64,000 nt of DNA from CAVQYV01 sp963718295 [NCBI: uncultured Methylomirabilota bacterium]. GTDB taxonomy: Bacteria; Methylomirabilota; Methylomirabilia; CAVQYV01. Location: the NCBI GenBank assembly GCA_963718295.1, contig CAVQYV010000005.1, forward strand, positions 1-64,000, given 5' to 3'. Every line of letters begins with the position of its first letter. Position 1 is the stretch's first letter. The notes beneath the pieces are model-generated. The model did no database searches, was not told where the DNA came from, and worked only from the letters and a program-made list of their open reading frames with translations. A program made the position numbers and the translations under genes. Shown piece by piece: positions 1 through 64,000 of this stretch.

Positions 1-1131
1 CCGGCGTGGCCCGGTTGAAGTCGATCCGCGCCGCCAGTTCCTTGGCGTAGGCTTTCGAGGTCAGGCCGGCGACCGGCGCCTTGACGAAATCGGGATCGCC
101 CAGATGCTCGCTGCGGTCGGCGTAGGCCCGCTTCATCGCCTCGGCCAGGCGGTGGATCGTGGCGGCGCTGTTGTGACCGAGTTCGCCGAGCGGCCAGGTT
201 TCCAGGAGGTTGAGCAGTCTGGATGAGATGGACGCCGCCGGAACTGGGCGGCGGCATCGACACGATCTCGTAACCCCGATAGGTCCCCCGCACCGGCGCG
301 CGGACCATCGCCCGGTAATTTTTGAGGTCGGCCGCCGCGATCGCCCCCTGGTGGGCTTTCATGTCGGCGACCAGCTTTTGCGCGATCTCGCCCTCGTAGA
401 ACGCCGAGGGACCCTGTTCGGCGATCAGCCTGAGCGAGGCGGCCAGCTCCGGCTGGACCAGCGTCTCGCCGGGCCGATAGGCGGCGCCGTCGGCCTTGAA
501 AAACACCTTCCGGCTGGCCGGCCACGGCGCCATCTGCTCGCGCGCTTCCTGGAGCGAACGCGCCAGTTCGGGGCCGACCGGAAAGCCTTGCTCGGCCAGA
601 CGGATCGCCGGTTCGACCAGCGACCGCCACGGCAAGCGGCCGTGACGCTGGTGGGCCAGCGCCAGTCCGGCCACCGTGCCCGGCACGCCGGCCGCCTGAT
701 GGCTGTGGCGGAGGCGGGTTTCGTCCACCTCGCCCTGCTCGTTCAGATAAAAATCCCGGCCGACGGCGGCGGGCGCGGTTTCCCGGAAATCGATGGCCTC
801 GCTCTGCGTGCGCGGCGTCGTGGACCAGCAGGAAGCCGCCGCCGCCCAGATTGCCGGCCTGCGGCAGCGTGACCGCCAGGGCGAAGCCGACCGCCACCGC
901 CGCGTCGGTGGCGGTGCCGCCCTGCTGGAGGAGGGCCCGCCCGACCTGGCTGGCCAGGGCCTCCTGGGCGACCACCAGGCCCTGGCGGGCGTAGACCGGA
1001 TGGATGCGGTCGCGGGCGTCGGGGAGCGCGAGTTCGGTTCGCCCCGCGCCGGACCCCAACAGGAGCAGCAGGGCGATCCCGCCGGCGAGGAGCCGGGCCA
1101 GCGCGCGGACGGACGAGGGCCAGGGGGGCAT
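1..1131 (-). pseudogene. ggt: Gamma-glutamyltranspeptidase, frameshifted and cut by left edge
   Basis: Periplasmic Ntn hydrolase that transfers or hydrolyses gamma-glutamyl groups of glutathione. The start at 1131 gives a hydrophobic signal segment followed by the family's N-terminal blocks HPVYARQGLVVAQEALAS, GGTATDAAVAVGFALAV and GNLGGGGFLLV. The frame breaks near 815; the next frame continues with DFRETAPAAV through MPPPSSGGVHLIQ, then breaks again near 223. The third frame gives GDPDFVKAPVAGLTS at the left edge. The catalytic Thr and small subunit lie outside the window. Both breaks look like single-base indels, so the native gene may be intact. Family assignment is firm; the functional state is unknown. 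Confidence 0.8.
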
Positions 1132-1289
1132 GGGAATCTCCAGCGGTGGGGCCAGCAGGGTCGGGGGTGAGGGTCTACGACGCTTCGTTCGACCCGTCCA
1201 TCCTCTCACCGGCCCGGTATCCACCGGCACGAACGGGGGATGGACGCCGAACTCGCCGGCGGCCGAACTTCCGCGCCCGCTTGGCGCGC

Positions 1290-2045
1290 TCAGCCCACCG
1301 GCCACTGGCGCATGACCACCACGCTGGGCTTGGGCAAGGTGGCGGCGAACGGGTTGAACCACGCGGACGGCCGGGCGAGCTCGTCCGGCGTCGGCACGCG
1401 GAACGCCTGCTGTCCCAGCGGAGCGCCGTAATCGACCTCGATGGCCCGGATCGCGCCCGGGTCGCGCAGGTACAGGATCTGGGCGGACGGCCGGTTGCCG
1501 TCCGGGGCTTCCGCGCCCGGCAGCGTCAGCACGACCGCCTTCAGGTGGGCGAACTCCGGCTCCGCCAGCACCCGCTCCAGCAGCTCGGGATGCCGGCCGA
1601 TTTCGGCGAACCGCAGGGGGGTTTCGGGCGGATCGTCGCAGCCGGCCTCCCGCAGGTGGCGCAGCGCGCGCGCCTGCAGCCGCTCGGCCGTCTCCCGGAC
1701 GCAGTGGATGCGGTTCAGCCAGAGCACCTCCACCTCGGGCAACCGCGCGTGGGGCAGCGCGCGGCTGGCCTGCTGGACGCGGGCGAACGCGGCGAACACC
1801 CGCGCGCCGATGCCGTAGTAGCCCTGCCGCTGCGCCCGCTGCAAGGCTTGCCCCATCAGCCCCGGCGCGTTGTTGCCGTAAAACAGGGTGAGGCCGCCGG
1901 CGGGCAACCGCAGGCCCGGGTTGGGGACCGGCGCGTCCGGCAAGGGCGCCTCGACCGGGGGCGGCGTCCGGGCCGGCAGAAACAGCCCGGTCAGCAGGGT
2001 GGGGGAAAAGGCGCGCAGCGGCGCACCGGATGGGGTTTCGTTCAT
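1290..2045 (-). CDS. Hypothetical protein, about 251 aa
   Basis: I do not recognise this family. The start at 2045 (MNETPSG) is chosen because upstream sequence in the same frame is arginine-rich and looks non-coding. The product has no signal peptide or membrane segment. It contains a proline-rich stretch near residues 25-50 and a predicted mixed alpha/beta body (LTLFYGNNAPGLMGQAL, then VLWLNRIHCVRETAERLQA). It is divergent from the HTH gene at 2221 and lies downstream of ggt on the same strand. Codon third positions are strongly G/C, which supports a real gene. Confidence 0.55.
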   Translation of the reverse strand: MNETPSGAPLRAFSPTLLTGLFLPARTPPPVEAPLPDAPVPNPGLRLPAGGLTLFYGNNAPGLMGQALQRAQRQGYYGIGARVFAAFARVQQASRALPHARLPEVEVLWLNRIHCVRETAERLQARALRHLREAGCDDPPETPLRFAEIGRHPELLERVLAEPEFAHLKAVVLTLPGAEAPDGNRPSAQILYLRDPGAIRAIEVDYGAPLGQQAFRVPTPDELARPSAWFNPFAATLPKPSVVVMRQWPVG

Positions 2046-2059
2046 GCTATGATTATACG

Positions 2060-2073
2060 CGCTTTCGAAAGCG
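2060..2073. promoter_or_regulatory. 14-bp perfect palindrome in divergent intergenic region
   Basis: The sequence CGCTTTCGAAAGCG lies between the divergent genes starting at 2045 and 2221. Its position suits an operator, perhaps for the neighbouring HTH proteins, but that is inference only. No clear -35/-10 pair was recognised around it. Confidence 0.3.
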
Positions 2074-2220
2074 GTTTTCCAACGGGGGCCACACCGCGCC
2101 CCGGCGCGCCGCTCGCGGCCCCGCAACGCGCCGCCCAACGGCTCCAAACGCCCGCGCCGCCGCGGCGAGCGCCCGCTCGGTCTCGACATAGATAGCAGGA
2201 TAACAAAACCGATCACCGCC

Positions 2221-2914
2221 ATGCCTTCGCCGCTCCCCGATTCCGCCGCGCTGCACCTCGATCTGGACGACCGCCCGGTCTGCGGGCAGGACCTGCTGTT
2301 CCTCCAGCAGTGGTACGAGCTGTCCCGCCTGGACATGTGCTACCTCCTGGGCCTCAGCGACCTCAAATGGTGCACCTACACCCACCCGGACCGCGTCCGG
2401 GAGCCGCTGGGCGATCCGGCCGTGGCGCTGCTGGTCTGGCTGCTGGTGCGCTATCCCGAGACGTTCTTCCTGCCCGCCTTCCCCTCGCCCCGCGAGGTCT
2501 ACGCCCTCTACGACCGGCTGGCCGGGCAAAGCGGGCCGGCCGCGCGGGCGGACGCGCCGCTTTATCTCGGCAAAACCGCCTTCGGCCTGCTGCTGGGGCG
2601 GGAGATCGGCAGCGCGACCCGCTGGCTGGCGCCCGCCGGCTCGCCCGCGATCGCGCCCACCGTCGCCCGGCTGCTGTTCGTCTTCCAGAACCGGCTTCGG
2701 ACCCACGGGGTGGTCGGGCTGGAGGAGTGGGTGGCCGACGCGCGGCGGGAGGCCGAGGCGCGCGGCCTGGACTTGCGGGGCAAAATGACCTCGTGGTTTC
2801 GCATGGACGCCCGCCAGCCGAAACGGGGCCGCCGCCCGCGAACCCGGAAAGCCCGGACCGCGCGCGCCGCCGATGCGCCGAGCGCGCCGGCGACCGGCGG
2901 ACCCGGCGGACTGA
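2221..2914 (+). CDS. Dual helix-turn-helix-like protein A (tandem paralogue)
   Basis: A protein of about 230 aa with two HTH-like segments: LSRLDMCYLLGLSDLKW at about residues 34-50 and TAFGLLLGREIGSATRW further on. It ends in a basic Arg/Lys tail. The same layout recurs in the next gene (DLLFL-QW, CYLLG, GR-S-RW, RLL-V), so the two are paralogues. The spacing resembles XRE-type HTHs, but I cannot name a family. The frame has no stop at the expected end and reads on through gene B; a TGA at 2912-2914, one frame over and just before gene B's Shine-Dalgarno, is the likely true end. A one-base error is therefore suspected. Role unknown; regulation of the adjacent SUMF1/DGR genes is possible. Confidence 0.6.
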
Positions 2915-2926
2915 GGGGGCGGCGCG

Positions 2927-3610
2927 ATGGCGTTGACCTTGCCCGATCCCCGCCAGATCGAATCCCTGAAAGACCGCGCGCTGCGCGGCAAGGATTTGCT
3001 GTTCCTGCGGCAGTGGACCGGCCTCAGCATCGCGGACTGCTGCTATCTGCTGGGGATGCCGGTGGTGCGCTGGCACCATTACCAGAAGCATCCCGACCGC
3101 CTGCTCGACGACGCGGGCGTGGCGCTGTTGGCGCGGGCGCTGCTCACCCACCCCGAAGCCCATTTCCTGCCGCGCTTTCCCGAGTTCGCCGAGGTGGAGC
3201 CCGCCTTCCGCCGCGCGCTCCGGCAAAGCGCCCGCCCGCTGCCCGAGCCGGACACGGCGCTCGGCCTCGTGCTGGGGCGCGACCGGTCCAGCGTCGCGCG
3301 CTGGCGGCGGGGCACCGGCCAGCGGCCGATGCCGCCGCCGGTGCGCCGGCTGTTGCTGGTGCTGCACGCGGTGCTCGCCGACCACGGGGTGCCGGGGTTC
3401 GAGAGCCTGGTGGAGCGCGCCGCGCTGGAGGCTGCCGCGCGCGGTTTCGACCTGGATTCGCCGGCGATGATCACCTGGACGCGCCGCGCCCCCTACCGCC
3501 GCCGGCGCGACCGCCCGCCGGAATCGCCGCCCGGGCGGACCGGCCGCGCGGAGGCGGCGCACCGGCCCGCGCGGCTAAGCGGCGTGGTTGTTTCAACCGT
3601 TCCGGATTGA
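2927..3610 (+). CDS. Dual helix-turn-helix-like protein B (tandem paralogue)
   Basis: The 227-aa paralogue of the preceding gene. HTH-like segment 1 is GLSIADCCYLLGMPVVRWHH, and segment 2 is TALGLVLGRDRSSVARWRRG, followed by RPMPPPVRRLLLVL. The second segment ends in the RW motif expected of a recognition helix. The C-terminus is Arg/Pro-rich and probably disordered. A GAGGGGG Shine-Dalgarno precedes the ATG. The gene lies 56 bp upstream of the DGR target at 3667 on the same strand, so an operon is plausible. No enzymatic motif is visible. DNA binding is inferred from the helix patterns only. Confidence 0.65.
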   Translation: MALTLPDPRQIESLKDRALRGKDLLFLRQWTGLSIADCCYLLGMPVVRWHHYQKHPDRLLDDAGVALLARALLTHPEAHFLPRFPEFAEVEPAFRRALRQSARPLPEPDTALGLVLGRDRSSVARWRRGTGQRPMPPPVRRLLLVLHAVLADHGVPGFESLVERAALEAAARGFDLDSPAMITWTRRAPYRRRRDRPPESPPGRTGRAEAAHRPARLSGVVVSTVPD

Positions 3611-3666
3611 CGGGAGCGACGTTCGGGCTTGAAGCGGGCCTCCGGGGTCTCCCGCAAGGAGGGTTG

Positions 3667-4695
3667 ATGAAAATCCAGTTTTCCGGTTATCGGCGACCCC
3701 AACAGGTCCTGGCTTGGCTGGATCGGTTGCCGTTGCCTGTGGTGGTCGCGACCGGCGTCGTACTGGGGTGCGGCCTCGGCGGGGCGGGTTTCTATTATCT
3801 GGAAGCGCCGGGTTGGGCGGTGGCTTGGCTGGCGCTGTTCGCCGCGCTCGGCTGGCTCGGCTATACGGCGGCGCCGGTCTTCGACGAGCCCAACCCGATC
3901 CAGGCTTCGGCCAAGCCGGCCAAGCCGCGCCCGGTGCGGGACGGTTCCCTGCTGATGGTGGACCTGCCGGGCGGGCGGTTTCTGATGGGCTCGCCGGATA
4001 CGGACGACATGGCCCGCGACGACGAGAAGCCGCAACACGAAGTCACGGTCGCGCCCTTTCGCATCGCGATCACCCCGGTGACGGTGGAACTCTACCGGGC
4101 GATCATGCCGGAGTCCTCCACCGCCCAGTCGGAAGCCGAGGCGCGTTTGCCGGTCATGAATGTCACCTGGTTCGACGCCATCGAATTCTGCAACCGGCTG
4201 TCCGAACGGGCCGGCTATCGGCCTTGCTACTCGCAACGGTCTGGTCAGTGGCGCTGCGACTGGCGTGCGGATGGCTATCGGCTGCCGACCGAAGCCGAGT
4301 GGGAATACGCCTGCCGGGCGGGCACGACAACCCGTTATAGCTTTGGCGACGATCCCGCCGACCTCGACGGCCATGCCTGGTATGCCGGCAACGCGAATGA
4401 TGGTGTGCAGCCCGTAGCCACCAAGCGCGCCAATCCGTGGGGGCTGTACGACCTGCACGGCAACGTCTGGGAATGGTGTTGGGATGGGTATGAGGCTTAT
4501 TCACCGCAACCCGCCCGGAATCCACGCGGCCCAGAGAAGGCCGCATCCGGGAGGCGGGTTTTGCGCGGCGGTTCGTTCGGCGGCCCGCCCGCGAACCTGC
4601 GCTCCGCGGGCCGGGGCGGCGGCGCCCCGAGGCGGGTGCGGGGACCGGCGGGTTTCGGTGCGTGCGGGTCCCGCCCCAGCAGGTTGACCGATTGA
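3667..4695 (+). CDS. DGR target 1: membrane-anchored SUMF1/FGE-fold protein carrying VR1
   Basis: A 342-aa protein with two hydrophobic segments (about 23-45 and 50-69), then a formylglycine-generating-enzyme (SUMF1, C-type-lectin-like) domain from about residue 92: GGRFLMGSPDTDD, MNVTWFDAIEFCNRLS, YRLPTEAEWEYACRAGT, NPWGLYDLHGNVWEWCWDG and RVLRGGSF. This fold is a common DGR display scaffold. AAGGAGGG precedes the ATG. The last 45 codons are the variable repeat. Relative to the template, VR1 lacks one base in a GAC codon, so the end reads GFGACGSRPS; restoring it gives the conserved GFRCVRVPPQQ and a stop a few bases downstream. It is probably a diversified surface binder rather than a sulfatase-maturing enzyme. 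Confidence 0.85.
   Translation: MKIQFSGYRRPQQVLAWLDRLPLPVVVATGVVLGCGLGGAGFYYLEAPGWAVAWLALFAALGWLGYTAAPVFDEPNPIQASAKPAKPRPVRDGSLLMVDLPGGRFLMGSPDTDDMARDDEKPQHEVTVAPFRIAITPVTVELYRAIMPESSTAQSEAEARLPVMNVTWFDAIEFCNRLSERAGYRPCYSQRSGQWRCDWRADGYRLPTEAEWEYACRAGTTTRYSFGDDPADLDGHAWYAGNANDGVQPVATKRANPWGLYDLHGNVWEWCWDGYEAYSPQPARNPRGPEKAASGRRVLRGGSFGGPPANLRSAGRGGGAPRRVRGPAGFGACGSRPSRLTD
4548..4680 (+). repeat. DGR variable repeat 1 (VR1)
   Basis: Near-copy of the template repeat at 6086-6222 (opposite strand), placed at the 3' end of the SUMF1 gene. In my hand alignment about 17 of 20 substitutions between the conserved left arm and the GGGTTTCGG right arm fall on template adenines, mostly A to G with some A to C. 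In addition one adenine is deleted, and the template lacks one C of a CCC run. The right arm resembles an initiation-of-mutagenic-homing site: VR1 and VR2 agree with each other and differ from the template by T/G and A/G. Confidence 0.85.
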
Positions 4696-4710
4696 GTGAT
4701 TGATTTATTG

Positions 4711-4744
4711 AAAAAAACCGGCGCGCCAGCGCCGGTCGTTTTTG
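4711..4744. terminator. Intrinsic terminator / post-VR hairpin
   Basis: ACCGGCGC-GCCA-GCGCCGGT forms an 8-bp stem flanked by A7 on the left and TCGTTTTT on the right, so it could work on both strands between the convergent target 1 and reverse transcriptase. A GC-rich hairpin just after a VR is also a known cis feature of some DGRs that aids retrohoming. Confidence 0.75.
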
Positions 4745-4849
4745 TTTGACGAATAGACAATGTTGTTCAAACGAACGAACATTTGTTTGTTTGTTTGCCA
4801 TTGGGCAAGCCGGTTTGTTGCTGGATGGGAAACGGCAACTCGACAGGGC

Positions 4850-5839
4850 TTACGGAAAGACCAGCAAGCCCCGATAAGAGCGAACGGTACGAATCAGGGA
4901 CTCCTCACCCTTGGCAGCGGCCGTCCGCAGGTGGTGACGCAGGTGGCGGCGCAGTTTGCGGCTGGGAGCGATACCCGCCTGACTGATCCGGTAGCCCACG
5001 AAGACCGCCGGAGTCCGCGTCGGTTCGACGGTCAGCCGTTTGGGGTTGAGCCGAAGCGTGCGCTGCTCGTGCAACCAGTCGGCAACCGCTGTCCGCGCTT
5101 CGAGCAACTGCGTTTTTTCCTCGGCGAACAGCACCAGATCGTCCATGTAGCGCAGATAACCGGGGATTTTCAGCTCCCGCTTGATGAAGTGATCCAAGCC
5201 GTCCAGGAAAAAATTGCCGCACCATTGGCTGAACCAGGAACCGAGCGGTAACCCTTGCCCGCGGGGCGGACAGCGTTCCCCCAACAACCGCGCGGCCAGG
5301 CGGCTGCGATAGACCTGGTCGCCCGCAGCGACGATCGCTTGCAACAGCGCGAGGGTGTCGTCATCGCGCACGCGCTCGGCGAACAACGCCAGCAATCGCG
5401 GGTGGCGGATGCTCGGAAAATAGGCGCTGATGTCCAGATGCAGGCGCCAGGCATGGCGGCGCTGGCAGCGCAAAATGTACAGCGCCGCACGGTGGGGGCC
5501 GCGCCCGTGGCCGGCGGTGAACGATTGCTCAATATAGCGCCGCTCGAAGACCGGACCGATCTCGCGCAACAGGGCGTGATGCAAGACTCGGTCGCGCACG
5601 GCCGGCGCGGCGATCAAGCGGGTTTTGGGATCGCGAATGCCGTGCAGCCGCCAGGGCGAGGGCTGATAGCGGTGTTCCACCAATTCCCGCCGCAACGCCA
5701 GCAGATGGCGGTCGCAATCGATCTCGAACGTTGCAACCGCCGGGCTGCGCCGCTTGCCGCGCCGGCAATCGAGCCAGCCCTGCCACAACGCCTCCAGGCT
5801 GGCGAGGCGCTGATAGCTGCCCGATTTCAGCGTCCGCAT
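4850..5839 (-). CDS. DGR-type reverse transcriptase
   Basis: A 329-aa reverse transcriptase. It copies the template RNA with adenine-specific infidelity and supplies cDNA for replacing VR sequences. Visible motifs are HLDISAYFPSI at about 134-144 (first catalytic Asp), GLPLGSWFSQWCGN at about 196-209, and the YMDD box at 231-234. The GSxxSQ form at the motif where retrons and group II introns usually have QGxxxSP is characteristic of DGR enzymes. The length fits the family, and there is no maturase or endonuclease domain. The gene lies downstream of Avd and the TR on the same strand, the canonical DGR order. The ATG at 5839 gives MRTLKSGSYQ; a second MRTLK start-like copy lies upstream across a palindromic repeat. 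Confidence 0.92.
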   Translation of the reverse strand: MRTLKSGSYQRLASLEALWQGWLDCRRGKRRSPAVATFEIDCDRHLLALRRELVEHRYQPSPWRLHGIRDPKTRLIAAPAVRDRVLHHALLREIGPVFERRYIEQSFTAGHGRGPHRAALYILRCQRRHAWRLHLDISAYFPSIRHPRLLALFAERVRDDDTLALLQAIVAAGDQVYRSRLAARLLGERCPPRGQGLPLGSWFSQWCGNFFLDGLDHFIKRELKIPGYLRYMDDLVLFAEEKTQLLEARTAVADWLHEQRTLRLNPKRLTVEPTRTPAVFVGYRISQAGIAPSRKLRRHLRHHLRTAAAKGEESLIRTVRSYRGLLVFP

Positions 5840-5860
5840 GGCGCTGGCACTCCCAGATTT

Positions 5861-5942
5861 TGTAGGTTGGGTTAAGGCCTTCGGCCTAACCCAACATATT
5901 GATTTTGTTGGGTTACGCGCTGCGCGCTAACCCAACCTACAA
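5861..5942. repeat. REP-like double palindrome between TR and RT
   Basis: Two nested inverted repeats: GTTGGGTTAAGGCC-TTC-GGCCTAACCCAAC and GTTGGGTTACGCGC...TAACCCAAC, enclosed by TGTAGGTTGGG/CCCAACCTACA. It resembles the REP-type elements common in gammaproteobacterial intergenic DNA. It sits in the spacer between the template repeat and the reverse transcriptase, the part of a DGR transcript needed for priming in studied systems, and is flanked by two similar MRTLK-coding sequences. Confidence 0.8.
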
Positions 5943-6085
5943 TCAATTTGAATTTGAGTGTTCGCATGGCGCAATACCCGTTGGTCGAGGGGAGGTCCGC
6001 CCGGACGGTCGCTAGGCTACTGGAACGGGCGGACCGGGATGCGGGCCGAATGGCCCTGACAGGCGCTGCATGGCGCGCGGGGCGG

Positions 6086-6222
6086 CATGTTGGGGCGGGA
6101 CACGCACGCACCGAAACCCGTTGTTCCTGTTCCTGTTCTCGGGGTCGTCGTCGTCCCGGTTCGCGGAGCGCAGGTTCGCGGGCGGTTGTCGAACGAACCG
6201 CCGCGCAAAACCCGCCTCCCGG
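6086..6222 (-). repeat. DGR template repeat (TR)
   Basis: Non-coding template lying between Avd and the reverse transcriptase. Read in the target frame (after restoring one C in a CC run), it would encode FDNPPANLRSANRDDDD and then PENRNRNNGFRCVRVPPQH. It is dense in AAC and GAC codons, the usual TR design in which adenine mutagenesis cannot create stops. The left arm (CCGGGAGGCGGGTTTT) and right arm (GGGTTTCGGTGCGTGCG) match both variable repeats. The right end differs from them at two bases, as expected of IMH* versus IMH. Confidence 0.88.
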
Positions 6223-6243
6223 TTTTTCGCGCCTGTCGGCCCA

Positions 6244-6585
6244 TTATTCTGCGCGGCTTTGCGCTTTGCGCCAACCACCCAGTTGGCGGCCGATGGCATC
6301 GGTTTGCGCCAGAGCGTAGTGGACTTGTTGGGCGCTGAGCAATTCCGTTTCCATGGCCAGTCGCAACCGCAACCGCAATTGGATCAGGAGGAGGTCGGCG
6401 TCTTGCAGGGCGTCGTCGCGATCGATGTTTTTCAGCGCGAGGGTGATGGCGTCCAACAACCGCAATGCGCCGTTGGCCAGGGATTGCGCCAACGGATCGT
6501 GCGGCGCGGCGCGCGTTTTCTTCAGCAGCCAGACGCTGAAATCCCAGGTGGCGGTAAAGATCGGCGCGCGTTGATACTGCGACAT
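6244..6585 (-). CDS. avd: DGR accessory variability determinant, Avd-like four-helix bundle
   Basis: A 113-aa, highly helical protein that in studied DGRs forms a basic pentameric barrel binding the reverse transcriptase and template RNA. The sequence shows the family's repeating helices: FTATWDFSVWLLKKT, LANGALRLLDAITLALKN, ADLLLIQLRLRLRLAMETEL and the C-terminal block AIGRQLGGWRKAQ. The start at 6585 (MSQYQR) is preferred; an in-frame TTG further upstream would add about 16 arginine-rich residues. The gene lies directly upstream of the TR, the classical position. Confidence 0.82.
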   Translation of the reverse strand: MSQYQRAPIFTATWDFSVWLLKKTRAAPHDPLAQSLANGALRLLDAITLALKNIDRDDALQDADLLLIQLRLRLRLAMETELLSAQQVHYALAQTDAIGRQLGGWRKAQSRAE

Positions 6586-6633
6586 CGAGCCGGTCACGCG
6601 GTGGCGACAGCGCCAGAGGGAGCGGTGATTCAA

Positions 6634-7180
6634 CCCCCCCGCCGCGCTCGCTGCGTCGCAACAGGCCGGCGAGCGCCGCCATCAGATTCTGCTCGATGGC
6701 GTCCAGCAGTGGTTCGTTGCCGTTCGTCGCCCGCAGCCACAGCTCCATCGCCGCCAGACTGGCGGCATCGCGGGCCGCGCGATAGGCGGCGGTCTTTTCC
6801 CGTCGGTCGTAACGATGGCAACCGACGGCCAATTGATCGAGACAGACGCGCATCTGTGCCGTCGCCGGTTCCCATTCCGCGCCGCGCGCCACCAGCTCGC
6901 GATAAATCGGCGTGGCCAGTTGGACCGCCTTGAGATCGCCCAAAGCGTAGCGACGAGTCTTGCCGGTCGGCGTCAGCGCGTCTTCGATGGCGGCTTTGAG
7001 GTGGGCTTCCCGCTGGCTGGCGCGTTGCTGGACGGCCTCGTCCGCCGTCAGGCCGGCGCGTTCGATCACCCAGCGGCCGCCCACTTTTTGCGCCGGCAAC
7101 CGGCCCTGTTCGATCATGTACACCACTTGCCGGCGGGTTTTCCCCAGCAAATCGGCGGCTTGTTGTAACGATAATTGCAT
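6634..7180 (-). CDS. Excisionase-like HTH protein with helical C-terminal domain, DGR-linked
   Basis: About 182 aa. The N-terminus (LQQAADLLGKTRRQVVYMIE, then GRLPAQKVGGRWVIER) is a typical MerR/excisionase-like winged HTH (HTH_17 type). Residues of about 75-180 are helical (YALGDLKAVQLATPIYRELV, AAYRAARDAASLAAMELWL) with no catalytic motif. The frame runs into a G7 tract at 6634-6640; adding one G gives an immediate TGA and is the likely true end, otherwise the frame reads on through avd. It lies between target 2 and avd on the same strand, so it may be a regulator or an accessory factor of the retroelement. Function not known. Confidence 0.65.
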
Positions 7181-7273
7181 GGCGTCGTTCGATACTTCAC
7201 AAACAAACAGACAAAAGAGCCATCAATTGACCAAGAATAAACAAAATCACACAAATCGACAAATGTACGCGCG

Positions 7274-7288
7274 CCGCGCTTCGCGCGG
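7274..7288. other. GC-rich hairpin downstream of VR2
   Basis: CCGCGC-TTC-GCGCGG forms a perfect 6-bp stem about 30 bp past the stop of target 2. The equivalent position after VR1 also has a GC hairpin. In DGRs such as that of Bordetella phage, a hairpin or cruciform just after the VR aids retrohoming. There is no strong T tract at this one. Confidence 0.5.
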
Positions 7289-7317
7289 GGATTCAAAAAA
7301 TCAATGAAATCAATGGT

Positions 7318-8104
7318 TCAATGCTGGGGCGGGACCCGCACGCACCGAAACCCGAGGAGCCAGCCCAGTTCCTGCTCCTACACGGGGCCGCCGCCGAACC
7401 GGAGCGCGGAGCGCAGGAGCCCGGGCGGGAAGTCGAACGAACCGCCGCGTAAAACCCGCCCCCCGGTTTTTGTCGATTCCTCAGGATCGACAAAGGTTCC
7501 AGCTTGGTAGTCGCCGTACTCGTCCCGCACCCATTCCCAGACGTTGCCGTGCAGGTCGTACAAGCCCAGCGGGTTTGGCAGTTTCTGCTTCACTTCATGG
7601 GCTTGATAATTGGAATTCTTATCAAACCAGGCATAACGGCCAAGCTGGCTTTCATCCTCCCCGAACGACCAGCGGGTGCGGCTGCCGCCACGGGCGGCGT
7701 ATTCCCACTGTGCCTCGGTGGGCAAATCGCCGCCGATCCGCTGGCAAAAGAGCGGGCCTGTTCCCAATCTACTTCCACAACCGGCTGGTCATTTCGCGCC
7801 TTGTGGTCCGAAATCACCTGGGCGTACTGCCGGTTGGTGGTCTCGGTGGCGGCGATCTGGAAGGCCGACAAGGCGACTACGCGCGGCGGTTCGACGATTT
7901 CATTCTCTTCCGCCATCGGTTCGCCTTTGACCGAGCCCATGGTGAAGGTGCCCGGACAAATGGAGACCCACTCGATGCCGTTTTCCGTCGTGGTCGCCGG
8001 CCCGCCGTGGATACGTGCATCCCCGCTGTTCTGAATACGCGCCACGGCAACGCGGCCTGCGCGACCGGTTTCGTGCCCAAAAATCGGCGGCGCGGTTTGG
8101 TCAT
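7318..8104 (-). pseudogene. DGR target 2: SUMF1/FGE-fold protein carrying VR2, broken
   Basis: SUMF1-domain protein in the canonical target position of the DGR. Segments are found in successive frames: GIEWVSICPGTFTMGS and VEVDWEQARSF, a shift in a T4 run near 7755, then LPTEAQWEYAARGG, NPLGLYDLHGNVWEW and GGRVLRGGSFDFPP. A TAG at 7378-7380 interrupts the variable repeat, and the same frame then resumes ELGWLLGFRCVRVPPQH and stops. The best start is 8104 (MTKPRRRFLG, preceded by AAGGTGG), which is out of frame with the domain, so another indel near 8,000-8,060 is likely. RRRFLG resembles a twin-arginine signal but the following hydrophobic stretch is weak. Native state uncertain because indels are common throughout the window. 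Confidence 0.75.
7322..7466 (-). repeat. DGR variable repeat 2 (VR2)
   Basis: Shares the left arm CGGGTTTTACGCGGCGGTTC (one base different from the TR) and the right arm GGGTTTCGGTGCGTGCGGGT with VR1. Several template AAC/GAC codons are changed at adenines (AAC to TTC or CTC, GAC to GGC), while CTGCGCTCCGCG is untouched. VR2 is 9 bases longer than the TR in its second half, and a few changes are not at adenines. It may therefore derive from an earlier template version. Confidence 0.75.
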
Positions 8105-8216
8105 GTATCTTCCACCTTTCACAGTCAGCGTCCCGCAATCCTCTCGGTGGCGGTTTTCTTCTTGGCCGGTATGCTCCTCCTGAGATCGGTCCAGGGAGGC
8201 TGCCCCACCGCAAGCC

Positions 8217-8252
8217 AAAAAGGCGCGAAGTAGTCCTTCTTCGCGCCTTTTT
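8217..8252. terminator. Bidirectional intrinsic terminator after hcp
   Basis: Perfect 14-bp stem AAAAAGGCGCGAAG / CTTCGCGCCTTTTT with an 8-base loop, A-rich on one side and T-rich on the other. It ends the hcp transcript and could stop plus-strand transcription. It marks the approximate left limit of the Desulfobacterota-like sequence. Confidence 0.85.
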
Positions 8253-8285
8253 CTCGACTTCTCTGTGACTGAGACTGAGATCCGG

Positions 8286-9929
8286 TTATCCCAGGATGGC
8301 CTTCAAATCCGCATCCGGAGTGCTGATGGGTGCAATGTTGAACTGCTCCACCAGGAACTTCAGCACATTGGGGGTGACAAAGGCGGGCAGAGACGGGCCC
8401 AGCCGGATGTTCTTGATCCCCAGATGAAGGAGCGACAGGAGGATGACCACCGCCTTCTGTTCATACCAGGAGAGGATCAGCGAGAGGGGAAGGTCATTCA
8501 CCCCCACCTTGAACGCCCCCGCGAGGGCCAGGGCAATCTGCACCGCCGAATAAGCGTCGTTGCACTGTCCCACGTCCAGGAGCCTGGGGATGCCCCCAAT
8601 GTCTCCAAAGTCGAGCTTGTTGAAGCGGTATTTGCCGCAGGCCAGGGTGAGGATCACCGAGTCCGGGGGGGCCTTTTCCGCCAGCTCCGTGTAGTAGTTG
8701 CGGCCAGACTTGGCCCCGTCACAGCCGCCGATCAGGAAGAAATGCCGGATGGCTCCGCCCTTCACCGCTTCGATCACCTTGTCGGCCACGCTCAGGACCG
8801 CTTGATGACCGAAGCCGACCATGATCTCTTTGCCCGGGGCCTCGGGAAAGCCCGGAAGCTCCAGGGCCTTCTGGATGAGGGGGCTGAAGTCCCGGTTAAA
8901 GATGTGGCGCACCCCGGGCCAGGCCACCAGGCCGGAGGTGAAGATGTTGTCCATGTAGCTTCCCGCGGGCTTCTGGATACAGTTGGTGGTCATGAGGATG
9001 GCGCCGGGGAACTGGGCAAACTCCTTCTGCTGATCCTGCCAGGCGCCGCCATAATTTCCAGCCAGGTGACTGTATTTCTTGAGCCCCGGATAGCCATGGG
9101 CCGGCAGCATCTCTCCATGGGTATAGACGTAGATCCCCTTTCCCTCGGTCTGCTTGAGAAGCTCCTCCAGATCGAGGAGATCATGGCCGGAGATGAGGAT
9201 GGCCTTTCCCGCCTTGGTACCGAGGTTGACCCGGGTGGGGACCGGGTGGCCAAAACGATTTGTGTGGGCCTGGCTCAACAGCTCCATGGTCTTCAGATTG
9301 AGCCTTCCACACTCCATGGCCAACTTGACGTAGTCCATCAGGCCCAGGGATTTATCGGCCGTGGCGGCCAGTGCCCGGTGGAGGAAGGCAAATATCTCCT
9401 CATCCTTGCTCCCCAGAATGGCTGCATGGTCGGCATAGGCAGCCATTCCCTTCAGGCCGTAGATCAGGATGGCAATGGCGGATCGGATATCCTCATTGTC
9501 ATGGAAGGTGAGGACCCCCTGCCCTTCGCCTTGCCGAACCAGACCGACCAGGCCGGCCGCAGGAACCCAGGCAGCCGGACCTTCCGTGATCTTGGGGGCA
9601 TCGGTGCCCTTCTTGGCCTTCCAGGCACCCTCGTAAAGGGATCGGGCGCGCTCTTTGAGGTCGTAGCATCTCTGCAGGAGGCCCTCCAGCCGGGCCGGGT
9701 CAAAGTTGACATTGGTTACCGTGCTGAACAGTCCCTCCTGGGTGAAGAGGTTGGTCTCCTCGTCCACCGCTGCGCCCAGCTGTCGCGCCTGATCGGCATA
9801 GATGGATAATCCCTTCAGGCCATAGACCAGAAGGTCCTGCAAGGCGGCCGCTTCCGGGCTTTTGCCGCACACCCCGGAAACGGTGCACCCAGTCTCTTTT
9901 GCCGTCTGCTCACATTGATTACAAAACAT
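8286..9929 (-). CDS. hcp: Hybrid-cluster protein (hydroxylamine / NO reductase)
   Basis: A 547-aa cytoplasmic iron-sulfur protein holding one cubane cluster and the hybrid 4Fe-2S-2O cluster. It reduces hydroxylamine in vitro and NO in vivo and takes part in nitrosative stress defence. The N-terminal cysteines C3, C6, C15 and C21 have the C-x2-C-x8-C-x5-C spacing of the Desulfovibrio-type [4Fe-4S] form rather than the enterobacterial [2Fe-2S] form. Hybrid-cluster ligand regions are visible downstream (IGGCDGAKSGRNYY, LACGKYRFNK, DVGQCNDAYSA). The start at 9929 (MFCNQCEQ) has AGGAAGA upstream. The gene stands alone, divergent from ccsA, and no hcr reductase gene is adjacent. Confidence 0.95.
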   Translation of the reverse strand: MFCNQCEQTAKETGCTVSGVCGKSPEAAALQDLLVYGLKGLSIYADQARQLGAAVDEETNLFTQEGLFSTVTNVNFDPARLEGLLQRCYDLKERARSLYEGAWKAKKGTDAPKITEGPAAWVPAAGLVGLVRQGEGQGVLTFHDNEDIRSAIAILIYGLKGMAAYADHAAILGSKDEEIFAFLHRALAATADKSLGLMDYVKLAMECGRLNLKTMELLSQAHTNRFGHPVPTRVNLGTKAGKAILISGHDLLDLEELLKQTEGKGIYVYTHGEMLPAHGYPGLKKYSHLAGNYGGAWQDQQKEFAQFPGAILMTTNCIQKPAGSYMDNIFTSGLVAWPGVRHIFNRDFSPLIQKALELPGFPEAPGKEIMVGFGHQAVLSVADKVIEAVKGGAIRHFFLIGGCDGAKSGRNYYTELAEKAPPDSVILTLACGKYRFNKLDFGDIGGIPRLLDVGQCNDAYSAVQIALALAGAFKVGVNDLPLSLILSWYEQKAVVILLSLLHLGIKNIRLGPSLPAFVTPNVLKFLVEQFNIAPISTPDADLKAILG

Positions 9930-10246
9930 GGTCTTCCTCCTTCTTCTTTCTTTTTCTGGATCTTTAGGATCGCAATCCCCTTGCCAATTGGGTCCATGAT
10001 GAATGGGTTGATCCACGCATTCATTTGCCAGGGATTGGTCGCAAGATTAACTCATTCCGGGAAAGAATCTATGACCTTCGTCATGTATCTTTTTTTTCCA
10101 TAGCCTTTAGCCTTTTGGATGTATAATATCAGAAGCGGGCTTTGAAGATCGCGGGAGCGGGCAGCCTTACGAGGCCGCCTCGATGTCCGGGATTCCCCGA
10201 TTCCCCATCCGCGCGAAGCTACTATGAGTACTGTAAGGAGCCAGAA
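9930..10246. promoter_or_regulatory. Divergent intergenic region hcp / ccsA with a TATAAT box
   Basis: No gene is supported here. A consensus TATAAT at 10122-10127 faces the ccsA-hemA pair, with only a weak -35 in the T-rich tract upstream (10090-10105). I could not identify an FNR/CRP or NsrR-like palindrome with confidence. Confidence 0.35.
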
Positions 10247-11068
10247 GTGGACCTTTATGTGCTGTTTTTCAAAGTCGCCCTCTTGGCCTATTTCCTGAGC
10301 AGCCTGGGATATGTCCTGTCACTCCTGAGCAAAAGAGCCATGGTGGCGGGAGCCTCCACCTGGATCCTTTTCTCTGCCTTCCTGATCCATACGGCCTCCC
10401 TGGTCCTTCGCTTCCTCATCACCGGCTATGCTCCAGTGGTCAATTTGTATGATGCCTTTTCCTTTTTTTCCTGGGCCGTGACCGGCATCTATCTTTTGCT
10501 GCAGCTGAAGACCCAGACCCGGGAGTTGGGCGCATTTGTGTCTCCGATGGCCTTCTTCATGATGATGATCGCATCCGCCCGATTGGGAAGCGAGGTGCGG
10601 ATACCGGCCATCTTGCAGGGAAGCCTGGTCCCGATTCATATTACCCTCTCCATCCTGGGGGAATCCCTCTTCGCGGTGTCCTGCCTTGCCGGCGCGATGT
10701 ATCTCCTTCAGGATCATTTCATCAAGCACCGGAGGGTGAACAGCCTCAGCAAAATCCTTCCTCCCCTTCGGGATCTCGACCGGATCAATCACTTTACCCT
10801 GCTTTGGGGATTTCCTTTGCTTACCCTCGGGGTGATCCTGGGGGTGATCTGGGCCCGGACCGCCTGGGGCGCCCACTGGCACTGGGACCCCAAGCAGGTG
10901 GGGACGCTCACCGTTTGGCTCCTCTATGGCTTCCTGTTGCATCAGAGGCTCGCCATCGGATGGAACGGCAGGAAGGCGGCCCTCTTTTCCATCGGCGCTT
11001 TCCTGGTTCTGCTTTTTGCCTTTTTCGGCATCAATCTCTTCTTCACCAAGGTCCATCGTTTTCTCTAA
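10247..11068 (+). CDS. CcsA/HemX-type cytochrome c assembly membrane protein
   Basis: A 273-aa integral membrane protein of the haem-handling CcsA/CcmC/CcmF (WWD) superfamily. About eight hydrophobic helices are visible, and the haem-binding tryptophan-rich loop is WGAHWHWDPKQVGTLTVWL near residue 220. A GTG start at 10247 is preferred because TAAGGAG precedes it and the protein begins straight into the first helix; an upstream in-frame ATG would add an unlikely Pro/Arg-rich tail. It lies 33 bp upstream of hemA, the arrangement called hemX-hemA in many bacteria. It could be a cytochrome c synthase subunit (system II) or a HemX regulator of glutamyl-tRNA reductase; the sequence alone does not decide. 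Confidence 0.85.
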   Translation: MDLYVLFFKVALLAYFLSSLGYVLSLLSKRAMVAGASTWILFSAFLIHTASLVLRFLITGYAPVVNLYDAFSFFSWAVTGIYLLLQLKTQTRELGAFVSPMAFFMMMIASARLGSEVRIPAILQGSLVPIHITLSILGESLFAVSCLAGAMYLLQDHFIKHRRVNSLSKILPPLRDLDRINHFTLLWGFPLLTLGVILGVIWARTAWGAHWHWDPKQVGTLTVWLLYGFLLHQRLAIGWNGRKAALFSIGAFLVLLFAFFGINLFFTKVHRFL

Positions 11069-11101
11069 CCCTTCGGGGCCTTGGGGGAATCCGGAAGGAA
11101 T

Positions 11102-12388
11102 ATGAATATCGTCCTGGTCGGCATGAATCATAACACGGCCCCCTTGGAGATCCGGGAGAGGCTTGCCCTTTGCTGGGGAGATGGGGCCAAGCCCTTATCG
11201 GAGATCATGAAGATCCCCCAGGTGGCCGAGGCCATGGTCCTTTCCACCTGCAACCGCCTGGAGATCCTGGCTCACGCGGATGAGCCCGCTGCCGCCATCG
11301 AGGGGCTCAAGGCCTTCCTCCTTTCTTCGGGGGTTTCTTCGGGGGGCCTGACCCTGACCCCAGATCAATTGGACCTTTGCCTTTACTTGCACCTTGACCA
11401 GGAGGCGGTCCGGCACCTCTTTCGGGTCGCCTCCAGCCTGGACTCGATGGTCATGGGAGAGCCTCAGATCCTGGGACAGGTGAAAGAGGCCTATCGAAGA
11501 TGCGTGGAGCAAAAAACCTCGGGGGTGATTTTGAACAGGCTGCTCCATCACGCCTTCCGGGCAGCGAAGCGGGTGAGGACCGAGACCGGGATCGCCAACA
11601 ACGCCGTATCGGTAAGCTTTGCGGCGGTGGAATTGGCCAAAACCATATTCGGGGACCTGGAAGGCAAGACCGTACTCCTGATCGGTGCAGGGGAGATGTC
11701 GGAGTTGGCAGCCCGGCATCTGCTCGGTCAGGGAGTCAGCCGGATCATCATCGCCAACCGGACCTTCGAGCGTGCAGTCCAGCTGGCGAAGGATTTCCAG
11801 GGAGCGGCGATCAGCCTTGATCGGCTGAGCGAGGCGCTGCGAGAGGCCGATATCGTGATTAGCTCGACGGGCGCCTCCGAGTATGTAGTCCGAGTCGACA
11901 TGATTACCGCAGCCTTGAGAAGGCGTAAGAATCGATTGCTCTTCTTGATCGATATCGCGGTGCCCCGGGACATCGATCCCGCGGCGGCCGAGGTCGATAA
12001 TGTCTACCTGTACAACATCGATGATCTTCAGGGGATCGTGGACGAGAATCTGAAGAGCCGGAGAAACGAGGCGGAGAAGGCAGAGCAGATTATTGTTGAG
12101 GAGGTCCTCAAGTTCGCCGGCTGGCTGAACACGCTGGAGGCCGTCCCCTCCATCGTCTCCCTTCGGAAGAAGATGCAGGAGATCGTGAGGGGCGAACTGG
12201 AGAAGTCATCCTCCTGGATGAAGAATCTAAGCGAGGAGGAGAGGGAAAATGTGGAAATCCTCGCGGCTTCCCTGCTGAACAAGATACTCCATGATCCCAT
12301 CACGGCACTCAAGGAGGAATGCTGGAACGGAGCCGCAATCCCCTATATCGCCGCGGTCCGGAGACTGTTCAAGCTGGATGAGGAATGA
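11102..12388 (+). CDS. hemA: Glutamyl-tRNA reductase
   Basis: NADPH-dependent reduction of glutamyl-tRNA to glutamate-1-semialdehyde, the first step of C5-pathway tetrapyrrole synthesis. The 428-aa length is usual. The catalytic cysteine is C50 in STCNRLE. The substrate-binding region reads HLFRVASSLDSMVMGEPQIL, the NADPH-binding loop is LLIGAGEMSELAARHL, and a C-terminal helical dimerisation domain follows. The start at 11102 (MNIVLVGMNH) is preceded by GGAAGGAA. It probably shares a transcript with the ccsA/hemX gene. No other hem genes follow; the next gene is convergent. Confidence 0.96.
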   Translation: MNIVLVGMNHNTAPLEIRERLALCWGDGAKPLSEIMKIPQVAEAMVLSTCNRLEILAHADEPAAAIEGLKAFLLSSGVSSGGLTLTPDQLDLCLYLHLDQEAVRHLFRVASSLDSMVMGEPQILGQVKEAYRRCVEQKTSGVILNRLLHHAFRAAKRVRTETGIANNAVSVSFAAVELAKTIFGDLEGKTVLLIGAGEMSELAARHLLGQGVSRIIIANRTFERAVQLAKDFQGAAISLDRLSEALREADIVISSTGASEYVVRVDMITAALRRRKNRLLFLIDIAVPRDIDPAAAEVDNVYLYNIDDLQGIVDENLKSRRNEAEKAEQIIVEEVLKFAGWLNTLEAVPSIVSLRKKMQEIVRGELEKSSSWMKNLSEEERENVEILAASLLNKILHDPITALKEECWNGAAIPYIAAVRRLFKLDEE

Positions 12389-12415
12389 GAGGGCAGCAGA
12401 CGATCTCGCCGCGAA

Positions 12416-12982
12416 TCAGGACGATTTCTCGGCCAATTGGAGGAGGGCCTCTTTACAGAGGCCCTCAAAGCGCTTCTCCAGCTCGCTGTTCGTTCCTCGG
12501 ATCTCCTCGATCACCGCTTGAGCCCATTCCACATATTTTCTTTTTCGATCCACAGCCCAATTGGCAGGAGGGGAGGCGATGATATCCTGGAGGTTGCAGA
12601 TCTTGTCTGCCAGCTTGATGAGCTTGGCTCGCTCCGAGGCGTCCTTGGCGTTCTCGATTTGGAGGCGTTTGCGCTCCTCTTTGGGCAGGCTCTTGTCGTC
12701 GGATACCTCCTGCACCACAGCCCGCACCTCAACTCCAAAATCCGCCTCCAATTCTTCCAGGGTGGTCTCGGTGTCCTCTATCGTATCGTGGAGAATGCCG
12801 CCCACCAGGGTCACCATGTCCCTGACCCTGCCGTGCTGAAAGAGGGTTTCTCCAACCGCGATGGGATGATTGATGTAAGGCGATGCCTCTTGGTCTTTTC
12901 TCCTCTGATTTCTATGCTTTTCCGCCGCGAACCGTATGGCCTTCAACAATATGGAGATATTCTCTTCGTTACTTTCCATCAT
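12416..12982 (-). CDS. HD-domain small alarmone hydrolase-like protein (SpoT/Mesh1 type)
   Basis: A 188-aa single-domain HD phosphohydrolase resembling the (p)ppGpp hydrolase half of RelA/SpoT without the synthetase. Metal ligands are apparent at H23/H39 (INHPIAVGETL), the HD pair at 65-66 (GGILHDTIEDT) and a later Asp (KLADKICNLQD). The overall pattern AIRFAAEKHRNQRRKDQEAS PYINHP is diagnostic of this family. It is likely to clear alarmones in the cytoplasm. The gene is convergent with hemA and appears monocistronic. Substrate preference (ppGpp or another nucleotide) cannot be read from the sequence. Confidence 0.88.
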   Translation of the reverse strand: MMESNEENISILLKAIRFAAEKHRNQRRKDQEASPYINHPIAVGETLFQHGRVRDMVTLVGGILHDTIEDTETTLEELEADFGVEVRAVVQEVSDDKSLPKEERKRLQIENAKDASERAKLIKLADKICNLQDIIASPPANWAVDRKRKYVEWAQAVIEEIRGTNSELEKRFEGLCKEALLQLAEKSS

Positions 12983-13053
12983 CCCCTGTCGAACCTCACC
13001 GCCTTTCTTTCATTCATTCAATCATTTTGCGAGCGACCAAGGCTCGCGCTATA

Positions 13054-13302
13054 ATGATACAACAAACCCACGAGAAAGTACTGGGTCATTTTCAAAATGA
13101 CAGCGTCCGTGCCTCCCAGCCGGAGCAGTTTGGGGAGATCGTGGAGTTGAGCGCCTATAAGGCAGTATTGAGAGTCCCAAGGGAAAGCCTAAAGCAGGTC
13201 GCCGCAAAGGGGCTTGCCTCGGGTCTGCCGGTGGAGGGTATCCTGATTGACGAAATGGCAGTCGATGAGGTGGTAAGGAAGATCTTTCAGCGAGAAAAGT
13301 AG
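13054..13302 (+). CDS. Small hypothetical protein, 82 aa
   Basis: Unrecognised. The ATG at 13054 is the most natural start; the frame is open further upstream but turns aromatic and arginine-rich there. The sequence alternates beta and helix (GEIVELSAYKAVLRVPRESL, then a helix ending EVVRKIFQREK), and no signal peptide or cysteines are visible. A short TATAAT-like box lies just upstream (CTATAATG). It is divergent from the HD-hydrolase gene and precedes the flavin reductase-like gene by 100 bp. Confidence 0.5.
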   Translation: MIQQTHEKVLGHFQNDSVRASQPEQFGEIVELSAYKAVLRVPRESLKQVAAKGLASGLPVEGILIDEMAVDEVVRKIFQREK

Positions 13303-13402
13303 GCGATTGCGATCTGTTGGGTATCGAAGATGTAAGTTTGTCAAGAGTGTAGGTCTGACCCCATTGGGTCGCCTCGAATTGCAGCGGAAAGGAGTCAGCA
13401 GA

Positions 13403-13972
13403 ATGGAAAAGATCAATATCGGGAACAACGCCCATGTGTACCCCATGCCAGTCTCGCTGGTGGGCTCTTTGGTCGAGGGCCGCCCTAACTTTATGGCGGT
13501 AGCCTGGCTTGCCCGGGTAAACTATATTCCCCCGATCATCGCCGTTGCCCTCAACCAGCGCCATCACACCCCCAAGGGGATCCAGGAAAAGCAGAGCTTC
13601 AGTGTGAATTTCCCCGGGGCCGACCTCATGGAGAAAACAGACTATTGCGGGCTGGTCTCCGGTCGAGAGACGGATAAGTCGGGCATCTTCGAGATCTTCT
13701 ACGGGGATTTGAAGACTGCGCCCATGATCCAGGAGTGTCCCCTTTGTCTGGAATGCAAGCTCCTTCAGGTCGTCCCCCTTCCCACCAACAACCTCTTCCT
13801 GGGAGAGATCATGGGGGCCTACACGGAGGACAGATATCTGACCGATGGAAAACCCGATATCCAGAAGATGAATCCCTTTGTCCTTACCATGCCGGATAAT
13901 AACTACTGGCGGATCGGTGAATGGGCCGCTAAAGCCTGGAGTGTCGGGAGGAAACTCAAGGAGAAGAAATAG
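13403..13972 (+). CDS. Flavin reductase-like / flavoredoxin family protein
   Basis: A 189-aa FMN-binding split-barrel protein. Diagnostic stretches are PMPVSLVGSLVEGRPNFMAV at the N-terminus, NYIPPIIAVALNQRHHT, and SFSVNFPGADLMEKTDYCGL, which form the flavin pocket in this family. Homologues in anaerobes serve as flavoredoxins or NAD(P)H:flavin oxidoreductases in the cytoplasm. A GGAAAGGAG Shine-Dalgarno supports the start at 13403. No partner gene is adjacent, so the physiological electron donor and acceptor are open. Confidence 0.85.
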   Translation: MEKINIGNNAHVYPMPVSLVGSLVEGRPNFMAVAWLARVNYIPPIIAVALNQRHHTPKGIQEKQSFSVNFPGADLMEKTDYCGLVSGRETDKSGIFEIFYGDLKTAPMIQECPLCLECKLLQVVPLPTNNLFLGEIMGAYTEDRYLTDGKPDIQKMNPFVLTMPDNNYWRIGEWAAKAWSVGRKLKEKK

Positions 13973-14094
13973 GAAACCTATTGCCGGTCTGATCCCTTCG
14001 GGGGTTCTGAATGTACCGTCCAACAAGGAGGTGAATCATGTAAAGAGGACTCCTTACTTCGGCCAGGAGGTCACGGGGCAAATGGGTAATCCGG

Positions 14095-14121
14095 GCATAG
14101 CAGGCATAGCAGGCATAGCAG
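14095..14121. repeat. Three tandem copies of a 9-bp unit (GCATAGCAG)
   Basis: Exact triplet repeat in the 5' leader of the amidase gene, about 30 bp before its start codon. The copy number could vary by slippage. No function is evident. Confidence 0.7.
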
Positions 14122-14152
14122 GCAGATAACAGAAAAGGAAAGGAGGCAAGGA

Positions 14153-15736
14153 ATGAAGGAGAAAGGTAGAGGAATGGACCGGCGGGAGTTCATCAAGACC
14201 TCTTTGGCAGCGGCTGGAGGTCTGGCGGTGGCTGCCTGGGCGGGCGATGCGGCTTGGGGAGCCGAGACGGCAACTTCCGGCGGTCTGGCTGATTTGTCCC
14301 TCTTCGAATTGTCGAAGAAGATTCACAGCAGGGAGATCACCTCCCGCCAGCTGGTCGAAGTATATCTGGACAGGATCCGCAGATACGACGGGCCCAAGGG
14401 CATCAATGCCTATATCACCGTATCGGGCGATGAGGCCCTCCGGCGGGCCGAGGAATTGGACCATTTGGCCAGGCAGAACAAGTTCCAGGGCCCCTTGCAT
14501 GGCTTGCCCATTGCGGTCAAGGACAACCTCGATACCCAAGGCATCCGAACCACCGGGGGCTCCAAGATCCTTTCTTCCTGGATGCCTCCTCAGGATGCCC
14601 ATGTGGTCAAGCAATTGAAAGAAGCCGGGGCCATCATCCTGGGCAAAACCAACATGCACGAGTTCGCCTTCGGCATCACCACCAACAATCCCCACTATGG
14701 ACCCACTCGCAATCCCTACGATCCCACGAGAATTCCGGGAGGATCGAGTGGAGGATCTGGGGCCGCCACCGCTGCCGCCCTCTGTGCTGGTGCCGTAGGC
14801 ACCGACACCGGGGGATCGGTGAGAATCCCCGCAGCCCTCTGCGGGGTAGTGGGAGTGAAGCCTACCTTGGGCAGGGTCGGAAGGGGAGGCATGATGTATC
14901 TCTCCTTCACCCGCGATGCGATCGGTCCCATTACCCGCACGGTGATCGATTCCGCCCTGATGCTGGAGGTCATTGCCGGAAAGGATCCTCGAGATCCGGA
15001 GAGCACCTCCTACACGGTTCCCCACTACCTCGATTATATCAGTACCAGCCTGAAGGGGAAGAAGTTCGGGGTGCCCAAGAAGTACTTCTTCGAGGTCATT
15101 CATCCTGACACCGAGCAGGTCATGGAAGAAGCCATTCGAGCCATCCGGAATCTGGGGGGAACGGTTCAGGAGGTCGAGGTGAAGCATATGGACCTGGCGA
15201 CCCCCACCGGTTTTACCATCGTCCTGGCGGAATGCGTTTATCTGGTAGAGGAATACCTCAAGGCCTTCGATCCCCAGGCCACCATCGAGAAATATCTGGA
15301 TCAGTTGGGGCCGGATGTAAAGGGTGCGCTGGGAAGCCAGAAAGGCACACCAGATTCGAAGCCGGTCCCAGGCTATATCTACGCCCGGTCGATGCGCGAG
15401 GATCGCAGGCGGATGATTTCTGGCTTCCAGGAGGCCCTTTCCGGCCTGGATGCATTGCTCCTTCCCACGACTCCCCTGCCGGCGGCCCCGATCGGAGACG
15501 ACGTGGAAACGGATCTGCAAGGGCAAAAGGTCAACACCTTTCTCACCTTCATCCGGAATTGCGACCCGGTCAGCGTAGTGGGATATCCGGCCATCTCTGT
15601 GCCTGCCGGGTATGGCAAGACCGGGCTTCCCATCGGCTTGCAGATCGTGGCCCGGCCCTGGGAGGATGCCAAGCTGTTGAACATGGCCTATGCCTTTGAA
15701 CAGGGCACCCAGGTACGAAAAGCCCCTCGACTCTAA
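14153..15736 (+). CDS. Exported amidase (amidase-signature family)
   Basis: A 527-aa serine amidase of the GatA/fatty-acid-amide-hydrolase superfamily, hydrolysing an unknown amide outside the cytoplasm. The N-terminus MDRREFIKTSLAAAGGLAVA is a twin-arginine signal. The catalytic Ser-cisSer-Lys set is visible as K123 (PIAVKDNLDTQG), the GGSSGGS loop at 196-202 and nucleophile S222 (DTGGSVRIPAALCG). No GatC or GatB gene is adjacent, and export argues against a tRNA amidotransferase role. AGGAGG precedes the start at 14153, and a second in-frame Met eight codons on could also serve. The gene is convergent with the penicillin-acylase-like gene. Confidence 0.9.
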   Translation: MKEKGRGMDRREFIKTSLAAAGGLAVAAWAGDAAWGAETATSGGLADLSLFELSKKIHSREITSRQLVEVYLDRIRRYDGPKGINAYITVSGDEALRRAEELDHLARQNKFQGPLHGLPIAVKDNLDTQGIRTTGGSKILSSWMPPQDAHVVKQLKEAGAIILGKTNMHEFAFGITTNNPHYGPTRNPYDPTRIPGGSSGGSGAATAAALCAGAVGTDTGGSVRIPAALCGVVGVKPTLGRVGRGGMMYLSFTRDAIGPITRTVIDSALMLEVIAGKDPRDPESTSYTVPHYLDYISTSLKGKKFGVPKKYFFEVIHPDTEQVMEEAIRAIRNLGGTVQEVEVKHMDLATPTGFTIVLAECVYLVEEYLKAFDPQATIEKYLDQLGPDVKGALGSQKGTPDSKPVPGYIYARSMREDRRRMISGFQEALSGLDALLLPTTPLPAAPIGDDVETDLQGQKVNTFLTFIRNCDPVSVVGYPAISVPAGYGKTGLPIGLQIVARPWEDAKLLNMAYAFEQGTQVRKAPRL

Positions 15737-15770
15737 AAAAAGGGCCTGGGCTGCAACTGCAGCCCAGGCC
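15735..15770 (-). terminator. Intrinsic terminator of the penicillin-acylase-like gene
   Basis: Perfect 12-bp stem GGCCTGGGCTGC / GCAGCCCAGGCC with a 4-base loop, followed on the minus strand by CCC and T7. It sits between two convergent genes and may also slow plus-strand transcription. Confidence 0.85.
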
Positions 15771-15876
15771 TCAAACCTTCCTATTCGATCATTCTGTTAT
15801 TCTTCTTCTCTTCTCTTCTTTTCTTTGATCCTATCGGCGCCTCGTCTGTTACCTTGGGCGCCTCACCTGCTATCTC

Positions 15877-18342
15877 CTACTTCCACTCCACCACCTGAGT
15901 GGACTTGGCGGCACCCTTTACCTGCGCCTGGGTGAAGAGCATCGGCTTGTAGGTGAAGTCCACGAACACCTGGACCTGATCCGAAAGGTGTGGGTTCCTC
16001 TCCCCACCGGCGCGGATAAAGCCGTTGGCCCCCGGCGCGGTAATGTTCTCTCCGATGACACGCCCAGGAAGCAAGGTCACGATGTGGTTTTCCGTTCCCC
16101 GGTCCACCTTGGGGAAGGGAGGAAGGTCTCCCACCGTGCTGATGATCGGCTGCATCAGGAAGTATCCCAACACCGTCACTGGGTGAAACGAATCCATGAC
16201 GGTCTTGGCTCGATACTCACCTATCTCCTTTCCCGGATTCTCCTGGGCCAGTTCCGCCAAGGCCGCCTCCAGGGCTCCATAAAGCGTCTTGCCCTTCTGA
16301 CCGTTGAAGTAATCCATCCCCGAAGCACCCTGCAGGGCTTTATAGAAGAGGGTGTAGCCAAGGTACCGGTCGCCCAGGATCTGGATCGCAGTCAGGCCCA
16401 AGGGATTCTTGTAGCCTTCGAACACACCCCCGAAGGTAGCGGCAACCGCCTTGGACCACCAACGATCGAAGAGGGCGGAGCCGGGATGATCGTAGAGGCC
16501 ATCGCGATTGGCGTCCAGGTTGACGTTATCCCACTGCGCCAGGAGCTGGAGAGCCTCATTCGCTGCCGGGGACTTCGGGGTCACATCCTTGACCGATTGC
16601 ACCAGGAGGGCCTTGATGTTCAGGGCGCGTTTATCGTAGAAGGCAATCGTCTTGATGATCGCCTTCACATCTTCCCGGCTAAGGGTTTTTTTGGCCTCAG
16701 CCAGGCGGGTCAGACAAGTGAGTCGACCATCGGCACCCCAGCCTCCCCACACATCGGTGGTCGCCATGTCACCGTGACCCCAGCCCGGTTCCGGCTGATT
16801 ATTCCAGTTGGCGATGTAGCCGCTTGCGGGGTTGACCACGTGGGGGTTCTGAGTCTTGGGGATAAAGCCCTTCCATTCGAATTCCCCGGTCCCCGGGGTG
16901 GGGAGACGAAGATCTATCCCCTCCGCTCGAATGGGGTGCAGGCCGAGATGATAGTGAGCGATATCGCCGTTTGCCGTGGCAAAGAAGAAATTGAGGGACA
17001 TGTCGCTTCGCTGGGCCGCCTTCAGAAAGGCAGGTATCGTCTCCGCCTTCATCTTGTCATAGTAGGCAGCAATCCCCTGGAGCATGCGCTCCCGGCAGCT
17101 GAGCCGCTTGGCGAAGGCCACCTGGTTCTTCTCGTCCACGTAGAAGACTGGGCCGTGAACCGTGTAAGCGAACTCCGTCACCTCTGACGCTTCCCTGTCC
17201 TTCACCCGAAAAGTCTCAGACCGCACTTCCATTTCCCGCCAAGCGCCTTTGAACCAATACTGGTGGGGATTGGCAGGGTTCAGCTTCTCGGCGAATATAT
17301 CCTCGATATTGCCCATTCCCGCCGTAGAAGAAAAAGAGGCGCGCCGATTGTGGCCGAACATGATGAAAACATAACCGGTCAGGGTCGATCCCACGGCGTC
17401 GATGCCCGCCCCGTGGAGACCCACTTCATAGAGGGCTGAGGGCAATTGAAAACCGAATTGCGGTCCCCCCATCAAGGTTACCTTACCCGTGGACGACTTC
17501 TTGGGAGAGAGAAGCAGCGCATAGCTGGTGGGAAGACCGTATGGCTTCGCCTGGGTCAAAACAAAGTCGCGACTCACTCGCTCTGTTTCCCAGGCCGCCT
17601 GTGCCCCAGGGGAGGCCCGAAGGATGGCCGACATGAAAGGATCCTCCCGGAGCGCGTCGGATACTCCCTTCCCTTTCGTATGCTTTCGGGGGAGGGGTTT
17701 GGTGATCGTGGTAGGGCTATCCGGGTCGTGGCCCCAGCACCAGTCGCTGAAGATGACCTTGGCCTTCTCCGGCCCGTAGCGTTCGGTAAGGAAATTGAGC
17801 ATACTGGCATTGGCCAGCTCCCCGGAGACATCCATGAAGAATCCCATCACCGAAAGGAAGTCGGCTGCCACATCCTCGCTGGTCCACGGCTCGGGATCGA
17901 AACCAAACTGCTGGAATTCCTTGGGGAGTTTGTTCTCCCTGTCCGCCAAGGCCTCCTGGATGTAGGCATTGATGCCGGCCGCGAACGAGTGTAGCACCGT
18001 TTGCAGCTCCGGTTCCAGAGTCTCGATCTGCTGTTTGATTTCGCGCAGGTTCAGGTTGTCCCGGCGGTTGCTCTGATCAAAGGGAAGCAACTTCTCCCCG
18101 TAAACTTCGGAGAGCCGTCCCCAGAAGGTGCGCCGGAACATCTCCATTTGATAGAGGCGATCCTGGGCCGCGGCGTACCCATAGCCGAAGTAAAGCCCTT
18201 CCAGGGTATCGGCATAAATGTGCGGTACCCCATAGTCGTCCCGCACGATCTTGGCCTGGGGCGGCGCAGCAGCCACCAGGGTGCTCCAACAGAATATCAC
18301 CGCCATCATCACACCGACTACCCAGAACGTCCTTTTCTTCAT
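15877..18342 (-). CDS. Penicillin acylase-family Ntn hydrolase (exported)
   Basis: An 821-aa periplasmic amidohydrolase precursor that would be cleaved into alpha and beta chains. Such enzymes deacylate beta-lactams, acyl-homoserine lactones or other N-acyl amides. A signal peptide covers residues 1-26 (MKKRTFWVVGVMMAVIF). The family opening is IVRDDYGVPHIYADTLEGLY with GYGYAAAQDRLYQMEMFRR. The beta-chain start, usually SN-x-W, here appears to be TSYALLLSPKKSSTGK, so the nucleophile is probably the Ser of TSYALL. GGPQFGFQLPSALYEVGLHG follows as expected. The start at 18342 has a GGGGGAA ribosome site. The substrate cannot be inferred from neighbours. Confidence 0.88.
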   Translation of the reverse strand: MKKRTFWVVGVMMAVIFCWSTLVAAAPPQAKIVRDDYGVPHIYADTLEGLYFGYGYAAAQDRLYQMEMFRRTFWGRLSEVYGEKLLPFDQSNRRDNLNLREIKQQIETLEPELQTVLHSFAAGINAYIQEALADRENKLPKEFQQFGFDPEPWTSEDVAADFLSVMGFFMDVSGELANASMLNFLTERYGPEKAKVIFSDWCWGHDPDSPTTITKPLPRKHTKGKGVSDALREDPFMSAILRASPGAQAAWETERVSRDFVLTQAKPYGLPTSYALLLSPKKSSTGKVTLMGGPQFGFQLPSALYEVGLHGAGIDAVGSTLTGYVFIMFGHNRRASFSSTAGMGNIEDIFAEKLNPANPHQYWFKGAWREMEVRSETFRVKDREASEVTEFAYTVHGPVFYVDEKNQVAFAKRLSCRERMLQGIAAYYDKMKAETIPAFLKAAQRSDMSLNFFFATANGDIAHYHLGLHPIRAEGIDLRLPTPGTGEFEWKGFIPKTQNPHVVNPASGYIANWNNQPEPGWGHGDMATTDVWGGWGADGRLTCLTRLAEAKKTLSREDVKAIIKTIAFYDKRALNIKALLVQSVKDVTPKSPAANEALQLLAQWDNVNLDANRDGLYDHPGSALFDRWWSKAVAATFGGVFEGYKNPLGLTAIQILGDRYLGYTLFYKALQGASGMDYFNGQKGKTLYGALEAALAELAQENPGKEIGEYRAKTVMDSFHPVTVLGYFLMQPIISTVGDLPPFPKVDRGTENHIVTLLPGRVIGENITAPGANGFIRAGGERNPHLSDQVQVFVDFTYKPMLFTQAQVKGAAKSTQVVEWK

Positions 18343-18781
18343 ACGTTTCCCCCTTCCCTCGATGAGGATTTGCTGGCTGGACCCAAGCAAAGCGGACACA
18401 CAGGCGGCAGGATGCTAAACGAAGTGGCCCCATCTGTCAAGCCCGAAAACCAAGATTGCTGCTTGCTATGCTTGGGTAACATTTCATTATGCGGCAACTG
18501 GTCTGCCCTCTGAATCCTTCTCTTTTCGTCATTGCTGATCCCATGATGGTTGTACCCAATCGGCTCAGTCTTCCCAAGTCCTCCTTCTCGTGCAAGCTCG
18601 TGCGAGTCATCCTATAGCAAAAACCCAGTATGTCGAGGAATAGTCGATATACTGGGTTCGTTTTCGCTTGCAGATGCGACTCCCAGGCCTCCCTATGGGG
18701 CGTGAGGCGGCCGCGCCCTTGCCGCCCGCGAGAGGCCTGCGTAATTCTGCTCTGCTGGGGTGGATTTGCTCGATCGTCATG
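18343..18781 (-). terminator. 439-bp gap holding a minus-strand terminator (18620-18664)
   Basis: No gene is supported. A 10-bp stem AACCCAGTAT / ATACTGGGTT at 18622-18658 is followed by T5 on the minus strand and should end the transcript of the gene at 18782-19477. The remainder contains a GC-rich patch near 18690-18735 and the upstream region of the penicillin-acylase gene, where I see no convincing promoter. Confidence 0.65.
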
Positions 18782-19477
18782 TCAGGGACTCACGGCTGAA
18801 TCTCCGCTGGATAGCGCGAAAGTCAGTCCATACACCCCCCTGACTTGCTCAGGAGAGGCTCCCTGTCGCACGAGGGTTTCTTCGCGAAACTCGTCCTGCA
18901 TGATGTGGATCACCGCTTCTGCATCGTAGCCCTCGGCGAGCAGCACCCAGTCCGCCGTCGCATCGCCACCGCGGATTTCTTGCTCCTTCGTCTGCGGAAG
19001 GCCTACCTGCTTTTCCGCCTGAAGCAGGTGGGCACCGACCAACCCCCGTCTCCCTGGAAGTCCAGGAAGGAAACTCTCCGTCAGCCATGCACGTAGTGCG
19101 TCCTCTTGGCCGGCTACCGGTGACAGCCGAATCGTCAATAGCGTTTGCCCCATCCCTGACCCGAAGCTCGCCTGGATCCGACAAAGGCTCCTGGTCATGT
19201 TCCGAAAATGGGTCATCATCTCCCTCGACCAAGGCGTCGGATGGTTCAGGCGCTCGAGGTACGGCCTGGATATCAGCGTGTCGAAATTCTCGACCTCATA
19301 CAGGATGAAGTATCTCGGGCTCCCGGAGAGCGCAACGCAGCGCCTCCCTCGCAGGAAGCCAGGAATGCTTAGCCTTTCTGGCATATGCTCATGGCTGTGC
19401 CAATCGTCGTGCTCGGCAATCGCGTGAGGGGTGATGTCGTTCCAGATGACCATCGCCGCCTTGCTCAGCAGGCCCAC
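18782..19477 (-). CDS. Hypothetical protein, 231 aa, possibly tandem ferredoxin-like fold
   Basis: Not recognised with confidence. It is a soluble protein with no signal peptide. Two halves each show a beta-alpha-beta look: IWNDITPHAIAEHDDWHSHE followed by RYFILYEVENFDTL, and QTLLTIRLSPVAGQEDALRA followed by WVLLAEGYDAEAVIH. This resembles duplicated Dabb/EthD-like stress or oxygenase folds. The HDDWHSHEHMPERL block is histidine-rich and might bind a metal or haem. The gene follows a cupin gene by 39 bp on the same strand, so the two probably act together, perhaps in aromatic or small-molecule metabolism (inference). Confidence 0.55.
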   Translation of the reverse strand: MGLLSKAAMVIWNDITPHAIAEHDDWHSHEHMPERLSIPGFLRGRRCVALSGSPRYFILYEVENFDTLISRPYLERLNHPTPWSREMMTHFRNMTRSLCRIQASFGSGMGQTLLTIRLSPVAGQEDALRAWLTESFLPGLPGRRGLVGAHLLQAEKQVGLPQTKEQEIRGGDATADWVLLAEGYDAEAVIHIMQDEFREETLVRQGASPEQVRGVYGLTFALSSGDSAVSP

Positions 19478-19516
19478 CTGATTTCTCCTCTATCTGCTCG
19501 TGAAATGAAATGCTCC

Positions 19517-19888
19517 TCAGGATCCCTGGGTCGGCAGGTAGTGGATGGCGAAGGGCTTGTTGGTGATAAAGAGCACCGTCGCATCTGCTTCCGGGCTCGC
19601 CCCGTGCTCCATAACCATGCCCTCGGGAAACCAGAGGAAGTGCCCCGGGCCGTATTGGCCTGCGTGGGTGACCAGGGTTCCTTCCAGCACGTACAGGCCG
19701 TGGGCGCAGGGATGGGTGTGGCGCGGGTTGATGAAGCCGGCCGGATAGCGGACCAGGCGGACCACCATGCCGGTCTCCGGATCCTCGATCAGGTCTTTTC
19801 GGTAGAGCGGCCTTCCCACCTGCTCGTTGAACCGCTCCTGCCAAGGCATTGATTGGGTATCGATCACCTTGAGGTCGTCGTCATTCAT
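19517..19888 (-). CDS. Cupin-domain protein
   Basis: A 123-aa single-cupin protein. Metal-binding motif 1 appears as PRHTHPCAHGLYVLEG (two His and a later His), and motif 2 as PGHFLWFPEGMVMEHGA. Such small cupins act as isomerases, dioxygenases or ligand sensors; the sequence alone does not choose. The start at 19888 has GGAAGGGAGGAAAGG just upstream. It is co-directional with the next gene at 18782-19477. Confidence 0.8.
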   Translation of the reverse strand: MNDDDLKVIDTQSMPWQERFNEQVGRPLYRKDLIEDPETGMVVRLVRYPAGFINPRHTHPCAHGLYVLEGTLVTHAGQYGPGHFLWFPEGMVMEHGASPEADATVLFITNKPFAIHYLPTQGS

Positions 19889-20076
19889 CCTTTCCTCCCT
19901 TCCGTCTGAGAACACAAGAGCCTCCTCAGAGGGCTGAGGCCCACCTTGGAGGCTTTATAGGACCATTTTGGAACAAATCCGTCGCATGTGCAGCTCTCGA
20001 ATGGACGAGGGGTTCATGGGGAAATGCTCCCCTTGCCGGCACCGAATCCCATGCGGTCCGGCGGCTCTCCTTGCTC

Positions 20077-20529
20077 CTACTTCGCCCCTAAGCTCTTGTA
20101 GCTCCCAATGACATCGACGCTCCCTCCCTTGACGGGGGAGATCCGGTGGAGCTTTCCCTCGAAGGAGACCTTATCATTCATTTTCAGATCGGAGACGGCC
20201 TCCTGCTTCGTATAGAGGACCACATTATATCCCTTCTCCGGATTGCTGGCAGGCGTAAGGATGGTCACCCGGAAATAATCGCGAACCCATCCTCCTGGAG
20301 GCAGCACGTCCGTAACAGTCCCTTCTCCACGGGCTTCCTTTCCTTTGACCTTGTCGAAATACGCTTTGATCTGTGCCTTGGTCATCGTGGCGGGGTCGGT
20401 GTTCTTGATCACCTCGTCGACACGGAGCACCTCGCCCTCTTGGGCATGGAGCACCGGAACGCCCAACGATTGCCAGAGGCCCAGCATCAGCATCACCACG
20501 AGCAACGCATGACCGAATCTCCTCTTCAT
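20077..20529 (-). CDS. Secreted small OB-fold-like protein, hypothetical
   Basis: A 150-aa exported protein. A cleavable signal peptide (MKRRFGHALLVVMLMLGLWQ, ending VLHAQ) is followed by a helix (TMTKAQIKAYFDKVKGKEA) and a beta-rich half: EGTVTDVLPPGGWVRDYFRV, YNVVLYTKQEAV, LKMNDKVSFEGKLHRISP. This pattern suggests a tRNA_anti/OB-fold domain as in DUF4131-like exported proteins, but the ligand is unknown. The start at 20529 is supported by GGGGGAGAGAG. It appears monocistronic. Confidence 0.65.
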   Translation of the reverse strand: MKRRFGHALLVVMLMLGLWQSLGVPVLHAQEGEVLRVDEVIKNTDPATMTKAQIKAYFDKVKGKEARGEGTVTDVLPPGGWVRDYFRVTILTPASNPEKGYNVVLYTKQEAVSDLKMNDKVSFEGKLHRISPVKGGSVDVIGSYKSLGAK

Positions 20530-20777
20530 CTCTCTCCCCCTTTCTGTGGTAGGCAATCAGATTATTCACCCCCTGGGCTTTCTTGTCAATCCATTTGCCG
20601 GCCTACCAAACCGGCTTCCCACCGACATGGCAGGATCTTCGGGGCCTGAGCCAGCTTATTTCCTGGACGACAAATTCCAAATGTGATAAACGAAAATCAG
20701 TTTGGCCCAGTAGGCAGGAATTCCCAAAATGAGTATCCTCGGAACTTTTTCATAAGAAACCTAACTGGGAGGAACAA

Positions 20778-22357
20778 ATGTACATCAGGAGAACATTATG
20801 GGCCGTGCTGGCGTTTGTGCTAGCGGCAACCGTGGCAAACGCAGCCGCCGCGGAAAAACCCAATATCCTCGTCATGTGGGGCGACGATATCGGAGTCCAC
20901 AACATCAGCGCCTAAAACCACGGCATCATGGGGTACCAGACTCCCAACATCGACCGGATCGCCCAGGAGGGTGCGCTCTTTACTGACTCCTATGCTCAGC
21001 AGTCCTGCACCGCGGGTCGCGCTTCGTTCATCCTGGGAGAACATCCGTTCCGCACGGGGCTTTTGACCATCGGCATGTCCGGATCTCCCCAGGCGATTCC
21101 TGACTGGGCGCCGACCATCGCCGACCTGCTCAAGGAGCAGGGGTACGTTACCGGCCAGTTCGGCAAGAATCACCTGGGTGACTGGGACCAGCACCTGCCG
21201 ACAATGCACGGGTTCGACGAGTTCCTCGGCAACCTCTATCACCTGAATGCCGAGGAGGAGCCGGAGACCTACTACTACCCGAAGGACCCTGAGTTCAAGA
21301 AGAAATACGGACCCCGGGGCGTCATCCACAGTTGGGCCCTGCCGGGGGGCAAGCAGAAGATCGAGGACACCGGTCCGCTCACCCAGAAGCGGATGGAGAC
21401 CGTCGACCAGGAGATCTTCGCGGCAGCCGACAAGTTCATCGCCAAGGCGGTGCAGGAGAAGAAGCCGTTCTTCGTCTGGTTCAACACCACCCGGATACAT
21501 GTCTGGACCCACCTCAAGAAAGAATCCATGGGGGTTACCGGCATCGGTCTCTATCCCGACGGCATGGTCGAGCATGACGCCATGGTCGGAGACCTGTTGA
21601 AGAAGCTCGATACCCTGGAGATCGCCGACACCACCATCGTCGTCTACGGAACCGACAACGGGGCGGAAACCGCCTCGTGGCCCGATGGCGGCATCACCCC
21701 GTTCCACGGCGAAAAGGGGACCACCTGGGAGGGGGGTTTCCGTGTGCCGATGATCGTCCGGTGGCCCGGGGTCCTCAAGCCGGGCACGAAGCACAACGAG
21801 ATCTTCTCCCAGGAAGACTGGCTGTCGACGCTGCTGGCGGCGGCCGGCGTGCCGGACGTGAAGGACAAGCTGAAACAGGGGTACCAGGCCAACGGCAAGA
21901 ACTTCAAGGTCTATTTGGACGGCTACAACTTCCTCCCGTTCTTCAAGGGCGAGGCCAAGAAAGCACCCCGTGAAGAGATCCTCTACTTCGGCCAGGGGGG
22001 CGAGCTCAACGCGGTCCGCTGGAATGATTGGAAGGTGAACTTTGCCGGCATCGACGGGAATATCGCCCTGGCACGCGCAAGGTGACGGGCTGGCCGCTGA
22101 TCGTGAACCTGAAGGCCGACCCCTATGAGAAGATGCCGTTCGAGTCGCAGATGTACATGCGGTGGTATGGGGACAACCTCTGGCTCTTCGTCCCTATCCA
22201 GCAGAAGGTCAAGGAATTTCTGCTGACCATCCCGGACTTCCCCTTCCAGGAGGGCGCCAGCCTGAACGCTGCGGGGATCAACTACCAGACCCTCAAGGCG
22301 GCGCAGGCCCTGAAGCGGCTCAAGGAGATCGAGAGCCTGGGAAGACCGAACAACTGA
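20778..22357 (+). pseudogene. Exported arylsulfatase A-like enzyme, interrupted by a stop and a frameshift
   Basis: Cys-type sulfatase that hydrolyses sulfate esters outside the cytoplasm. A signal peptide (residues 1-26) is followed by metal-site residues in NILVMWGDDIG. The formylglycine site is SCTAGRASFILG, a C-x-A-x-R variant of the usual C-x-P-x-R. Later blocks are GQFGKNHLGDWD, YGTDNGAETASWPDGG and RVPMIVRWPG. An in-frame TAA at 20913-20915 replaces the Tyr codon expected in NISAYNHGIMGY, and a shift near 22,075 separates NWKVNFAGIDGNIA from RKVTGWPLIVNLKADPYE. With both repaired the enzyme is full length (about 525 aa). A GGGAGGAA ribosome site is present. A real lesion or consensus error cannot be told apart here. 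Confidence 0.8.
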
Positions 22358-22419
22358 TCTGAAGCTCACCACTGCCCGGTCGAGCTTCTATGCCGGACCG
22401 AAGGAACCCTTGCTACCAA

Positions 22420-22459
22420 GCGCCCGTACCGTCAACCGGCGATCGGGCGCCGTTTTTTC
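22420..22459 (+). terminator. Intrinsic terminator after sulfatase 1
   Basis: Stem GCGCCCG / CGGGCGC (7 bp) with a 17-base loop, followed by CGTTTTTT. It separates the sulfatase from the multihaem cytochrome gene. Confidence 0.75.
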
Positions 22460-22553
22460 TTTCGTAACACGGAAGTTCGCGTTGTACGTGGTGCATGGCA
22501 GGTAATCGGGTCGGTGCTTCGGTAACGCCGTAAACGCTCATAGGAAGCAGATC

Positions 22554-24980
22554 ATGGCAAGGACTTACAGAACTATGTTGGGTTCACCGGCCTCCTGTGC
22601 GATGGCACTGCTTCTCGTTCTGGCTTTGTCAGTGGCCGGAATCGGCGCAGCGATCGCGGCGGATTCCTCGGCGACGGTACCACCGGCCCCGACGTACGCC
22701 GGCTCGAAAAGCTGCCGAGAGTGTCACGAGCGGTTCTACGGGCTCTGGTCCACCTCCTTCCACGGTCTGGCCATGCAGCCGTACACGGAAACCCTGGCGA
22801 AAGAGAGACTCTCTCTCCAGAAGGAAGACGTGGTCATCGGCAGGAACCGCTATCGGGCCGAGGTCGGCTCCGGTTATGTCCGGGAGACCGGGGCCGACGG
22901 GAAGCAGCGGCAGTACCGGATGGAGTACGCCCTCGGCGGCAAGAACGTCTTCTATTTCCTCACTCCCCTGGACAAGGGGCGGCTCCAGACCCTGCCGGTG
23001 GCCTACGACGTCAGGAAGAAGGAGTGGTTCGACACCGCCCTCTCCGGTCTGCGGCACTTCCCCGGCCAGCAGGGGACCGAAGAGCCGGTGGGGTGGCAGG
23101 AGTGGCCCTACACCTTCAACACCTCCTGCTACGGCTGCCACGTCAGCCAGCTCAGCACCAATTACGACATGAAGACCGACAGCTACGCCACCATCTGGAA
23201 GGAGTCGGGGATCAACTGCGAGACCTGTCACGGCCCCTCCGAAGACCACAACACCGCCATGCGACAGCTCCCGAAGGGGGAGAAGCCGGCCGACACCACC
23301 GATTTCAAGGTCATCCGCACCAAGAAATTCACCCCCGCCCAGCACAACGATGCCTGCAACTCCTGTCACTCCAAGGCCATGCCCCTCACTGGCGGTTACC
23401 AGACGCCGGAGCGATTCTTCGACCATTTCGACCTGGTGACCCTGGAGAATCCGGACTTCTACCCCGATGGCCGGGACCTGGGAGAGAACTACACTCAAAC
23501 CTCCTGGCGGATGAGCCCCTGCGTCAAAAGTGGGAAACTTCACTGCCTCACCTGCCACACCTCCAGCGGCCGTTACCGCTTCCGCAAGCCCGAGGATGCC
23601 AACAAGGCGTGCCTCCCCTGCCACGAGGAGCGGGTTAAGAACGTGGCAGCACACAGCCATCACCCCGCAGAGAGTGTGGCGAGCCGATGCATCGCCTGTC
23701 ATATGCCAACGACCGAGTTCGCCCGGATGCGGCGTACCGACCACTCCATGCTCCCGCCCACCCCGGCAACCACCATCGCCTATCAATCCCCCAACGCCTG
23801 CAACGGCTGCCACCAGGACAAAGATGCGGCCTGGTCCGACAAGGTAGTCCGCCAGTGGCATGCCGATGACTACCAGGCGCCGGTTCTCCGGCGTGCGGCG
23901 CTCATCGACGCCGCCCGGAAACGGGACTGGACGAAGCTCCCGGCGATGCTGGCTACTATCGGGGATCCCACGAACGATGAAATCTTCGTTACCTCCCTGA
24001 TCCGGCTGCTGGCCCACTGCGACGACCCGGCAAAGGTCCCGGTGCTGCTCAAGGCTGCCGGCAACCCGTCACCTCTGGTGCGGGGTGCTGCCACGGAGGG
24101 GTTGGGTCAGAGCCCGAGCCTGGAAGAGCTGCAGCAGATCGCTGCCGCCGCCGGTGATGACTATCGCCTGGTCCGGGTGCGGGCCGCCGCGGCACTGGCG
24201 CAGTTCCCGAACCTGAAGCCCCAGGGAAAGACAAAAGAACAGCTCGTGAGGGCAACCGAGGAATACCTTGCCGCCCTCATGGCCCGGCCCGACAGTTGGG
24301 ACTCCCACTACAACCTGGGGAACTACTACCTGGGGCAGAACCGGCCGAAGGAGGCACTGGCCGAGTACGACGAGGCCCTGAAGCGGGAACCACGGGCGGT
24401 GCTGGCCCTGGTCAACGCTTCCATGGCCGATGCCAGGCTGGGCGAGACCGGCAAGGCCGAGGAACGGCTGAACGAAGCCCTGAAGATCGCCCCCGACAGC
24501 GCCGTGGCCCGCTACAACCTGGGGTTGCTCAAGGCCGAGCAGGGCGACCTGAAGGGGGCGGAGAAGCATCTCAAGGCGGCCCTGAAGGCGGACCCCCAGA
24601 TGGCGCAGGCGGCGTACAACCTGTGTGTTATCGTCTCGAAGGACCGGATCGGCGAGGCGGTGGCGTACTGCAAGAAGGCGGCCGACCTCAGACCGCAGGA
24701 ACCCAGGTACGCCTACACCCTGGCCTTTTATCTGCTGCAGAAGGGCGATAGGAAGGAGGGAGCTGAAATGCTCCGGAACTTGATCGATAAGCAGCCGGCC
24801 TACGCCGACAGCTATTTCCTGCTCGGCGAGACCCTTGAGAAGCAGGGGAAGAAGGAAGAGGCCGGAAAGATTTACGAGAAGGCGCTGCGGACCGATGGGA
24901 TTCCCGACCAGGTCAAGCGGCGCATCGCAGCGCAGCTCGAAGCATTGAAGCAGGAGGAGGGCCGCCCTGGAGGAAAGTGA
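22554..24980 (+). CDS. Octahaem c-type cytochrome fused to a TPR domain
   Basis: An 808-aa periplasmic or extracellular electron carrier. Signal peptide 1-36 is followed by eight haem c attachment motifs in order: CRECH, CYGCH, CETCH, CNSCH, CLTCH, CLPCH, CIACH and CNGCH, covering about residues 53-420. Next comes a helical repeat region (HEAT-like, about 430-560) and several tetratricopeptide units: DSHYNLGNYYLGQNRPKEAL, RYNLGLLKAEQGDLKGA and DSYFLLGETLEKQGKKEEA. This cytochrome-plus-TPR layout is known in Geobacter-like and other metal- or sulfur-cycling bacteria. It lies between two sulfatase genes on the same strand. The redox partner is unknown. Confidence 0.9.
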   Translation: MARTYRTMLGSPASCAMALLLVLALSVAGIGAAIAADSSATVPPAPTYAGSKSCRECHERFYGLWSTSFHGLAMQPYTETLAKERLSLQKEDVVIGRNRYRAEVGSGYVRETGADGKQRQYRMEYALGGKNVFYFLTPLDKGRLQTLPVAYDVRKKEWFDTALSGLRHFPGQQGTEEPVGWQEWPYTFNTSCYGCHVSQLSTNYDMKTDSYATIWKESGINCETCHGPSEDHNTAMRQLPKGEKPADTTDFKVIRTKKFTPAQHNDACNSCHSKAMPLTGGYQTPERFFDHFDLVTLENPDFYPDGRDLGENYTQTSWRMSPCVKSGKLHCLTCHTSSGRYRFRKPEDANKACLPCHEERVKNVAAHSHHPAESVASRCIACHMPTTEFARMRRTDHSMLPPTPATTIAYQSPNACNGCHQDKDAAWSDKVVRQWHADDYQAPVLRRAALIDAARKRDWTKLPAMLATIGDPTNDEIFVTSLIRLLAHCDDPAKVPVLLKAAGNPSPLVRGAATEGLGQSPSLEELQQIAAAAGDDYRLVRVRAAAALAQFPNLKPQGKTKEQLVRATEEYLAALMARPDSWDSHYNLGNYYLGQNRPKEALAEYDEALKREPRAVLALVNASMADARLGETGKAEERLNEALKIAPDSAVARYNLGLLKAEQGDLKGAEKHLKAALKADPQMAQAAYNLCVIVSKDRIGEAVAYCKKAADLRPQEPRYAYTLAFYLLQKGDRKEGAEMLRNLIDKQPAYADSYFLLGETLEKQGKKEEAGKIYEKALRTDGIPDQVKRRIAAQLEALKQEEGRPGGK

Positions 24981-25126
24981 GGCCTAGACGGTGAAAGTGA
25001 CGAGCCCCGTTCCGGGCCACGGAAGGAGACGAGAGGGCAGAACCCGCGAGGATGAGGGGATCGTTGAGTAGCAGAAGGAAAGTTGAGTGCAGGGTGATCG
25101 GTCAGGAAGAACAAGAGGAGGAGAAC

Positions 25127-25270
25127 ATGAAGCACACCATGAAAGTTTGTTCCCTGCTACTTGCAGCCATTGTGGGGCTCGTCGCGGTCGCAGGGCCGGC
25201 CGGCGCGGCGAAGAGCTTCGATTCGATCTACGAAGTGGCGAAGGCGCGAGGAATCGAGGAGGAGTTCTGA
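25127..25270 (+). CDS. Secreted peptide, 47 aa, overlapping sulfatase 2 start
   Basis: Begins with MKHTMKVCSLLLAAIVGLVA and a likely signal cleavage after AGPAGA, leaving a mature peptide of about 20 residues ending ARGIEEEF. A strong GAGGAGGAG ribosome site precedes it. Its stop overlaps the following ATG (ATGA), so translation is probably coupled to the sulfatase. I recognise no family. The short acidic mature part could be a real exported peptide or a leader that sets sulfatase expression. Confidence 0.55.
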   Translation: MKHTMKVCSLLLAAIVGLVAVAGPAGAAKSFDSIYEVAKARGIEEEF

Positions 25271-27145
25271 TGAGCCGACGGGGAAGGGAGTGGGCAATGG
25301 AGACAGTGCTGGAGCGCTCGATGCGCGCCATAGTCAGGAAACCGGGCAACCTGAGCTGGTTGCTGAGAACGCTGGGCATCGTCGGCATGGTCGCGGCGCT
25401 CGCCGCGCCCGCCATCGCCTCCGCCGCAGACGCACCCCGCCGGCCGAACATTGTCATCATCCTCGGCGATGACATGGGATTCGCCGACATGGGCGCGTTC
25501 GGCAGCGAGATCAAGACGCCGAACCTCGACTCGCTGGCGAGCGACGGCGTGCGCTTCACCAATTTCTACACGCACGCGAGCTGCTCGCCCACGCGATCCA
25601 TGCTGCTGAGCGGCGTCGATACGCACCTGAACGGCCTGGGCAACATGGACGAGTGGACGGCGCCCAACCAGTGGGGCGTGGACGGCTACGAAGGCTACCT
25701 CAACAACCGGGTGGTCACGCTGCCGCAGCTGCTCAAGGATGCCGGCTATCACACCTACATGGTCGGCAAGTGGCACATGGGCAAGGCGCCTGAACAGATC
25801 CCGGCCGCGCGCGGATTCGAGCGCGACTTCTCGCTGCTCGACGGGGCGGGCAGCTACTGGGACATGACGAATTTCACGGCCGCTGCGCCGCAGTCGGTCT
25901 TCACCGAGGACGGGCGCTATCTGACGCGGCTTCCCAAGGACTACTACGCGACGAAGACATACACCGACAAGCTGATCGGATTCATCGACGCCAACCGTGG
26001 CGACGGCAAACCCTTCTTCGCCTACGTCGCCCCCCAGGCGCCGCACGATCCGTACCACCTGCCGCGGGAGTGGCGCACTCGCCACGTCGGCGAGTACGAC
26101 AAGGGTTGGGACGCGGTGCGGCAGGAGCGGCTGAAGCGACAGATCGAGCTCGGCATCCTGCCCGCGGGTACGCAGCTCTCCGAGCGAATGTGGTTTATTC
26201 CCGATCCCATCGTGCTGGCTCCGGCGACCAGGGCCATCCTCGGCAAGAAGATGGAGCTCTACGCGGGAATGGTGGAGAACCTCGACTTCCACGTCGGCCG
26301 CCTGATCGACCACCTCAAGAAGATCGGCGAGTACGAGAACACGATCTTCATCGTGTTCGGCGACAACGGCGCCGAGGGAACCGACCTCTTCAAGATGATC
26401 GCGGGTCAACCCAGGCACGCGTGACTACCTCTTCGCGGCGATGCAAGTGGTCGCAGACCCATCCCAACGCGTGGGGCGATCCGGGCTCCTACGTTGGCTA
26501 CGGCCCGATGTGGGCGCAGGTGTCGATGACGCCCTTCAGCCAGTACAAGGGCTGGCTCGCGGAAGGCGGCATCCGGAACGCGCTCATCGTCAGCGGACCG
26601 GCCGTCAAGCGGCCCAAGGGGAGCATCAACCACGGGCTCATGCATGTGGCCGACCTCATGCCGACGCTGCTCGAAATCGCCGGCGCCAGCTATCCGAAGA
26701 CCCGCGAGGGGCGCGAGCTGCCGGCGCTCATCGGCAAGTCCTGGGGCCCGTTACTGGCGGGCCAGGCGGAGTCGCCACGGACGGAGCAGGACTACCTCGC
26801 CTGGGAAATCTTCGGCAACCGTGCGGTGCGGCAGGGGGAGCTGGAAGCTCCGCTGGGAATACAAGCCGCTCGGCAAGGGCGATTGGGAGCTTTTCAACCT
26901 CGCGGCTGATCCCGCCGAGCGCAAAGGACCTCGCCGCAGAGCACCCCGACAAGGTGAAGGGGCTGATCGCGCTCTGGGACAGCTATGTCCGGGCGAACAA
27001 CGTGATCCTGCCGAGTCGCTCCCCGTACGAGACACTGGACGACCAGCTTCCGAAGCGCGTCCCGGACGACCCGGGCTTCCCGCCGCTGATCTACAAGCGA
27101 CAGTTCGTGCCGCCCAAGGAGATGCTGGCCGACCCCAAACCTTGA
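25270..27145 (+). pseudogene. Exported arylsulfatase, full length only with three frame corrections
   Basis: Cys-type sulfatase of the AtsA kind. Metal and nucleophile blocks are NIVIILGDDMGFADMGAFG and SCSPTRSMLLSG (canonical C-S-P-T-R, cysteine converted to formylglycine by FGE or anSME). Later come YMVGKWHMGKAPEQIP and FIVFGDNGAEGTDL. The frame breaks near 26,405, near 26,840 (RAVRQG to SWKLRWEYKPLGKGDW) and near 26,920 (DPAERK to DLAAEHPDKVKGL), ending ...MLADPKP. A hydrophobic export signal occupies about residues 32-55. The three breaks look like single-base indels in GC-rich runs. The gene is coupled to the upstream small peptide and followed by an outer-membrane protein gene. Confidence 0.8.
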
Positions 27146-27208
27146 GCGTTGCCGATCATAGAACAAATCAGGAAGGACGGAAATCTCTTGAAAAACAACG
27201 GAGGTCCG

Positions 27209-28189
27209 ATGAAACCGGTTGCTTGGTTGGGATTGGTCGTCGCAATGATGCTCACCTTGGTCGCGCTTTGCCCACCGCAGACCCTGGCCCAGGTTCCGGC
27301 GCGCTTCTACTGGAAGACTCTGTCGAATGCCAATGCGGTGCCGCTCATCGTCGAGTCGTTGAGCGGCAACACGAACCCGTTCGACCCAGCTCACACCGTG
27401 ACGGCAGGAGCGGACGTCGACGCTATGTTGGCCCTGCCGGGTTATGCCCGCACCTTTTCTCTGTTCGATAGAGCGGCCATGGCTGCAATCATCCTGCCCA
27501 TGGGGCATGTCTCGGGCGATGTCACAGTGGCCGGCAGGACGTTCAACCAATCGGCCAACGGGTTCGGCGATCCGATGCTTGAGTTCGACATCAATGTCCT
27601 CGGCCCGCCGGCGCAGAAGAACCTCCCCGACGTCCTGCGCTATGAGCCGGGGTTCTCTGTCGACCTGCTCGCCGACCTGGCGCTGCCGATCGGCGAGTAC
27701 GACAGCGACCAGCCCCTGAATCTCGGGCAGAACCGCTGGTATGCGCGCTTGGGCGTGCCCATCATCTGGCAGCTCGGCCCGTGGGTTCCGGGCCGGCGCA
27801 CGACCTTGGAGTTCCTGCCCGCCGTGTGGTTCTTCGGAACCAACGACGACTATGTCGGGCAGACGTTGAAGACCGATCCATTGTTCCAGTTGGACGCGCA
27901 CGTGACGCGCGACCTGACCGAGCACTTCTGGGCGTCGCTCGACGCCACCTGGTACTACGGCGGCGAATCGAGCATCAACGGCGTCTCGGGGGAAAGACTC
28001 AACAACCTCGGCTTCGGACTCACGCTCGGGTACAACATCAACGACAACCTGAACCTCACCGTCGGCTACAAGTCGACCGTTAACGACAACGCTCCCGGGG
28101 ACCTTCGCATGGACAATTTCATGGTCTCGCTCGTGTACGGGTGGCACCCGCTCATCGAAGGCGTGCAACGGCTGAAGGGCGAGAAGTAG
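27209..28189 (+). CDS. Outer-membrane transporter-like beta-barrel (phenol-MetA-pathway type)
   Basis: A 326-aa protein. A cleavable signal peptide (MKPVAWLGLVVAMMLTLVAL, ending TLAQ) is followed by amphipathic beta strands with alternating aromatic residues, for example GFSVDLLADLALPIGEYD, RTTLEFLPAVWFFG, LDATWYYGG and GFGLTLGYNINDN. Strand composition and length match the MetA-pathway-of-phenol-degradation transporter family, often found beside exported hydrolases. A CGGAGGTCCG ribosome site supports the start. Its place after sulfatase 2 suggests passage of sulfated or aromatic substrates (inference). Confidence 0.75.
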   Translation: MKPVAWLGLVVAMMLTLVALCPPQTLAQVPARFYWKTLSNANAVPLIVESLSGNTNPFDPAHTVTAGADVDAMLALPGYARTFSLFDRAAMAAIILPMGHVSGDVTVAGRTFNQSANGFGDPMLEFDINVLGPPAQKNLPDVLRYEPGFSVDLLADLALPIGEYDSDQPLNLGQNRWYARLGVPIIWQLGPWVPGRRTTLEFLPAVWFFGTNDDYVGQTLKTDPLFQLDAHVTRDLTEHFWASLDATWYYGGESSINGVSGERLNNLGFGLTLGYNINDNLNLTVGYKSTVNDNAPGDLRMDNFMVSLVYGWHPLIEGVQRLKGEK

Positions 28190-28523
28190 TCATCATGACT
28201 ACCTCCGGTGCAAAAAGGGCGAGAAAGGGCGAGGGGGTCAAGGGCGAGGGGGTCAGACCTACACTTTGCACAACGGGCACGATAGCGGGGATGAAGCTCC
28301 CAGCCGGCAGGACGGGGCTTCCGGGAAACGACCTATCCGCCAATTTGGATTGTGCCTTTTGCTCTTGACCCCGCCTGCGAGGCACATCTTGCAGGGCGCG
28401 GGCCGGTCGCAGAAAGACAAAGGGTAATCCAGCCCTCTGGCTTGAGGAGGCCAAAGGCAGGATCACCCTTTCCGTTGCCCAAGATCCTTACCCAAGATCA
28501 AAGGAGCCGGTACAGGATCTCTT
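28190..28523. other. Intergenic stretch with short direct repeats
   Basis: No gene is supported. It holds GGGCGAG-type direct repeats at about 28217-28256, then GGGGTCAGACCTACAC, which occurs inverted near 13348, and an imperfect inverted repeat around 28423-28472 (AAAGGGTAATCC / GGATCACCCTTT) that may end the leftward gene or the transporter transcript. Confidence 0.4.
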
Positions 28524-28937
28524 TCAGATGATGAGTTTCTTCCCCATCTCAAAAATCCCCTTGAACTCGAATGGGGCCTCCGGGTTAGCCGGCTGATCGG
28601 GCTGCCAGAAGCAAGCCACGCACTCATGGATCTCCCTTCCCAACTGCAGCATGACCAGGCAGTAATTGAACTGGCCCTTTAGCAAATCCACCCTCTCCCT
28701 CCTGGTAACCTCCAGCAGGGTTACCTTATATCCATTCTCCGATGCATTTTCCTTTGTCCAATTCTGGTTGACATATCTTTCGATGAAGGAAGAATACCCG
28801 GAGATCTCCTCTTGGCTCGCCTGCACTGCGATCGGGCTGGCCGGAACCTCCGCAGCCGCGAAGGCAAGGGAAACATGGATCAGAGACGATCCCAGCAGGA
28901 TAGCGAGCAGCCATATCGATAAGCTCACCCTTTTCAT
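28524..28937 (-). CDS. Secreted hypothetical protein, 137 aa
   Basis: Signal peptide 1-27 (MKRVSLSIWLLAILLGSSLI) is followed by a small domain containing YSSFIERYVNQNWTKEN, GYKVTLLEVTRRERVDLL, QFNYCLVMLQLGREIHECVA and FEFKGIFEMGKKLII. Two cysteines (CLVML and ECVACF, the latter C-x2-C) might bind metal, but there is no CxxCH. GAGAAAAGG precedes the start. It is divergent from the monohaem PD40 pair. I recognise no family. Confidence 0.6.
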   Translation of the reverse strand: MKRVSLSIWLLAILLGSSLIHVSLAFAAAEVPASPIAVQASQEEISGYSSFIERYVNQNWTKENASENGYKVTLLEVTRRERVDLLKGQFNYCLVMLQLGREIHECVACFWQPDQPANPEAPFEFKGIFEMGKKLII

Positions 28938-29280
28938 TTCATTGACCTTTTCTCCCTGCATGGCAGGGCCAACCTGCGAATTTCCTTCTCGCGAGGTCAT
29001 GCGGGTTGCCTCAGGCCCCACTCGCGGCCATCCGCAAACTTTGGGACATCGTCCCCCGCCCCCGCAATTCCGATCTAAGATTATCATCTATTGCCATCGA
29101 TGTCAAACTCACATCCCTTTCATGTCCGTTTCAACGCGCCCGACCGGACCCTGCAAACAGGTGCAAACAAGTGTTGACTTTGAAGGCCAGTGGCGATACG
29201 TTTACCTTGTCACCATCGTTCGCGGGGAATCACATGCCGCATGTCCGTCTTTCAACCAACCCGATTCCCGGAGGTCCTTC
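28938..29280 (+). promoter_or_regulatory. Divergent intergenic region with a candidate promoter for the PD40 pair
   Basis: No gene is supported in these 343 bases. TTGACT at 29174-29179 is followed after 17 bases by TACGTT, a moderate sigma70-like pair about 80 bases before the first PD40 gene. Nothing else was recognised. Confidence 0.35.
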
Positions 29281-31356
29281 ATGAAAAGCCATCGTTGCCT
29301 GTCGGTCCTCACTGTCATCTTAACCCTCCTTACCCTGGTGTCCCTAAGCTCGGCGGCCTATCAGAAGCGAGAGACCGAGCCGAAGAAAGAGAGCAAAGAG
29401 GCTGCCAAGGTGGACCTTGTGCTCCCAGCTGGCTCCGTGCCCGTCCCGCTTCCCTCTCGCCGGCAGATCATCGATGCCGACAAGGGCACGAGCTGCCTTC
29501 TGTGCCACCGCATGCCCTATCCCACCGCGCCTCAGAAGCCGGCCCAGTTGGGGGAACAGGTCCTTTCCTCCATCCAAGTCACCCCGCCGTGTGCATGGCA
29601 GCTTCTGACCACGCTTCCCTTCCCGTTCAACAAGAATATGGGGGCGTGGTCCCCGGATGGAAAGCGGATCGTTTATTCCGTCAGCGTCGTTCAGGGCGAT
29701 TGGGATATCTGGTTAATGGATGCAGATGGCAAGAATCGGACTCCACTCCTGACGGGCGCCACCAGAGACGTGGCCTCGGATTGGAGCCCAGATGGCAGGT
29801 ACATCCTCTTTCAATCCAATCGCTCAGGGAACGACGATATCTGGATGATGGAGCTCGCCTCCCAGAAACTGACGCAGATCACCCGAGAGGCCAGCGAAGA
29901 GACCCACCCCAGATGCTCCCCGGACGGAAAGAAGATCGTATTTCAATCCAATCGCTCCGGAAACCAGGAGATTTGGGCCATGGAGGTGGCCTCCCGCCAG
30001 TGGACGCAGCTCACCAACCACCCAGGGGTTGACGAGAGTCCCGCCTTCAGCCCCAGCGGGGACCAGATCGTTTTCGTCTCCGATCGCGCCGGCAACAAGG
30101 ATATCTGGATCATGAATTCCAATGGTAGCGGCCAGAAGGCGCTGACCCAAAAACCGGGAGAGGACGTCACCCCCAATTGGAGCCCCGACGGCCAGAAGAT
30201 CGTCTATGCCCACAAACGGGGCAGTAATCTCGATCTCTGGGTGATGAATCGGGATGGCAGCCATCCCATTCGCCTGACCACCTATCCCGACGCCGAATTC
30301 GATCCCCGCTTCAGCCCCGACGGCAAATGGATCCTCTTCTCCTCCAATGTGCGGGGCACCTGGGATGTGCTCTGCATGCAAGTGGATGCCTCCATGATCG
30401 ATCCTGAGCATAGCCCCATCAAACGCCTCACCGACAGCGAGGCGAGGGAGGTGGGAGCAATCTTCAGTCCGGATGGGCAGAAGATCGCCTACAATTCGGA
30501 TGCCAAGGGCCACTGGAGCCTCTGGGTGATGAATGGGGACGGCTCCCAGAAAAAGCAGCTCACCGCCGACGATGAAGATGCCGGTTGGCCCGCTTGGAGC
30601 CCGGATGGGAAGAAGATCGTCTATTGGGGAACCAAGAACGGAAATCAGGATGTCTGGGTCATCGATGTGGATGGAGCGAACAAGAAGCGCCTCACCGACC
30701 ATCCGGCCCTGGACGGCGATGCCCAATGGAGCCCGGATGGGAAGAAGATCGTCTTCGTCTCCGAGCGGACGGGAAAGGGCGATCTCTACCTGATGGAATC
30801 CGACGGCTCCAATCAGAAACGGCTCACCTCCACCGAAGCCCTCGATTGGACGCCTTACTGGTCCCCGGATGGCAAGACCATCGCCTATGTCTCCAATCAG
30901 ACCAAGAATTTCGAAATCTGGACCCTGAACCTGGAGACCTTGGAGGCCAAGCACCTCACCCCCAATACTTGTGGCAGCTTCGTTCCCCGCTGGAGAGCAG
31001 ATGGAACCCGGATCTCCTGTGTGACCTGGCGAGGCGGTGAGTACACCATCAAGGGGAGTTTTGATCTATCCACCATGAACATCGATGGCAGCGAGAAGAC
31101 GGATTTGGTCCCCTCCCCCCTCGACGAGCGATCGGCCCGTTGGATCCCGGACGGCAGTGGCATCGTCTTCTGGTCCTGGCGGACCGGAAATCCGGAAATC
31201 TTCACCATGAAACCCGATGGGAGCGACCTGACCCAGATCACCGATAACCTCGCCTACGATGTCTTTCCCTCCTCCAGCCCGGATGGAAAGCGGATCGCCT
31301 TCGAATCGGACCGGATGGGGAACTTCGATATCTGGGTGGTGGAGATGCCCGATTGA
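29281..31356 (+). CDS. Exported monohaem-motif PD40/TolB-like propeller protein 1
   Basis: A 691-aa protein. Signal peptide 1-25 is followed by a single haem c motif CLLCH at 72-76 within RRQIIDADKGTSCLLCHRMP, then about a dozen PD40 (TolB-type beta-propeller) repeats with the hallmark WSPDGKKIVF/FQSNRSGN-DIW pattern. No TolB N-terminal domain and no peptidase are present. The haem motif lies in a linker before the propeller. It is likely a periplasmic or surface protein that binds a partner or polysaccharide and may carry electrons. It is followed by a paralogue 84 bp downstream. The start at 29281 has GGAGG just upstream. Confidence 0.85.
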   Translation: MKSHRCLSVLTVILTLLTLVSLSSAAYQKRETEPKKESKEAAKVDLVLPAGSVPVPLPSRRQIIDADKGTSCLLCHRMPYPTAPQKPAQLGEQVLSSIQVTPPCAWQLLTTLPFPFNKNMGAWSPDGKRIVYSVSVVQGDWDIWLMDADGKNRTPLLTGATRDVASDWSPDGRYILFQSNRSGNDDIWMMELASQKLTQITREASEETHPRCSPDGKKIVFQSNRSGNQEIWAMEVASRQWTQLTNHPGVDESPAFSPSGDQIVFVSDRAGNKDIWIMNSNGSGQKALTQKPGEDVTPNWSPDGQKIVYAHKRGSNLDLWVMNRDGSHPIRLTTYPDAEFDPRFSPDGKWILFSSNVRGTWDVLCMQVDASMIDPEHSPIKRLTDSEAREVGAIFSPDGQKIAYNSDAKGHWSLWVMNGDGSQKKQLTADDEDAGWPAWSPDGKKIVYWGTKNGNQDVWVIDVDGANKKRLTDHPALDGDAQWSPDGKKIVFVSERTGKGDLYLMESDGSNQKRLTSTEALDWTPYWSPDGKTIAYVSNQTKNFEIWTLNLETLEAKHLTPNTCGSFVPRWRADGTRISCVTWRGGEYTIKGSFDLSTMNIDGSEKTDLVPSPLDERSARWIPDGSGIVFWSWRTGNPEIFTMKPDGSDLTQITDNLAYDVFPSSSPDGKRIAFESDRMGNFDIWVVEMPD
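30316..31344 (+). repeat. Direct repeat copy 1 (3' half of PD40 gene 1)
   Basis: About 1.03 kb nearly identical to 32466-33495 (offset 2,150, then 2,151 after one inserted A). I see only around a dozen differences, while the 5' halves of the two genes differ widely. This is a recent duplication or gene-conversion tract. Confidence 0.9.
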
Positions 31357-31439
31357 GGCAGGCGGATGAACTGGTGGATTCTCCCGTATCTTCGCCCATT
31401 TTCAACAGAGTCTCACAGCACTTTCAGGGGGGTCCTTCG

Positions 31440-33519
31440 ATGAAGAGAAAACAGAAGATGTGGATGCTTTTCGCTGTGATGGGCTTCCTCGGCCTGATGA
31501 TCCCTGAGTCCCAGGCCTATATGGATCAGATTTTGGCCGCCAAGGCCAAGGCGGCACTCGGAGAGGCCGTCCTCCAGATGGGGGCGGTACCCTCCCCCTC
31601 GCCCTCCCGGCGTCAGATCATCGATGCGGACAAGGGGGCTTCCTGCCTGGTGTGCCACCGCATGCCCTATCCAACAGCTCCCCAGAAACCTGCCAAAGTT
31701 GGCGAACAACCCCTGTCGTCCATTCAAACCAATCCCCCCGGTGGATGGCGACTCCTGACCTCTCTCACCGCCTCCGTAAATGCGATCGCCGGTGGATGGA
31801 GCCCCGATGGCAAGCAGGTCTGCTACTCCTTGAACCTTTCCGGGAAGGATTGGGATATATGGACGGTCGATTCCGATGGCAAGAACCGACGCCCCCTGAT
31901 CGCCAGCTCTGCCGCGGAGTTAGCCCCCGACTGGAGTCCGGACGGAAAGTCAATCGTCTTTCAATCCAATCGTGCAGGAGATCATGATGTCTGGATGATG
32001 GAGCTTGGCTCCAAGAAGCTGACCCAGGTCACTCAGGGCCCAGGAGATGACATCATGCCCAGGTGGTCACCGGATGGCAAGGGGATCGTCTTTCAATCCA
32101 ATCGGTCGGGCAACGAGGAGATCTGGCTCCTGGAGCTGGCGACCCAGAAACTAACTCAGCTGACGAACCATCCGGCAAAGGACGAGAACCCGATCTTCTC
32201 CCCGCAAGGGGATCGGATCTATTTCGTCTCCGATCGCTCTGGCAACAAGGATATCTGGGCCATGAAGCTGGATGGCTCCGATCCCCAGGCATTGACCCAC
32301 GCCCCGGAGGACGACATCGCCCCCCACCCCTCCTCCGACGGCCAGAAGATCGTCTTCTCCCATAAGCAGGGGGACAACCTGGACCTGTGGGCCATGGACG
32401 CCGATGGGAGCCATCCGATCCGTCTCACCACCCATCCTTCGGCAGAGCTGGGACCCTACTTCAGCCCGGACGGCAAATGGATCCTCTTCTCCTCCAATGT
32501 GCGGGGCACCTGGGATGTGCTCTGCATGCAAGTGGATGCCTCCATGATCGATCCTGAGCATAGCCCCATCAAACGCCTCACCGACAGCGAGGCGAGGGAG
32601 GTGGGAGCAATCTTCAGTCCGGATGGGCAAGAAGATCGCCTACAATTCGGATGCCAAGGGCCACTGGAGCCTCTGGGTGATGAATGCGGATGGCTCCCAG
32701 AAGAAGCAGCTCACCGCCGACGATGAAGATGCCGGTTGGCCCGCTTGGAGCCCGGATGGGAAGAAGATCGTCTATTGGGGAACCAAGAACGGAAATCAGG
32801 ATGTCTGGGTCATCGATGTGGATGGAGCGAACAAGAAGCGCCTCACCGACCATCCGGCCCTGGACGGCGATGCCCAATGGAGCCCGGATGGGAAGAAGAT
32901 CGTCTTCGTCTCCGAGCGGACGGGAAAGGGCGATCTCTACCTGATGGAATCCGACGGCTCCAATCAGAAACGGCTCACCTCCACCGAAGCCCTCGATTGG
33001 ACGCCTTACTGGTCCCCGGATGGCAAGACCATCGCCTATGTCTCCAATCAGACCAAGAATTTCGAAATCTGGACCCTGAACCTGGAGACCTTGGAGGCCA
33101 AGCACCTCACCCCCAATACTTGTGGCAGCTTCGTTCCCCGCTGGAGAGCAGATGGAACCCGGATCTCCTGTGTGACCTGGCGAGGCGGTGAGTACACCAT
33201 CAAGGGGAGTTTTGATCTGTCCACCATGAACATCGATGGCAGCGAGAAGACGGATTTGGTTCCCTCCCCCCTCGACGAGCGATCGCCCCGTTGGATCGCG
33301 GACGGCAGTGGCATCGTCTTCTGGTCCTGGCGGACGGGAAATCCGGAGATCTTCACCATCAGGCCCGATGGGAGCGACCTGACGCAGATCACCGATAATC
33401 TGGCCTACGATGTCTTTCCCTCCTCCAGCCCGGACGGAAAGCGGATCGCCTTCGAATCGGACCGGATGGGGAACTTCGATATCTGGGTGGTGGAGGTGCG
33501 TGATCACGTGATCAGTTGA
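31440..33519 (+). CDS. Exported monohaem-motif PD40/TolB-like propeller protein 2 (frameshifted)
   Basis: Paralogue of the preceding gene. It has signal peptide 1-26, haem motif CLVCH at 69-73 in RRQIIDADKGASCLVCHRMP, then PD40 repeats to the end, about 692 aa when repaired. One extra A in GGGCAAGAAG near 32,628, where copy 1 has GGGCAGAAG, shifts the frame; reading resumes correctly to the stop at 33519. The C-terminal half is almost identical to copy 1. The start at 31440 is preceded by GGGGGTCCTTCG. The indel is most simply a consensus error. Same inferred role as protein 1. Confidence 0.8.
32466..33495 (+). repeat. Direct repeat copy 2 (3' half of PD40 gene 2)
   Basis: Partner of 30316-31344. 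The identity begins abruptly at the GACGGCAAATGGATCCTC block and runs to a few codons before the stop, where the two proteins' last residues diverge. Confidence 0.9.
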
Positions 33520-33530
33520 ATGGAAGATCC

Positions 33531-33569
33531 AAAAGAATTGGCCTCCCATACAAGGAGGCCAATTCTTTT
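33531..33569 (+). terminator. Strong intrinsic terminator after the PD40 pair
   Basis: Perfect 16-bp stem AAAAGAATTGGCCTCC / GGAGGCCAATTCTTTT with a 7-base loop, directly after the second PD40 gene. It is symmetrical in A/T flanks, so it may work in both directions. Confidence 0.9.
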
Positions 33570-33853
33570 GCAAGCAAACTCACCACCCCTGGATCCCGCC
33601 TCAGCCCACTTCACCTTCCATTCGGACTAGTGCCCCGTCTCAGAAATTCATTGAAGAAGTTTTCTGGCCTTATCCTCTCACCCTCCCCTTTATCCCCTCC
33701 CCTCAAGGGAGGGGAAAATCGAAGGGATTGCAGTAATTTCCCTCCCCATTGATGGGGGAGGGCGAGGGTGGGGGTGAAAAGAACATATGAAACCTACTTG
33801 TGGGACCAAACACTAGGTGCGGTGAGCGGGGGTTCCCAAGCAACGCATGGGCT
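33570..33853. other. Non-coding pyrimidine/purine-rich stretch
   Basis: No gene is supported. It contains TCTCACCCTCCCC/CCCCTCAAGGGAGGGG and a related GATGGGGGAGGGCGAGGGTGGG segment (33675-33780), a low-complexity inverted pair of the kind scattered through many environmental genomes. Confidence 0.5.
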
Positions 33854-34969
33854 TCATCCTACGGAATCCCTCCTTCCAGCCCGACAAAACCCCTCCTGCG
33901 GCTCGTGCACTTTCATGCCTTGAAGTCCAGACCTCATGACCGCTTTCCTCAGACCAGGATTGAAGATAAAGTGGGACTTCAAGTTTTTCAGAAATATGTT
34001 CCTCCTCAATTGTCTTGTCTGCTCGTAGTAACGCTCCTCGAAGCCATGCAGGGATGTGCGTAGACTTTCCGCCAGGATCAGCGCACTTCGAAATGCATAA
34101 CTGATTCCTTCAGCAGAACTCGGACTGATCCAGCCCCCAGCCTCGCCCAGTAAGGCAATCCCGCCGCCGCCGGTGGACAGCTGCCGTGCCTTCACCGGCC
34201 GTAAGATATAGGCGCCCTCTCGCCATAGGGTCTTCCCAAACTGGAAGCCGTAGTGCCTCAGCTTCCTTTTCAACAGTTCGAACTTCTCAGATGTCTCTGC
34301 CTTCGGGTGAAGCGCTGCGCCGATGAGGAGGTGGTCGCCCTTTGGAATCATCCAGCAATAATAATCGGTGATTTCTGGGTCAAATAAGGAGGTGAAATAG
34401 GGGAAATCGCTCTCTCCTTCGACCCATTCCTGTATTGCGAAATATCTTTTCGGAAAAGCGTGGTTCGCTGACGATTGGGACCGAACCCTTGAGGACGCGC
34501 CGTCTGCTCCTACCAGGATTTTCGCCTTCTCTACATAGCTCTTATGGTCCTGGAGGAGGATGAGCCTGAAACCGTCGTTTTCCAACGAGTATGATTTCAG
34601 CCGACAGGCGACTCTTATTTCCACGCTGGAGGGGATCAGAGACAATAGCCAGCCGTCGAATCTCTGCCGATTGATGTTGATATAGTGACGCTGATAATAT
34701 CTCTCCAGGCCTTGCTGGATATCTATCGCCTTGACAACGAAAAGCTGAGGTTCTTCCAAAACGCTTTTGGGCAGACCCAGTCCCAATTGGGACAGCATCC
34801 CTTGTGCATCAGGAGCCAAAAGTCCACCACAGCACTTTCCTGCGGAAAAACTCTCAGGAGAGCTTATGATCTGCCTCTTATCGACCAGCAGCACTTTGTA
34901 GCTCTCCCCAATCAATCTCGCCAGGGTGGCTCCGGCTGGGCCCCCTCCAATGATAGCTACATCATACAC
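33854..34969 (-). CDS. FAD-dependent oxidoreductase, geranylgeranyl reductase family
   Basis: A flavoprotein of about 371 aa. The N-terminal dinucleotide-binding motif is DVAIIGGGPAGATLARLI; the family's CCGGLLAPDAQ block and the second FAD motif LVGADGASSRVRS follow, then GGGIALLGEAGGWISPSSAEG. Such enzymes reduce prenyl double bonds of lipids or quinones. A GTG start at 34969 gives a short overlap with the upstream methyltransferase; ATGs at 34999 and 35026 overlap more. The coupling to a UbiE/MenG-like methyltransferase suggests saturation of a menaquinone side chain (MenJ-like role, inference). Confidence 0.8.
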   Translation of the reverse strand: MYDVAIIGGGPAGATLARLIGESYKVLLVDKRQIISSPESFSAGKCCGGLLAPDAQGMLSQLGLGLPKSVLEEPQLFVVKAIDIQQGLERYYQRHYININRQRFDGWLLSLIPSSVEIRVACRLKSYSLENDGFRLILLQDHKSYVEKAKILVGADGASSRVRSQSSANHAFPKRYFAIQEWVEGESDFPYFTSLFDPEITDYYCWMIPKGDHLLIGAALHPKAETSEKFELLKRKLRHYGFQFGKTLWREGAYILRPVKARQLSTGGGGIALLGEAGGWISPSSAEGISYAFRSALILAESLRTSLHGFEERYYEQTRQLRRNIFLKNLKSHFIFNPGLRKAVMRSGLQGMKVHEPQEGFCRAGRRDSVG

Positions 34970-35742
34970 GGGCCTTCTTGCTTCCCGGAGGCTGGGCATG
35001 AGCCTTCCCCGTTTTTGGCCTTCCACCCCTGATGAATAGCTGCCGCCCCGAAAAGCAACCGTTGAAAGGTGGTCTCCTCGAACCCGGCCTCGCGGATGAT
35101 ATCGGCCAATTCTTCCGCGGAGTAAAAGCGAGGTATTGTTTTCGCCAGATAGGCATAGGCAGTTCTGGATCCAGAGATCCGACTTCCTACGGATTCCACG
35201 AACAGCTTAACATACAGGTCCCGAAGCTCTCTGACGGGAACAAAGGAGGGCCTGCTGGTCTCGAGATTGACGAAACGGCCTCCTCGCTTCAGGACCCGGT
35301 AGAACTCAGCGAAGCTCTCGACCAAGATGCCTCTGTTCAGATTGAGGTTTCGGGTCGCAAATGACATAGTGACCAGGTCAAGGCTCTGGTCGGGAAAGGG
35401 CAATGACCTGATGTTGGACGAGACGAAAATGATACGCTTTGCCTCCGGTTTTCTTTTCGCCTTTTCCAGCATGGAATGCGAGAAGTCCACTGCATAGATT
35501 TCTGTCTCCGTTGGTGCCAGATGGGCCAGGTAAGCCGCAGTTTCCCCGGTGCCTGTGCACATATCTGCCCATCGACTGCCACCAGCGGCGGCAGCGATTT
35601 TTGCAGCCCGTCTCCGCCATACGATATCAAGCCCAAGCGTCAAGAGATGGTTTATCTGCTCATATGTCGCTGGTACTTGGGCAAAAATTCTTTGGACGAA
35701 CTCGGACGTTCCGACTGGCACTCTCTTGGACCCTTCTCCCAT
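34957..35742 (-). CDS. UbiE/MenG-type quinone C-methyltransferase
   Basis: A 261-aa SAM-dependent methyltransferase. Family signatures are FAQVPATYEQINHLLTLGLD near the N-terminus, the SAM motif ADMCTGTGETAAYL, YAVDFSHSMLEKAKRK and the second signature RVLKRGGRFVNLETSRPS. It would methylate demethylmenaquinone or a related quinone at the membrane face. The gene overlaps the following flavin reductase gene, implying translational coupling and a joint quinone-tailoring function. The last 20 residues (Cys/Gly-rich) may not be part of the fold. Confidence 0.85.
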   Translation of the reverse strand: MGEGSKRVPVGTSEFVQRIFAQVPATYEQINHLLTLGLDIVWRRRAAKIAAAAGGSRWADMCTGTGETAAYLAHLAPTETEIYAVDFSHSMLEKAKRKPEAKRIIFVSSNIRSLPFPDQSLDLVTMSFATRNLNLNRGILVESFAEFYRVLKRGGRFVNLETSRPSFVPVRELRDLYVKLFVESVGSRISGSRTAYAYLAKTIPRFYSAEELADIIREAGFEETTFQRLLFGAAAIHQGWKAKNGEGSCPASGKQEGPCMM

Positions 35743-35759
35743 TCGGCTAACCTCTTAAC

Positions 35760-35822
35760 CTCTGATCGGCGGCGCGGTTTGATCGCGCGCGCGGCGGGGG
35801 GCGCGGCGCGAGGCGGTCAGCG
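35760..35822. other. Extremely GC-rich, CpG-dense patch
   Basis: A 60-base run of GCGCGCGCGGCGGGGGGCG-like sequence quite unlike its neighbours. It lies upstream of the ubiE-like gene and holds no gene. It starts with TCGGCGGCGCGGTTTG, which also occurs near 8085 in the GC-rich DGR segment. Confidence 0.4.
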
Positions 35823-35938
35823 GAATCATGCGACTCATCTTCTGTCTGCTGGTTCCAGCTTACCCTTTTCCGGGGAAAGACGGGTCTCCAATTCGGTCAG
35901 TTTCTTCTTCTGAGCGCTGATGTCAATTTATCCCGGAC

Positions 35939-36124
35939 TCACGCAGGTAGAAATACCAGCAGACTGATCAGGGCGCCCACACCCAAGGCAATCAGGAGGA
36001 TGAGAGCCAGTGAACCCTGAAAGGTCCAGGTCATGAAGGTGATGGTGGTTGGAATCCCGTTCTGCAGCGCAAAAACGATGGCCAGAGCGGCAACGAGCAG
36101 GGCGAAGATCAAGGACACTTGCAT
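35939..36124 (-). CDS. LapA-domain (DUF1049) small membrane protein
   Basis: A 61-aa protein with two transmembrane helices: MQVSLIFALLVAALAIVFAL and LALILLIALGVGALISLLVF, separated by NGIPTTITFMTWTFQGS. The Gln-Asn after helix 1 and the Thr-rich loop are typical of LapA/YciS-type inner-membrane proteins, which assist lipopolysaccharide assembly in enterobacteria. AAAGGAGCTC precedes the ATG. The role here is unknown. Confidence 0.8.
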   Translation of the reverse strand: MQVSLIFALLVAALAIVFALQNGIPTTITFMTWTFQGSLALILLIALGVGALISLLVFLPA

Positions 36125-36266
36125 GGAAGAGCTCCTTTCGTGAATGCTGAGAGAAGCTGAATGAGATTGGGCGGATCGTGCATGATCCTTCATACACCCA
36201 TGGCCAGCCCGAGGGCCGACCCGACTCAGTGGCGTTGCCAGGGACGACTTCGGCTTCAAGGATCGG

Positions 36267-36908
36267 TTAAGGGGCGCTCCCTTTTTGGAAGTTCATGGTG
36301 AATGCGAAACACGTTCCAAAGGTCTCGTGCAGTCTGAACCCAGCCTCCTCCGCCATCCGACAAACCACACTCCTCCTCTGGTAGTGCGGATCGGGAAAGA
36401 CCTCGGTGACGGATAGAATCCCTCCATCCTTCAGTGCTCCGTAAATCTTTTGTAAGGCCTGGCCTGGGTCGAGGATCTCACCCAGCACAGTCACCAGAAA
36501 AGCCCGATCGTAAGCGCTCTCCTTCAGTTCGCTTTGCCCCACATCGGCTACCTTTAACTCGACATTCTTGATTCCGAGGGTGGCAGTGCGCTCTCTCAAT
36601 CGCTGCACCATTTTCTCCTGAAGGTCGATGGCCACAACCTTCCCCGCGGGGCCGACGCGGGCGGCGGCTGGCAAGGTCAGTCTCCCCGGACCCGCCCCCA
36701 CATCGAGCACTTTCATGCCCGGCTCAAGGCGTGCTCGATCCAACAGGACCTCAGCACCCGCAACTGCTTTCACATATGGATTCTCCAATAGTGGAGCTAA
36801 CCAGGTGGGGCAGGGCATAGCTCGGCGCTTTGATGCGGCGCGCCAGGCCAAGCCACCGATGATGGCCGCCAGCAGCAGAATCAGGAGAAGGACAAAAAGA
36901 CTGCTCAT
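36267..36908 (-). CDS. Membrane-anchored class I SAM methyltransferase
   Basis: A 213-aa protein. An N-terminal transmembrane helix (MSSLFVLLLILLLAAIIGGL) is followed by a Rossmann methyltransferase domain: motif I VLDVGAGPGRLTLPAA, motif II KVVAIDLQEKMVQRLRER, and a post-motif block GALKDGGILSVTEVFPDPHY. Substrate unknown; membrane anchoring suggests a lipid or quinone. It is co-directional with lapA about 140 bp downstream. Confidence 0.8.
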   Translation of the reverse strand: MSSLFVLLLILLLAAIIGGLAWRAASKRRAMPCPTWLAPLLENPYVKAVAGAEVLLDRARLEPGMKVLDVGAGPGRLTLPAAARVGPAGKVVAIDLQEKMVQRLRERTATLGIKNVELKVADVGQSELKESAYDRAFLVTVLGEILDPGQALQKIYGALKDGGILSVTEVFPDPHYQRRSVVCRMAEEAGFRLHETFGTCFAFTMNFQKGSAP

Positions 36909-37257
36909 TGCCTATCCTTGCTTGATCCTCCGGATCTTATTTAGCCGAAGGGCCCATGGGGGTCAAGGAAAAATTGAAAAACGCTGCATGGATTGAAGTC
37001 CGGAATCAGCGCCCCACACCAATCGCATATATATAGGAGTCGTAAAGGAATTGACAACCAAGATCGGACAGAGTAAAACCAGATCCAGCAACCCGCCAAA
37101 GTGGCAAGAAGCTGGCCTTTGACCGGCCCATGCCCTGCAAGCTCCGCATGTAAGGGCGGAGTCAAAGGGTCATAATACGATATGGAATGAGACTGCCTTT
37201 TCGGGAAGCCTCGCCGGTAAGGGCGCAGAGCCTCACTATGCTAAGGAGGAAGAAACC
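36909..37257 (+). promoter_or_regulatory. Intergenic region upstream of the SDR gene
   Basis: No gene is supported. TTGACA at 37051-37056 with TAAAAC after 17 bases is a weak promoter candidate for the SDR gene 200 bases downstream. A TAAGGAGGAAG ribosome site ends the region. Confidence 0.3.
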
Positions 37258-38049
37258 ATGGATTTAGGACTGAAAGAAAAGGTCGCCTTCATCGCCGGGG
37301 CGGCTCGGGGACTGGGGGCGGCGACCGCCCTCCAACTCGCCCGGGAAGGAGCTCGGGTAGCCATCAATGACCGGGATGCCCCCAAGCTGCAGGCCGCTGT
37401 TGAGGCCATCTCCAGAGAGACCGGTGCACAGGTAATCGCCCTTTTAGGGGATGTCTCCGATCCCGAAGCGCCCTCTCATTTGGTAGAAGAGACAGTGCAG
37501 AGGTTGGGAGGGCTCGATATCCTGGTAACCAACTCCGGCGGACCACCCCCCGGACGCTTCGAAGACTTCGATGATGCGGCGTGGCAAAGCGCGGTCAACC
37601 TGCTGCTGATGAGCGCGGTCCGCCTTACTCGGGCCTCCCTGCCCCACCTCCGCCAATCCAAGGCCCCGGCGGTCTTGACCATTACGTCCTTCTCCATCAA
37701 ACAGCCCATTCCCAATCTCGTCCTGTCGAACTCCATCCGTGCGGCCGTAGCCGGCCTGACCAAGACCCTCGCTCTCGAATTGGGAAACGAAGGGATCCGC
37801 TTCAATAGCATTCTGCCCGCCTGGACGGAAACCGAACGGGTAGTGGAATTGATGGCCGATCAGGCGCGGCGAGTCGGCACCACGGTGGAGGAAGAAACCC
37901 GCAAGATGTCCGCCAGCAGCCCCTTGGGCCGGATGGCTCGCCCCGAGGAATTCGCAAAGGTGGCGACCTTCCTCTGCTCCCCCGCGGCCTCCTATGTGAC
38001 CGGAGTGATGCTTACCGTGGACGGAGGGATGTACAAGGGGACGTTCTGA
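37258..38049 (+). CDS. Short-chain dehydrogenase/reductase lacking catalytic Tyr and Lys
   Basis: A 263-aa Rossmann-fold protein. The cofactor loop is AGAARGLGAATALQLA, with NSGG at 92-95 and the C-terminal VTGVMLTVDGG typical of the FabG-like classical SDRs. The active-site Ser (about 144, SFSIKQ) is present, but at the YxxxK position the sequence reads SNSIR (157-161), so Tyr is Ser and Lys is Arg. It therefore either uses other chemistry or binds without reducing. A strong AAGGAGGAAG ribosome site is present. The gene is convergent with glgB. Confidence 0.85.
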   Translation: MDLGLKEKVAFIAGAARGLGAATALQLAREGARVAINDRDAPKLQAAVEAISRETGAQVIALLGDVSDPEAPSHLVEETVQRLGGLDILVTNSGGPPPGRFEDFDDAAWQSAVNLLLMSAVRLTRASLPHLRQSKAPAVLTITSFSIKQPIPNLVLSNSIRAAVAGLTKTLALELGNEGIRFNSILPAWTETERVVELMADQARRVGTTVEEETRKMSASSPLGRMARPEEFAKVATFLCSPAASYVTGVMLTVDGGMYKGTF

Positions 38050-38120
38050 TCTGATCCGCGAGGGAATACCAGGGGGGAGATAGCCAAAGAGGCCAGGGGG
38101 CCAAGGTGCCACTTCTGACC

Positions 38121-40064
38121 TTACGTGCCTTCGCCCTTCAGGCAGAGGATCCCCAGGGGGGGCAAGGTTAGGGATAGCGAGTAGGGCCTCCCATGGGAGG
38201 GCGTCGGACCTGCCTCTGCCCCCGGGGAGTTCCCCAGCCCGCTGCCTCCATATCTCTCCCCATCGCTGTTTAGGACTTCTCTCCAGAAGCCTCCTACCGG
38301 AACCCCCAACCTGTAGCCGAATCGGGGCACAGGAGTAAGGTTGCACACACAGAGGATGATCTCCCGGGTGGATTTCCCCCTGCGAATGAAGGCGAAGACG
38401 CTGCTCTCCCAATCCCGAAAGTCGATCCACTCAAACCCTCTTTGCTCGAAATCCAGCTCGTAAAGGGCCGGCTCTCCCCGATAGAAGCGGTTCAAATCCG
38501 CAACCCATCTTTGAATGCCTTGATGGGGTTCAAACTGGAGGACATGCCATTCCAAGCTCTCCTCATGAGCCCACTCCTTGATCTGTCCGAATTCTCCCCC
38601 CATAAACAGGAGCTTCTTGCCCGGATGGGTGTACATATAGCCGAAGAGGAGTCTCAGGTTGGCAAACCTCTGCCATTCATCACCGGGCATCTTTCCGATC
38701 AGGGAACCCTTCCCGTGGACCACCTCGTCATGGGAGAGGGCCAGGAGAAAGTTCTCCGAGAAGGCATACCAGATGCTGAAGGTCAGCTGATTGTGGTGAT
38801 ACTTGCGAAAGAGGGGGTCCTGGGAGAAATAGGCCAGGGTGTCGTGCATCCAGCCCATGTTCCACTTCATGCCAAAGCCCAAGCCCCCCAGGTAGATGGG
38901 CTTGGTCACCATGGGCCAGGCGGTGGACTCTTCCGCGATGGCCTGGACATCGGGGAAGGCTCCATAGACGACCTCATTCAGGCGCTTGATGAAGTGGATC
39001 GCCTCGATGTTCTCCCTCCCTCCGTACTGGTTGGGGATCCACTCCCCCTGCTTTCGCGAGTAGTCCAGATAGAGCATGGAGGCGACCGCATCGATCCGAA
39101 GGCCATCGGCATGGTACGCGTCGAGCCAAAATAGGGCATTGCTGATCAGAAAGGCCCGGACTTCGTTTCGGCCATAATTGAAGATGTAGCTGTTCCAGTC
39201 CGGGTGGATCCCCTTTCGGACATCGGCATGCTCGAAGAGATGGGTGCCATCAAAATAGACCGGCCCGTGCTCATCGGCGGGAAAGTGGGAGGGGACCCAG
39301 TCCAAGATCACCCCAATGCCGTTTTGATGGAGCACATCGATGAGATACATGAAGTCTTCGGGCGTCCCATAACGGCTGGTGGGGGCAAAGTATCCTACGG
39401 TCTGGTATCCCCAGGAGCCGTAGAAGGGGTGCTCCATCACGGGCAGCAGCTCCACATGGGTGAAACCGTTCTCCCTCACATAGTCCGCAAGGGGCTGGGC
39501 CATCTCCCGGTAGGTGAGGGGCCGTTTGCCCTCTTCCGGCACCCTCCGCCAGGATCCCAGGTGAACCTCATAGATGGCAAAGGGCGCCCCCAAGGCGTTG
39601 GCGCGATGGCGGTCCTTCATCCAATCCCCGTCTTTCCACTCGTAGGCAAGATCCCATACCACGGAGGCCGTCTTGGGGGGAGTCTCCCAATGGAGGGCAA
39701 AGGGGTCTCCCTTGTCCACCCGGTAGCGACGGTATCGGGAGACGATATGATATTTGTAGGTGGCCCCTTGGCGCAGGCCGGGGATGAAGCCCTCCCAAAT
39801 GCCGGATCCGTCCCATCTCGCCCCCAGGGAATGGCTGCGGGGGTTCCACCCGTTGAAATCGCCTATGACCGATACCGACTTGGCATTGGGGGCCCACACG
39901 GCAAAGTAGGTGCCCTCCCTGCCACCCACGGAGATCACATGGGCGCCCAATTTGTCATAGAGGCGGAAGTGATTCCCCTCCTTGAAGAGGTAGATATCCT
40001 GATCGGTGAGTAGGCTTCCCTCATGGGTTACCTTGCCAATCTCAGCCATCTTGTTTTCTTTCAT
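38121..40064 (-). CDS. glgB: 1,4-alpha-glucan branching enzyme
   Basis: A 647-aa GH13 enzyme introducing alpha-1,6 branches into glycogen in the cytoplasm. An N-terminal CBM48 domain ([27 protein letters not shown]) precedes the catalytic barrel: [15 protein letters not shown], the nucleophile Asp in [16 protein letters not shown], the acid/base Glu in [10 protein letters not shown], and the transition-state Asp in [17 protein letters not shown]-terminal all-beta domain follows. The start at 40064 ([10 protein letters not shown]) is preceded by AAAGGAAG; an upstream in-frame ATG would overlap the protease gene's end. It lies 83 bp downstream of the DegP-like gene. Confidence 0.93.
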
Positions 40065-40147
40065 CGTTTGCTTCCTTTGTATGATTTTGCGGGGGATGAG
40101 GAAGGACTGATTCAATTCATTTGCGTGCTTCGGCTTCCCCCAATTCG

Positions 40148-41593
40148 TCATCGAACCACGACCTGGATATAACCCGTATTGGCTGTCCGGTGGTCGAGCA
40201 CCAGCAAGGTCGCCCGTTCATGGGTTCGCATGGAGCGGACCAGACCGACAAAGCCCGACCAGCTTTCGATGGCCTGACCATCGATCTCCAGGAGGATATC
40301 CCCCACCTCCATTCCAGCTTCCCCCAGGGGACCTCTGGGATCCACTTCAGCAATTACCACTCCCTGCTCGGGATTCAGGCCATACCTCTCGCCCTCTCTC
40401 GCTCCTACCGGGCGTGCACTGATCCCCAGCCGATCCTTGACCGACGAGGCCAAGGCCTTGGACGCCTCTTGCGGAGTCCCGATATGGATCGTGAGTTCCT
40501 GCTTTTGGCCCTTCCGCACGACGGTCAGCTTCACTTCTTCGCCAGCCGGACTGGTAGCCACTTCGTTCTGGAGCTGGCTGGCGTCCGAGATCAGCCTTCC
40601 CTGATAGGCAACCACCACATCGCCCCTTTTGAGCCCTCCCTTATCCGCCGGCCCTCCCTTGGCCACATCAGTGACCAAAGCCCCCTGGGTCGACTCCAAG
40701 CCGAAGGACTTGGCTAACTCGGGAGTGAGGTTCTGAACGCTCACCCCGAAATAGCCTCTTTCCACCTTTCCATGGGCGATCAGGGTCTTGGCGATGTGCA
40801 GGGCCATATTGCTGGGGATGGCAAATCCGATGCCCTCAAACCCGCCCGATTCGGAAGCGATCGCCGCGTTCACGCCGATCACCTCGCCTTCCAGATTTAG
40901 CAATGGACCGCCGCTGTTGCCCGGATTGATGGCGGCATCGGTCTGGAGATAGTCCTGGTAGGTGGAAGGATCCATGATCCCCCGTCTATGTTTGGCGCTG
41001 ATGATCCCCTGGGTGACCGTCTGGTCCAGGCCGCGGGGATGGCCAATGGTCACCACCCACTCCCCCACCTCCACCTTGTCAGAATCGCCAAAGGTGACAT
41101 AGGGGAGTGGCTCTGGGGCGGAGATCTGGATCACTGCCAGATCCGTCTTGGCATCGGTCCCCACCAATTTGGCCCGATATTGTTTGCCGTTGTCCAGCAG
41201 TACCTGGATCTCAGTAGCCCCCCCTACGACATGGTTATTGGTGAGGATGTGGCCCTGGGAGTCGATGACCATTCCTGTTCCCAGTCCCTTCAATTCCCGC
41301 TTGAATTTCTTCGGCGCTCGGGGAATGTCGAAGAAGAACCGGAAGAATGGGTCATTCTCGAAGGGCGTGGAGGGGACCACCACCTCTTGGCGGGCAGTCA
41401 CTTCGATATGAGCCACCGCGGGGATATTCTTCTTCGCAATCTCCACGATGGCGGTCCTCAAGTCTGCCGCCCCCTTTCCCTTTTCCGCCGCCAGGGTAAA
41501 AGCCGACGGAAGCAGGAGCAGGCTCATCAACAAGACCAGGCCTACAAAGCCGGCAGAAAGGAAATCACTGCGGCGAGAAGATCGTCTCGACAT
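40148..41593 (-). CDS. DegP/HtrA-type periplasmic serine protease
   Basis: A 481-aa envelope quality-control protease and chaperone. A hydrophobic signal segment (about 12-36) is followed by the trypsin-like domain with triad H121 (LTNNHVVGG), D151 (KTDLAVIQI) and S227 ([11 protein letters not shown]), then two PDZ domains, the first around [20 protein letters not shown] and the second near the C-terminus ([20 protein letters not shown]). AGGAGGAAG supports the start at 41593. It transcribes away from a riboswitch-controlled gene and upstream of glgB. Confidence 0.92.
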
Positions 41594-41724
41594 GGCACTT
41601 CCTCCTCTTTGCCGAATCGCGGGCTTTCGCAATCCAAGAAGATGAATGCAAATTCGGCCCGGATAGTATTATTGGCCGAGAAAGTTGTCAATCTCTATGA
41701 AGTAAAGACCGACCAACTTCTTTC

Positions 41725-41754
41725 TTGACAGCCTTACATGCTCATGGGTATAAA
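41725..41754 (+). promoter_or_regulatory. Sigma70-type promoter of the first riboswitch transcript
   Basis: TTGACA at 41725-41730, an 18-base spacer, and TATAAA at 41749-41754. Transcription would begin about 15 bases before the conserved riboswitch-like block. The second riboswitch has the same arrangement. Confidence 0.8.
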
Positions 41755-41776
41755 TGGGTACACAAAAAAGACCCTG

Positions 41777-41930
41777 AACTCCGACCCGGCAACTCCTACA
41801 GCACTTGGTGCCATGGAGGCTGGGCGGTAGGGCTCATCTGGAAACGGGTGCGCCTCCCGTGCTTGGAAAGGAGTTCGAGTAGCAGCCGTGATCGGCCGGC
41901 GTGAGACTCATCTCCGTCGGCCTTCTTTTT
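41777..41930 (+). ncRNA. Moco/Tuco-type riboswitch 1 with terminator
   Basis: Aptamer at about 41777-41875: outer pairing AACTCC/GGAGTT, a GGTGCC arm, a hairpin GGCTCATC-TGGAAAC-GGGTGCGCC, then TCCCGTGCTTGGAAA. The GCGCCTCCCG...GGAAA block and layout match what I recall of the Moco RNA motif, which senses molybdenum or tungsten cofactor. It is followed by a terminator (41894-41922 stem, then TTCTTTTT), suggesting cofactor-dependent attenuation of the gene at 42144. The same RNA recurs at 43768 and, more divergently, at 49846. Confidence 0.8.
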
Positions 41931-42143
41931 CGTGATCCGGATGAGATCCGCAGGATTAAGCTGCGAAGCGACTCACTTCCCCACTCCCTCTCCTTTCCTC
42001 CCGGCGCGACCCCTTGTCTTCCTCCCAGAGAGCCCTCAGGCCTTTTCTCCCAACCAGCCTTAGTTGACAGAAAGGAGGGATGAAAGGAGATCACTGCATC
42101 CTCCTCCCGAAGAGGAAAACGTCATACTCACAGGAGAGGAATC

Positions 42144-43541
42144 ATGAAAAGAGCCAGATTGCTATCGATGATCGGTTTTGCGTTACTTGCGATGGGAATT
42201 GCGGCTGCCATTGCCTGGTCAGCCTACAGTTCCCATCAGAATGATGAGGATATTGCCAAGTTTCTGCAAGTTTATCCCTTTGCTCGCTCCACCAAGCTGG
42301 ATGATTGCTCCCTTTGCCACCCGGGCGGAACCCTGAGTGGTAAGAGTTACGGAAGTTGCGATTATTGCCACGTCGCCTATGGGCTCAAGCCTCCTCATGG
42401 GCCAGTTCCTTTGAATCCCTATGGATTGGCTTACAAGGATGCAGGGCGAAGCGTAGAGGCCATCCGCAGCATCGAGAGCGCCGACTCAGACGGAGATACC
42501 TTCGGCAACCTCGCTGAAATACAGGCCCTCGCTTTTCCGGGGGATCCCCGAGATTATCCGGGATTGGTTGCTGCCACTGCCGTATCTTTGAATCCAAAGC
42601 AGATCGAGCAACTCCCTCGTCACCAACAGTTTCTTTTCTTGAATGCCTCCAAATCCCAGGATTTCTATGCACAATATGGGGGGGTCAAGGTTGAAGACAT
42701 CTTGAACAAGGTGCGTATTGCCCGGGGGGCAACCCAGATTACCGTCTTTGCCCCGGATGGCTTTTCCAAAACCTTCCCCATCGACGCACCCGATCCCCAA
42801 ATCCCTCCCAATATCAGCTACGACGTCTCGGGCCCTTATCCCAAGGGGGCCTACTACGGGGAATTGAATTTCGTGGATTATCCTTTGTCGCCGGTCTATC
42901 CGACGGGAAAGAAGATCCCCGATGAGCTCCGTTTGATCCTCGCTTATCAGAGGGATGGCAAGCCATTGAGCGTAGGCAAGCTGGTGCCAGATTCGAGGAA
43001 TCCGGCAAGATTGGTGCTGGAGGGAGAGGGGCCTTACCGTCTGGTAAATCCCCAGAAGATAGCCGGAAGTCCTGATCGTCCGTCTACCTCTACTCCCGTC
43101 GGCGACGGCTGGGACTACGATCCCAACAAGGACCACAACGCAGGCTCTTCGGTTCGCAGCGTGACGGCAATCCGGGTGGAGCCTCTTCCGAAAGGGACCA
43201 CTGATTTCAGCTGGACGGAGGGGGGATGGAACCTCGTAGATCAAGGCAGAGTGGTGATTTATGGGGCCATCGACCCCGTCAAGTATCCCATCAGGGGATC
43301 GATTTTGGACCCCAAAGGAAATCCGGTGGCTGGTGTCCAGATCTCCTTTGCTTTGGCCTCCATGAGCCAGGTGGGGATGGCTACCTCAGGGGCTGATGGG
43401 AAGTTCTGGAAAGATCTGCCCCAAGGGCAATATGTCGTCGCTCCCATCAAAGTTGGATACATCTTCAAGCCTGACGCGGTACGAATCGACCTCTCCCATG
43501 GGGCAGACAGAATAGACTTCAAGGCCTATCCTGTCCCGTAA
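42144..43541 (+). CDS. Dihaem exported protein with sulfite-oxidase-like fold and carboxypeptidase-regulatory-like domain
   Basis: A 465-aa protein anchored or exported by an N-terminal helix (MIGFALLAMGIAAAIAWSAY). Haem c motifs CSLCH and CDYCH follow within residues 55-75. The middle (about 175-330) resembles an oxidoreductase molybdopterin-binding (SUOX) domain: VKVEDILNKVRIARGATQIT, then FAPDGFSKTFPID, RLILAYQRDGKPLS and LEGEGPYRLVNPQK. The catalytic cysteine of true sulfite oxidases is not evident. The C-terminus (IRGSILDPKGNPVAGVQISF) is a carboxypeptidase-regulatory-like beta domain. Control by a Moco-type riboswitch fits a molybdenum- or tungsten-linked redox role. The SUOX reading is my pattern match. 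Confidence 0.7.
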   Translation: MKRARLLSMIGFALLAMGIAAAIAWSAYSSHQNDEDIAKFLQVYPFARSTKLDDCSLCHPGGTLSGKSYGSCDYCHVAYGLKPPHGPVPLNPYGLAYKDAGRSVEAIRSIESADSDGDTFGNLAEIQALAFPGDPRDYPGLVAATAVSLNPKQIEQLPRHQQFLFLNASKSQDFYAQYGGVKVEDILNKVRIARGATQITVFAPDGFSKTFPIDAPDPQIPPNISYDVSGPYPKGAYYGELNFVDYPLSPVYPTGKKIPDELRLILAYQRDGKPLSVGKLVPDSRNPARLVLEGEGPYRLVNPQKIAGSPDRPSTSTPVGDGWDYDPNKDHNAGSSVRSVTAIRVEPLPKGTTDFSWTEGGWNLVDQGRVVIYGAIDPVKYPIRGSILDPKGNPVAGVQISFALASMSQVGMATSGADGKFWKDLPQGQYVVAPIKVGYIFKPDAVRIDLSHGADRIDFKAYPVP

Positions 43542-43723
43542 GCGTCTCAGGGCGTTGCTTGGGACCTGTATGGGATTCTGTCAATCCCGTCAGCTTCAGA
43601 CCTGCTGACGGGATTGACTTTTTCAGGGCGAGTGGAAGGTTTCATTTTCTTTTCTCTGAATTCCCCTGCTGTAAGCCCGTGATATCGGGTTCGAAAAAAT
43701 GCCGGAGGCTATGGATTTATGGC

Positions 43724-43753
43724 TTGACAGTCCAGCAGGGGCGGAAGTATAAG
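43724..43753 (+). promoter_or_regulatory. Sigma70-type promoter of the second riboswitch transcript
   Basis: TTGACA at 43724-43729, an 18-base spacer and TATAAG at 43748-43753, placed 14 bases before the aptamer, matching the arrangement at 41725. Confidence 0.75.
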
Positions 43754-43767
43754 TGGACAAATATCGA

Positions 43768-43919
43768 AACTCCGACCCGGCAATTCCTAAAGCACCCGGT
43801 GCCATGGATGCCGGGCGGTAGGGCTCATCTGGAAACGGATGCGCCTCCCGTGCTTGGAAAGGAGTTCGAGTGGCAGCTCAGATTGGCCGACGTGGGGCTC
43901 AACTCCGTTGGCCTTTTTT
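43768..43919 (+). ncRNA. Moco/Tuco-type riboswitch 2 with terminator
   Basis: Close copy of riboswitch 1: AACTCCGACCCGGCAA start, GGCTCATC-TGGAAAC-GGATGCGCC hairpin, TCCCGTGCTTGGAAAGGAGTT end. Differences such as GGGTG/GGATG and the compensated GCACTTGGTGCC/GCACCCGGTGCC arm keep the pairing. A terminator stem GGCCGACG / CGTTGGCC (43885-43913) with T6 follows. It would control the porin gene at 44159. Confidence 0.82.
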
Positions 43920-44158
43920 GCTGTTACTCAGGTGCGGCCCGCAGCTGACACCCCCAGAGAATCCCTTCCCCTCTCCTTCCCAGCCCGGCCCTTTATCCTC
44001 CCGGCAAGAGAGCTACCCAGCTCTCTTCCGCCCATCCAGGCCTACGGCCTTAATTAACAAGAAAGGAGGGATGCCAAAGAGGAAAGAAAAACGGGCAGGG
44101 AATATCGTTTCAGAACCTTGACCTTTTGCCCCTAACAAGTGAGAGAAAGGAGTCTCTT

Positions 44159-45715
44159 ATGAAAGGCATCCGAGGCACCCTCATCGCAATCATTGCCTTG
44201 GCCCTTCTCTTCTTCCTCCCCGGCTCGGGATTCGCGGCGGAAAAGTCTCTGGCCGACATCCTCAAGGAAAAGGGGATCCTCACCGAGGAAGAATACCAAC
44301 AAGTCAAGGAGTTGGAGGAATCCCAGAAGGCGGGAGAGGCCAAAAAGGCAGAAGAGGCGACCAAGCAGGCAGAGGAAGCAACCAAGCAGGCAGAAGAGGC
44401 GACCAAGCAGGCCGAAGAGGCAACCAAGAAGGCAGAAGAGCTGGCCAAGAAGGCGGCGGCCGAGAAACCCGCCCCCGTGGTTGCCGGCTACAAGAAAGGG
44501 TTCTTCATTCAGACCCCGGATGAGAAGTACAAGCTGGTCTTCAACGGATACGTCCGGGGCATGCTTGAGCTTTACGAGAACAACACCTCCCAGGACAACC
44601 AATTCGATATCAACCGGGCCCGCCTGAACCTCAAAGGATATTATGGGAAGTACTGGATGGGGGAGGTATCGGCAGAGCTCACCACCGCCAGCGATAGCAG
44701 ATTCCTCAAGTACGCCTATATCAATAACAGCTATCTCCCCTACTTGCAGGCTCGGGTCGGACAGTTCAAGGCCCCCTTCAGCCGGGAATATCTGATCACC
44801 CTGGCCGATGTGGAGACCATCATGCGGGCCATGATCACCGATGCCGGCGGAACCTTACCCAAGTATGACATCGGTGCCATGCTGTGGAGCCCTAACGTCT
44901 TCAACGGGCTGCTCTGGTATGGAGCGGGAATCTTCAATGGCAACGGGGCCAATAATTTCGATTCCAACGATGACATGGATTTCATTGGCCGCCTGGTCGT
45001 GGCCCCCTTTGCCCCCACCCAGATCTCCGCTTTGAAGGGCCTGGAATTCGGGGGTTCCGTGCAAACTGGAAGGCAGACCCCTAACCAGAGCTATTCGCCC
45101 AGGCTCCCCACCAATTGGTCCCTATTCGGGAACAACAAAACCAGCTTCAGTTACCGCGGACAGCGGGACCGCTACGCCCTGGAGGCATCCTACAAGTGGG
45201 GTCCCCTCACCCTGCGGGGGGAATGGATCTACCAGCGCCTGGAGCGGGAGAATCAGGTCAGGGTCGATCCGACTACCAATGCCATCAGCTCCTCGGGAGA
45301 GCTGATGGATGCCCCGGATCTGATCTCCTGGGGCTGGTACGTCCTGGGCAGCTATTTTGTCTGGGGGAATCAGGATAAAGGCATCCAACTGGTAGCCCGC
45401 TACGAGCAGTTCGATGTGGATGATGATCCAGCCGCCGAGAAGTACCGTAAGGCCAATCCCATGGCGGAGAACTCGGTCACCAACCCCTGGGGCAATGACC
45501 TCAACATCAGGGGAAATACGGCGGATGTCCTGACTCTGGGCATCAACTATTTCCCCTATCCCAATGTCCGATTGGCCTTCAACTGGTTCTATCAGACCCT
45601 CGACAACACGTACACCACCGATAAGATCAAGCACAACAACGATGGAGGTGAGTTCTTCACCGGTGGAGGGGGAGCCATGAATTCCTTCTGGCTCATGGCC
45701 CAGGTGAAGTGGTAA
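44159..45715 (+). CDS. Porin (phosphate-selective OprO/OprP-like) with N-terminal coiled coil
   Basis: A 518-aa outer-membrane protein. Signal peptide 1-26 is followed by an ADILKEKGILTEEEYQQVKE segment and a coiled coil of repeated EEATKQA heptads (about 62-100) that could reach the cell wall, as in other OprO-like porins. A 16-18-strand barrel follows (YKLVFNGYVRGMLELYEN, VGQFKAPFSREYL, final aromatic MAQVKW). This porin family passes oxyanions. Its riboswitch-controlled leader and position before the tungstate-binding proteins argue for molybdate or tungstate uptake across the outer membrane. AGAAAGGAG precedes the start. Confidence 0.88.
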   Translation: MKGIRGTLIAIIALALLFFLPGSGFAAEKSLADILKEKGILTEEEYQQVKELEESQKAGEAKKAEEATKQAEEATKQAEEATKQAEEATKKAEELAKKAAAEKPAPVVAGYKKGFFIQTPDEKYKLVFNGYVRGMLELYENNTSQDNQFDINRARLNLKGYYGKYWMGEVSAELTTASDSRFLKYAYINNSYLPYLQARVGQFKAPFSREYLITLADVETIMRAMITDAGGTLPKYDIGAMLWSPNVFNGLLWYGAGIFNGNGANNFDSNDDMDFIGRLVVAPFAPTQISALKGLEFGGSVQTGRQTPNQSYSPRLPTNWSLFGNNKTSFSYRGQRDRYALEASYKWGPLTLRGEWIYQRLERENQVRVDPTTNAISSSGELMDAPDLISWGWYVLGSYFVWGNQDKGIQLVARYEQFDVDDDPAAEKYRKANPMAENSVTNPWGNDLNIRGNTADVLTLGINYFPYPNVRLAFNWFYQTLDNTYTTDKIKHNNDGGEFFTGGGGAMNSFWLMAQVKW

Positions 45716-45777
45716 GGGGAAGGATTGCCACGAATTGAGGCTGCACAGTCCCATCTGAATTCATGGAGAGAGAGGGT

Positions 45778-46652
45778 ATGCTTCGAGACACCGGGAATAT
45801 CTTGAAAGTGGGGTATCTGCTGTTGCCCATATGCTTCTGGCTGGTCCTGCCTGCCTTGGTGCAGGCCCAGGGCCAATATGACGGGGCCTACGGGAGTGGC
45901 GCGAATCCTTTCATCCTGGCCACCGGCAGCCCGGGGGAATTGGGACTGCTGAAGGCGCTGGGAGAGGCCTACGCCACGAAGGAGAATGCTACGCTCCTCT
46001 GGAAGAAGGCGGGCTCGGGGGAAGCCCTGAAACTGCTGAAAGAAAAAAGGTGGACGCCATCATGGTCCACGATCCTGATGGGGAGAAGAAGGCCATTGCG
46101 GAGGGATGGGCGGTGGGGCGCACCCTGATCGGATCCAACGAGTTCTTCATCGTGGGTCCGGTCGGCGACCCTGCTGGCATCAGCCAGGCCAAGTCTGCCG
46201 CACAGGTCTACCAGCGAATTGCAGCAAGTCGTTCCAAATTCTTCTCCCGAGGGGATCATTCGGGAACCCACAAGAAGGAATTGGCGATCTGGAAGAAGGC
46301 GGGGATCGAACCCCAAGGTGAGTGGTACCTAATTGCGGGCGGATTTATGAGGGCAACCCTGAAACGAGCCAATGATGAACAAGGATATTTCATGACCGAT
46401 AGCAGCACCTGGATCATGGAAAAGGGCAATTTGCCCGGCCTGAAGGTCCTGTTCAGGGGAGACAAGTTCTTGGTGAACACCTATCACGCCCTCTGCCAGC
46501 CGCCAAAGGCGACTCCGGGCGCTCCATGGGCTGCTGAATTCATTGAGTTCGTGGCCTCAGCGGATGGGCAGGAGATCATCCGCACTTACGGGAAGGAGGA
46601 CTTCAAAGAGGCACTTTACAACGACGCCGTCTATGCCAAGCAATACGAATGA
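45778..46652 (+). CDS. Tungstate-binding periplasmic protein, TupA-like paralogue 1 (frameshifted)
   Basis: Solute-binding protein of the PBP-like (PstS/TupA) family. A signal peptide (LLPICFWLVLPALVQAQG) is followed by FILATGSPGELGLLKALG, where TupA usually has TTTSTxxTGLL; then DAIMVHDPDGEKKAI, NEFFIVGPVGDPAGI, FFSRGDHSGTHKKELAIWK and WYLIAGGFMRATLK. One A is missing from the A6 run at about 46043-46048, splitting the frame; repaired, it is about 290 aa. GGAGAGAGAGGG supports the start at 45778. It is followed at once by a second TupA. The altered ligand loop may change oxyanion preference. Confidence 0.8.
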
Positions 46653-46671
46653 TGAGATGAAGGAGATCAAG

Positions 46672-47520
46672 ATGAGAACTCACCAATGGAGATTTATTCT
46701 CCTCGCGGTTCTTTCGTTGTTGCTGGTCTTCTCTCTTCCGGCCTTTGCCCAGGAGAGATTAAAGCTCGCGACCACGACCAGCACGGAAAATACCGGGTTA
46801 CTAAAGGCCCTGCTTCCCCCATTTGAAGAGAAGAATCATTGTAAGGTGGATGTAATCGCCGTGGGATCTGGGCAATCCATCAAGCTGGGCGAACAGGGAG
46901 ACGTGGATGTCGTCCTGGCTCATGCCCCGGATCTGGAAGAGAAATTCATGAAGGACGGCTTCGGGGTGAATCGCCGCTATGTCATGTATAATGACTTCAT
47001 CATTGTCGGTCCCCCGGAGGATCCGGCGCAGATCAAAGGCCTGAAAGAGGCCAAGGTGGCCTTCAAGAGGATCGCCGACACCCAGTCTTCCTTCATCTCC
47101 CGGGGAGACAAATCGGGGACCCATGTCAAGGAGCTCGCGATTTGGAAGGCCGCAGGGATCAAGGTGGAAGGCATGAAGGGGAAATGGTATCTGGAGGCGG
47201 GCAAGGGAATGGGAGAGGTCTTGAATATGGCCCATGAGAAAAAGGCCTATACCCTTGCCGATCGAGGGACCTACCTCGCCTATCAGGATAAGACCAGCTC
47301 GGTCATCCTATGTGAGGGAGACCCGATGCTCTTCAATCCCTATCACATCATGGCGGTGAACCCGGCCAAGTTCCCCCATGTGAAATTTGAATTGGCCACC
47401 AAGCTGGTCGAATGGGTCACCTCCCCCGCGGGACAGAAGATCATTCGAGAGTTCAAGGACAAGAAGGGAAATCCTCTATTCGTCCCCACCGCCGAGGTTA
47501 AAGGGACAGGCACCCATTGA
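46672..47520 (+). CDS. tupA: Tungstate-binding periplasmic protein TupA
   Basis: A 282-aa protein that captures tungstate for the TupBC transporter. Signal peptide 1-26 is followed by the ligand loop LATTTSTENTGLLKALL, KVDVIAVGSGQSIKLGEQGD, VDVVLAHAPDLEEKFM, NDFIIVGPPEDPAQIKGL and SRGDKSGTHVKELAIWK, all characteristic of TupA. AAGGAG precedes the ATG at 46672. The permease and ATPase genes follow 2.5 kb downstream after three other genes, so the transporter operon is split by inserted functions. Confidence 0.9.
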   Translation: MRTHQWRFILLAVLSLLLVFSLPAFAQERLKLATTTSTENTGLLKALLPPFEEKNHCKVDVIAVGSGQSIKLGEQGDVDVVLAHAPDLEEKFMKDGFGVNRRYVMYNDFIIVGPPEDPAQIKGLKEAKVAFKRIADTQSSFISRGDKSGTHVKELAIWKAAGIKVEGMKGKWYLEAGKGMGEVLNMAHEKKAYTLADRGTYLAYQDKTSSVILCEGDPMLFNPYHIMAVNPAKFPHVKFELATKLVEWVTSPAGQKIIREFKDKKGNPLFVPTAEVKGTGTH

Positions 47521-47975
47521 TCGCATAGTGCCCCCCAATCCCCTGGCTGGTGGGCGAGGTCAAGGGGCGCGGCACAAGTAGACCCTCTATCGCCTCGGGA
47601 GAAGCCCCGTCCCGGGGCAGGGGGCTTAATTGTCAAGGTAGTTCAGCCCTGCCCTTCACCTCCGAGGGCGGGCCGCCTTTCCGCCTGTACTCTATTCTGC
47701 CTTGAAGGATCACCCCGAGTATCGGCTGGTATTCGGGGTGATCCCCTATCCTCCCGACACCTCTATTAATAGGATCTTTATGTTCATTATGTTTATGTCC
47801 ATTCTCTATGCTCTCTCATTCACCTCGTCAGAGCCCAAGCAGTTGCCCGCCCCACGAAAAGGACTTCCTTGGGAAGAGATTATGATGTAATATGCAAGGA
47901 AGAGTATATCCGCTGCTTAGTGCCATATCTCAAATGGCGTAACATCCATTTCTGCCTCCCGCGGAGAATCAGAGC
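47521..47975. other. 455-bp gap with hairpins
   Basis: No gene is supported. A GC-rich inverted repeat lies at 47603-47626 (GCCCCGTCCCGGGGC), and a 12-bp stem GGATCACCCCGA / TCGGGGTGATCC at 47707-47744 without a T tract. The region then turns AT-rich (47760-47830), where a promoter for the following genes may lie, though I cannot point to a clear one. Confidence 0.4.
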
Positions 47976-48704
47976 ATGCAATTCTACATCGGCTTTGATG
48001 ACACAGATACCGTCGATTCCGACCGTGGTACGGGAAAATTGGCTCGCTGGTTTGAGGGCCAACTGCCTCAGGCCTGCCGCATGTGGGGTGTCGTTCGCCA
48101 ACAACTCTTGATGGATGATTCCATTCCCTACACCTCTCACAATAGCTCGGCCTGTGTCGTCGTGGAAGCCCCCAACATGGACATCATGAATGAGTTGCTT
48201 GCCAGGGCGATCGATCATATTGAGCGGCATTCCTTGCCGGGGAGCGATCCGGGGTTGTGCTTGAGCCATGAAGGCCATCCCTCATTGTCTGAATTGATCC
48301 ACTTTGGACGAGCGTGCGCCACCAGGGTGGTTACCCAAAAAGATGCCCTTCGAGCCGCTAACGGGGTTCATCTCTCGGGCCATGGGGGTACCAATGACGG
48401 CATCATAGGGGCTGCTGCGGCCGTCGGTCTAACGGCCTACGGATGGGGTGGCAGATTCATTGAGTTCGGAAAATTGCGGGGTTTTCCTGAGCAGGTCTAT
48501 GTATCAGATCTGGAAGGGGCGGGGATCGCGGTGGTCTCCATGGATCGGGACGCCCGAGTTCCGGGTCCGGAGGATGTGGTCAAGACCAATGGCTGGCTGC
48601 GCCCCCGGCTTTGGGGAGGGAGCCCGGGATTGCCGGTGACATCCAGAGGTGAAAACCTTTGGGAGACCTTGGGAGAGAAGAAAAGGAAGGAAAAGGAAAC
48701 ATAG
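47976..48704 (+). CDS. TiaS-like FDDTD-domain protein in the tungstate operon
   Basis: A 242-aa protein beginning MQFYIGFDDTDTVDSDRGTG, the signature of the N-terminal domain of archaeal TiaS (tRNA-Ile2 agmatinylcytidine synthetase) and relatives. GRACATRVVTQKDALRAAN and LSGHGGTNDGIIGAAAAVGL add glycine-rich loops suggestive of nucleotide binding. The tRNA-binding OB fold and zinc ribbon of TiaS are absent. Its place between tupA and a molybdenum-storage-like gene suggests a metal- or cofactor-related phosphotransfer role (inference). The start at 47976 lacks a strong ribosome site (CGGAGAA upstream). Confidence 0.7.
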   Translation: MQFYIGFDDTDTVDSDRGTGKLARWFEGQLPQACRMWGVVRQQLLMDDSIPYTSHNSSACVVVEAPNMDIMNELLARAIDHIERHSLPGSDPGLCLSHEGHPSLSELIHFGRACATRVVTQKDALRAANGVHLSGHGGTNDGIIGAAAAVGLTAYGWGGRFIEFGKLRGFPEQVYVSDLEGAGIAVVSMDRDARVPGPEDVVKTNGWLRPRLWGGSPGLPVTSRGENLWETLGEKKRKEKET

Positions 48705-48715
48705 GAGGAATTGAA

Positions 48716-48943
48716 ATGGCTGGGAAGATCTTTTATCGAGAGAGAGGAAAGGTGGGCGAGGGGGAGAAGAAGCCGCGGTTCAAGTTAGTGGCCGTGGCAG
48801 ATGTCAATCTAAAGGTCTATGGAAAGCACCTTCGCAGAAGCGAGCTCGAGCAGATCGCAAAGGGTGTCGGCGCTGATTTGATACTGCTCTCTGGCGGCGA
48901 AGGGAAATACGAAAAAGAGGAAGAGGTGGAGGTCGCGGACTGA
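48716..48943 (+). CDS. Small conserved-looking protein, 75 aa
   Basis: A compact basic-then-acidic protein: MAGKIFYRERGKVGEGEKKP, RFKLVAVADVNLKVYGKHLR, then a helix RRSELEQIAKGVGADLILLS and an acidic tail. There is no signal peptide, cysteine or known motif. AGGAGG lies just upstream and the gene follows the TiaS-like gene by 11 bp, so co-expression is near certain. I recognise no named family. A small partner of the storage or TiaS-like protein is a reasonable guess. Confidence 0.65.
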   Translation: MAGKIFYRERGKVGEGEKKPRFKLVAVADVNLKVYGKHLRRSELEQIAKGVGADLILLSGGEGKYEKEEEVEVAD

Positions 48944-49012
48944 GGTCAAGCAGCCTCTTGCGGCTGTTGGCCCTTCCTTACAACCCGTGAGATCCGAATA
49001 GGAGTCCATTCG

Positions 49013-49843
49013 ATGGCTTTAGTGCGCGAACGCGACGGGCGCCGCCTGCATGTCAAAAGCAAGTTGATGGGAGAGAGTCTGGTCAGCAAATCATTCGTTG
49101 AGGGGTTAGAAATAGCCCCTCAACAGCGTCTTTTCCCGGATGTGAATATCCTCAAGGTAGGAGGGCAATCCATTTGTGACCGCGGGGTGAAGGCGGTCCC
49201 CGATGTGATTCAAGAGATCGTTGCCAATAAAGGGGAGCACAAGATGCTGGTGACCACCGGGGGTGGGACGCGGAGCCGCCACATCTATTCCATCGGGCTG
49301 GAGCTGGGCATGCCCACCGGGATCATTGCCAAATTTGGAAGTTCGGTCTCGGAACAGAACGCCCTCCTCATCAGCACGCTCCTCTCCCCCTGGGGAGGAA
49401 TCAAGATCGGCCACGACGAGATCGTCAAGCTCCCCACTTACTTTGCCCAGGGCTGTATTCCGGTCACCCACGGCATGCCTCCCTACGACTTTTTTGCCAT
49501 TCCGCCCGAAAAGGGACGGATCCCCGTCCATCGAACCGATGTGGGCACATTGCTCTTGGCCGATCTGATCGGTGCCAGAAGCTGCATCTTCATAAAGGAC
49601 GAGAAGGGACTTTACACGGACGATCCCAAAAAGAACCCCAAAGTGGAATTCATCGCTGAGATTGGGGCCAAGGAGCTTCTGCGCAGAGGTCTGGACGATC
49701 TGATCATCGAACGGCCCTGCCTGGAGATCCTTCAGAATAGCCAGGTAATCACCCGGATTTACATCATCAACGGTCTCGAGAAAGGGAATATCACCCGAGC
49801 CCTCCAGGGCGAAAATGTAGGGACCATCATTTACAAAGAATAG
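49013..49843 (+). CDS. Molybdenum-storage-protein-like, amino acid kinase fold
   Basis: A 276-aa protein of the uridylate-kinase-like amino acid kinase superfamily, the same length as I recall for the alpha subunit of the Azotobacter molybdenum/tungsten storage protein. Motifs are ILKVGGQSICDRG (phosphate loop), MLVTTGGGTRSRHIYSIGLE, KDEKGLYTDDPKKNPKVEFI and ITRIYIINGLEKGNITRALQ. MoSto binds ATP and stores polyoxometalate clusters as an alpha3beta3 cage; only one subunit gene is present here. The position immediately before the riboswitch and tupBC supports a role in tungstate or molybdate storage in the cytoplasm. Confidence 0.82.
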   Translation: MALVRERDGRRLHVKSKLMGESLVSKSFVEGLEIAPQQRLFPDVNILKVGGQSICDRGVKAVPDVIQEIVANKGEHKMLVTTGGGTRSRHIYSIGLELGMPTGIIAKFGSSVSEQNALLISTLLSPWGGIKIGHDEIVKLPTYFAQGCIPVTHGMPPYDFFAIPPEKGRIPVHRTDVGTLLLADLIGARSCIFIKDEKGLYTDDPKKNPKVEFIAEIGAKELLRRGLDDLIIERPCLEILQNSQVITRIYIINGLEKGNITRALQGENVGTIIYKE

Positions 49844-49845
49844 TG

Positions 49846-50003
49846 GGCGACCCGAACCATTTCCTCTAAAGGCCTTGGGTCCATGAGGAATGGTCGATAG
49901 GGTATTGTGGGAAACGACAATGCCTCCCGTGTTTGGAAAGGGTGAAGACGTGCTGAGTAGAATGCCAGTGCCTGATCCAACGAGGCCACTGGCATTTGTT
50001 TCT
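49846..50003 (+). ncRNA. Moco/Tuco-type riboswitch 3 with terminator, upstream of tupBC
   Basis: Aligns with riboswitches 1 and 2 while being clearly diverged: GACCCGAACC start, GATAGGGT-ATTGTGGGAAACGACAA hairpin, then TGCCTCCCGTGTTTGGAAAGGG. The CCTCCCGTG(C/T)TTGGAAAGG core is conserved, and the hairpin is rebuilt with different bases but the same GGAAAC loop. A perfect 10-bp terminator AATGCCAGTG / CACTGGCATT (49961-49996) with a T-rich tail precedes tupB. It begins two bases after the storage-protein stop, so it attenuates transcription within the operon. Confidence 0.8.
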
Positions 50004-50024
50004 TGCCCCAACTGAGGAATACAG

Positions 50025-50714
50025 GTGGACTTCATCATAGAGGCTATCGTTACGTCGTTTCGACTCATCATCACCTTGAATCCTGAGGTGTTTGAGGTGG
50101 TCTACTTTACTCTCAAAGTATCCTTCTGGGGGACCCTGCTCTCGACGCTCTTCGGGGTTCCCATCGGGTTCCTCATAGGGATCAGGGAATTCCCGGGGAA
50201 AGGGATGGTGCGCACCATCCTCAACACCCTCATGGCGCTTCCCACTGTGGTGGTAGGCCTCACGGTATATGCTTTCATCTCCCGACAGGGGCCGTTGGGA
50301 CAATGGGGGCTTCTCTTCAGCCCCAAGGCGGTCATCATTGGCCAGTGGGTGTTGGCTGCTCCATTGATTACCGCCCTGACTCTATCCGCCACCCAGTCCG
50401 TTGATCCGCGGGTTGCCCTTTCAGCCCAGACCCTGGGGGCCAGCCGCAGTCAAGAGGCAATCGCGGTCCTCAAAGAAGCCAAGTTTGCCCTTATGGCTGC
50501 CATAACGGCGGGATTCGGCCGAGTCATTGCGGAAGTGGGGGCTGCGATGATGTTGGGCGGCAACATCCGCGGTTATACCCGAACCATGACCACGGCCATC
50601 GCCCTGGAATCCAGCAAGGGGGAATTTGGCTTTGGTTTGGCCTTGGGCCTTATCCTGATGGCTCTGGCCTTAGCCATCAACTTCTTCTTCACCTATCTTC
50701 AGGGGAGGAAGTGA
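50025..50714 (+). CDS. tupB: Tungstate ABC transporter permease TupB
   Basis: A 229-aa inner-membrane permease with about five helices. The ABC-permease EAA-type loop appears as SAQTLGASRSQEAIAVLKEA followed by GFGRVIAEVGAAMMLGGNIR, which is characteristic of TupB/ModB-like proteins. The GTG start at 50025 follows TGAGGAA. The stop abuts the start of tupC. It partners the TupA proteins encoded upstream. Confidence 0.9.
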   Translation: MDFIIEAIVTSFRLIITLNPEVFEVVYFTLKVSFWGTLLSTLFGVPIGFLIGIREFPGKGMVRTILNTLMALPTVVVGLTVYAFISRQGPLGQWGLLFSPKAVIIGQWVLAAPLITALTLSATQSVDPRVALSAQTLGASRSQEAIAVLKEAKFALMAAITAGFGRVIAEVGAAMMLGGNIRGYTRTMTTAIALESSKGEFGFGLALGLILMALALAINFFFTYLQGRK

Positions 50715-51731
50715 ATGGTCTCGAATTCTTCCGGCGGTTTTGAACTTGAAGTCCACCAAATCAAGCACCTCTATAATGATAGAGCCGCACTGGATATCGC
50801 TGAGCTTTCCTTCCAGAAGGGAAAGATCTATGGTTTAGCGGGATCCAATGGGGCAGGCAAGAGCACCCTGATGCTCATTCTCAGCCTCCTTCTCAAGCCA
50901 AGCTCGGGCCGTGTCCTTTTCCGGGGGGTGGAGGTCACCGATGGAAATCGGAGGGATCTGAGGGGGCGGATCAGTATGCTTCTCCAGGATCCCCTCCTCT
51001 TCCGCAATACGGTCGCCAGGAACGTGGAGTACGGCCTGAGGATTCGGCATATCGCGAGAACGGAGAGGAAGAAAAGGGTCATGAAGAGTTTGGAAATGTT
51101 GGGGTTGGAAGATTTCGCCGACCGAAAGGCGAGGGAGCTCTCTGGAGGGGAGGCCCAGAGGGTCGCCATCGCCCGCGCCCTGGCGATCCAACCGGAAATC
51201 CTTCTTCTCGACGAGCTTACCGCCAATGTGGATGAGGGCAATGTCAAGATTGTGGAGGAGATCGTCCGATCCTTGAGTAGGGAATCGGGCGCCACCGTGA
51301 TCTTTTCGACCCATGACAAAGATCAGGCCCACCGACTGGCCGATGAGACGATCATCCTCTTGGAAGGAAGGATCACTCCCTTTTCCCCGGAGAACATCTT
51401 CAAAGGGAAGACTATCCGGGATGGAGAAGGGACCTGGTTCGACACGGGCAGGATCAGGGTCTTCCTGCCCAATGGAGAAGAGGCCAGGGCCATCTCTATA
51501 AGCCCCGAGGAAATCGTGGTTTCTCTGTCCCCGTTCAACTCCAGTGCCCAAAACCGGGTGGAAGGCACAATTGAGAGTATGGTCGTCGACGGGGACGGCG
51601 TGAGGCTCTTGATAAATGCCCCGGAGCAGTTCCACGTGCTCATCACCAAGAAATCCTTGTGCGAGTTGAACCTCAATGTGGGGATGCGGGTTTATCTCAC
51701 CTTCAAGAGCACCGCAGTAAAGGTATTCTGA
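50715..51731 (+). CDS. tupC: Tungstate ABC transporter ATPase TupC with C-terminal TOBE domain
   Basis: A 338-aa cytoplasmic ATPase. Walker A is GSNGAGKST (43-51), the ABC signature LSGGEAQRVAIARAL, Walker B EILLLDE and the H-loop STHDK. Residues beyond about 225 carry an extra beta domain ending in a TOBE-like unit (RVEGTIESMVVDGDGVRLLI to MRVYLTFKSTAVKVF), which in ModC binds oxyanion and inhibits transport. It is directly adjacent to tupB. Confidence 0.92.
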   Translation: MVSNSSGGFELEVHQIKHLYNDRAALDIAELSFQKGKIYGLAGSNGAGKSTLMLILSLLLKPSSGRVLFRGVEVTDGNRRDLRGRISMLLQDPLLFRNTVARNVEYGLRIRHIARTERKKRVMKSLEMLGLEDFADRKARELSGGEAQRVAIARALAIQPEILLLDELTANVDEGNVKIVEEIVRSLSRESGATVIFSTHDKDQAHRLADETIILLEGRITPFSPENIFKGKTIRDGEGTWFDTGRIRVFLPNGEEARAISISPEEIVVSLSPFNSSAQNRVEGTIESMVVDGDGVRLLINAPEQFHVLITKKSLCELNLNVGMRVYLTFKSTAVKVF

Positions 51732-51861
51732 AAGCGCTCCAGACTCTCCCCAGCTGCCTTTCCTTATCCTCTTTTCCATCATCTTCTCCTCAACTTTTCC
51801 TTGACAAGCCAAAGCCAACGATTGTAATTACCTCAGAGCGACGCTTTTTCAGGAGGGAATT

Positions 51862-52776
51862 GTGCCCGACTTTAAGATTCATCCTCTGGATTTGCATTTC
51901 AATTACTGGCCGGAATCCATCGCCTCCTTTCTGGTGATCGGGCCGGAAGGCCCGGTGCTCGTGGAAACGGGCCCTGGCTCGACCCTCCCAACGCTCTTGG
52001 CCGATCTGGCCCGGCATCATGTGTCGCCCAGTGATGTGCGCCATGTCCTGGTGACCCATATCCATCTCGATCACGCGGGTGCGTCTGGCTGGTGGGCACA
52101 GCAGGGCGCCACCGTTCATGTCCATCGCTTCGGCGCGCAACACCTGATCGATCCCTCCAAGCTTCTTTCCAGCGCCCAACGCATCTATGGAGATATGACG
52201 GACCGCCTGTGGGGAGGGATCATCCCGGTTCCCCCTGATCGCGTTCACCCCCTGCAGGATGGCGATCCGATTCAAGCCGGCGGCCTGACCTTCGTGGCCC
52301 TTGACACCCCGGGCCATGCGCGCCACCACATGACCTATGGCCTCGGTGATGTGGCCTTTACCGGCGATATGGCTGGGGTCCGTCTTCCTGGACGGGCACA
52401 TATCCAGGTGCCGACCGTCCCTCCCGAATTTGATCTGGAGGACTGGAAGGCGAGCCTGGAGCGGGTGCGAGCTTGGGGTTTCGCCCGGATCTATCTCACC
52501 CATTTTGGCCCGGTGGACGAGGTGGAAGTTCACCTTACGACCACGGCTGCATTGCTCGCCGAATACGCCGAACGGGTTCGACAGGAGATGGTTCGGGGAG
52601 CTACCCGGGGAGAGATCATCCAGCAGGTTGTGGAATGGGAAGCGGACAACCAGAACCGAGAGGGCTCTTGCGCCCAAGGAGAAGCGACCCAAACCGGCTT
52701 CGGCTCGATCAGCACCTACGTGGACGGGATCATGCGGTACTGGAACAAGCGCCTTGAACTGCCACCTGGCAGGTAA
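51862..52776 (+). CDS. Metallo-beta-lactamase-fold hydrolase
   Basis: A 304-aa zinc hydrolase. Metal-binding motif THIHLDHAGASGWWAQQ (HxHxDH), then TPGHARHHMTYGLG, AFTGDMAG and LTHFGPVDE supply further ligands. The C-terminal 70 residues are helical. The GTG start at 51862 (VPDFKIHPLD) follows CAGGAGGG. Substrates of such exposed MBL proteins range from thioesters to lactones and cannot be inferred. It lies 130 bp after tupC and may be read from its own promoter. Confidence 0.85.
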   Translation: MPDFKIHPLDLHFNYWPESIASFLVIGPEGPVLVETGPGSTLPTLLADLARHHVSPSDVRHVLVTHIHLDHAGASGWWAQQGATVHVHRFGAQHLIDPSKLLSSAQRIYGDMTDRLWGGIIPVPPDRVHPLQDGDPIQAGGLTFVALDTPGHARHHMTYGLGDVAFTGDMAGVRLPGRAHIQVPTVPPEFDLEDWKASLERVRAWGFARIYLTHFGPVDEVEVHLTTTAALLAEYAERVRQEMVRGATRGEIIQQVVEWEADNQNREGSCAQGEATQTGFGSISTYVDGIMRYWNKRLELPPGR

Positions 52777-52805
52777 CGGGACCACCCGAAATGGAATGAT
52801 GACCT

Positions 52806-54096
52806 ATGGCTATCGTCCGCCCCTTTAGGGGCCTTCGCTTTAACCCAAAGAAGATTGCCGATCTCGCCTCGGTCATGTCTTTGCCCTATGACGTCCTGAC
52901 CGATAGAGATCGGGAGGAGCTCTATCAGGCCCACCCCTGCAATATCATCCGCATCATCTGGGGAAAGGATCTCCCGGGAGATGGACCCCAGGAGAACAAG
53001 TATCTCCGGGCGGGCCGCCTCCTCAAGGAATGGGAGGCAGAAGAGATCCTGATCCAGGAGGTGCGCGAATCCTTCTATCTCTACGCCCAGGACTTCCCGA
53101 TGGAAAAAGAGATGAAATCGCGCCAAGGGATCATCGCCCGGGTCAAACTGGGAAACAGAGACTCGGATGCCATTCTGGGGCACGAGAATACCTTTCTGGA
53201 ACAACGGACCGACCGCCTCGATCTGATCCGTGCTACCGCGGCGAATCTCGACCCCATTTTCGCCCTGTATGAGGGGAAAGGCACCAGCCTGGAGGCGGGC
53301 ATGAAGGAAGAAACAGGGCGATCTCCGCTCCTCGATATTCGAGATCGATGGGGCGTGCGGCAGCGCCTCTGGGCCATCCAGGACACGGACCAACACCGCC
53401 TCATCATGCAGGAGATGGCACAACGGCGATTATTCATTGCAGACGGGCATCACCGCTTTGACGCGGCCCTCCAATATCGCCGGGAGAGGATGGCGGGAGA
53501 CAAGGGAGGGCCCAAGATAGACCCCGGATATCACTATACCCTGATGACCCTGGTCGCCATGGAGGATCCTGGTCTGATCGTCCTGCCCTACCACCGACTC
53601 CTCCGTGAAGTCCGGGGCTGGGATCTCCAGAAATTCCTGCCCCAGGCGCGAGGCGTTTTTTCCGTAGACGGAAGTGGCACTTCCCTCCCAAGGAGAGGAA
53701 AGGGAAGCCTTTGTGCGCCAGCAACTGGAAAAGGAGGATCATCCGGCGCATCGTTTCGCCCTGTATGCGGGTGGAGATTCTCTATTTCTCCTCACCCGGA
53801 CCCGCTCGGAAGCCTCTCCCCAGTTGGACGTGGCCATTTTGGAAGAGGTGATCCTGCAAGGACTCTTAGGGCTTCAGGGTCCCGATAAAGAAGGGAAAAT
53901 CAATTACACTCACGATATGAAGGAGGCGTTGGGCCAGGTGGAGGGAGGAGCCGCTGATCTGGCCTTTCTTCTCCGGCCCACCTCGCTGGAGGAGATCCAG
54001 TACGTCTCCTTGGCGGGAGAGAAAATGCCCCAGAAATCGACCTACTTTTATCCCAAGCTCCTCTCCGGGCTGGTGATCAACCCCTTGGATCCCTGA
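52806..54096 (+). CDS. DUF1015 family protein (frameshifted)
   Basis: Repaired length is about 430 aa. The family opening is IVRPFRGLRFNPKKIADLAS followed by VMSLPYDVLTDRDREELYQ and HPCNIIRIIWG. The central RLFIADGHHRFDAALQYRRE matches the DGHHR motif shared with ParB/SerK-like nucleases and kinases. The frame breaks near 53,672, then continues EEREAFVRQQLEKEDHPAHR to QKSTYFYPKLLSGLVINPLD. In known members it is a soluble protein of uncertain function. The break looks like a single-base error. Confidence 0.8.
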
Positions 54097-54124
54097 GCCA
54101 GAAGGAGGGAGGAAAGGAGGAATT

Positions 54125-55165
54125 ATGAACAGGCGTGAATTCTTGAAGAGTGCTGCCGTGGCCACCTTGATGATGGGTGCAGGCCCTGAGGCCTGGACGA
54201 AGTTGGCCCAGGCAAACGAATCACGGAAGGAAATCGTCAGCAGAAGCCGGGTGGTGGTGTCCCATCATCCGGAGGCCACCGATTCCGAGGGAAGGATAGA
54301 CAGGAACACCTTGAGCAGCCTGTTGGGGGAGGCGGTGAAGGGTTACACGGAGAAGGATGATTTGCGGGATGCCTGGGCTTCCCTGCTGCAGCCCTTCAGC
54401 CCTTCGGATATCTTCGGCATCCGGGTCAACTGTATCGCCGCCAAATGCCCCACGCGTCCGGAAGTGGTCGAGGCCATCGTGGAAGGCCTCAGTCTGATTG
54501 GAATCCCCAAAGAGCAGATCATCGTGTGGGACCGCACCGGCTGGGAGATGACCAAGGCCGGGTATACCCTGAACCAGGGCGACAAGGGCGTCCAGTATTA
54601 TGGTCTGGACGCGGAAGGCGTAGGCTTCGATGAGGGAGCTACGGTTGAGATTCCCAGCGCGGGATTGATTCTGCCCCTGGGAAGGCTCCTTTCCACCATC
54701 TGTGATCATATCATCAATGTCCCGGTCATCAAGGACCATTCCACTTCCGGATCCACCTTCGCCCTGAAGAGCGCCTATGCCTATCTCCCGCTCTACAAAG
54801 CGATTCCGAGGAATGACCAATGGGTCAAGGCGATGCATTCCCATCGTTGTGATCCTCAGATTGCGGAGTTGAACCTTTGTCCTACCATCCGAAAAAAGAA
54901 TCGGGTGGTGATCGGCGACGCCCTGTTGGGGGTTTATGACAAGGGACCCATTGCCCCGGCCAATTGGAGGTCCAACCGCCTGATCATTGGAAAGGATATG
55001 GTGGCGACGGACGCCGTTGCATTGGATATTTTGGATGGAAAAAGGGCTGAGCAGGGCCTGCCTTCCGTCAGGGAAAAGGCCAGCCACATCCATACGGCAG
55101 CAAGCTACGGGCTGGGCCAGGATGATCCAGCCCAGATCGATAAGGTGGAGCTGAACCTGGGTTAG
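54125..55165 (+). CDS. Exported DUF362-domain protein 1
   Basis: A 346-aa protein with a Tat-like leader (MNRREFLKSAAVATLMMG). The DUF362 domain shows IFGIRVNCIAAKCPTRPEVV, IIVWDRTGWEM, DHIINVPVIKDHSTSGSTFA and KDMVATDAVALDILDG. DUF362 proteins often occur with ferredoxins, and one member acts in NADPH- or cluster-dependent chemistry, but no general function is established. AAGGAGG precedes the start. It is the first gene of an apparent operon with a second DUF362 gene and a polyferredoxin. Confidence 0.85.
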   Translation: MNRREFLKSAAVATLMMGAGPEAWTKLAQANESRKEIVSRSRVVVSHHPEATDSEGRIDRNTLSSLLGEAVKGYTEKDDLRDAWASLLQPFSPSDIFGIRVNCIAAKCPTRPEVVEAIVEGLSLIGIPKEQIIVWDRTGWEMTKAGYTLNQGDKGVQYYGLDAEGVGFDEGATVEIPSAGLILPLGRLLSTICDHIINVPVIKDHSTSGSTFALKSAYAYLPLYKAIPRNDQWVKAMHSHRCDPQIAELNLCPTIRKKNRVVIGDALLGVYDKGPIAPANWRSNRLIIGKDMVATDAVALDILDGKRAEQGLPSVREKASHIHTAASYGLGQDDPAQIDKVELNLG

Positions 55166-55257
55166 AGGGTGGGTCCTTGGGCGCCATGGGGATCGCACAA
55201 TTTGACGCATGAAATGACGGCACGAAATAGCAACCAGGGAAGGGAGAGGTAGCAAGT

Positions 55258-56168
55258 ATGGAAAGAAGGGATTTCTTGAAGCTGTTGCTTGGCACCGGAG
55301 GAGGATTGCTGCTCCCGCCCATAGACTCCCTATGGAGCGGGGAGCAGGTGGGTGCGCAGCCGGACCTGCCGGCTCTGGCGGTGGCCACGGGATCCATCCC
55401 CTCCCGAACGACGGTGGCCGCGATCCAGGCATTGGGAGGGATGAAGCGATTCATCAAGACCGGTGATGTGGTGGTCGTCAAGCCCAACATCGGATGGGAT
55501 CGCACCCCGGAGCAGGCTGCAGACACGAATCCGGAGGTCGTCGCCACGATTGTGGCTTTGTGTTTGGAGGCAGGAGCCAAACAGGTGAAGGTTTTTGACA
55601 ACTCGGTGAATGATCCGCGGCGAACCTACACCCGCTCCGGCATCGCGGAGGCAGCCAGAAAAGCGGGAGCTTCAGTCCTATATGTGGATCACAGCAAGTT
55701 CAAGGACATGAAGATCCCGGGGGGAGAGGCCTTGAAGAGCTGGCCCATCTATACCGAGGTAATGGAGGCAGACAAGCTCATCAATGTCCCCATTGGCAAG
55801 CAGCACGGTCTCTCCAAACTGACCCTGGGCCTGAAGAACTGGATGGGTGCCATCGGGGGACGCCGCTCCCTCCTCCACCAGCAGATCGATCTGGCCTTGG
55901 CGGATTTAGCCACGGTCATCAAACCCCATCTGGTCGTCCTGGATGCCATCCGCATCCTGGTGGCCAACGGCCCCCAGGGGGAAGCCCCAAGGATGTTCGC
56001 AATACCAATACCATTGTGGCGGGAACGGATCAGGTGGCCGTCGACTCTTACGGGGCCACGCTTTTCGGCTTGAAGGGCAGCGATCTCGGCTACCTCCGAG
56101 AGGCCCAGTCCCGAGGCCTGGGACAACTGGATTATAGGCGGCTGTCGATGAAGACCGTGAGCGCCTGA
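55258..56168 (+). CDS. Exported DUF362-domain protein 2 (frameshifted)
   Basis: About 303 aa when repaired. It has a Tat-like leader MERRDFLKLLLGTGGGLLLP, then DVVVVKPNIGWDRTPEQAAD, AKQVKVFDNSVNDPRRTYTR, DKLINVPIGKQHGLSKLTLG and LKNWMGAIGG, the best-conserved DUF362 block. The frame breaks in a C/G homopolymer near 55,975-55,985, then resumes NTNTIVAGTDQVAVDSYGAT to the stop. GGAGAGGTAG lies before the start. It is paralogous to the previous gene and probably part of the same exported complex. Confidence 0.8.
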
Positions 56169-56177
56169 GGACAAGCA

Positions 56178-56786
56178 ATGCAGGCCAGGAGGTCTTCCCT
56201 GTTCCTTCTTTCTGCGCTCTCTGCGCTTGGGCTTATCGCCATGGCTCCGGTGGTCGCAATGGTTACCCCTTTCCCCGCCTATGCCAACCAGATCGAGCCC
56301 TCGATCGCCGATTCTCTCCTCTCTGCAACTCCCAAGGACGGAGAAATGCCGGGCTGGGCTCGCGACGGGGCCCCGGCCCTCTGTTTCGATGAGTCCTCCC
56401 TATCCGAATATATCGACGGGGCGGCCCCCTACTATCTGGAGCGAGGGGCGGTAGCGGTCCTATTCCAGTATTATGTGGGCCCAACGGCAGGAGAGGACGT
56501 AAGGATTGAGATCTATCGGATGAGGGATGATACCTCGGCTCGCGGGCTTTTTGGGGACATCGTGAAGGACAGGCCCGCCTCGGAGCAAGACGAGACCAGG
56601 GAAATCGGCCAGGGTCGGCATCTGGATCAGGCTTTATTGGGCGTCTACCTCCTCGAATTCCATGAGGGTCCTTTCTTCGTTCGAGTGGACGGAAAGGGAG
56701 AGGGCCTCCAGGCGAAGAGGGCCGTGATCGAATTCGGCGGTCGAATCTCCCGCGCCCTCAGAGCCAAAGGGCCGGCCGGCCGATGA
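56178..56786 (+). CDS. Exported DUF6599-like protein
   Basis: A 202-aa protein. An N-terminal hydrophobic segment (SSLFLLSALSALGLIAMAPV) acts as a signal. The rest reads SLSEYIDGAAPYYLERGAVA, DVRIEIYRMRDDTSARGLFG, FFVRVDGKGEGLQAKRAVIE; the YIDGAA...Y and YRM/LFG blocks are what I associate with DUF6599, proteins found with DUF362 and polyferredoxins. No cofactor motif is visible. It overlaps the next gene by four bases (ATGA). Confidence 0.65.
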   Translation: MQARRSSLFLLSALSALGLIAMAPVVAMVTPFPAYANQIEPSIADSLLSATPKDGEMPGWARDGAPALCFDESSLSEYIDGAAPYYLERGAVAVLFQYYVGPTAGEDVRIEIYRMRDDTSARGLFGDIVKDRPASEQDETREIGQGRHLDQALLGVYLLEFHEGPFFVRVDGKGEGLQAKRAVIEFGGRISRALRAKGPAGR

Positions 56787-58387
56787 GGAACCTTCGGCGC
56801 ATCTCCCAGGCCCTCTTCCTGCTCCTTTTCCTGCTCCTGGTCCTTGCCACGCGCTACGGGGGCAGCGACGAGATCCGCTATCCGGTAAAGGCCTTCCTGG
56901 ACTTTGATCCCCTGATTGCCCTCTCCACCTTCTTGGCCGCCCACTCCTTGCCCCGGGTTCTCCTCTGGTCTCTCACCATCGTGCTGCTGACGGCCCTATT
57001 GGGGAGGATATTCTGTGGGTGGATCTGCCCTCTGGGCACCCTTCATAACCTGATGAGCTCCCTGCGGAAGAAATCCTCCTGGGCGGATCAGGAGAAGCGG
57101 CTTCATCGATGGCAATCTCTCAAATACTATCTCCTCGTGGGCCTGCTCGTCTCCTCCCTCTTCTCGCTCCAACTGGTGGGATTCTTCGACCCCCTTTCTC
57201 TGCTGATTCGATCCTTTGCGGTCTTCATCGACCCTGTCCTGAATATGATCAGCCAAACCCTCCTGGCCGCCCTCTCCCACACCGGAATTCCCCTCCTGGA
57301 GAGGACTGCGGGCACCCTCCAATCCTGGGGACTGGATACCTTTTTGGCCTATGAGCCGCCTCACTTTCGCCAGGCCGAGGTTATTGGCATCATCTTCCTG
57401 GCCATCCTGCTCCTCAATCTCCTGGGCGCTCGGTTCTGGTGTGTGACCCTTTGTCCATTGGGCGCCCTCCTGGGCCTTCTCTCTCGATTCAGCCTTCCTC
57501 GTCTCCAGATCTCGGAGAATTGCAGGAGCTGCCGAATCTGCAATCTTCATTGCCAGACAGCGGCGAGTCCTTTTCCCGTCGATTCCTGGAAGAAGTCCGA
57601 ATGCGTTTATTGCTGGAATTGCCAGAAACTCTGCCCGGAAAAGGCCGTCCAAATCCATCTCCCGGGGAGAGCCCCGGGGACGAAACAAGCCTCCTCCGGA
57701 GTAAACCTGGTAAATCTGGAGCGGAGGCGGCTCCTGGGATCCGCCCTTGGCGGCGCCCTCTTGGTGCCCCTGCTCAGGAGTGGCCCATTTATCACCCTTC
57801 CTTCTCCTCAGCTGATTCGACCCCCCGGCGCCCTGCCGGAGGAGGAATTTCTGCAGCGCTGCATCCGGTGCGGGGAGTGCATGAAGGTCTGCCCCACTCA
57901 TGGTCTGCAGCCTACCTTCTTCGAGGGAGGGCTCCAGGGCCTCTGGACCCCGGTCCTAGTTCCACGCATGGGTTACTGTGAATACTCCTGCACCCTCTGC
58001 GGTCAGGTTTGCCCCACCGGGGCCATTCAGCGGCTCCACCTTACTGAAAAGCAAAAGGTCCGCATCGGTCTGGCCTTCGTCGACCGCGACCGTTGCCTGC
58101 CCTACCATCAGGGCATTGCTTGCATCGTCTGCGAGGAGCTCTGTCCCACCCCTAAGAAGGCCATCTGGCTGGAGGAGGGCTCGGTGAAAGATCGAGTGGG
58201 AAGGGTGAAGAGGGTGAAACTGCCCAGGGTGGATCTGGATCTTTGCATCGGCTGTGGAATCTGCGAAGAGCGCTGTCCCATCGTGGATTGCCCAGCAATC
58301 CGGGTCAGCAGCATCGGCGAATCCCGTTCCTCCCAGAATCAGCCTTTATTGCCTGGCGGGGGCATGACCCCGATCCCGCAAGATTGA
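56783..58387 (+). CDS. NapH/CcoG-like membrane polyferredoxin
   Basis: A 534-aa protein. The membrane half has about five helices with the NapH-type motifs GRIFCGWICPLGTLHN and FWCVTLCPLGALLG. A soluble half carries several [4Fe-4S] clusters: CRSCRICNLHC, CVYCWNCQKLCP, CIRCGECMKVCP, CTLCGQVCPTGAIQ and CIGCGICEERCP. A Tat-like RRRLLGSALGG sits between the domains. It would move electrons from the quinone pool or cytoplasm to exported partners, plausibly the DUF362 proteins. It is translationally coupled to the upstream gene and ends the operon. Confidence 0.9.
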   Translation: MRNLRRISQALFLLLFLLLVLATRYGGSDEIRYPVKAFLDFDPLIALSTFLAAHSLPRVLLWSLTIVLLTALLGRIFCGWICPLGTLHNLMSSLRKKSSWADQEKRLHRWQSLKYYLLVGLLVSSLFSLQLVGFFDPLSLLIRSFAVFIDPVLNMISQTLLAALSHTGIPLLERTAGTLQSWGLDTFLAYEPPHFRQAEVIGIIFLAILLLNLLGARFWCVTLCPLGALLGLLSRFSLPRLQISENCRSCRICNLHCQTAASPFPVDSWKKSECVYCWNCQKLCPEKAVQIHLPGRAPGTKQASSGVNLVNLERRRLLGSALGGALLVPLLRSGPFITLPSPQLIRPPGALPEEEFLQRCIRCGECMKVCPTHGLQPTFFEGGLQGLWTPVLVPRMGYCEYSCTLCGQVCPTGAIQRLHLTEKQKVRIGLAFVDRDRCLPYHQGIACIVCEELCPTPKKAIWLEEGSVKDRVGRVKRVKLPRVDLDLCIGCGICEERCPIVDCPAIRVSSIGESRSSQNQPLLPGGGMTPIPQD

Positions 58388-58504
58388 GTCCGCAAGATTG
58401 AGATTGACCCTCAAGAGGCAATTGTGGTAAGGAGCAAAAGCGCGGGGCATGTAACGGCGACGGAATGCCCCGGTCGAAATCGAATCGGAAAGGAGGTGAG
58501 ATAG

Positions 58505-58750
58505 ATGCCGGTCAAGAAGGCGGAAAGCAAGACCAAGAAGGCGGGGACCAAGGTGGCCGCTCCAGCGAAGAAGACTGCCCCAGCAACGAAGAAAGCCTCG
58601 AGCCAGAAGAAGGTTGCGGTGGGCGACGGTTTCGAATGCAAGGTATGTGGGCTGGTCGTGTCGGTAATCGATGATTGTGGATGCGTGGAGGTGTGCGATC
58701 TGATCTGCTGCGAGAAGCCCATGAAGCCCAAGAAGGTGAAGGCCGCTTGA
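58505..58750 (+). CDS. Desulforedoxin-like protein with lysine/alanine-rich N-terminal tail
   Basis: An 81-aa protein. Residues 1-38 are Lys/Ala/Thr-rich, reminiscent of histone H1-like or DNA-associated tails. Residues 40-75 read GDGFECKVCGLVVSVIDDCG then CVEVCDLICCEKPMKPKK. The C-x2-C plus C-C arrangement matches the FeS4 site of desulforedoxin/rubredoxin-type proteins, with three additional cysteines (C58, C60, C64). A GGAAAGGAGGTG ribosome site is present. It may be an iron or zinc protein that associates with nucleic acid (inference). Confidence 0.7.
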   Translation: MPVKKAESKTKKAGTKVAAPAKKTAPATKKASSQKKVAVGDGFECKVCGLVVSVIDDCGCVEVCDLICCEKPMKPKKVKAA

Positions 58751-58766
58751 GCCGATCGGGCCCAGG

Positions 58767-59288
58767 CTAAGCCTGAACGTCTGTGGAAGGCTCTTTGCCA
58801 CGGGTGACCGAGGCCACGGTGAGCCGAGGACCTAAGATCTCCCGGAGGGAGCGGGGATCCAGAAGGATTTGACATCCCCACCGCCCAGCACTGATGGAAA
58901 TCTGATCCTGTTCCAGGACAGAGGAATCCATGATTAAAGGGAGGTCCCGGCGAGTGCCGAGGGGACTTACTCCCCCGATGAAATACCCAGTTACTTTGTA
59001 CACTTCGTCTTTGGCGGCGAGATCGACTCGCTTTTCCTTCAATACGGGGGCAAGGGTCCTGAGGTCCACCTGGCGGTCACCCGGGCAGAGGACCAGGAAA
59101 AATTCGTTGGCCGGAGTCTTCAGCAGGAGCGTCTTGACGACCTGGCAGAGGGGAATCTCCAGGCTTCGTGACACCTCTTCCGCATTTTTCTCCTGGGAGG
59201 GAAAGGTGGCCAGACGAAAACGGACCTGCCTCTCCGTCAGGATCTTCAAGGCCGGAGTGGAAGAGCTACTCTTCTTTTGCCCTTTCAT
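58767..59288 (-). CDS. YbaK/EbsC-type aminoacyl-tRNA deacylase
   Basis: A 173-aa trans-editing protein of the INS/YbaK superfamily that hydrolyses mischarged tRNA such as Cys-tRNA-Pro. Diagnostic blocks are EVSRSLEIPLCQVVKTLLLK, FFLVLCPGDRQVDLRTLAPV, VTGYFIGGVSPLGTRRDLP and ISAGRWGCQILLDP. The start at 59288 overlaps the upstream thioesterase gene by 23 bases, implying coupling. It is convergent with the desulforedoxin-like gene. Confidence 0.88.
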   Translation of the reverse strand: MKGQKKSSSSTPALKILTERQVRFRLATFPSQEKNAEEVSRSLEIPLCQVVKTLLLKTPANEFFLVLCPGDRQVDLRTLAPVLKEKRVDLAAKDEVYKVTGYFIGGVSPLGTRRDLPLIMDSSVLEQDQISISAGRWGCQILLDPRSLREILGPRLTVASVTRGKEPSTDVQA

Positions 59289-59727
59289 GGCATGCGCCGT
59301 TCTCTTTGGACTTTCGATGGACAATTCCCTGACAGGAGGCTATCCGAATTCCCTCCCCGCTTGAGATCTCCATGAGATAGGTTCCGGTGCGGCGGCTGAG
59401 GTGAAGCTCGTGCGCCTCTGCCATCAGGGTGGATCCCGGAGGAGGAACGGAGAAATAGGTGATATCCAGATGGAGCGCCACGGCAGGAACTCCGTGGCTA
59501 TTGGAGGCGGCGGCAAAGGCGTGATCTGCCAGCGCGAAAATTGCGCCTCCATGAATTGAGCCCATGAAGTTAGACATCTGGGGTCCAAGCTCCATTTCAA
59601 GCTTCGCGAATCCCTCGCCCAATTCCAGGACGCGAATCCCCAAATGACGGGCGAAGGGATCGTCCTCCAGCCTCTCTTTCAGGCCCGTCAGGCTCCGGCC
59701 CCCCTCTCCTGCCTTTCCTTCTTCCAT
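59266..59727 (-). CDS. PaaI-type hotdog thioesterase
   Basis: A 153-aa acyl-CoA thioesterase of the PaaI/YdiI class. The hotdog signature MSNFMGSIHGGAIFALADHA contains the catalytic HGG loop; the substrate-facing helix AFAAASNSHG follows, then VALHLDITYFSVPPPGSTL. The start at 59727 (MEEGKAG) is preferred to an Arg/Gly-rich upstream extension. It shares a short overlap with ybaK downstream. Confidence 0.88.
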   Translation of the reverse strand: MEEGKAGEGGRSLTGLKERLEDDPFARHLGIRVLELGEGFAKLEMELGPQMSNFMGSIHGGAIFALADHAFAAASNSHGVPAVALHLDITYFSVPPPGSTLMAEAHELHLSRRTGTYLMEISSGEGIRIASCQGIVHRKSKENGACHERAKEE

Positions 59728-60015
59728 TTCTTTTTCCTCTTTTCTCGTCACCGGACCTTTCGCCCAATGTCCCCGCGGCTGACTTCCTTTTCTGCCGGCC
59801 GCACCTCTCATCTCCTTATATCATCAACTCCTCTGCCAGGGCAATCCTGAGTCCATGGGAGTAATCGATCAGGGAAGCGGCCCGCGGCGGCCACAAGGCA
59901 TGCCGGGGCGGCAAGACATCTCGGGGCGGTTGACAGCCCTTCTCCCTTGGGATAAGGTCTATCCGGATCGGTCTGCGTTTGCCAACTCCATTCCGATGAG
60001 AAAGGGCTTGCAAAG

Positions 60016-61050
60016 ATGATGAAAGGCCTAATGAAGACCCGTCTGGGAGCAGGAAATGTGGAGATCCAGGAGATCCCGGAGCCCAAGCCCGGTCCGGGAG
60101 AGGTGCTGATCGAGGTGAAGGCCGCCGGGATTTGCGGGACCGATATTCACATCTGGAAGGATGAATACAAGTCGGTCCCTCCCATGGTGATGGGCCATGA
60201 GGGGAGCGGCGTGATCGCAGCTCTGGGCGAAGGGGTGGAAGGCCTCTCGGTGGGGGATCGAGTCACCTCCGAGACCTTTGCCCGGTTCTGCGGAAACTGC
60301 TTCTTCTGCAAGCAGGGAAGACCCAACCTCTGCCCGGGGCGAAAGTCCATCGGCACCCACCTGAATGGCTTCTTCACCAAATATCTCATCATTCGCGCCA
60401 CAGCGGTCCATCGCCTCCCGGAAAATGTCAGCTTCCGGGCAGGCGCCCTGTCCGAGCCTCTGGCCTGCTGCACCCATGGGATCCTGGAGAGGACTCCGGT
60501 CACTGCTGGGGATTGGGTCCTGGTCTCCGGGCCGGGGACCATCGGCCTTCTCAGCCTTCAGCTGGCCAAAGCAGATGGAGGAAAGGCCATCGTGTTGGGC
60601 ACGGACAAGGACGAAGAGAGGCTGGCCTTGGCGAAGGAATTGGGGGCCGATGAGGCGATCAATGTGGACAAACAGGACCCCACTGCCCTGATCCAGGAAC
60701 GGACCGACGGGCTGGGGGTGGATCTGGCGATCGAGTGCGCCGGGGCGGCCGCCTCTTTCAACCAGTGCTTGAAGCTGGTGCGTAAAGGGGGGCGGATCAG
60801 TCAGGGAGGCTTGTTTGGAAAACCCATCACCTCAGATGTAGAGCTCGTAGCCATGAAGGAGTTGGAGGTCTTCGGCTTCTTTAGCCACGTGCCGAGCGCA
60901 TGGGATCGTGCCCTCAGGCTCATGGCGGAAGGGAAAGTGCTCACCGAACCCCTGGTCTCCCATCGTCTCCCCCTCACCGAGTGGCAAAAGGGATTCTCCC
61001 TGATGGAGAGGGGCGAAGGCCTGAAGATCCTCCTCTTTCCCGAGGATTGA
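60016..61050 (+). CDS. Zinc-dependent medium-chain alcohol/polyol dehydrogenase
   Basis: A 344-aa NAD(P)-dependent MDR enzyme similar to sorbitol/threonine dehydrogenases. The catalytic zinc ligands are C40 (AGICGTD) and H61-E62 (GHEGSG); the structural zinc cysteines are C92, C95, C98 and C106 (FCGNCFFCKQGRPNLC). The nucleotide-binding loop is VSGPGTIGLLSLQLA. The substrate is not determinable from the sequence. It lies alone between convergent genes. Confidence 0.9.
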   Translation: MMKGLMKTRLGAGNVEIQEIPEPKPGPGEVLIEVKAAGICGTDIHIWKDEYKSVPPMVMGHEGSGVIAALGEGVEGLSVGDRVTSETFARFCGNCFFCKQGRPNLCPGRKSIGTHLNGFFTKYLIIRATAVHRLPENVSFRAGALSEPLACCTHGILERTPVTAGDWVLVSGPGTIGLLSLQLAKADGGKAIVLGTDKDEERLALAKELGADEAINVDKQDPTALIQERTDGLGVDLAIECAGAAASFNQCLKLVRKGGRISQGGLFGKPITSDVELVAMKELEVFGFFSHVPSAWDRALRLMAEGKVLTEPLVSHRLPLTEWQKGFSLMERGEGLKILLFPED

Positions 61051-61163
61051 CCCAGGAAGGTGGACCGCCCGCGAGTTTACTCGCAGGCGGGGGATATGAG
61101 TCACATATGATTCGCGGTCCAGGCTGCGGGGCCGCCGGGCACGATCCGGTCAACCCGCTTCCC

Positions 61164-62243
61164 TTATTCTGCTTCCGTCATGTCGAGGTGGGCAGGCAGA
61201 GGGGCCTCCAGAAAGCCTGAGAGGTTGGAGGTGGTGAGCACCCCTCCCTCGGAGGTGATGATCAGGCCCGCCATCTCGGGGCGATCCTGAAGCAGGGTCA
61301 TCCCCCGATCTGGGCCCAGGAGAAAAACGGCCACCGAGGGCAGATAATCGTGGCTGAGCCGCGGGGCCAGGATGGTAACCGCCGAACAGCCGGGGGCAGG
61401 ATATCCAGATCGGGCATCGATGATGTGGTGGTATCGCTTTCCATCGATCTGAAAATAGCGCTCATAATCCCCGGAGGTTAGAGAGCAGCCATCCTTGATC
61501 CACAGCATTCCGATGAGCTCTCCGCTCCTGCGGGGTTGTTGGATGCCGATTCGCCAGCCTTTTCCCTCTCTTCCCTCGCCTCTCGCCAGGATATCCCCTC
61601 CGATATTGACCAGGTAATTGTCCAGGCCTTGATCCTGCAACACTCCTCCGGCCCGAGCTACGGCATGGCCCTTGGCGATCCCCCCCAGGTTGATCCTCAT
61701 CCCCGGCAGCATCAATTTGACCTCCTGGGTCTTTCGCATCAGACAGACCTTCCGGTAGTCCACCGAGGACTTGGCCTGAGCCAGCTCCATCGAAGAGGGG
61801 AGCCTCCTCTCCTTGGCGCACTTTCCCCAGAGCTCCCAGAGCGGAGCAAAAGTGATATCGAATGCCCCCTCGGTGAGGCAAGAGATGGTTTGGGCATGAT
61901 CCAGGAGCCCAAATACCTCAGGTGACACCCTCACCTCTTGGCCGGCGGGGGCGGCGTTGATCCGCGAGACCTCGCTATTCGGCCGGTAGTAGCTCATCAG
62001 ATCCTCGATGCGGCGGATTTCGGAAAAGGCCTGATCCATCGCCCTTTGAACCTTTGATTCATCCGGATCGATGACCGTGATCTCTACCAGGGTGCCCAAG
62101 AGGGACCGGGCTTCCTTGACGATCGCAGCATGGCAAGGGACAACAAGGCCTAAAGAAATTGCCAGGAGAAGGGTGGCGATCGCACTGGATCGCTTCTGAT
62201 GGCCTCGAGGCTCACGCAATAGACGCCACATGGCGGATCTCAA
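61164..62243 (-). CDS. apbE: FAD:protein FMN transferase (ApbE)
   Basis: A 359-aa exported flavin transferase that attaches FMN to a threonine of partner proteins. A signal-like segment (IATLLLAISLGLVVPCHAA) is followed by LGTLVEITVIDPDESKVQRA, MRINLGGIAKGHAVARAGGV, NYLVNIGGDILARG and the metal/active-site blocks SLTSGDYERYFQIDGKRYHH and IIDARSGYPAPG. It overlaps the FMN-binding-domain gene by four bases, matching enzyme with likely substrate. Confidence 0.92.
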   Translation of the reverse strand: MRSAMWRLLREPRGHQKRSSAIATLLLAISLGLVVPCHAAIVKEARSLLGTLVEITVIDPDESKVQRAMDQAFSEIRRIEDLMSYYRPNSEVSRINAAPAGQEVRVSPEVFGLLDHAQTISCLTEGAFDITFAPLWELWGKCAKERRLPSSMELAQAKSSVDYRKVCLMRKTQEVKLMLPGMRINLGGIAKGHAVARAGGVLQDQGLDNYLVNIGGDILARGEGREGKGWRIGIQQPRRSGELIGMLWIKDGCSLTSGDYERYFQIDGKRYHHIIDARSGYPAPGCSAVTILAPRLSHDYLPSVAVFLLGPDRGMTLLQDRPEMAGLIITSEGGVLTTSNLSGFLEAPLPAHLDMTEAE

Positions 62244-62794
62244 TTCGTCCCGGCACGCAGTTCCTTCTGGAAGATCCTCATCGCCTCCGCCATGGCACCC
62301 ATCACCGCCCGCGAAGATACGGTGGCGGAGGTGATGGCATCGATGTTTCCGGAGGGATCATCCCTCTTGAGGATGAAGGGACCCTTCTTTCCCACGAATT
62401 GAGTCATGAATTGCCGCAAAACCCCATCGCCCGCCAGCGCAGGAGTCTCATTATGGGAGAGCGGGATGGCGCCGGTGATCTTTCCCTCCGAATCGATGCC
62501 GGTCATGACCTCCAGAGGGCCGGCGTAACCAATCCCCTGGGTTTTGAAGACCCCGCCTATCCGATCGGAGCCGCGGAAGGCCACCCAGTAAGGGGTCCCC
62601 ATGTATTGGGCTGGCTCGAATCGCTCCGCTTCCGGCATGACTTGCTTGAGATGCCCTGCATCTTTCTTCCCCTGTTCCTGCTCCGCCGCGAGGGCGCCGG
62701 ACCCGCATATCATGCCGCCTACCATGCCCAAAGCCGCCAGGAACAAGACACAGAGCGTCAGAGTTCTCAATGAAAAAAGATGGGTGCCCCTCAT
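62240..62794 (-). CDS. Exported FMN-binding domain protein, probable ApbE substrate
   Basis: A 184-aa protein with signal peptide 1-37, then an RnfG/NqrC-type FMN-binding domain: GYAGPLEVMTGIDSEGKITG, IPLSHNETPALAGDG, and the flavinylation motif ITSATVSSRAV with T158 as the probable FMN-bearing threonine. No Rnf or Nqr genes are adjacent, so it is probably a stand-alone periplasmic flavoprotein of an extracytoplasmic electron route. The start at 62794 is followed by a basic-hydrophobic leader; GGAGGTCG is upstream. Confidence 0.87.
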   Translation of the reverse strand: MRGTHLFSLRTLTLCVLFLAALGMVGGMICGSGALAAEQEQGKKDAGHLKQVMPEAERFEPAQYMGTPYWVAFRGSDRIGGVFKTQGIGYAGPLEVMTGIDSEGKITGAIPLSHNETPALAGDGVLRQFMTQFVGKKGPFILKRDDPSGNIDAITSATVSSRAVMGAMAEAMRIFQKELRAGTN

Positions 62795-62998
62795 AACGAC
62801 CTCCTTCGCCTTGAAATGCCAGTGAATATAATACTGAACCTCCTTCGCTTCAAGAAAAATCCCTCTCCTCAGAAAAATCTCTCTCCGCCGTCTTTTTGCC
62901 GAATATCCCTTGACCAACTGGAGCGATCCCGATAATGATTGGGCCGGATTTCAGAAGGCACTGCGGCAGCCCAAAGGGCAAGAGGAGGAATCGGCTAT

Positions 62999-64000
62999 AT
63001 GGCGCAGTTGATCTGGGAAGGCAAAGAGGGCAAAGGGCGGAGGCGGCGCTCTGATCACCAGGTCCCCCTGCCCCTTCGTGCCGCAGAGATCCTCTGCCCG
63101 AATCGCTCAGGCCCCCCTGGCCTTTCCCCTGGGTACTCTCCCCCTGCGATGGAAGCGCGCCGGGACGCGGATTGGCGTAACAAGCTGATCTGGGGCGATA
63201 ACCAATATGCCATGGCCAGCCTCCTGCCCGCTTTTGCCGGCAAGATCGACCTGATCTACATCGACCCGCCCTTCGCCACCGGAGGCAACTTCTCCATTAC
63301 CATCCCCGTGGGGGAGGCAAAGCATACCAGAAAAGGCTCGGTCATTGCGGAGAGGGCCTATTGCGATCAATGGGAAAATGGCATAGATTCCTATCTACAA
63401 ATGATGCATGCCCGCCTGATCTTGATGCGGGATCTCCTGGCCGATACCGGATCCATCTATGTCCACCTGGACTGGCACGCGGGACACTATGTGAAGGTCC
63501 TCCTGGATGAGATCTTCGGCAAGGAGAATTTCCGGAACGAGATCGTATGGTGCTACCGGACCATGCAGACCACCAAGAGGGGATGGGCAAGGAAGCACGA
63601 TGTCATCCTCTTCTATACTCAAGGCAAGAGATATGTCTTCAATCAGAATGCGGTCTTGGAGCCCTACCCCGAGGATTACCAGAGGCGCTTCCGATATGTG
63701 GATGATCATGGAAGAAGGTTCATGATTCGGGGGAAGGGAGGCCCATTCGGCTTTGGACAAGGCGATGTAAGCATCGAGGACGAAAAAAAATACCCCCAAT
63801 TCACCTATCGCCAATACATGCAAAATGGAAGCATCCCCAAGGACTGGTGGAAAATCGACATGCTCAATAGCAATTCCCGTGAGCGAGTGGGCTATGACAC
63901 CCAGAAACCAGAGGCCCTGCTGGAGCGCATCCTCAAGGCCTCCTCCAACCCGGGAGACCTGGTGGCCGATTTCTTTTCCGGATCCGGGACCACTGTGGCG
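62999..64000 (+). CDS. Beta-class site-specific DNA methyltransferase (type III Mod-like), partial
   Basis: The first 334 residues are present and the frame is open at the right edge. The order of motifs is catalytic IDPPFATGG (DPPF at 89-92) first and the SAM motif [12 protein letters not shown] last, which defines a beta-class adenine-N6 or cytosine-N4 methyltransferase. Between them are [39 protein letters not shown] and [12 protein letters not shown], usual in type III Mod subunits and their stand-alone relatives. AGGAGGAA supports the start at 62999; a later in-frame ATG at 63149 is an alternative. Whether a restriction subunit follows is not visible. Confidence 0.9.

Follow-up and report, generated by a model that had tools for sequence, protein, structure and literature searches.

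The 64-kb window, that is, the whole stretch of DNA that was analysed, contains a diversity-generating retroelement (DGR) spanning about 3667-8094, in which profile searches and repeat comparison identified a reverse transcriptase (RT), an Avd protein, a template repeat (TR) and two targets with FGE/SUMF1 domains. Our reading, to which we assign a probability of about 0.78, is that this is a genuine DGR with a hypermutable pair of sensors, most likely serving a conflict (defence) complex of the MoxR type, and that the copy in the window is cut within target 2. The first-pass annotation had proposed a DGR with Avd and a single TR serving two SUMF1-fold targets on opposite strands, and all of these parts were found where it had placed them. 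The features are as follows.

3667-4695, plus strand: target 1; FGE-sulfatase domain (PF03781, E 7.8e-51), N-terminal hydrophobic stretch(es), variable repeat VR1 at the C-terminus
4547-4681, plus strand: VR1; 17/23 TR adenines and 4/108 other bases changed, 2 gap columns
4717-4736, plus strand: hairpin near VR1; GC-rich 8-bp stem, 4-nt loop, 35 nt past VR1
4850-5839, minus strand: RT; intact, 329 aa, PF00078 (RVT_1) E 8.3e-15, motifs LGSWFSQ and YMDD
6088-6222 (about), minus strand: TR core, from repeat comparison; one base shorter than both VRs
6244-6585, minus strand: Avd; 113 aa, PF22296 (Pfam bAvd) E 7.1e-11, above its cut-off
6653-7180 (about), minus strand: HTH_17/excisionase-like protein; PF12728 E 1.3e-9, helical C-terminal half, frame continuing without a stop
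7274-7288, minus strand: hairpin near VR2; GC-rich 6-bp stem, 3-nt loop, 33 nt past VR2
7321-8094, minus strand: 3' fragment of target 2 (FGE/SUMF1 domain); FGE-sulfatase match in two separate frames, two frame changes
7322-7466, minus strand: VR2; 18/29 TR adenines and 4/108 other bases changed, 10 gap columns, in-frame TAG
8095-8213, no strand: junction zone, where DGR-type sequence meets hcp-side sequence

The RT is 78% and 73% identical to those of two complete related loci, L002 and L001, respectively, and its best match among solved structures is 8ub7_A (E 4.3e-26), 8ub7 being a DGR RT. The RT phylogeny suggested as a check in the first-pass annotation was carried out on 28 sequences, comprising 24 RTs (those of the window, BPP-1 and BalMu-1 included) and 4 group II rows, 2 of which were checked as group II, with retrons left out; the window RT grouped with the DGR RTs, BPP-1 and BalMu-1 among them, and was split from the group II rows at 100/100. 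The usual motif of DGR RTs is GN/GS-LTSQ; the sub-lineage with GSWFSQ in its place is common to genomes of different phyla in our collection. G002 was the only genome with a close RT among 199 genomes of its family, G225 too carries one, cut by a contig end, within the 28 genomes of the genus of G002, and a single match at E 1e-50 or better was found among 399 genomes of the order. Plasmid matches to the RT all fell under 60%.

The Avd assignment is also consistent with matches to NCBIfam DivGenRetAVD (E 2.8e-13, below its cut-off) and to PHROG Avd (E 9.9e-11), and the protein shares the IG..LGxW end with BPP-1 Avd. The neighbouring HTH protein is 79% identical to its counterpart in L002 and 70% to that in L001, with no relatives among viral contigs or plasmids. 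Kinship of this protein to Avd was considered and set aside. Its AlphaFold model is weak (mean pLDDT 61.4, pTM 0.35) and gave no Foldseek match at E 0.001, and sequence-profile searches for such kinship returned no match. The top three VIA-align hits to its C-terminal half, a predicted four-helix bundle, were the S23-family proteins 2gsc (Z 9.2) and 2rld (8.9) and a DGR Avd, 8ub7 chain E (8.6); plant pectin methylesterase inhibitors also reach Z 8.5, however, and helical bundles can attain such values by chance.

The similarity between TR and the VRs is far beyond chance, and the check for adenine bias, likewise suggested earlier, showed the differences to be concentrated at TR adenines: 35/52 in the window, versus 8/216 other bases, with 12 gap columns (Fisher p of 5.2e-13 for VR1 and 1.2e-11 for VR2). 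In L001 and L002, where the alignments are free of gaps, 54/101 TR adenines and 2/421 other bases are changed, so that over all six TR/VR pairs, each of which displays the bias, the counts are 89/153 and 10/637. The bias is directional: of 66 VR adenines, just 2 differ from TR. By analogy with BPP-1, the TR transcript would be copied by the RT together with Avd, with adenines misread, and the cDNA would replace the 3' ends of the two FGE/SUMF1-domain genes, one per strand. Judging from their sequences, both window targets (PF03781) are C-type-lectin-like, with the VR at the C-terminus.

In phage DGRs, a hairpin with a stem of 7-10 bp and a GRNA loop lies downstream of VR. At the DGR loci compared here, stems of at least 6 bp lie 33-40 nt past 6 of the 7 VRs (at least 7 bp past 5 of the 7) and also 33-36 nt past 2 of the 3 TRs; the loops deviate from GRNA, and stems of at least 7 bp occur in 10-13% of random windows. 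The VR1 hairpin could be a target-recognition element or, alternatively, the terminator of the target 1 gene. An Rfam search of positions 1-12000 yielded no match.

The opposite orientation of target 1 is a conserved trait: L001, L002 and the visible part of L052 share the gene order of the window, target 1 pointing towards the RT in each, and in the two complete relatives the opposite-strand VR1 has 28/52 TR adenines but 1/218 other bases changed. Inverted homing, which the first-pass annotation had invoked for target 1 as an alternative to action in trans, is superfluous, because inversion of the BPP-1 target changed homing little in the reported experiments (PMC3240598) and VR1 of L001 and L002 is diversified with adenine bias. 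In a later E. coli study, orientation did matter, by as much as 44-fold (PMC12875486). It is conceivable, albeit improbable, that the orientation has been selected, editing depending on the direction of replication; one TR and one RT would then equip the cell with two sensors, one changing fast and one slowly, which might sit in different compartments. On this same improbable reading, the HTH protein would be a DNA-binding cousin of Avd that joins the system as its fifth component and directs either homing or expression. The fixed opposite orientation is a readily available natural setting in which to examine whether, as reported, the DGR editing rate depends on replication direction.

The link to conflict systems comes from the complete relatives. 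In both, a short and a long C-type-lectin (CLec) target occur with a MoxR gene: the long target (1146 aa in L001, 1139 aa in L002) is preceded by an AAA ATPase resembling MadB/MoxR and by one more ORF. The L002 ATPase is MadB-like at E 9.1e-16 and the N-terminus of the L002 long target, the one submitted to that search, is weakly MadC-like at E 0.0016, both below the curated cut-offs; PADLOC gave only weak ATPase matches, and searching the long target and ORF1 with E up to 5 detected no vWA, VMAP, CHAT or other effector domain. A hidden vWA domain in the middle of the long target was also considered, and the predicted model proved unusable (mean pLDDT 45.2). In gene content, the complete relatives appear to match the MoxR-linked, DGR-diversified conflict systems described in PMC10907252, and the hypermutable sensor pair would, as proposed there for other bacteria, feed a MoxR-type complex.

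The window holds only the DGR half of this arrangement, and the element is not complete, contrary to the first-pass annotation: of the 1139-aa protein of L002, residues 888-1138 (the last ~250) are present, in three frames. Neither the remainder of the ~1140-residue target 2 nor its upstream AAA ATPase was found anywhere in the 64 kb, which points to a chimera or rearrangement near 8094-8213. Nucleotide similarity to target 2 of L001 and L002 stops near 8094, with none beyond, and hcp (Prismane, E 5e-170) starts past the junction zone, at 8286. In this assembly either a chimeric join or a genuine rearrangement breaks the cassette within target 2, near 8094, leaving it without the ATPase half. 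The best plasmid match of hcp is from Pelobacter propionicus (70%); a Prismane family search of 4 genomes, all from another group, gave no match. On the left flank, the protein at 1293-2192 had no match in 198 genomes of the family of G002, an absence that carries no weight there.

A real junction, at which a genome carrying hcp and hemA acquired a foreign DGR fragment through insertion or rearrangement, is possible but not favoured. It has a precedent in the transposon-driven rearrangement of DGR loci in other bacteria (PMC10907252), and tetranucleotide contrast is modest, with values of 0.32-0.53 across the junction versus 0.34-0.62 within the right part. However, the join shows neither an integrase nor a tRNA or flanking repeat, G+C is about 0.72 at the left end but lower, at 0.53-0.60, across most of the right part, and the tetranucleotide profile of the left block correlates best with those of L002 (0.63) and L001 (0.58). 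We are similarly doubtful that the DGR is decaying and inactive, with the indels in TR, VR1 and VR2, the VR2 stop and the lost front of target 2 all being real mutations. Such decay would explain why target 2 has a TAG and two frame changes in a stretch of about 0.77 kb. A further base is missing from VR1, and VR2 carries about 9 extra bases; target 1 is frame-shifted within VR1 and ends in GFGACGSRPS, versus GFRCVRVPPQ in the relatives. With TR one base short, any new VR would be put out of frame. Judged from the sequence, these indels and the VR2 stop lie beyond the reach of A-to-N change, which can yield a stop at none of the 22 adenines within TR codons. Against decay, the frames of RT, Avd and the HTH protein are open and well conserved, both VRs retain the base missing from TR, and other genes of the window also have broken frames, which suggests indel-prone sequencing. 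The 8/216 non-adenine changes and 12 gap columns nevertheless imply that the window copy may be inactive.

The first-pass annotation had further seen in the targets one membrane-bound and one exported binder. That two surface or secreted binders are diversified for ligand display is unlikely, even though the targets have the C-type-lectin-like fold with C-terminal VRs and the N-terminus is hydrophobic in all four targets 1 (identities of the window protein to those of L052, L002 and L001 are 70, 66 and 58%). L001 and L002 have no exported short target; target 2 of the relatives is long, with 2-3 predicted membrane helices, and sits beside the ATPase. In target 1, one stretch exceeds the hydropathy threshold and a second, recognised by eye, directly follows it; the latter would take the C-terminus back to the cytoplasm, where the lectin domain may therefore lie. 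On the sensor-pair reading, the locus is one more member of a small set of cellular DGRs that diversify putative immune sensors. The locus also shows that DGR targets at contig joins are open to misreading as short, exported proteins.

The window locus is a further case of a described kind, the two-target DGR of clump-forming bacteria such as Accumulibacter, which PMC10907252 names as holding multiple related DGRs. Less familiar are the RT sub-lineage with GSWFSQ, the clade-bound HTH/four-helix protein and the conserved opposite target orientation. In Thiohalocapsa PB-PSB1, as described in PMC10907252, DGR 8 (clade 5A) and DGR 9 likewise have a short and a long target with C-terminal CLec domains, and DGR 8 includes an HTH gene; the targets of DGR 9 contain several membrane regions, whereas those of DGR 8 are called cytoplasmic, in contrast to the hydrophobic segments in targets of the window and its relatives. 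The likeness to clade 5A is one of gene content and is seen in L001 and L002. VMAP/MoxR-vWA ternary conflict systems (PMC7159879) similarly couple a MoxR-type ATPase to a DGR-diversified FGS-domain protein, but the relatives, compared with the systems outlined there, have no recognised vWA core or VMAP and only the weak MadC-like N-terminus. BPP-1 resembles the window in its avd-TR-RT order, upstream target of C-type-lectin fold, adenine-directed TR/VR differences and related RT and Avd; it differs in having a phage tail protein as its single target, IGSLTSQ instead of LGSWFSQ, and no HTH gene. Bacillus phage BalMu-1 has a SUMF1-family target, Avd and RT in a row, as in the window, but is phage-borne, with one target seen and an RT about 32% identical.

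The window carries a real DGR that is well formed for its type, a type already described, and its copy is incomplete. The first-pass annotation had proposed a complete DGR with two SUMF1-fold targets on opposite strands; the DGR genes, the template repeat (TR) with its two variable repeats (VR1 and VR2) and a PF03781 domain in both targets stand, but the system is not complete, since target 2 is only a 3' piece. From high to low coordinates, the minus strand reads target 2 piece, HTH_17 protein, Avd, TR and RT, and target 1 faces the RT:

8094-7321, minus strand: 3' piece of target 2, FGE-sulfatase/SUMF1 domain (PF03781)
7180-about 6653, minus strand: HTH_17 protein
6585-6244, minus strand: Avd (Pfam bAvd cut-off passed, NCBIfam cut-off not reached)
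6222-6088, minus strand: TR
5839-4850, minus strand: RT, RVT_1 domain
3667-4695, plus strand: target 1, FGE-sulfatase/SUMF1 domain (PF03781)

Between RT and TR, about 109 bases (5845-5953) contain two short palindromes inside a larger inverted repeat; judging from sequence, this may be a MITE-like insertion, the related locus L002 having 17 bases there. Two adjoining plus-strand ORFs, 2221-2940 and 2927-3610, are paralogous (42-44% identical); the latter has a weak HTH_31 match below the cut-off, and a Pfam domain search found no family for the former. At 28666-33519, two adjacent TolB-like, cytochrome-type proteins are nearly identical to each other over long stretches, and the second is split by a frame change.

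With VR1 and VR2 pooled, the window shows changes at 35 of 52 template adenines, compared with 8 of 216 other template bases, with 12 gap columns whose placing in the tail is uncertain. In the pooled L001 and L002 loci of close relatives, the counts are 54/101 and 2/421, without gaps. The TR/VR differences are biased to adenines, as the annotation required, in all six pairs (p 4e-10 or smaller), and in the control for direction only 2 of 66 VR adenines differ from the TR. The 22 adenines in the window TR codons allow about 6e12 protein variants per VR. Because A-to-N change turns none of these codons into a stop, the TAG in VR2 and the indels are sequencing faults or ordinary mutations rather than DGR products. 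VR2 (7322-7466) is about 9 bases longer than the TR, in an AACAGG-rich tail, as though its source TR had contained additional repeat units. VR1 equals VR2 in the final 33 bases, and the TR differs there at two positions, as would be expected of an IMH/IMH* pair, a term from the BPP-1 literature.

Because the NCBIfam model that matched the RT best was that of group II, with a score well short of the cut-off, we placed the RT by a tree of 28 RTs, retrons left out, with four group II rows (two checked as group II). The window RT groups with those of L001 and L002 (100/100) on a long stem (1.02), inside a set of 24 rows, the phage DGRs BPP-1 and BalMu-1 among them, that is split from the group II rows (100/100); this bears out the proposed DGR assignment. 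The closest solved structure is 8ub7_A (E 4.3e-26, versus 1.5e-16 for a group II RT), and chain E of 8ub7 is titled as a DGR ribonucleoprotein. LGSWFSQ occurs in all three rows, and IGNLTSQ or alike in most other DGR rows.

Full-length target 2 has 1139 aa in L002 and 1146 aa in L001, with the SUMF1 domain as the last quarter. Searched by tblastn against the whole 64 kb, the former matched over residues 888-1138 only, in three frames, and the latter over residues 902-1145 only, in two; neither the AAA ATPase nor ORF1, both located ahead of target 2 in the relatives, had a window match at E 0.01. Nucleotide similarity to the relatives ends near 8094, followed by a terminator-like repeat and then hcp. 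G+C is about 0.72 at the left end, 0.60-0.66 across the DGR and 0.53-0.60 in most of the right part, but tetranucleotide correlations are not decisive. The break may be a chimeric join or a rearrangement. G+C also rises to 0.61-0.66 at 21001-28000, over sulfatase and multihaem-type genes, possibly another change of origin.

One scan of contigs from 84,980 species found two close loci, L002 in Candidatus Accumulibacter conexus (RT 78% identical) and L001 in a MAG named Proteobacteria (73%). A third relative, of the Accumulibacter genus, is interrupted by a contig end (RT 81% over residues 226-329, target 1 70%). Gene order, with target 1 facing the RT, is the same in L001, L002 and the visible part of the third locus. 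Transfer of the cassette between phyla is probable, since the L001 genome belongs to a phylum of 5 genomes in the collection and L002 to an order that alone has 399. Both genomes carry several further DGR-like RTs, and that of L001 three more Avd matches above cut-off, indicating multiple DGRs per genome. The HTH protein is about as conserved as the RT (79% in L002, 70% in L001). Its C-terminal half, for which structure gives hints, short of proof, of an S23/Avd-like bundle, has a clear match in 1 of 198 genomes of the L002 family, the one carrying a matching RT, and marginal matches in three more (E 0.003-0.009).

In L001 and L002, VR1 is changed in the same adenine-limited way as VR2. According to the accessible text of PMC3240598, BPP-1 homing was not markedly affected when the target was inverted, and surveys, in the part available of PMC6642488, know multiple VRs and inverted cassettes. 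A 2026 E. coli study (PMC12875486, seen in part) gives orientation effects of up to 44-fold, with targets running with replication preferred, which is a reason to test the opposite orientation conserved here. Adenine divergence from the TR is similar in the relatives (VR1 28/52, VR2 26/49) and gives no support for unequal rates, which saturation could hide. By hydropathy, four targets 1 have one segment each above the threshold, with a second, weaker hydrophobic stretch seen by eye just after it; a hairpin of the two might leave the lectin domain in the cytoplasm. Three segments pass in target 2 of L002 and two in that of L001, and three helices might place its lectin domain in the periplasm.

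In L002 the AAA ATPase has a match to MadB (E 9.1e-16), and residues 1-79 of target 2 have one to the vWA protein MadC (E 0.0016), both below curated cut-offs; Pfam at E up to 5 gave neither a vWA nor a VMAP nor an effector domain for the target 2 front or ORF1. By sequence, the pair would be compatible with a MoxR-vWA-like couple, which is not proof of one. The available part of PMC7159879 links VMAP ternary systems to DGRs, and that of PMC10907252 proposes that variable domains sense invaders; the targets of these loci may have such a sensor role. The same portion of PMC10907252 names Accumulibacter and describes an HTH gene in DGR 8 and membrane-spanning targets in DGR 9. Its layout of a long target preceded by a MoxR ATPase, plus a second, short target, matches that of the relatives.
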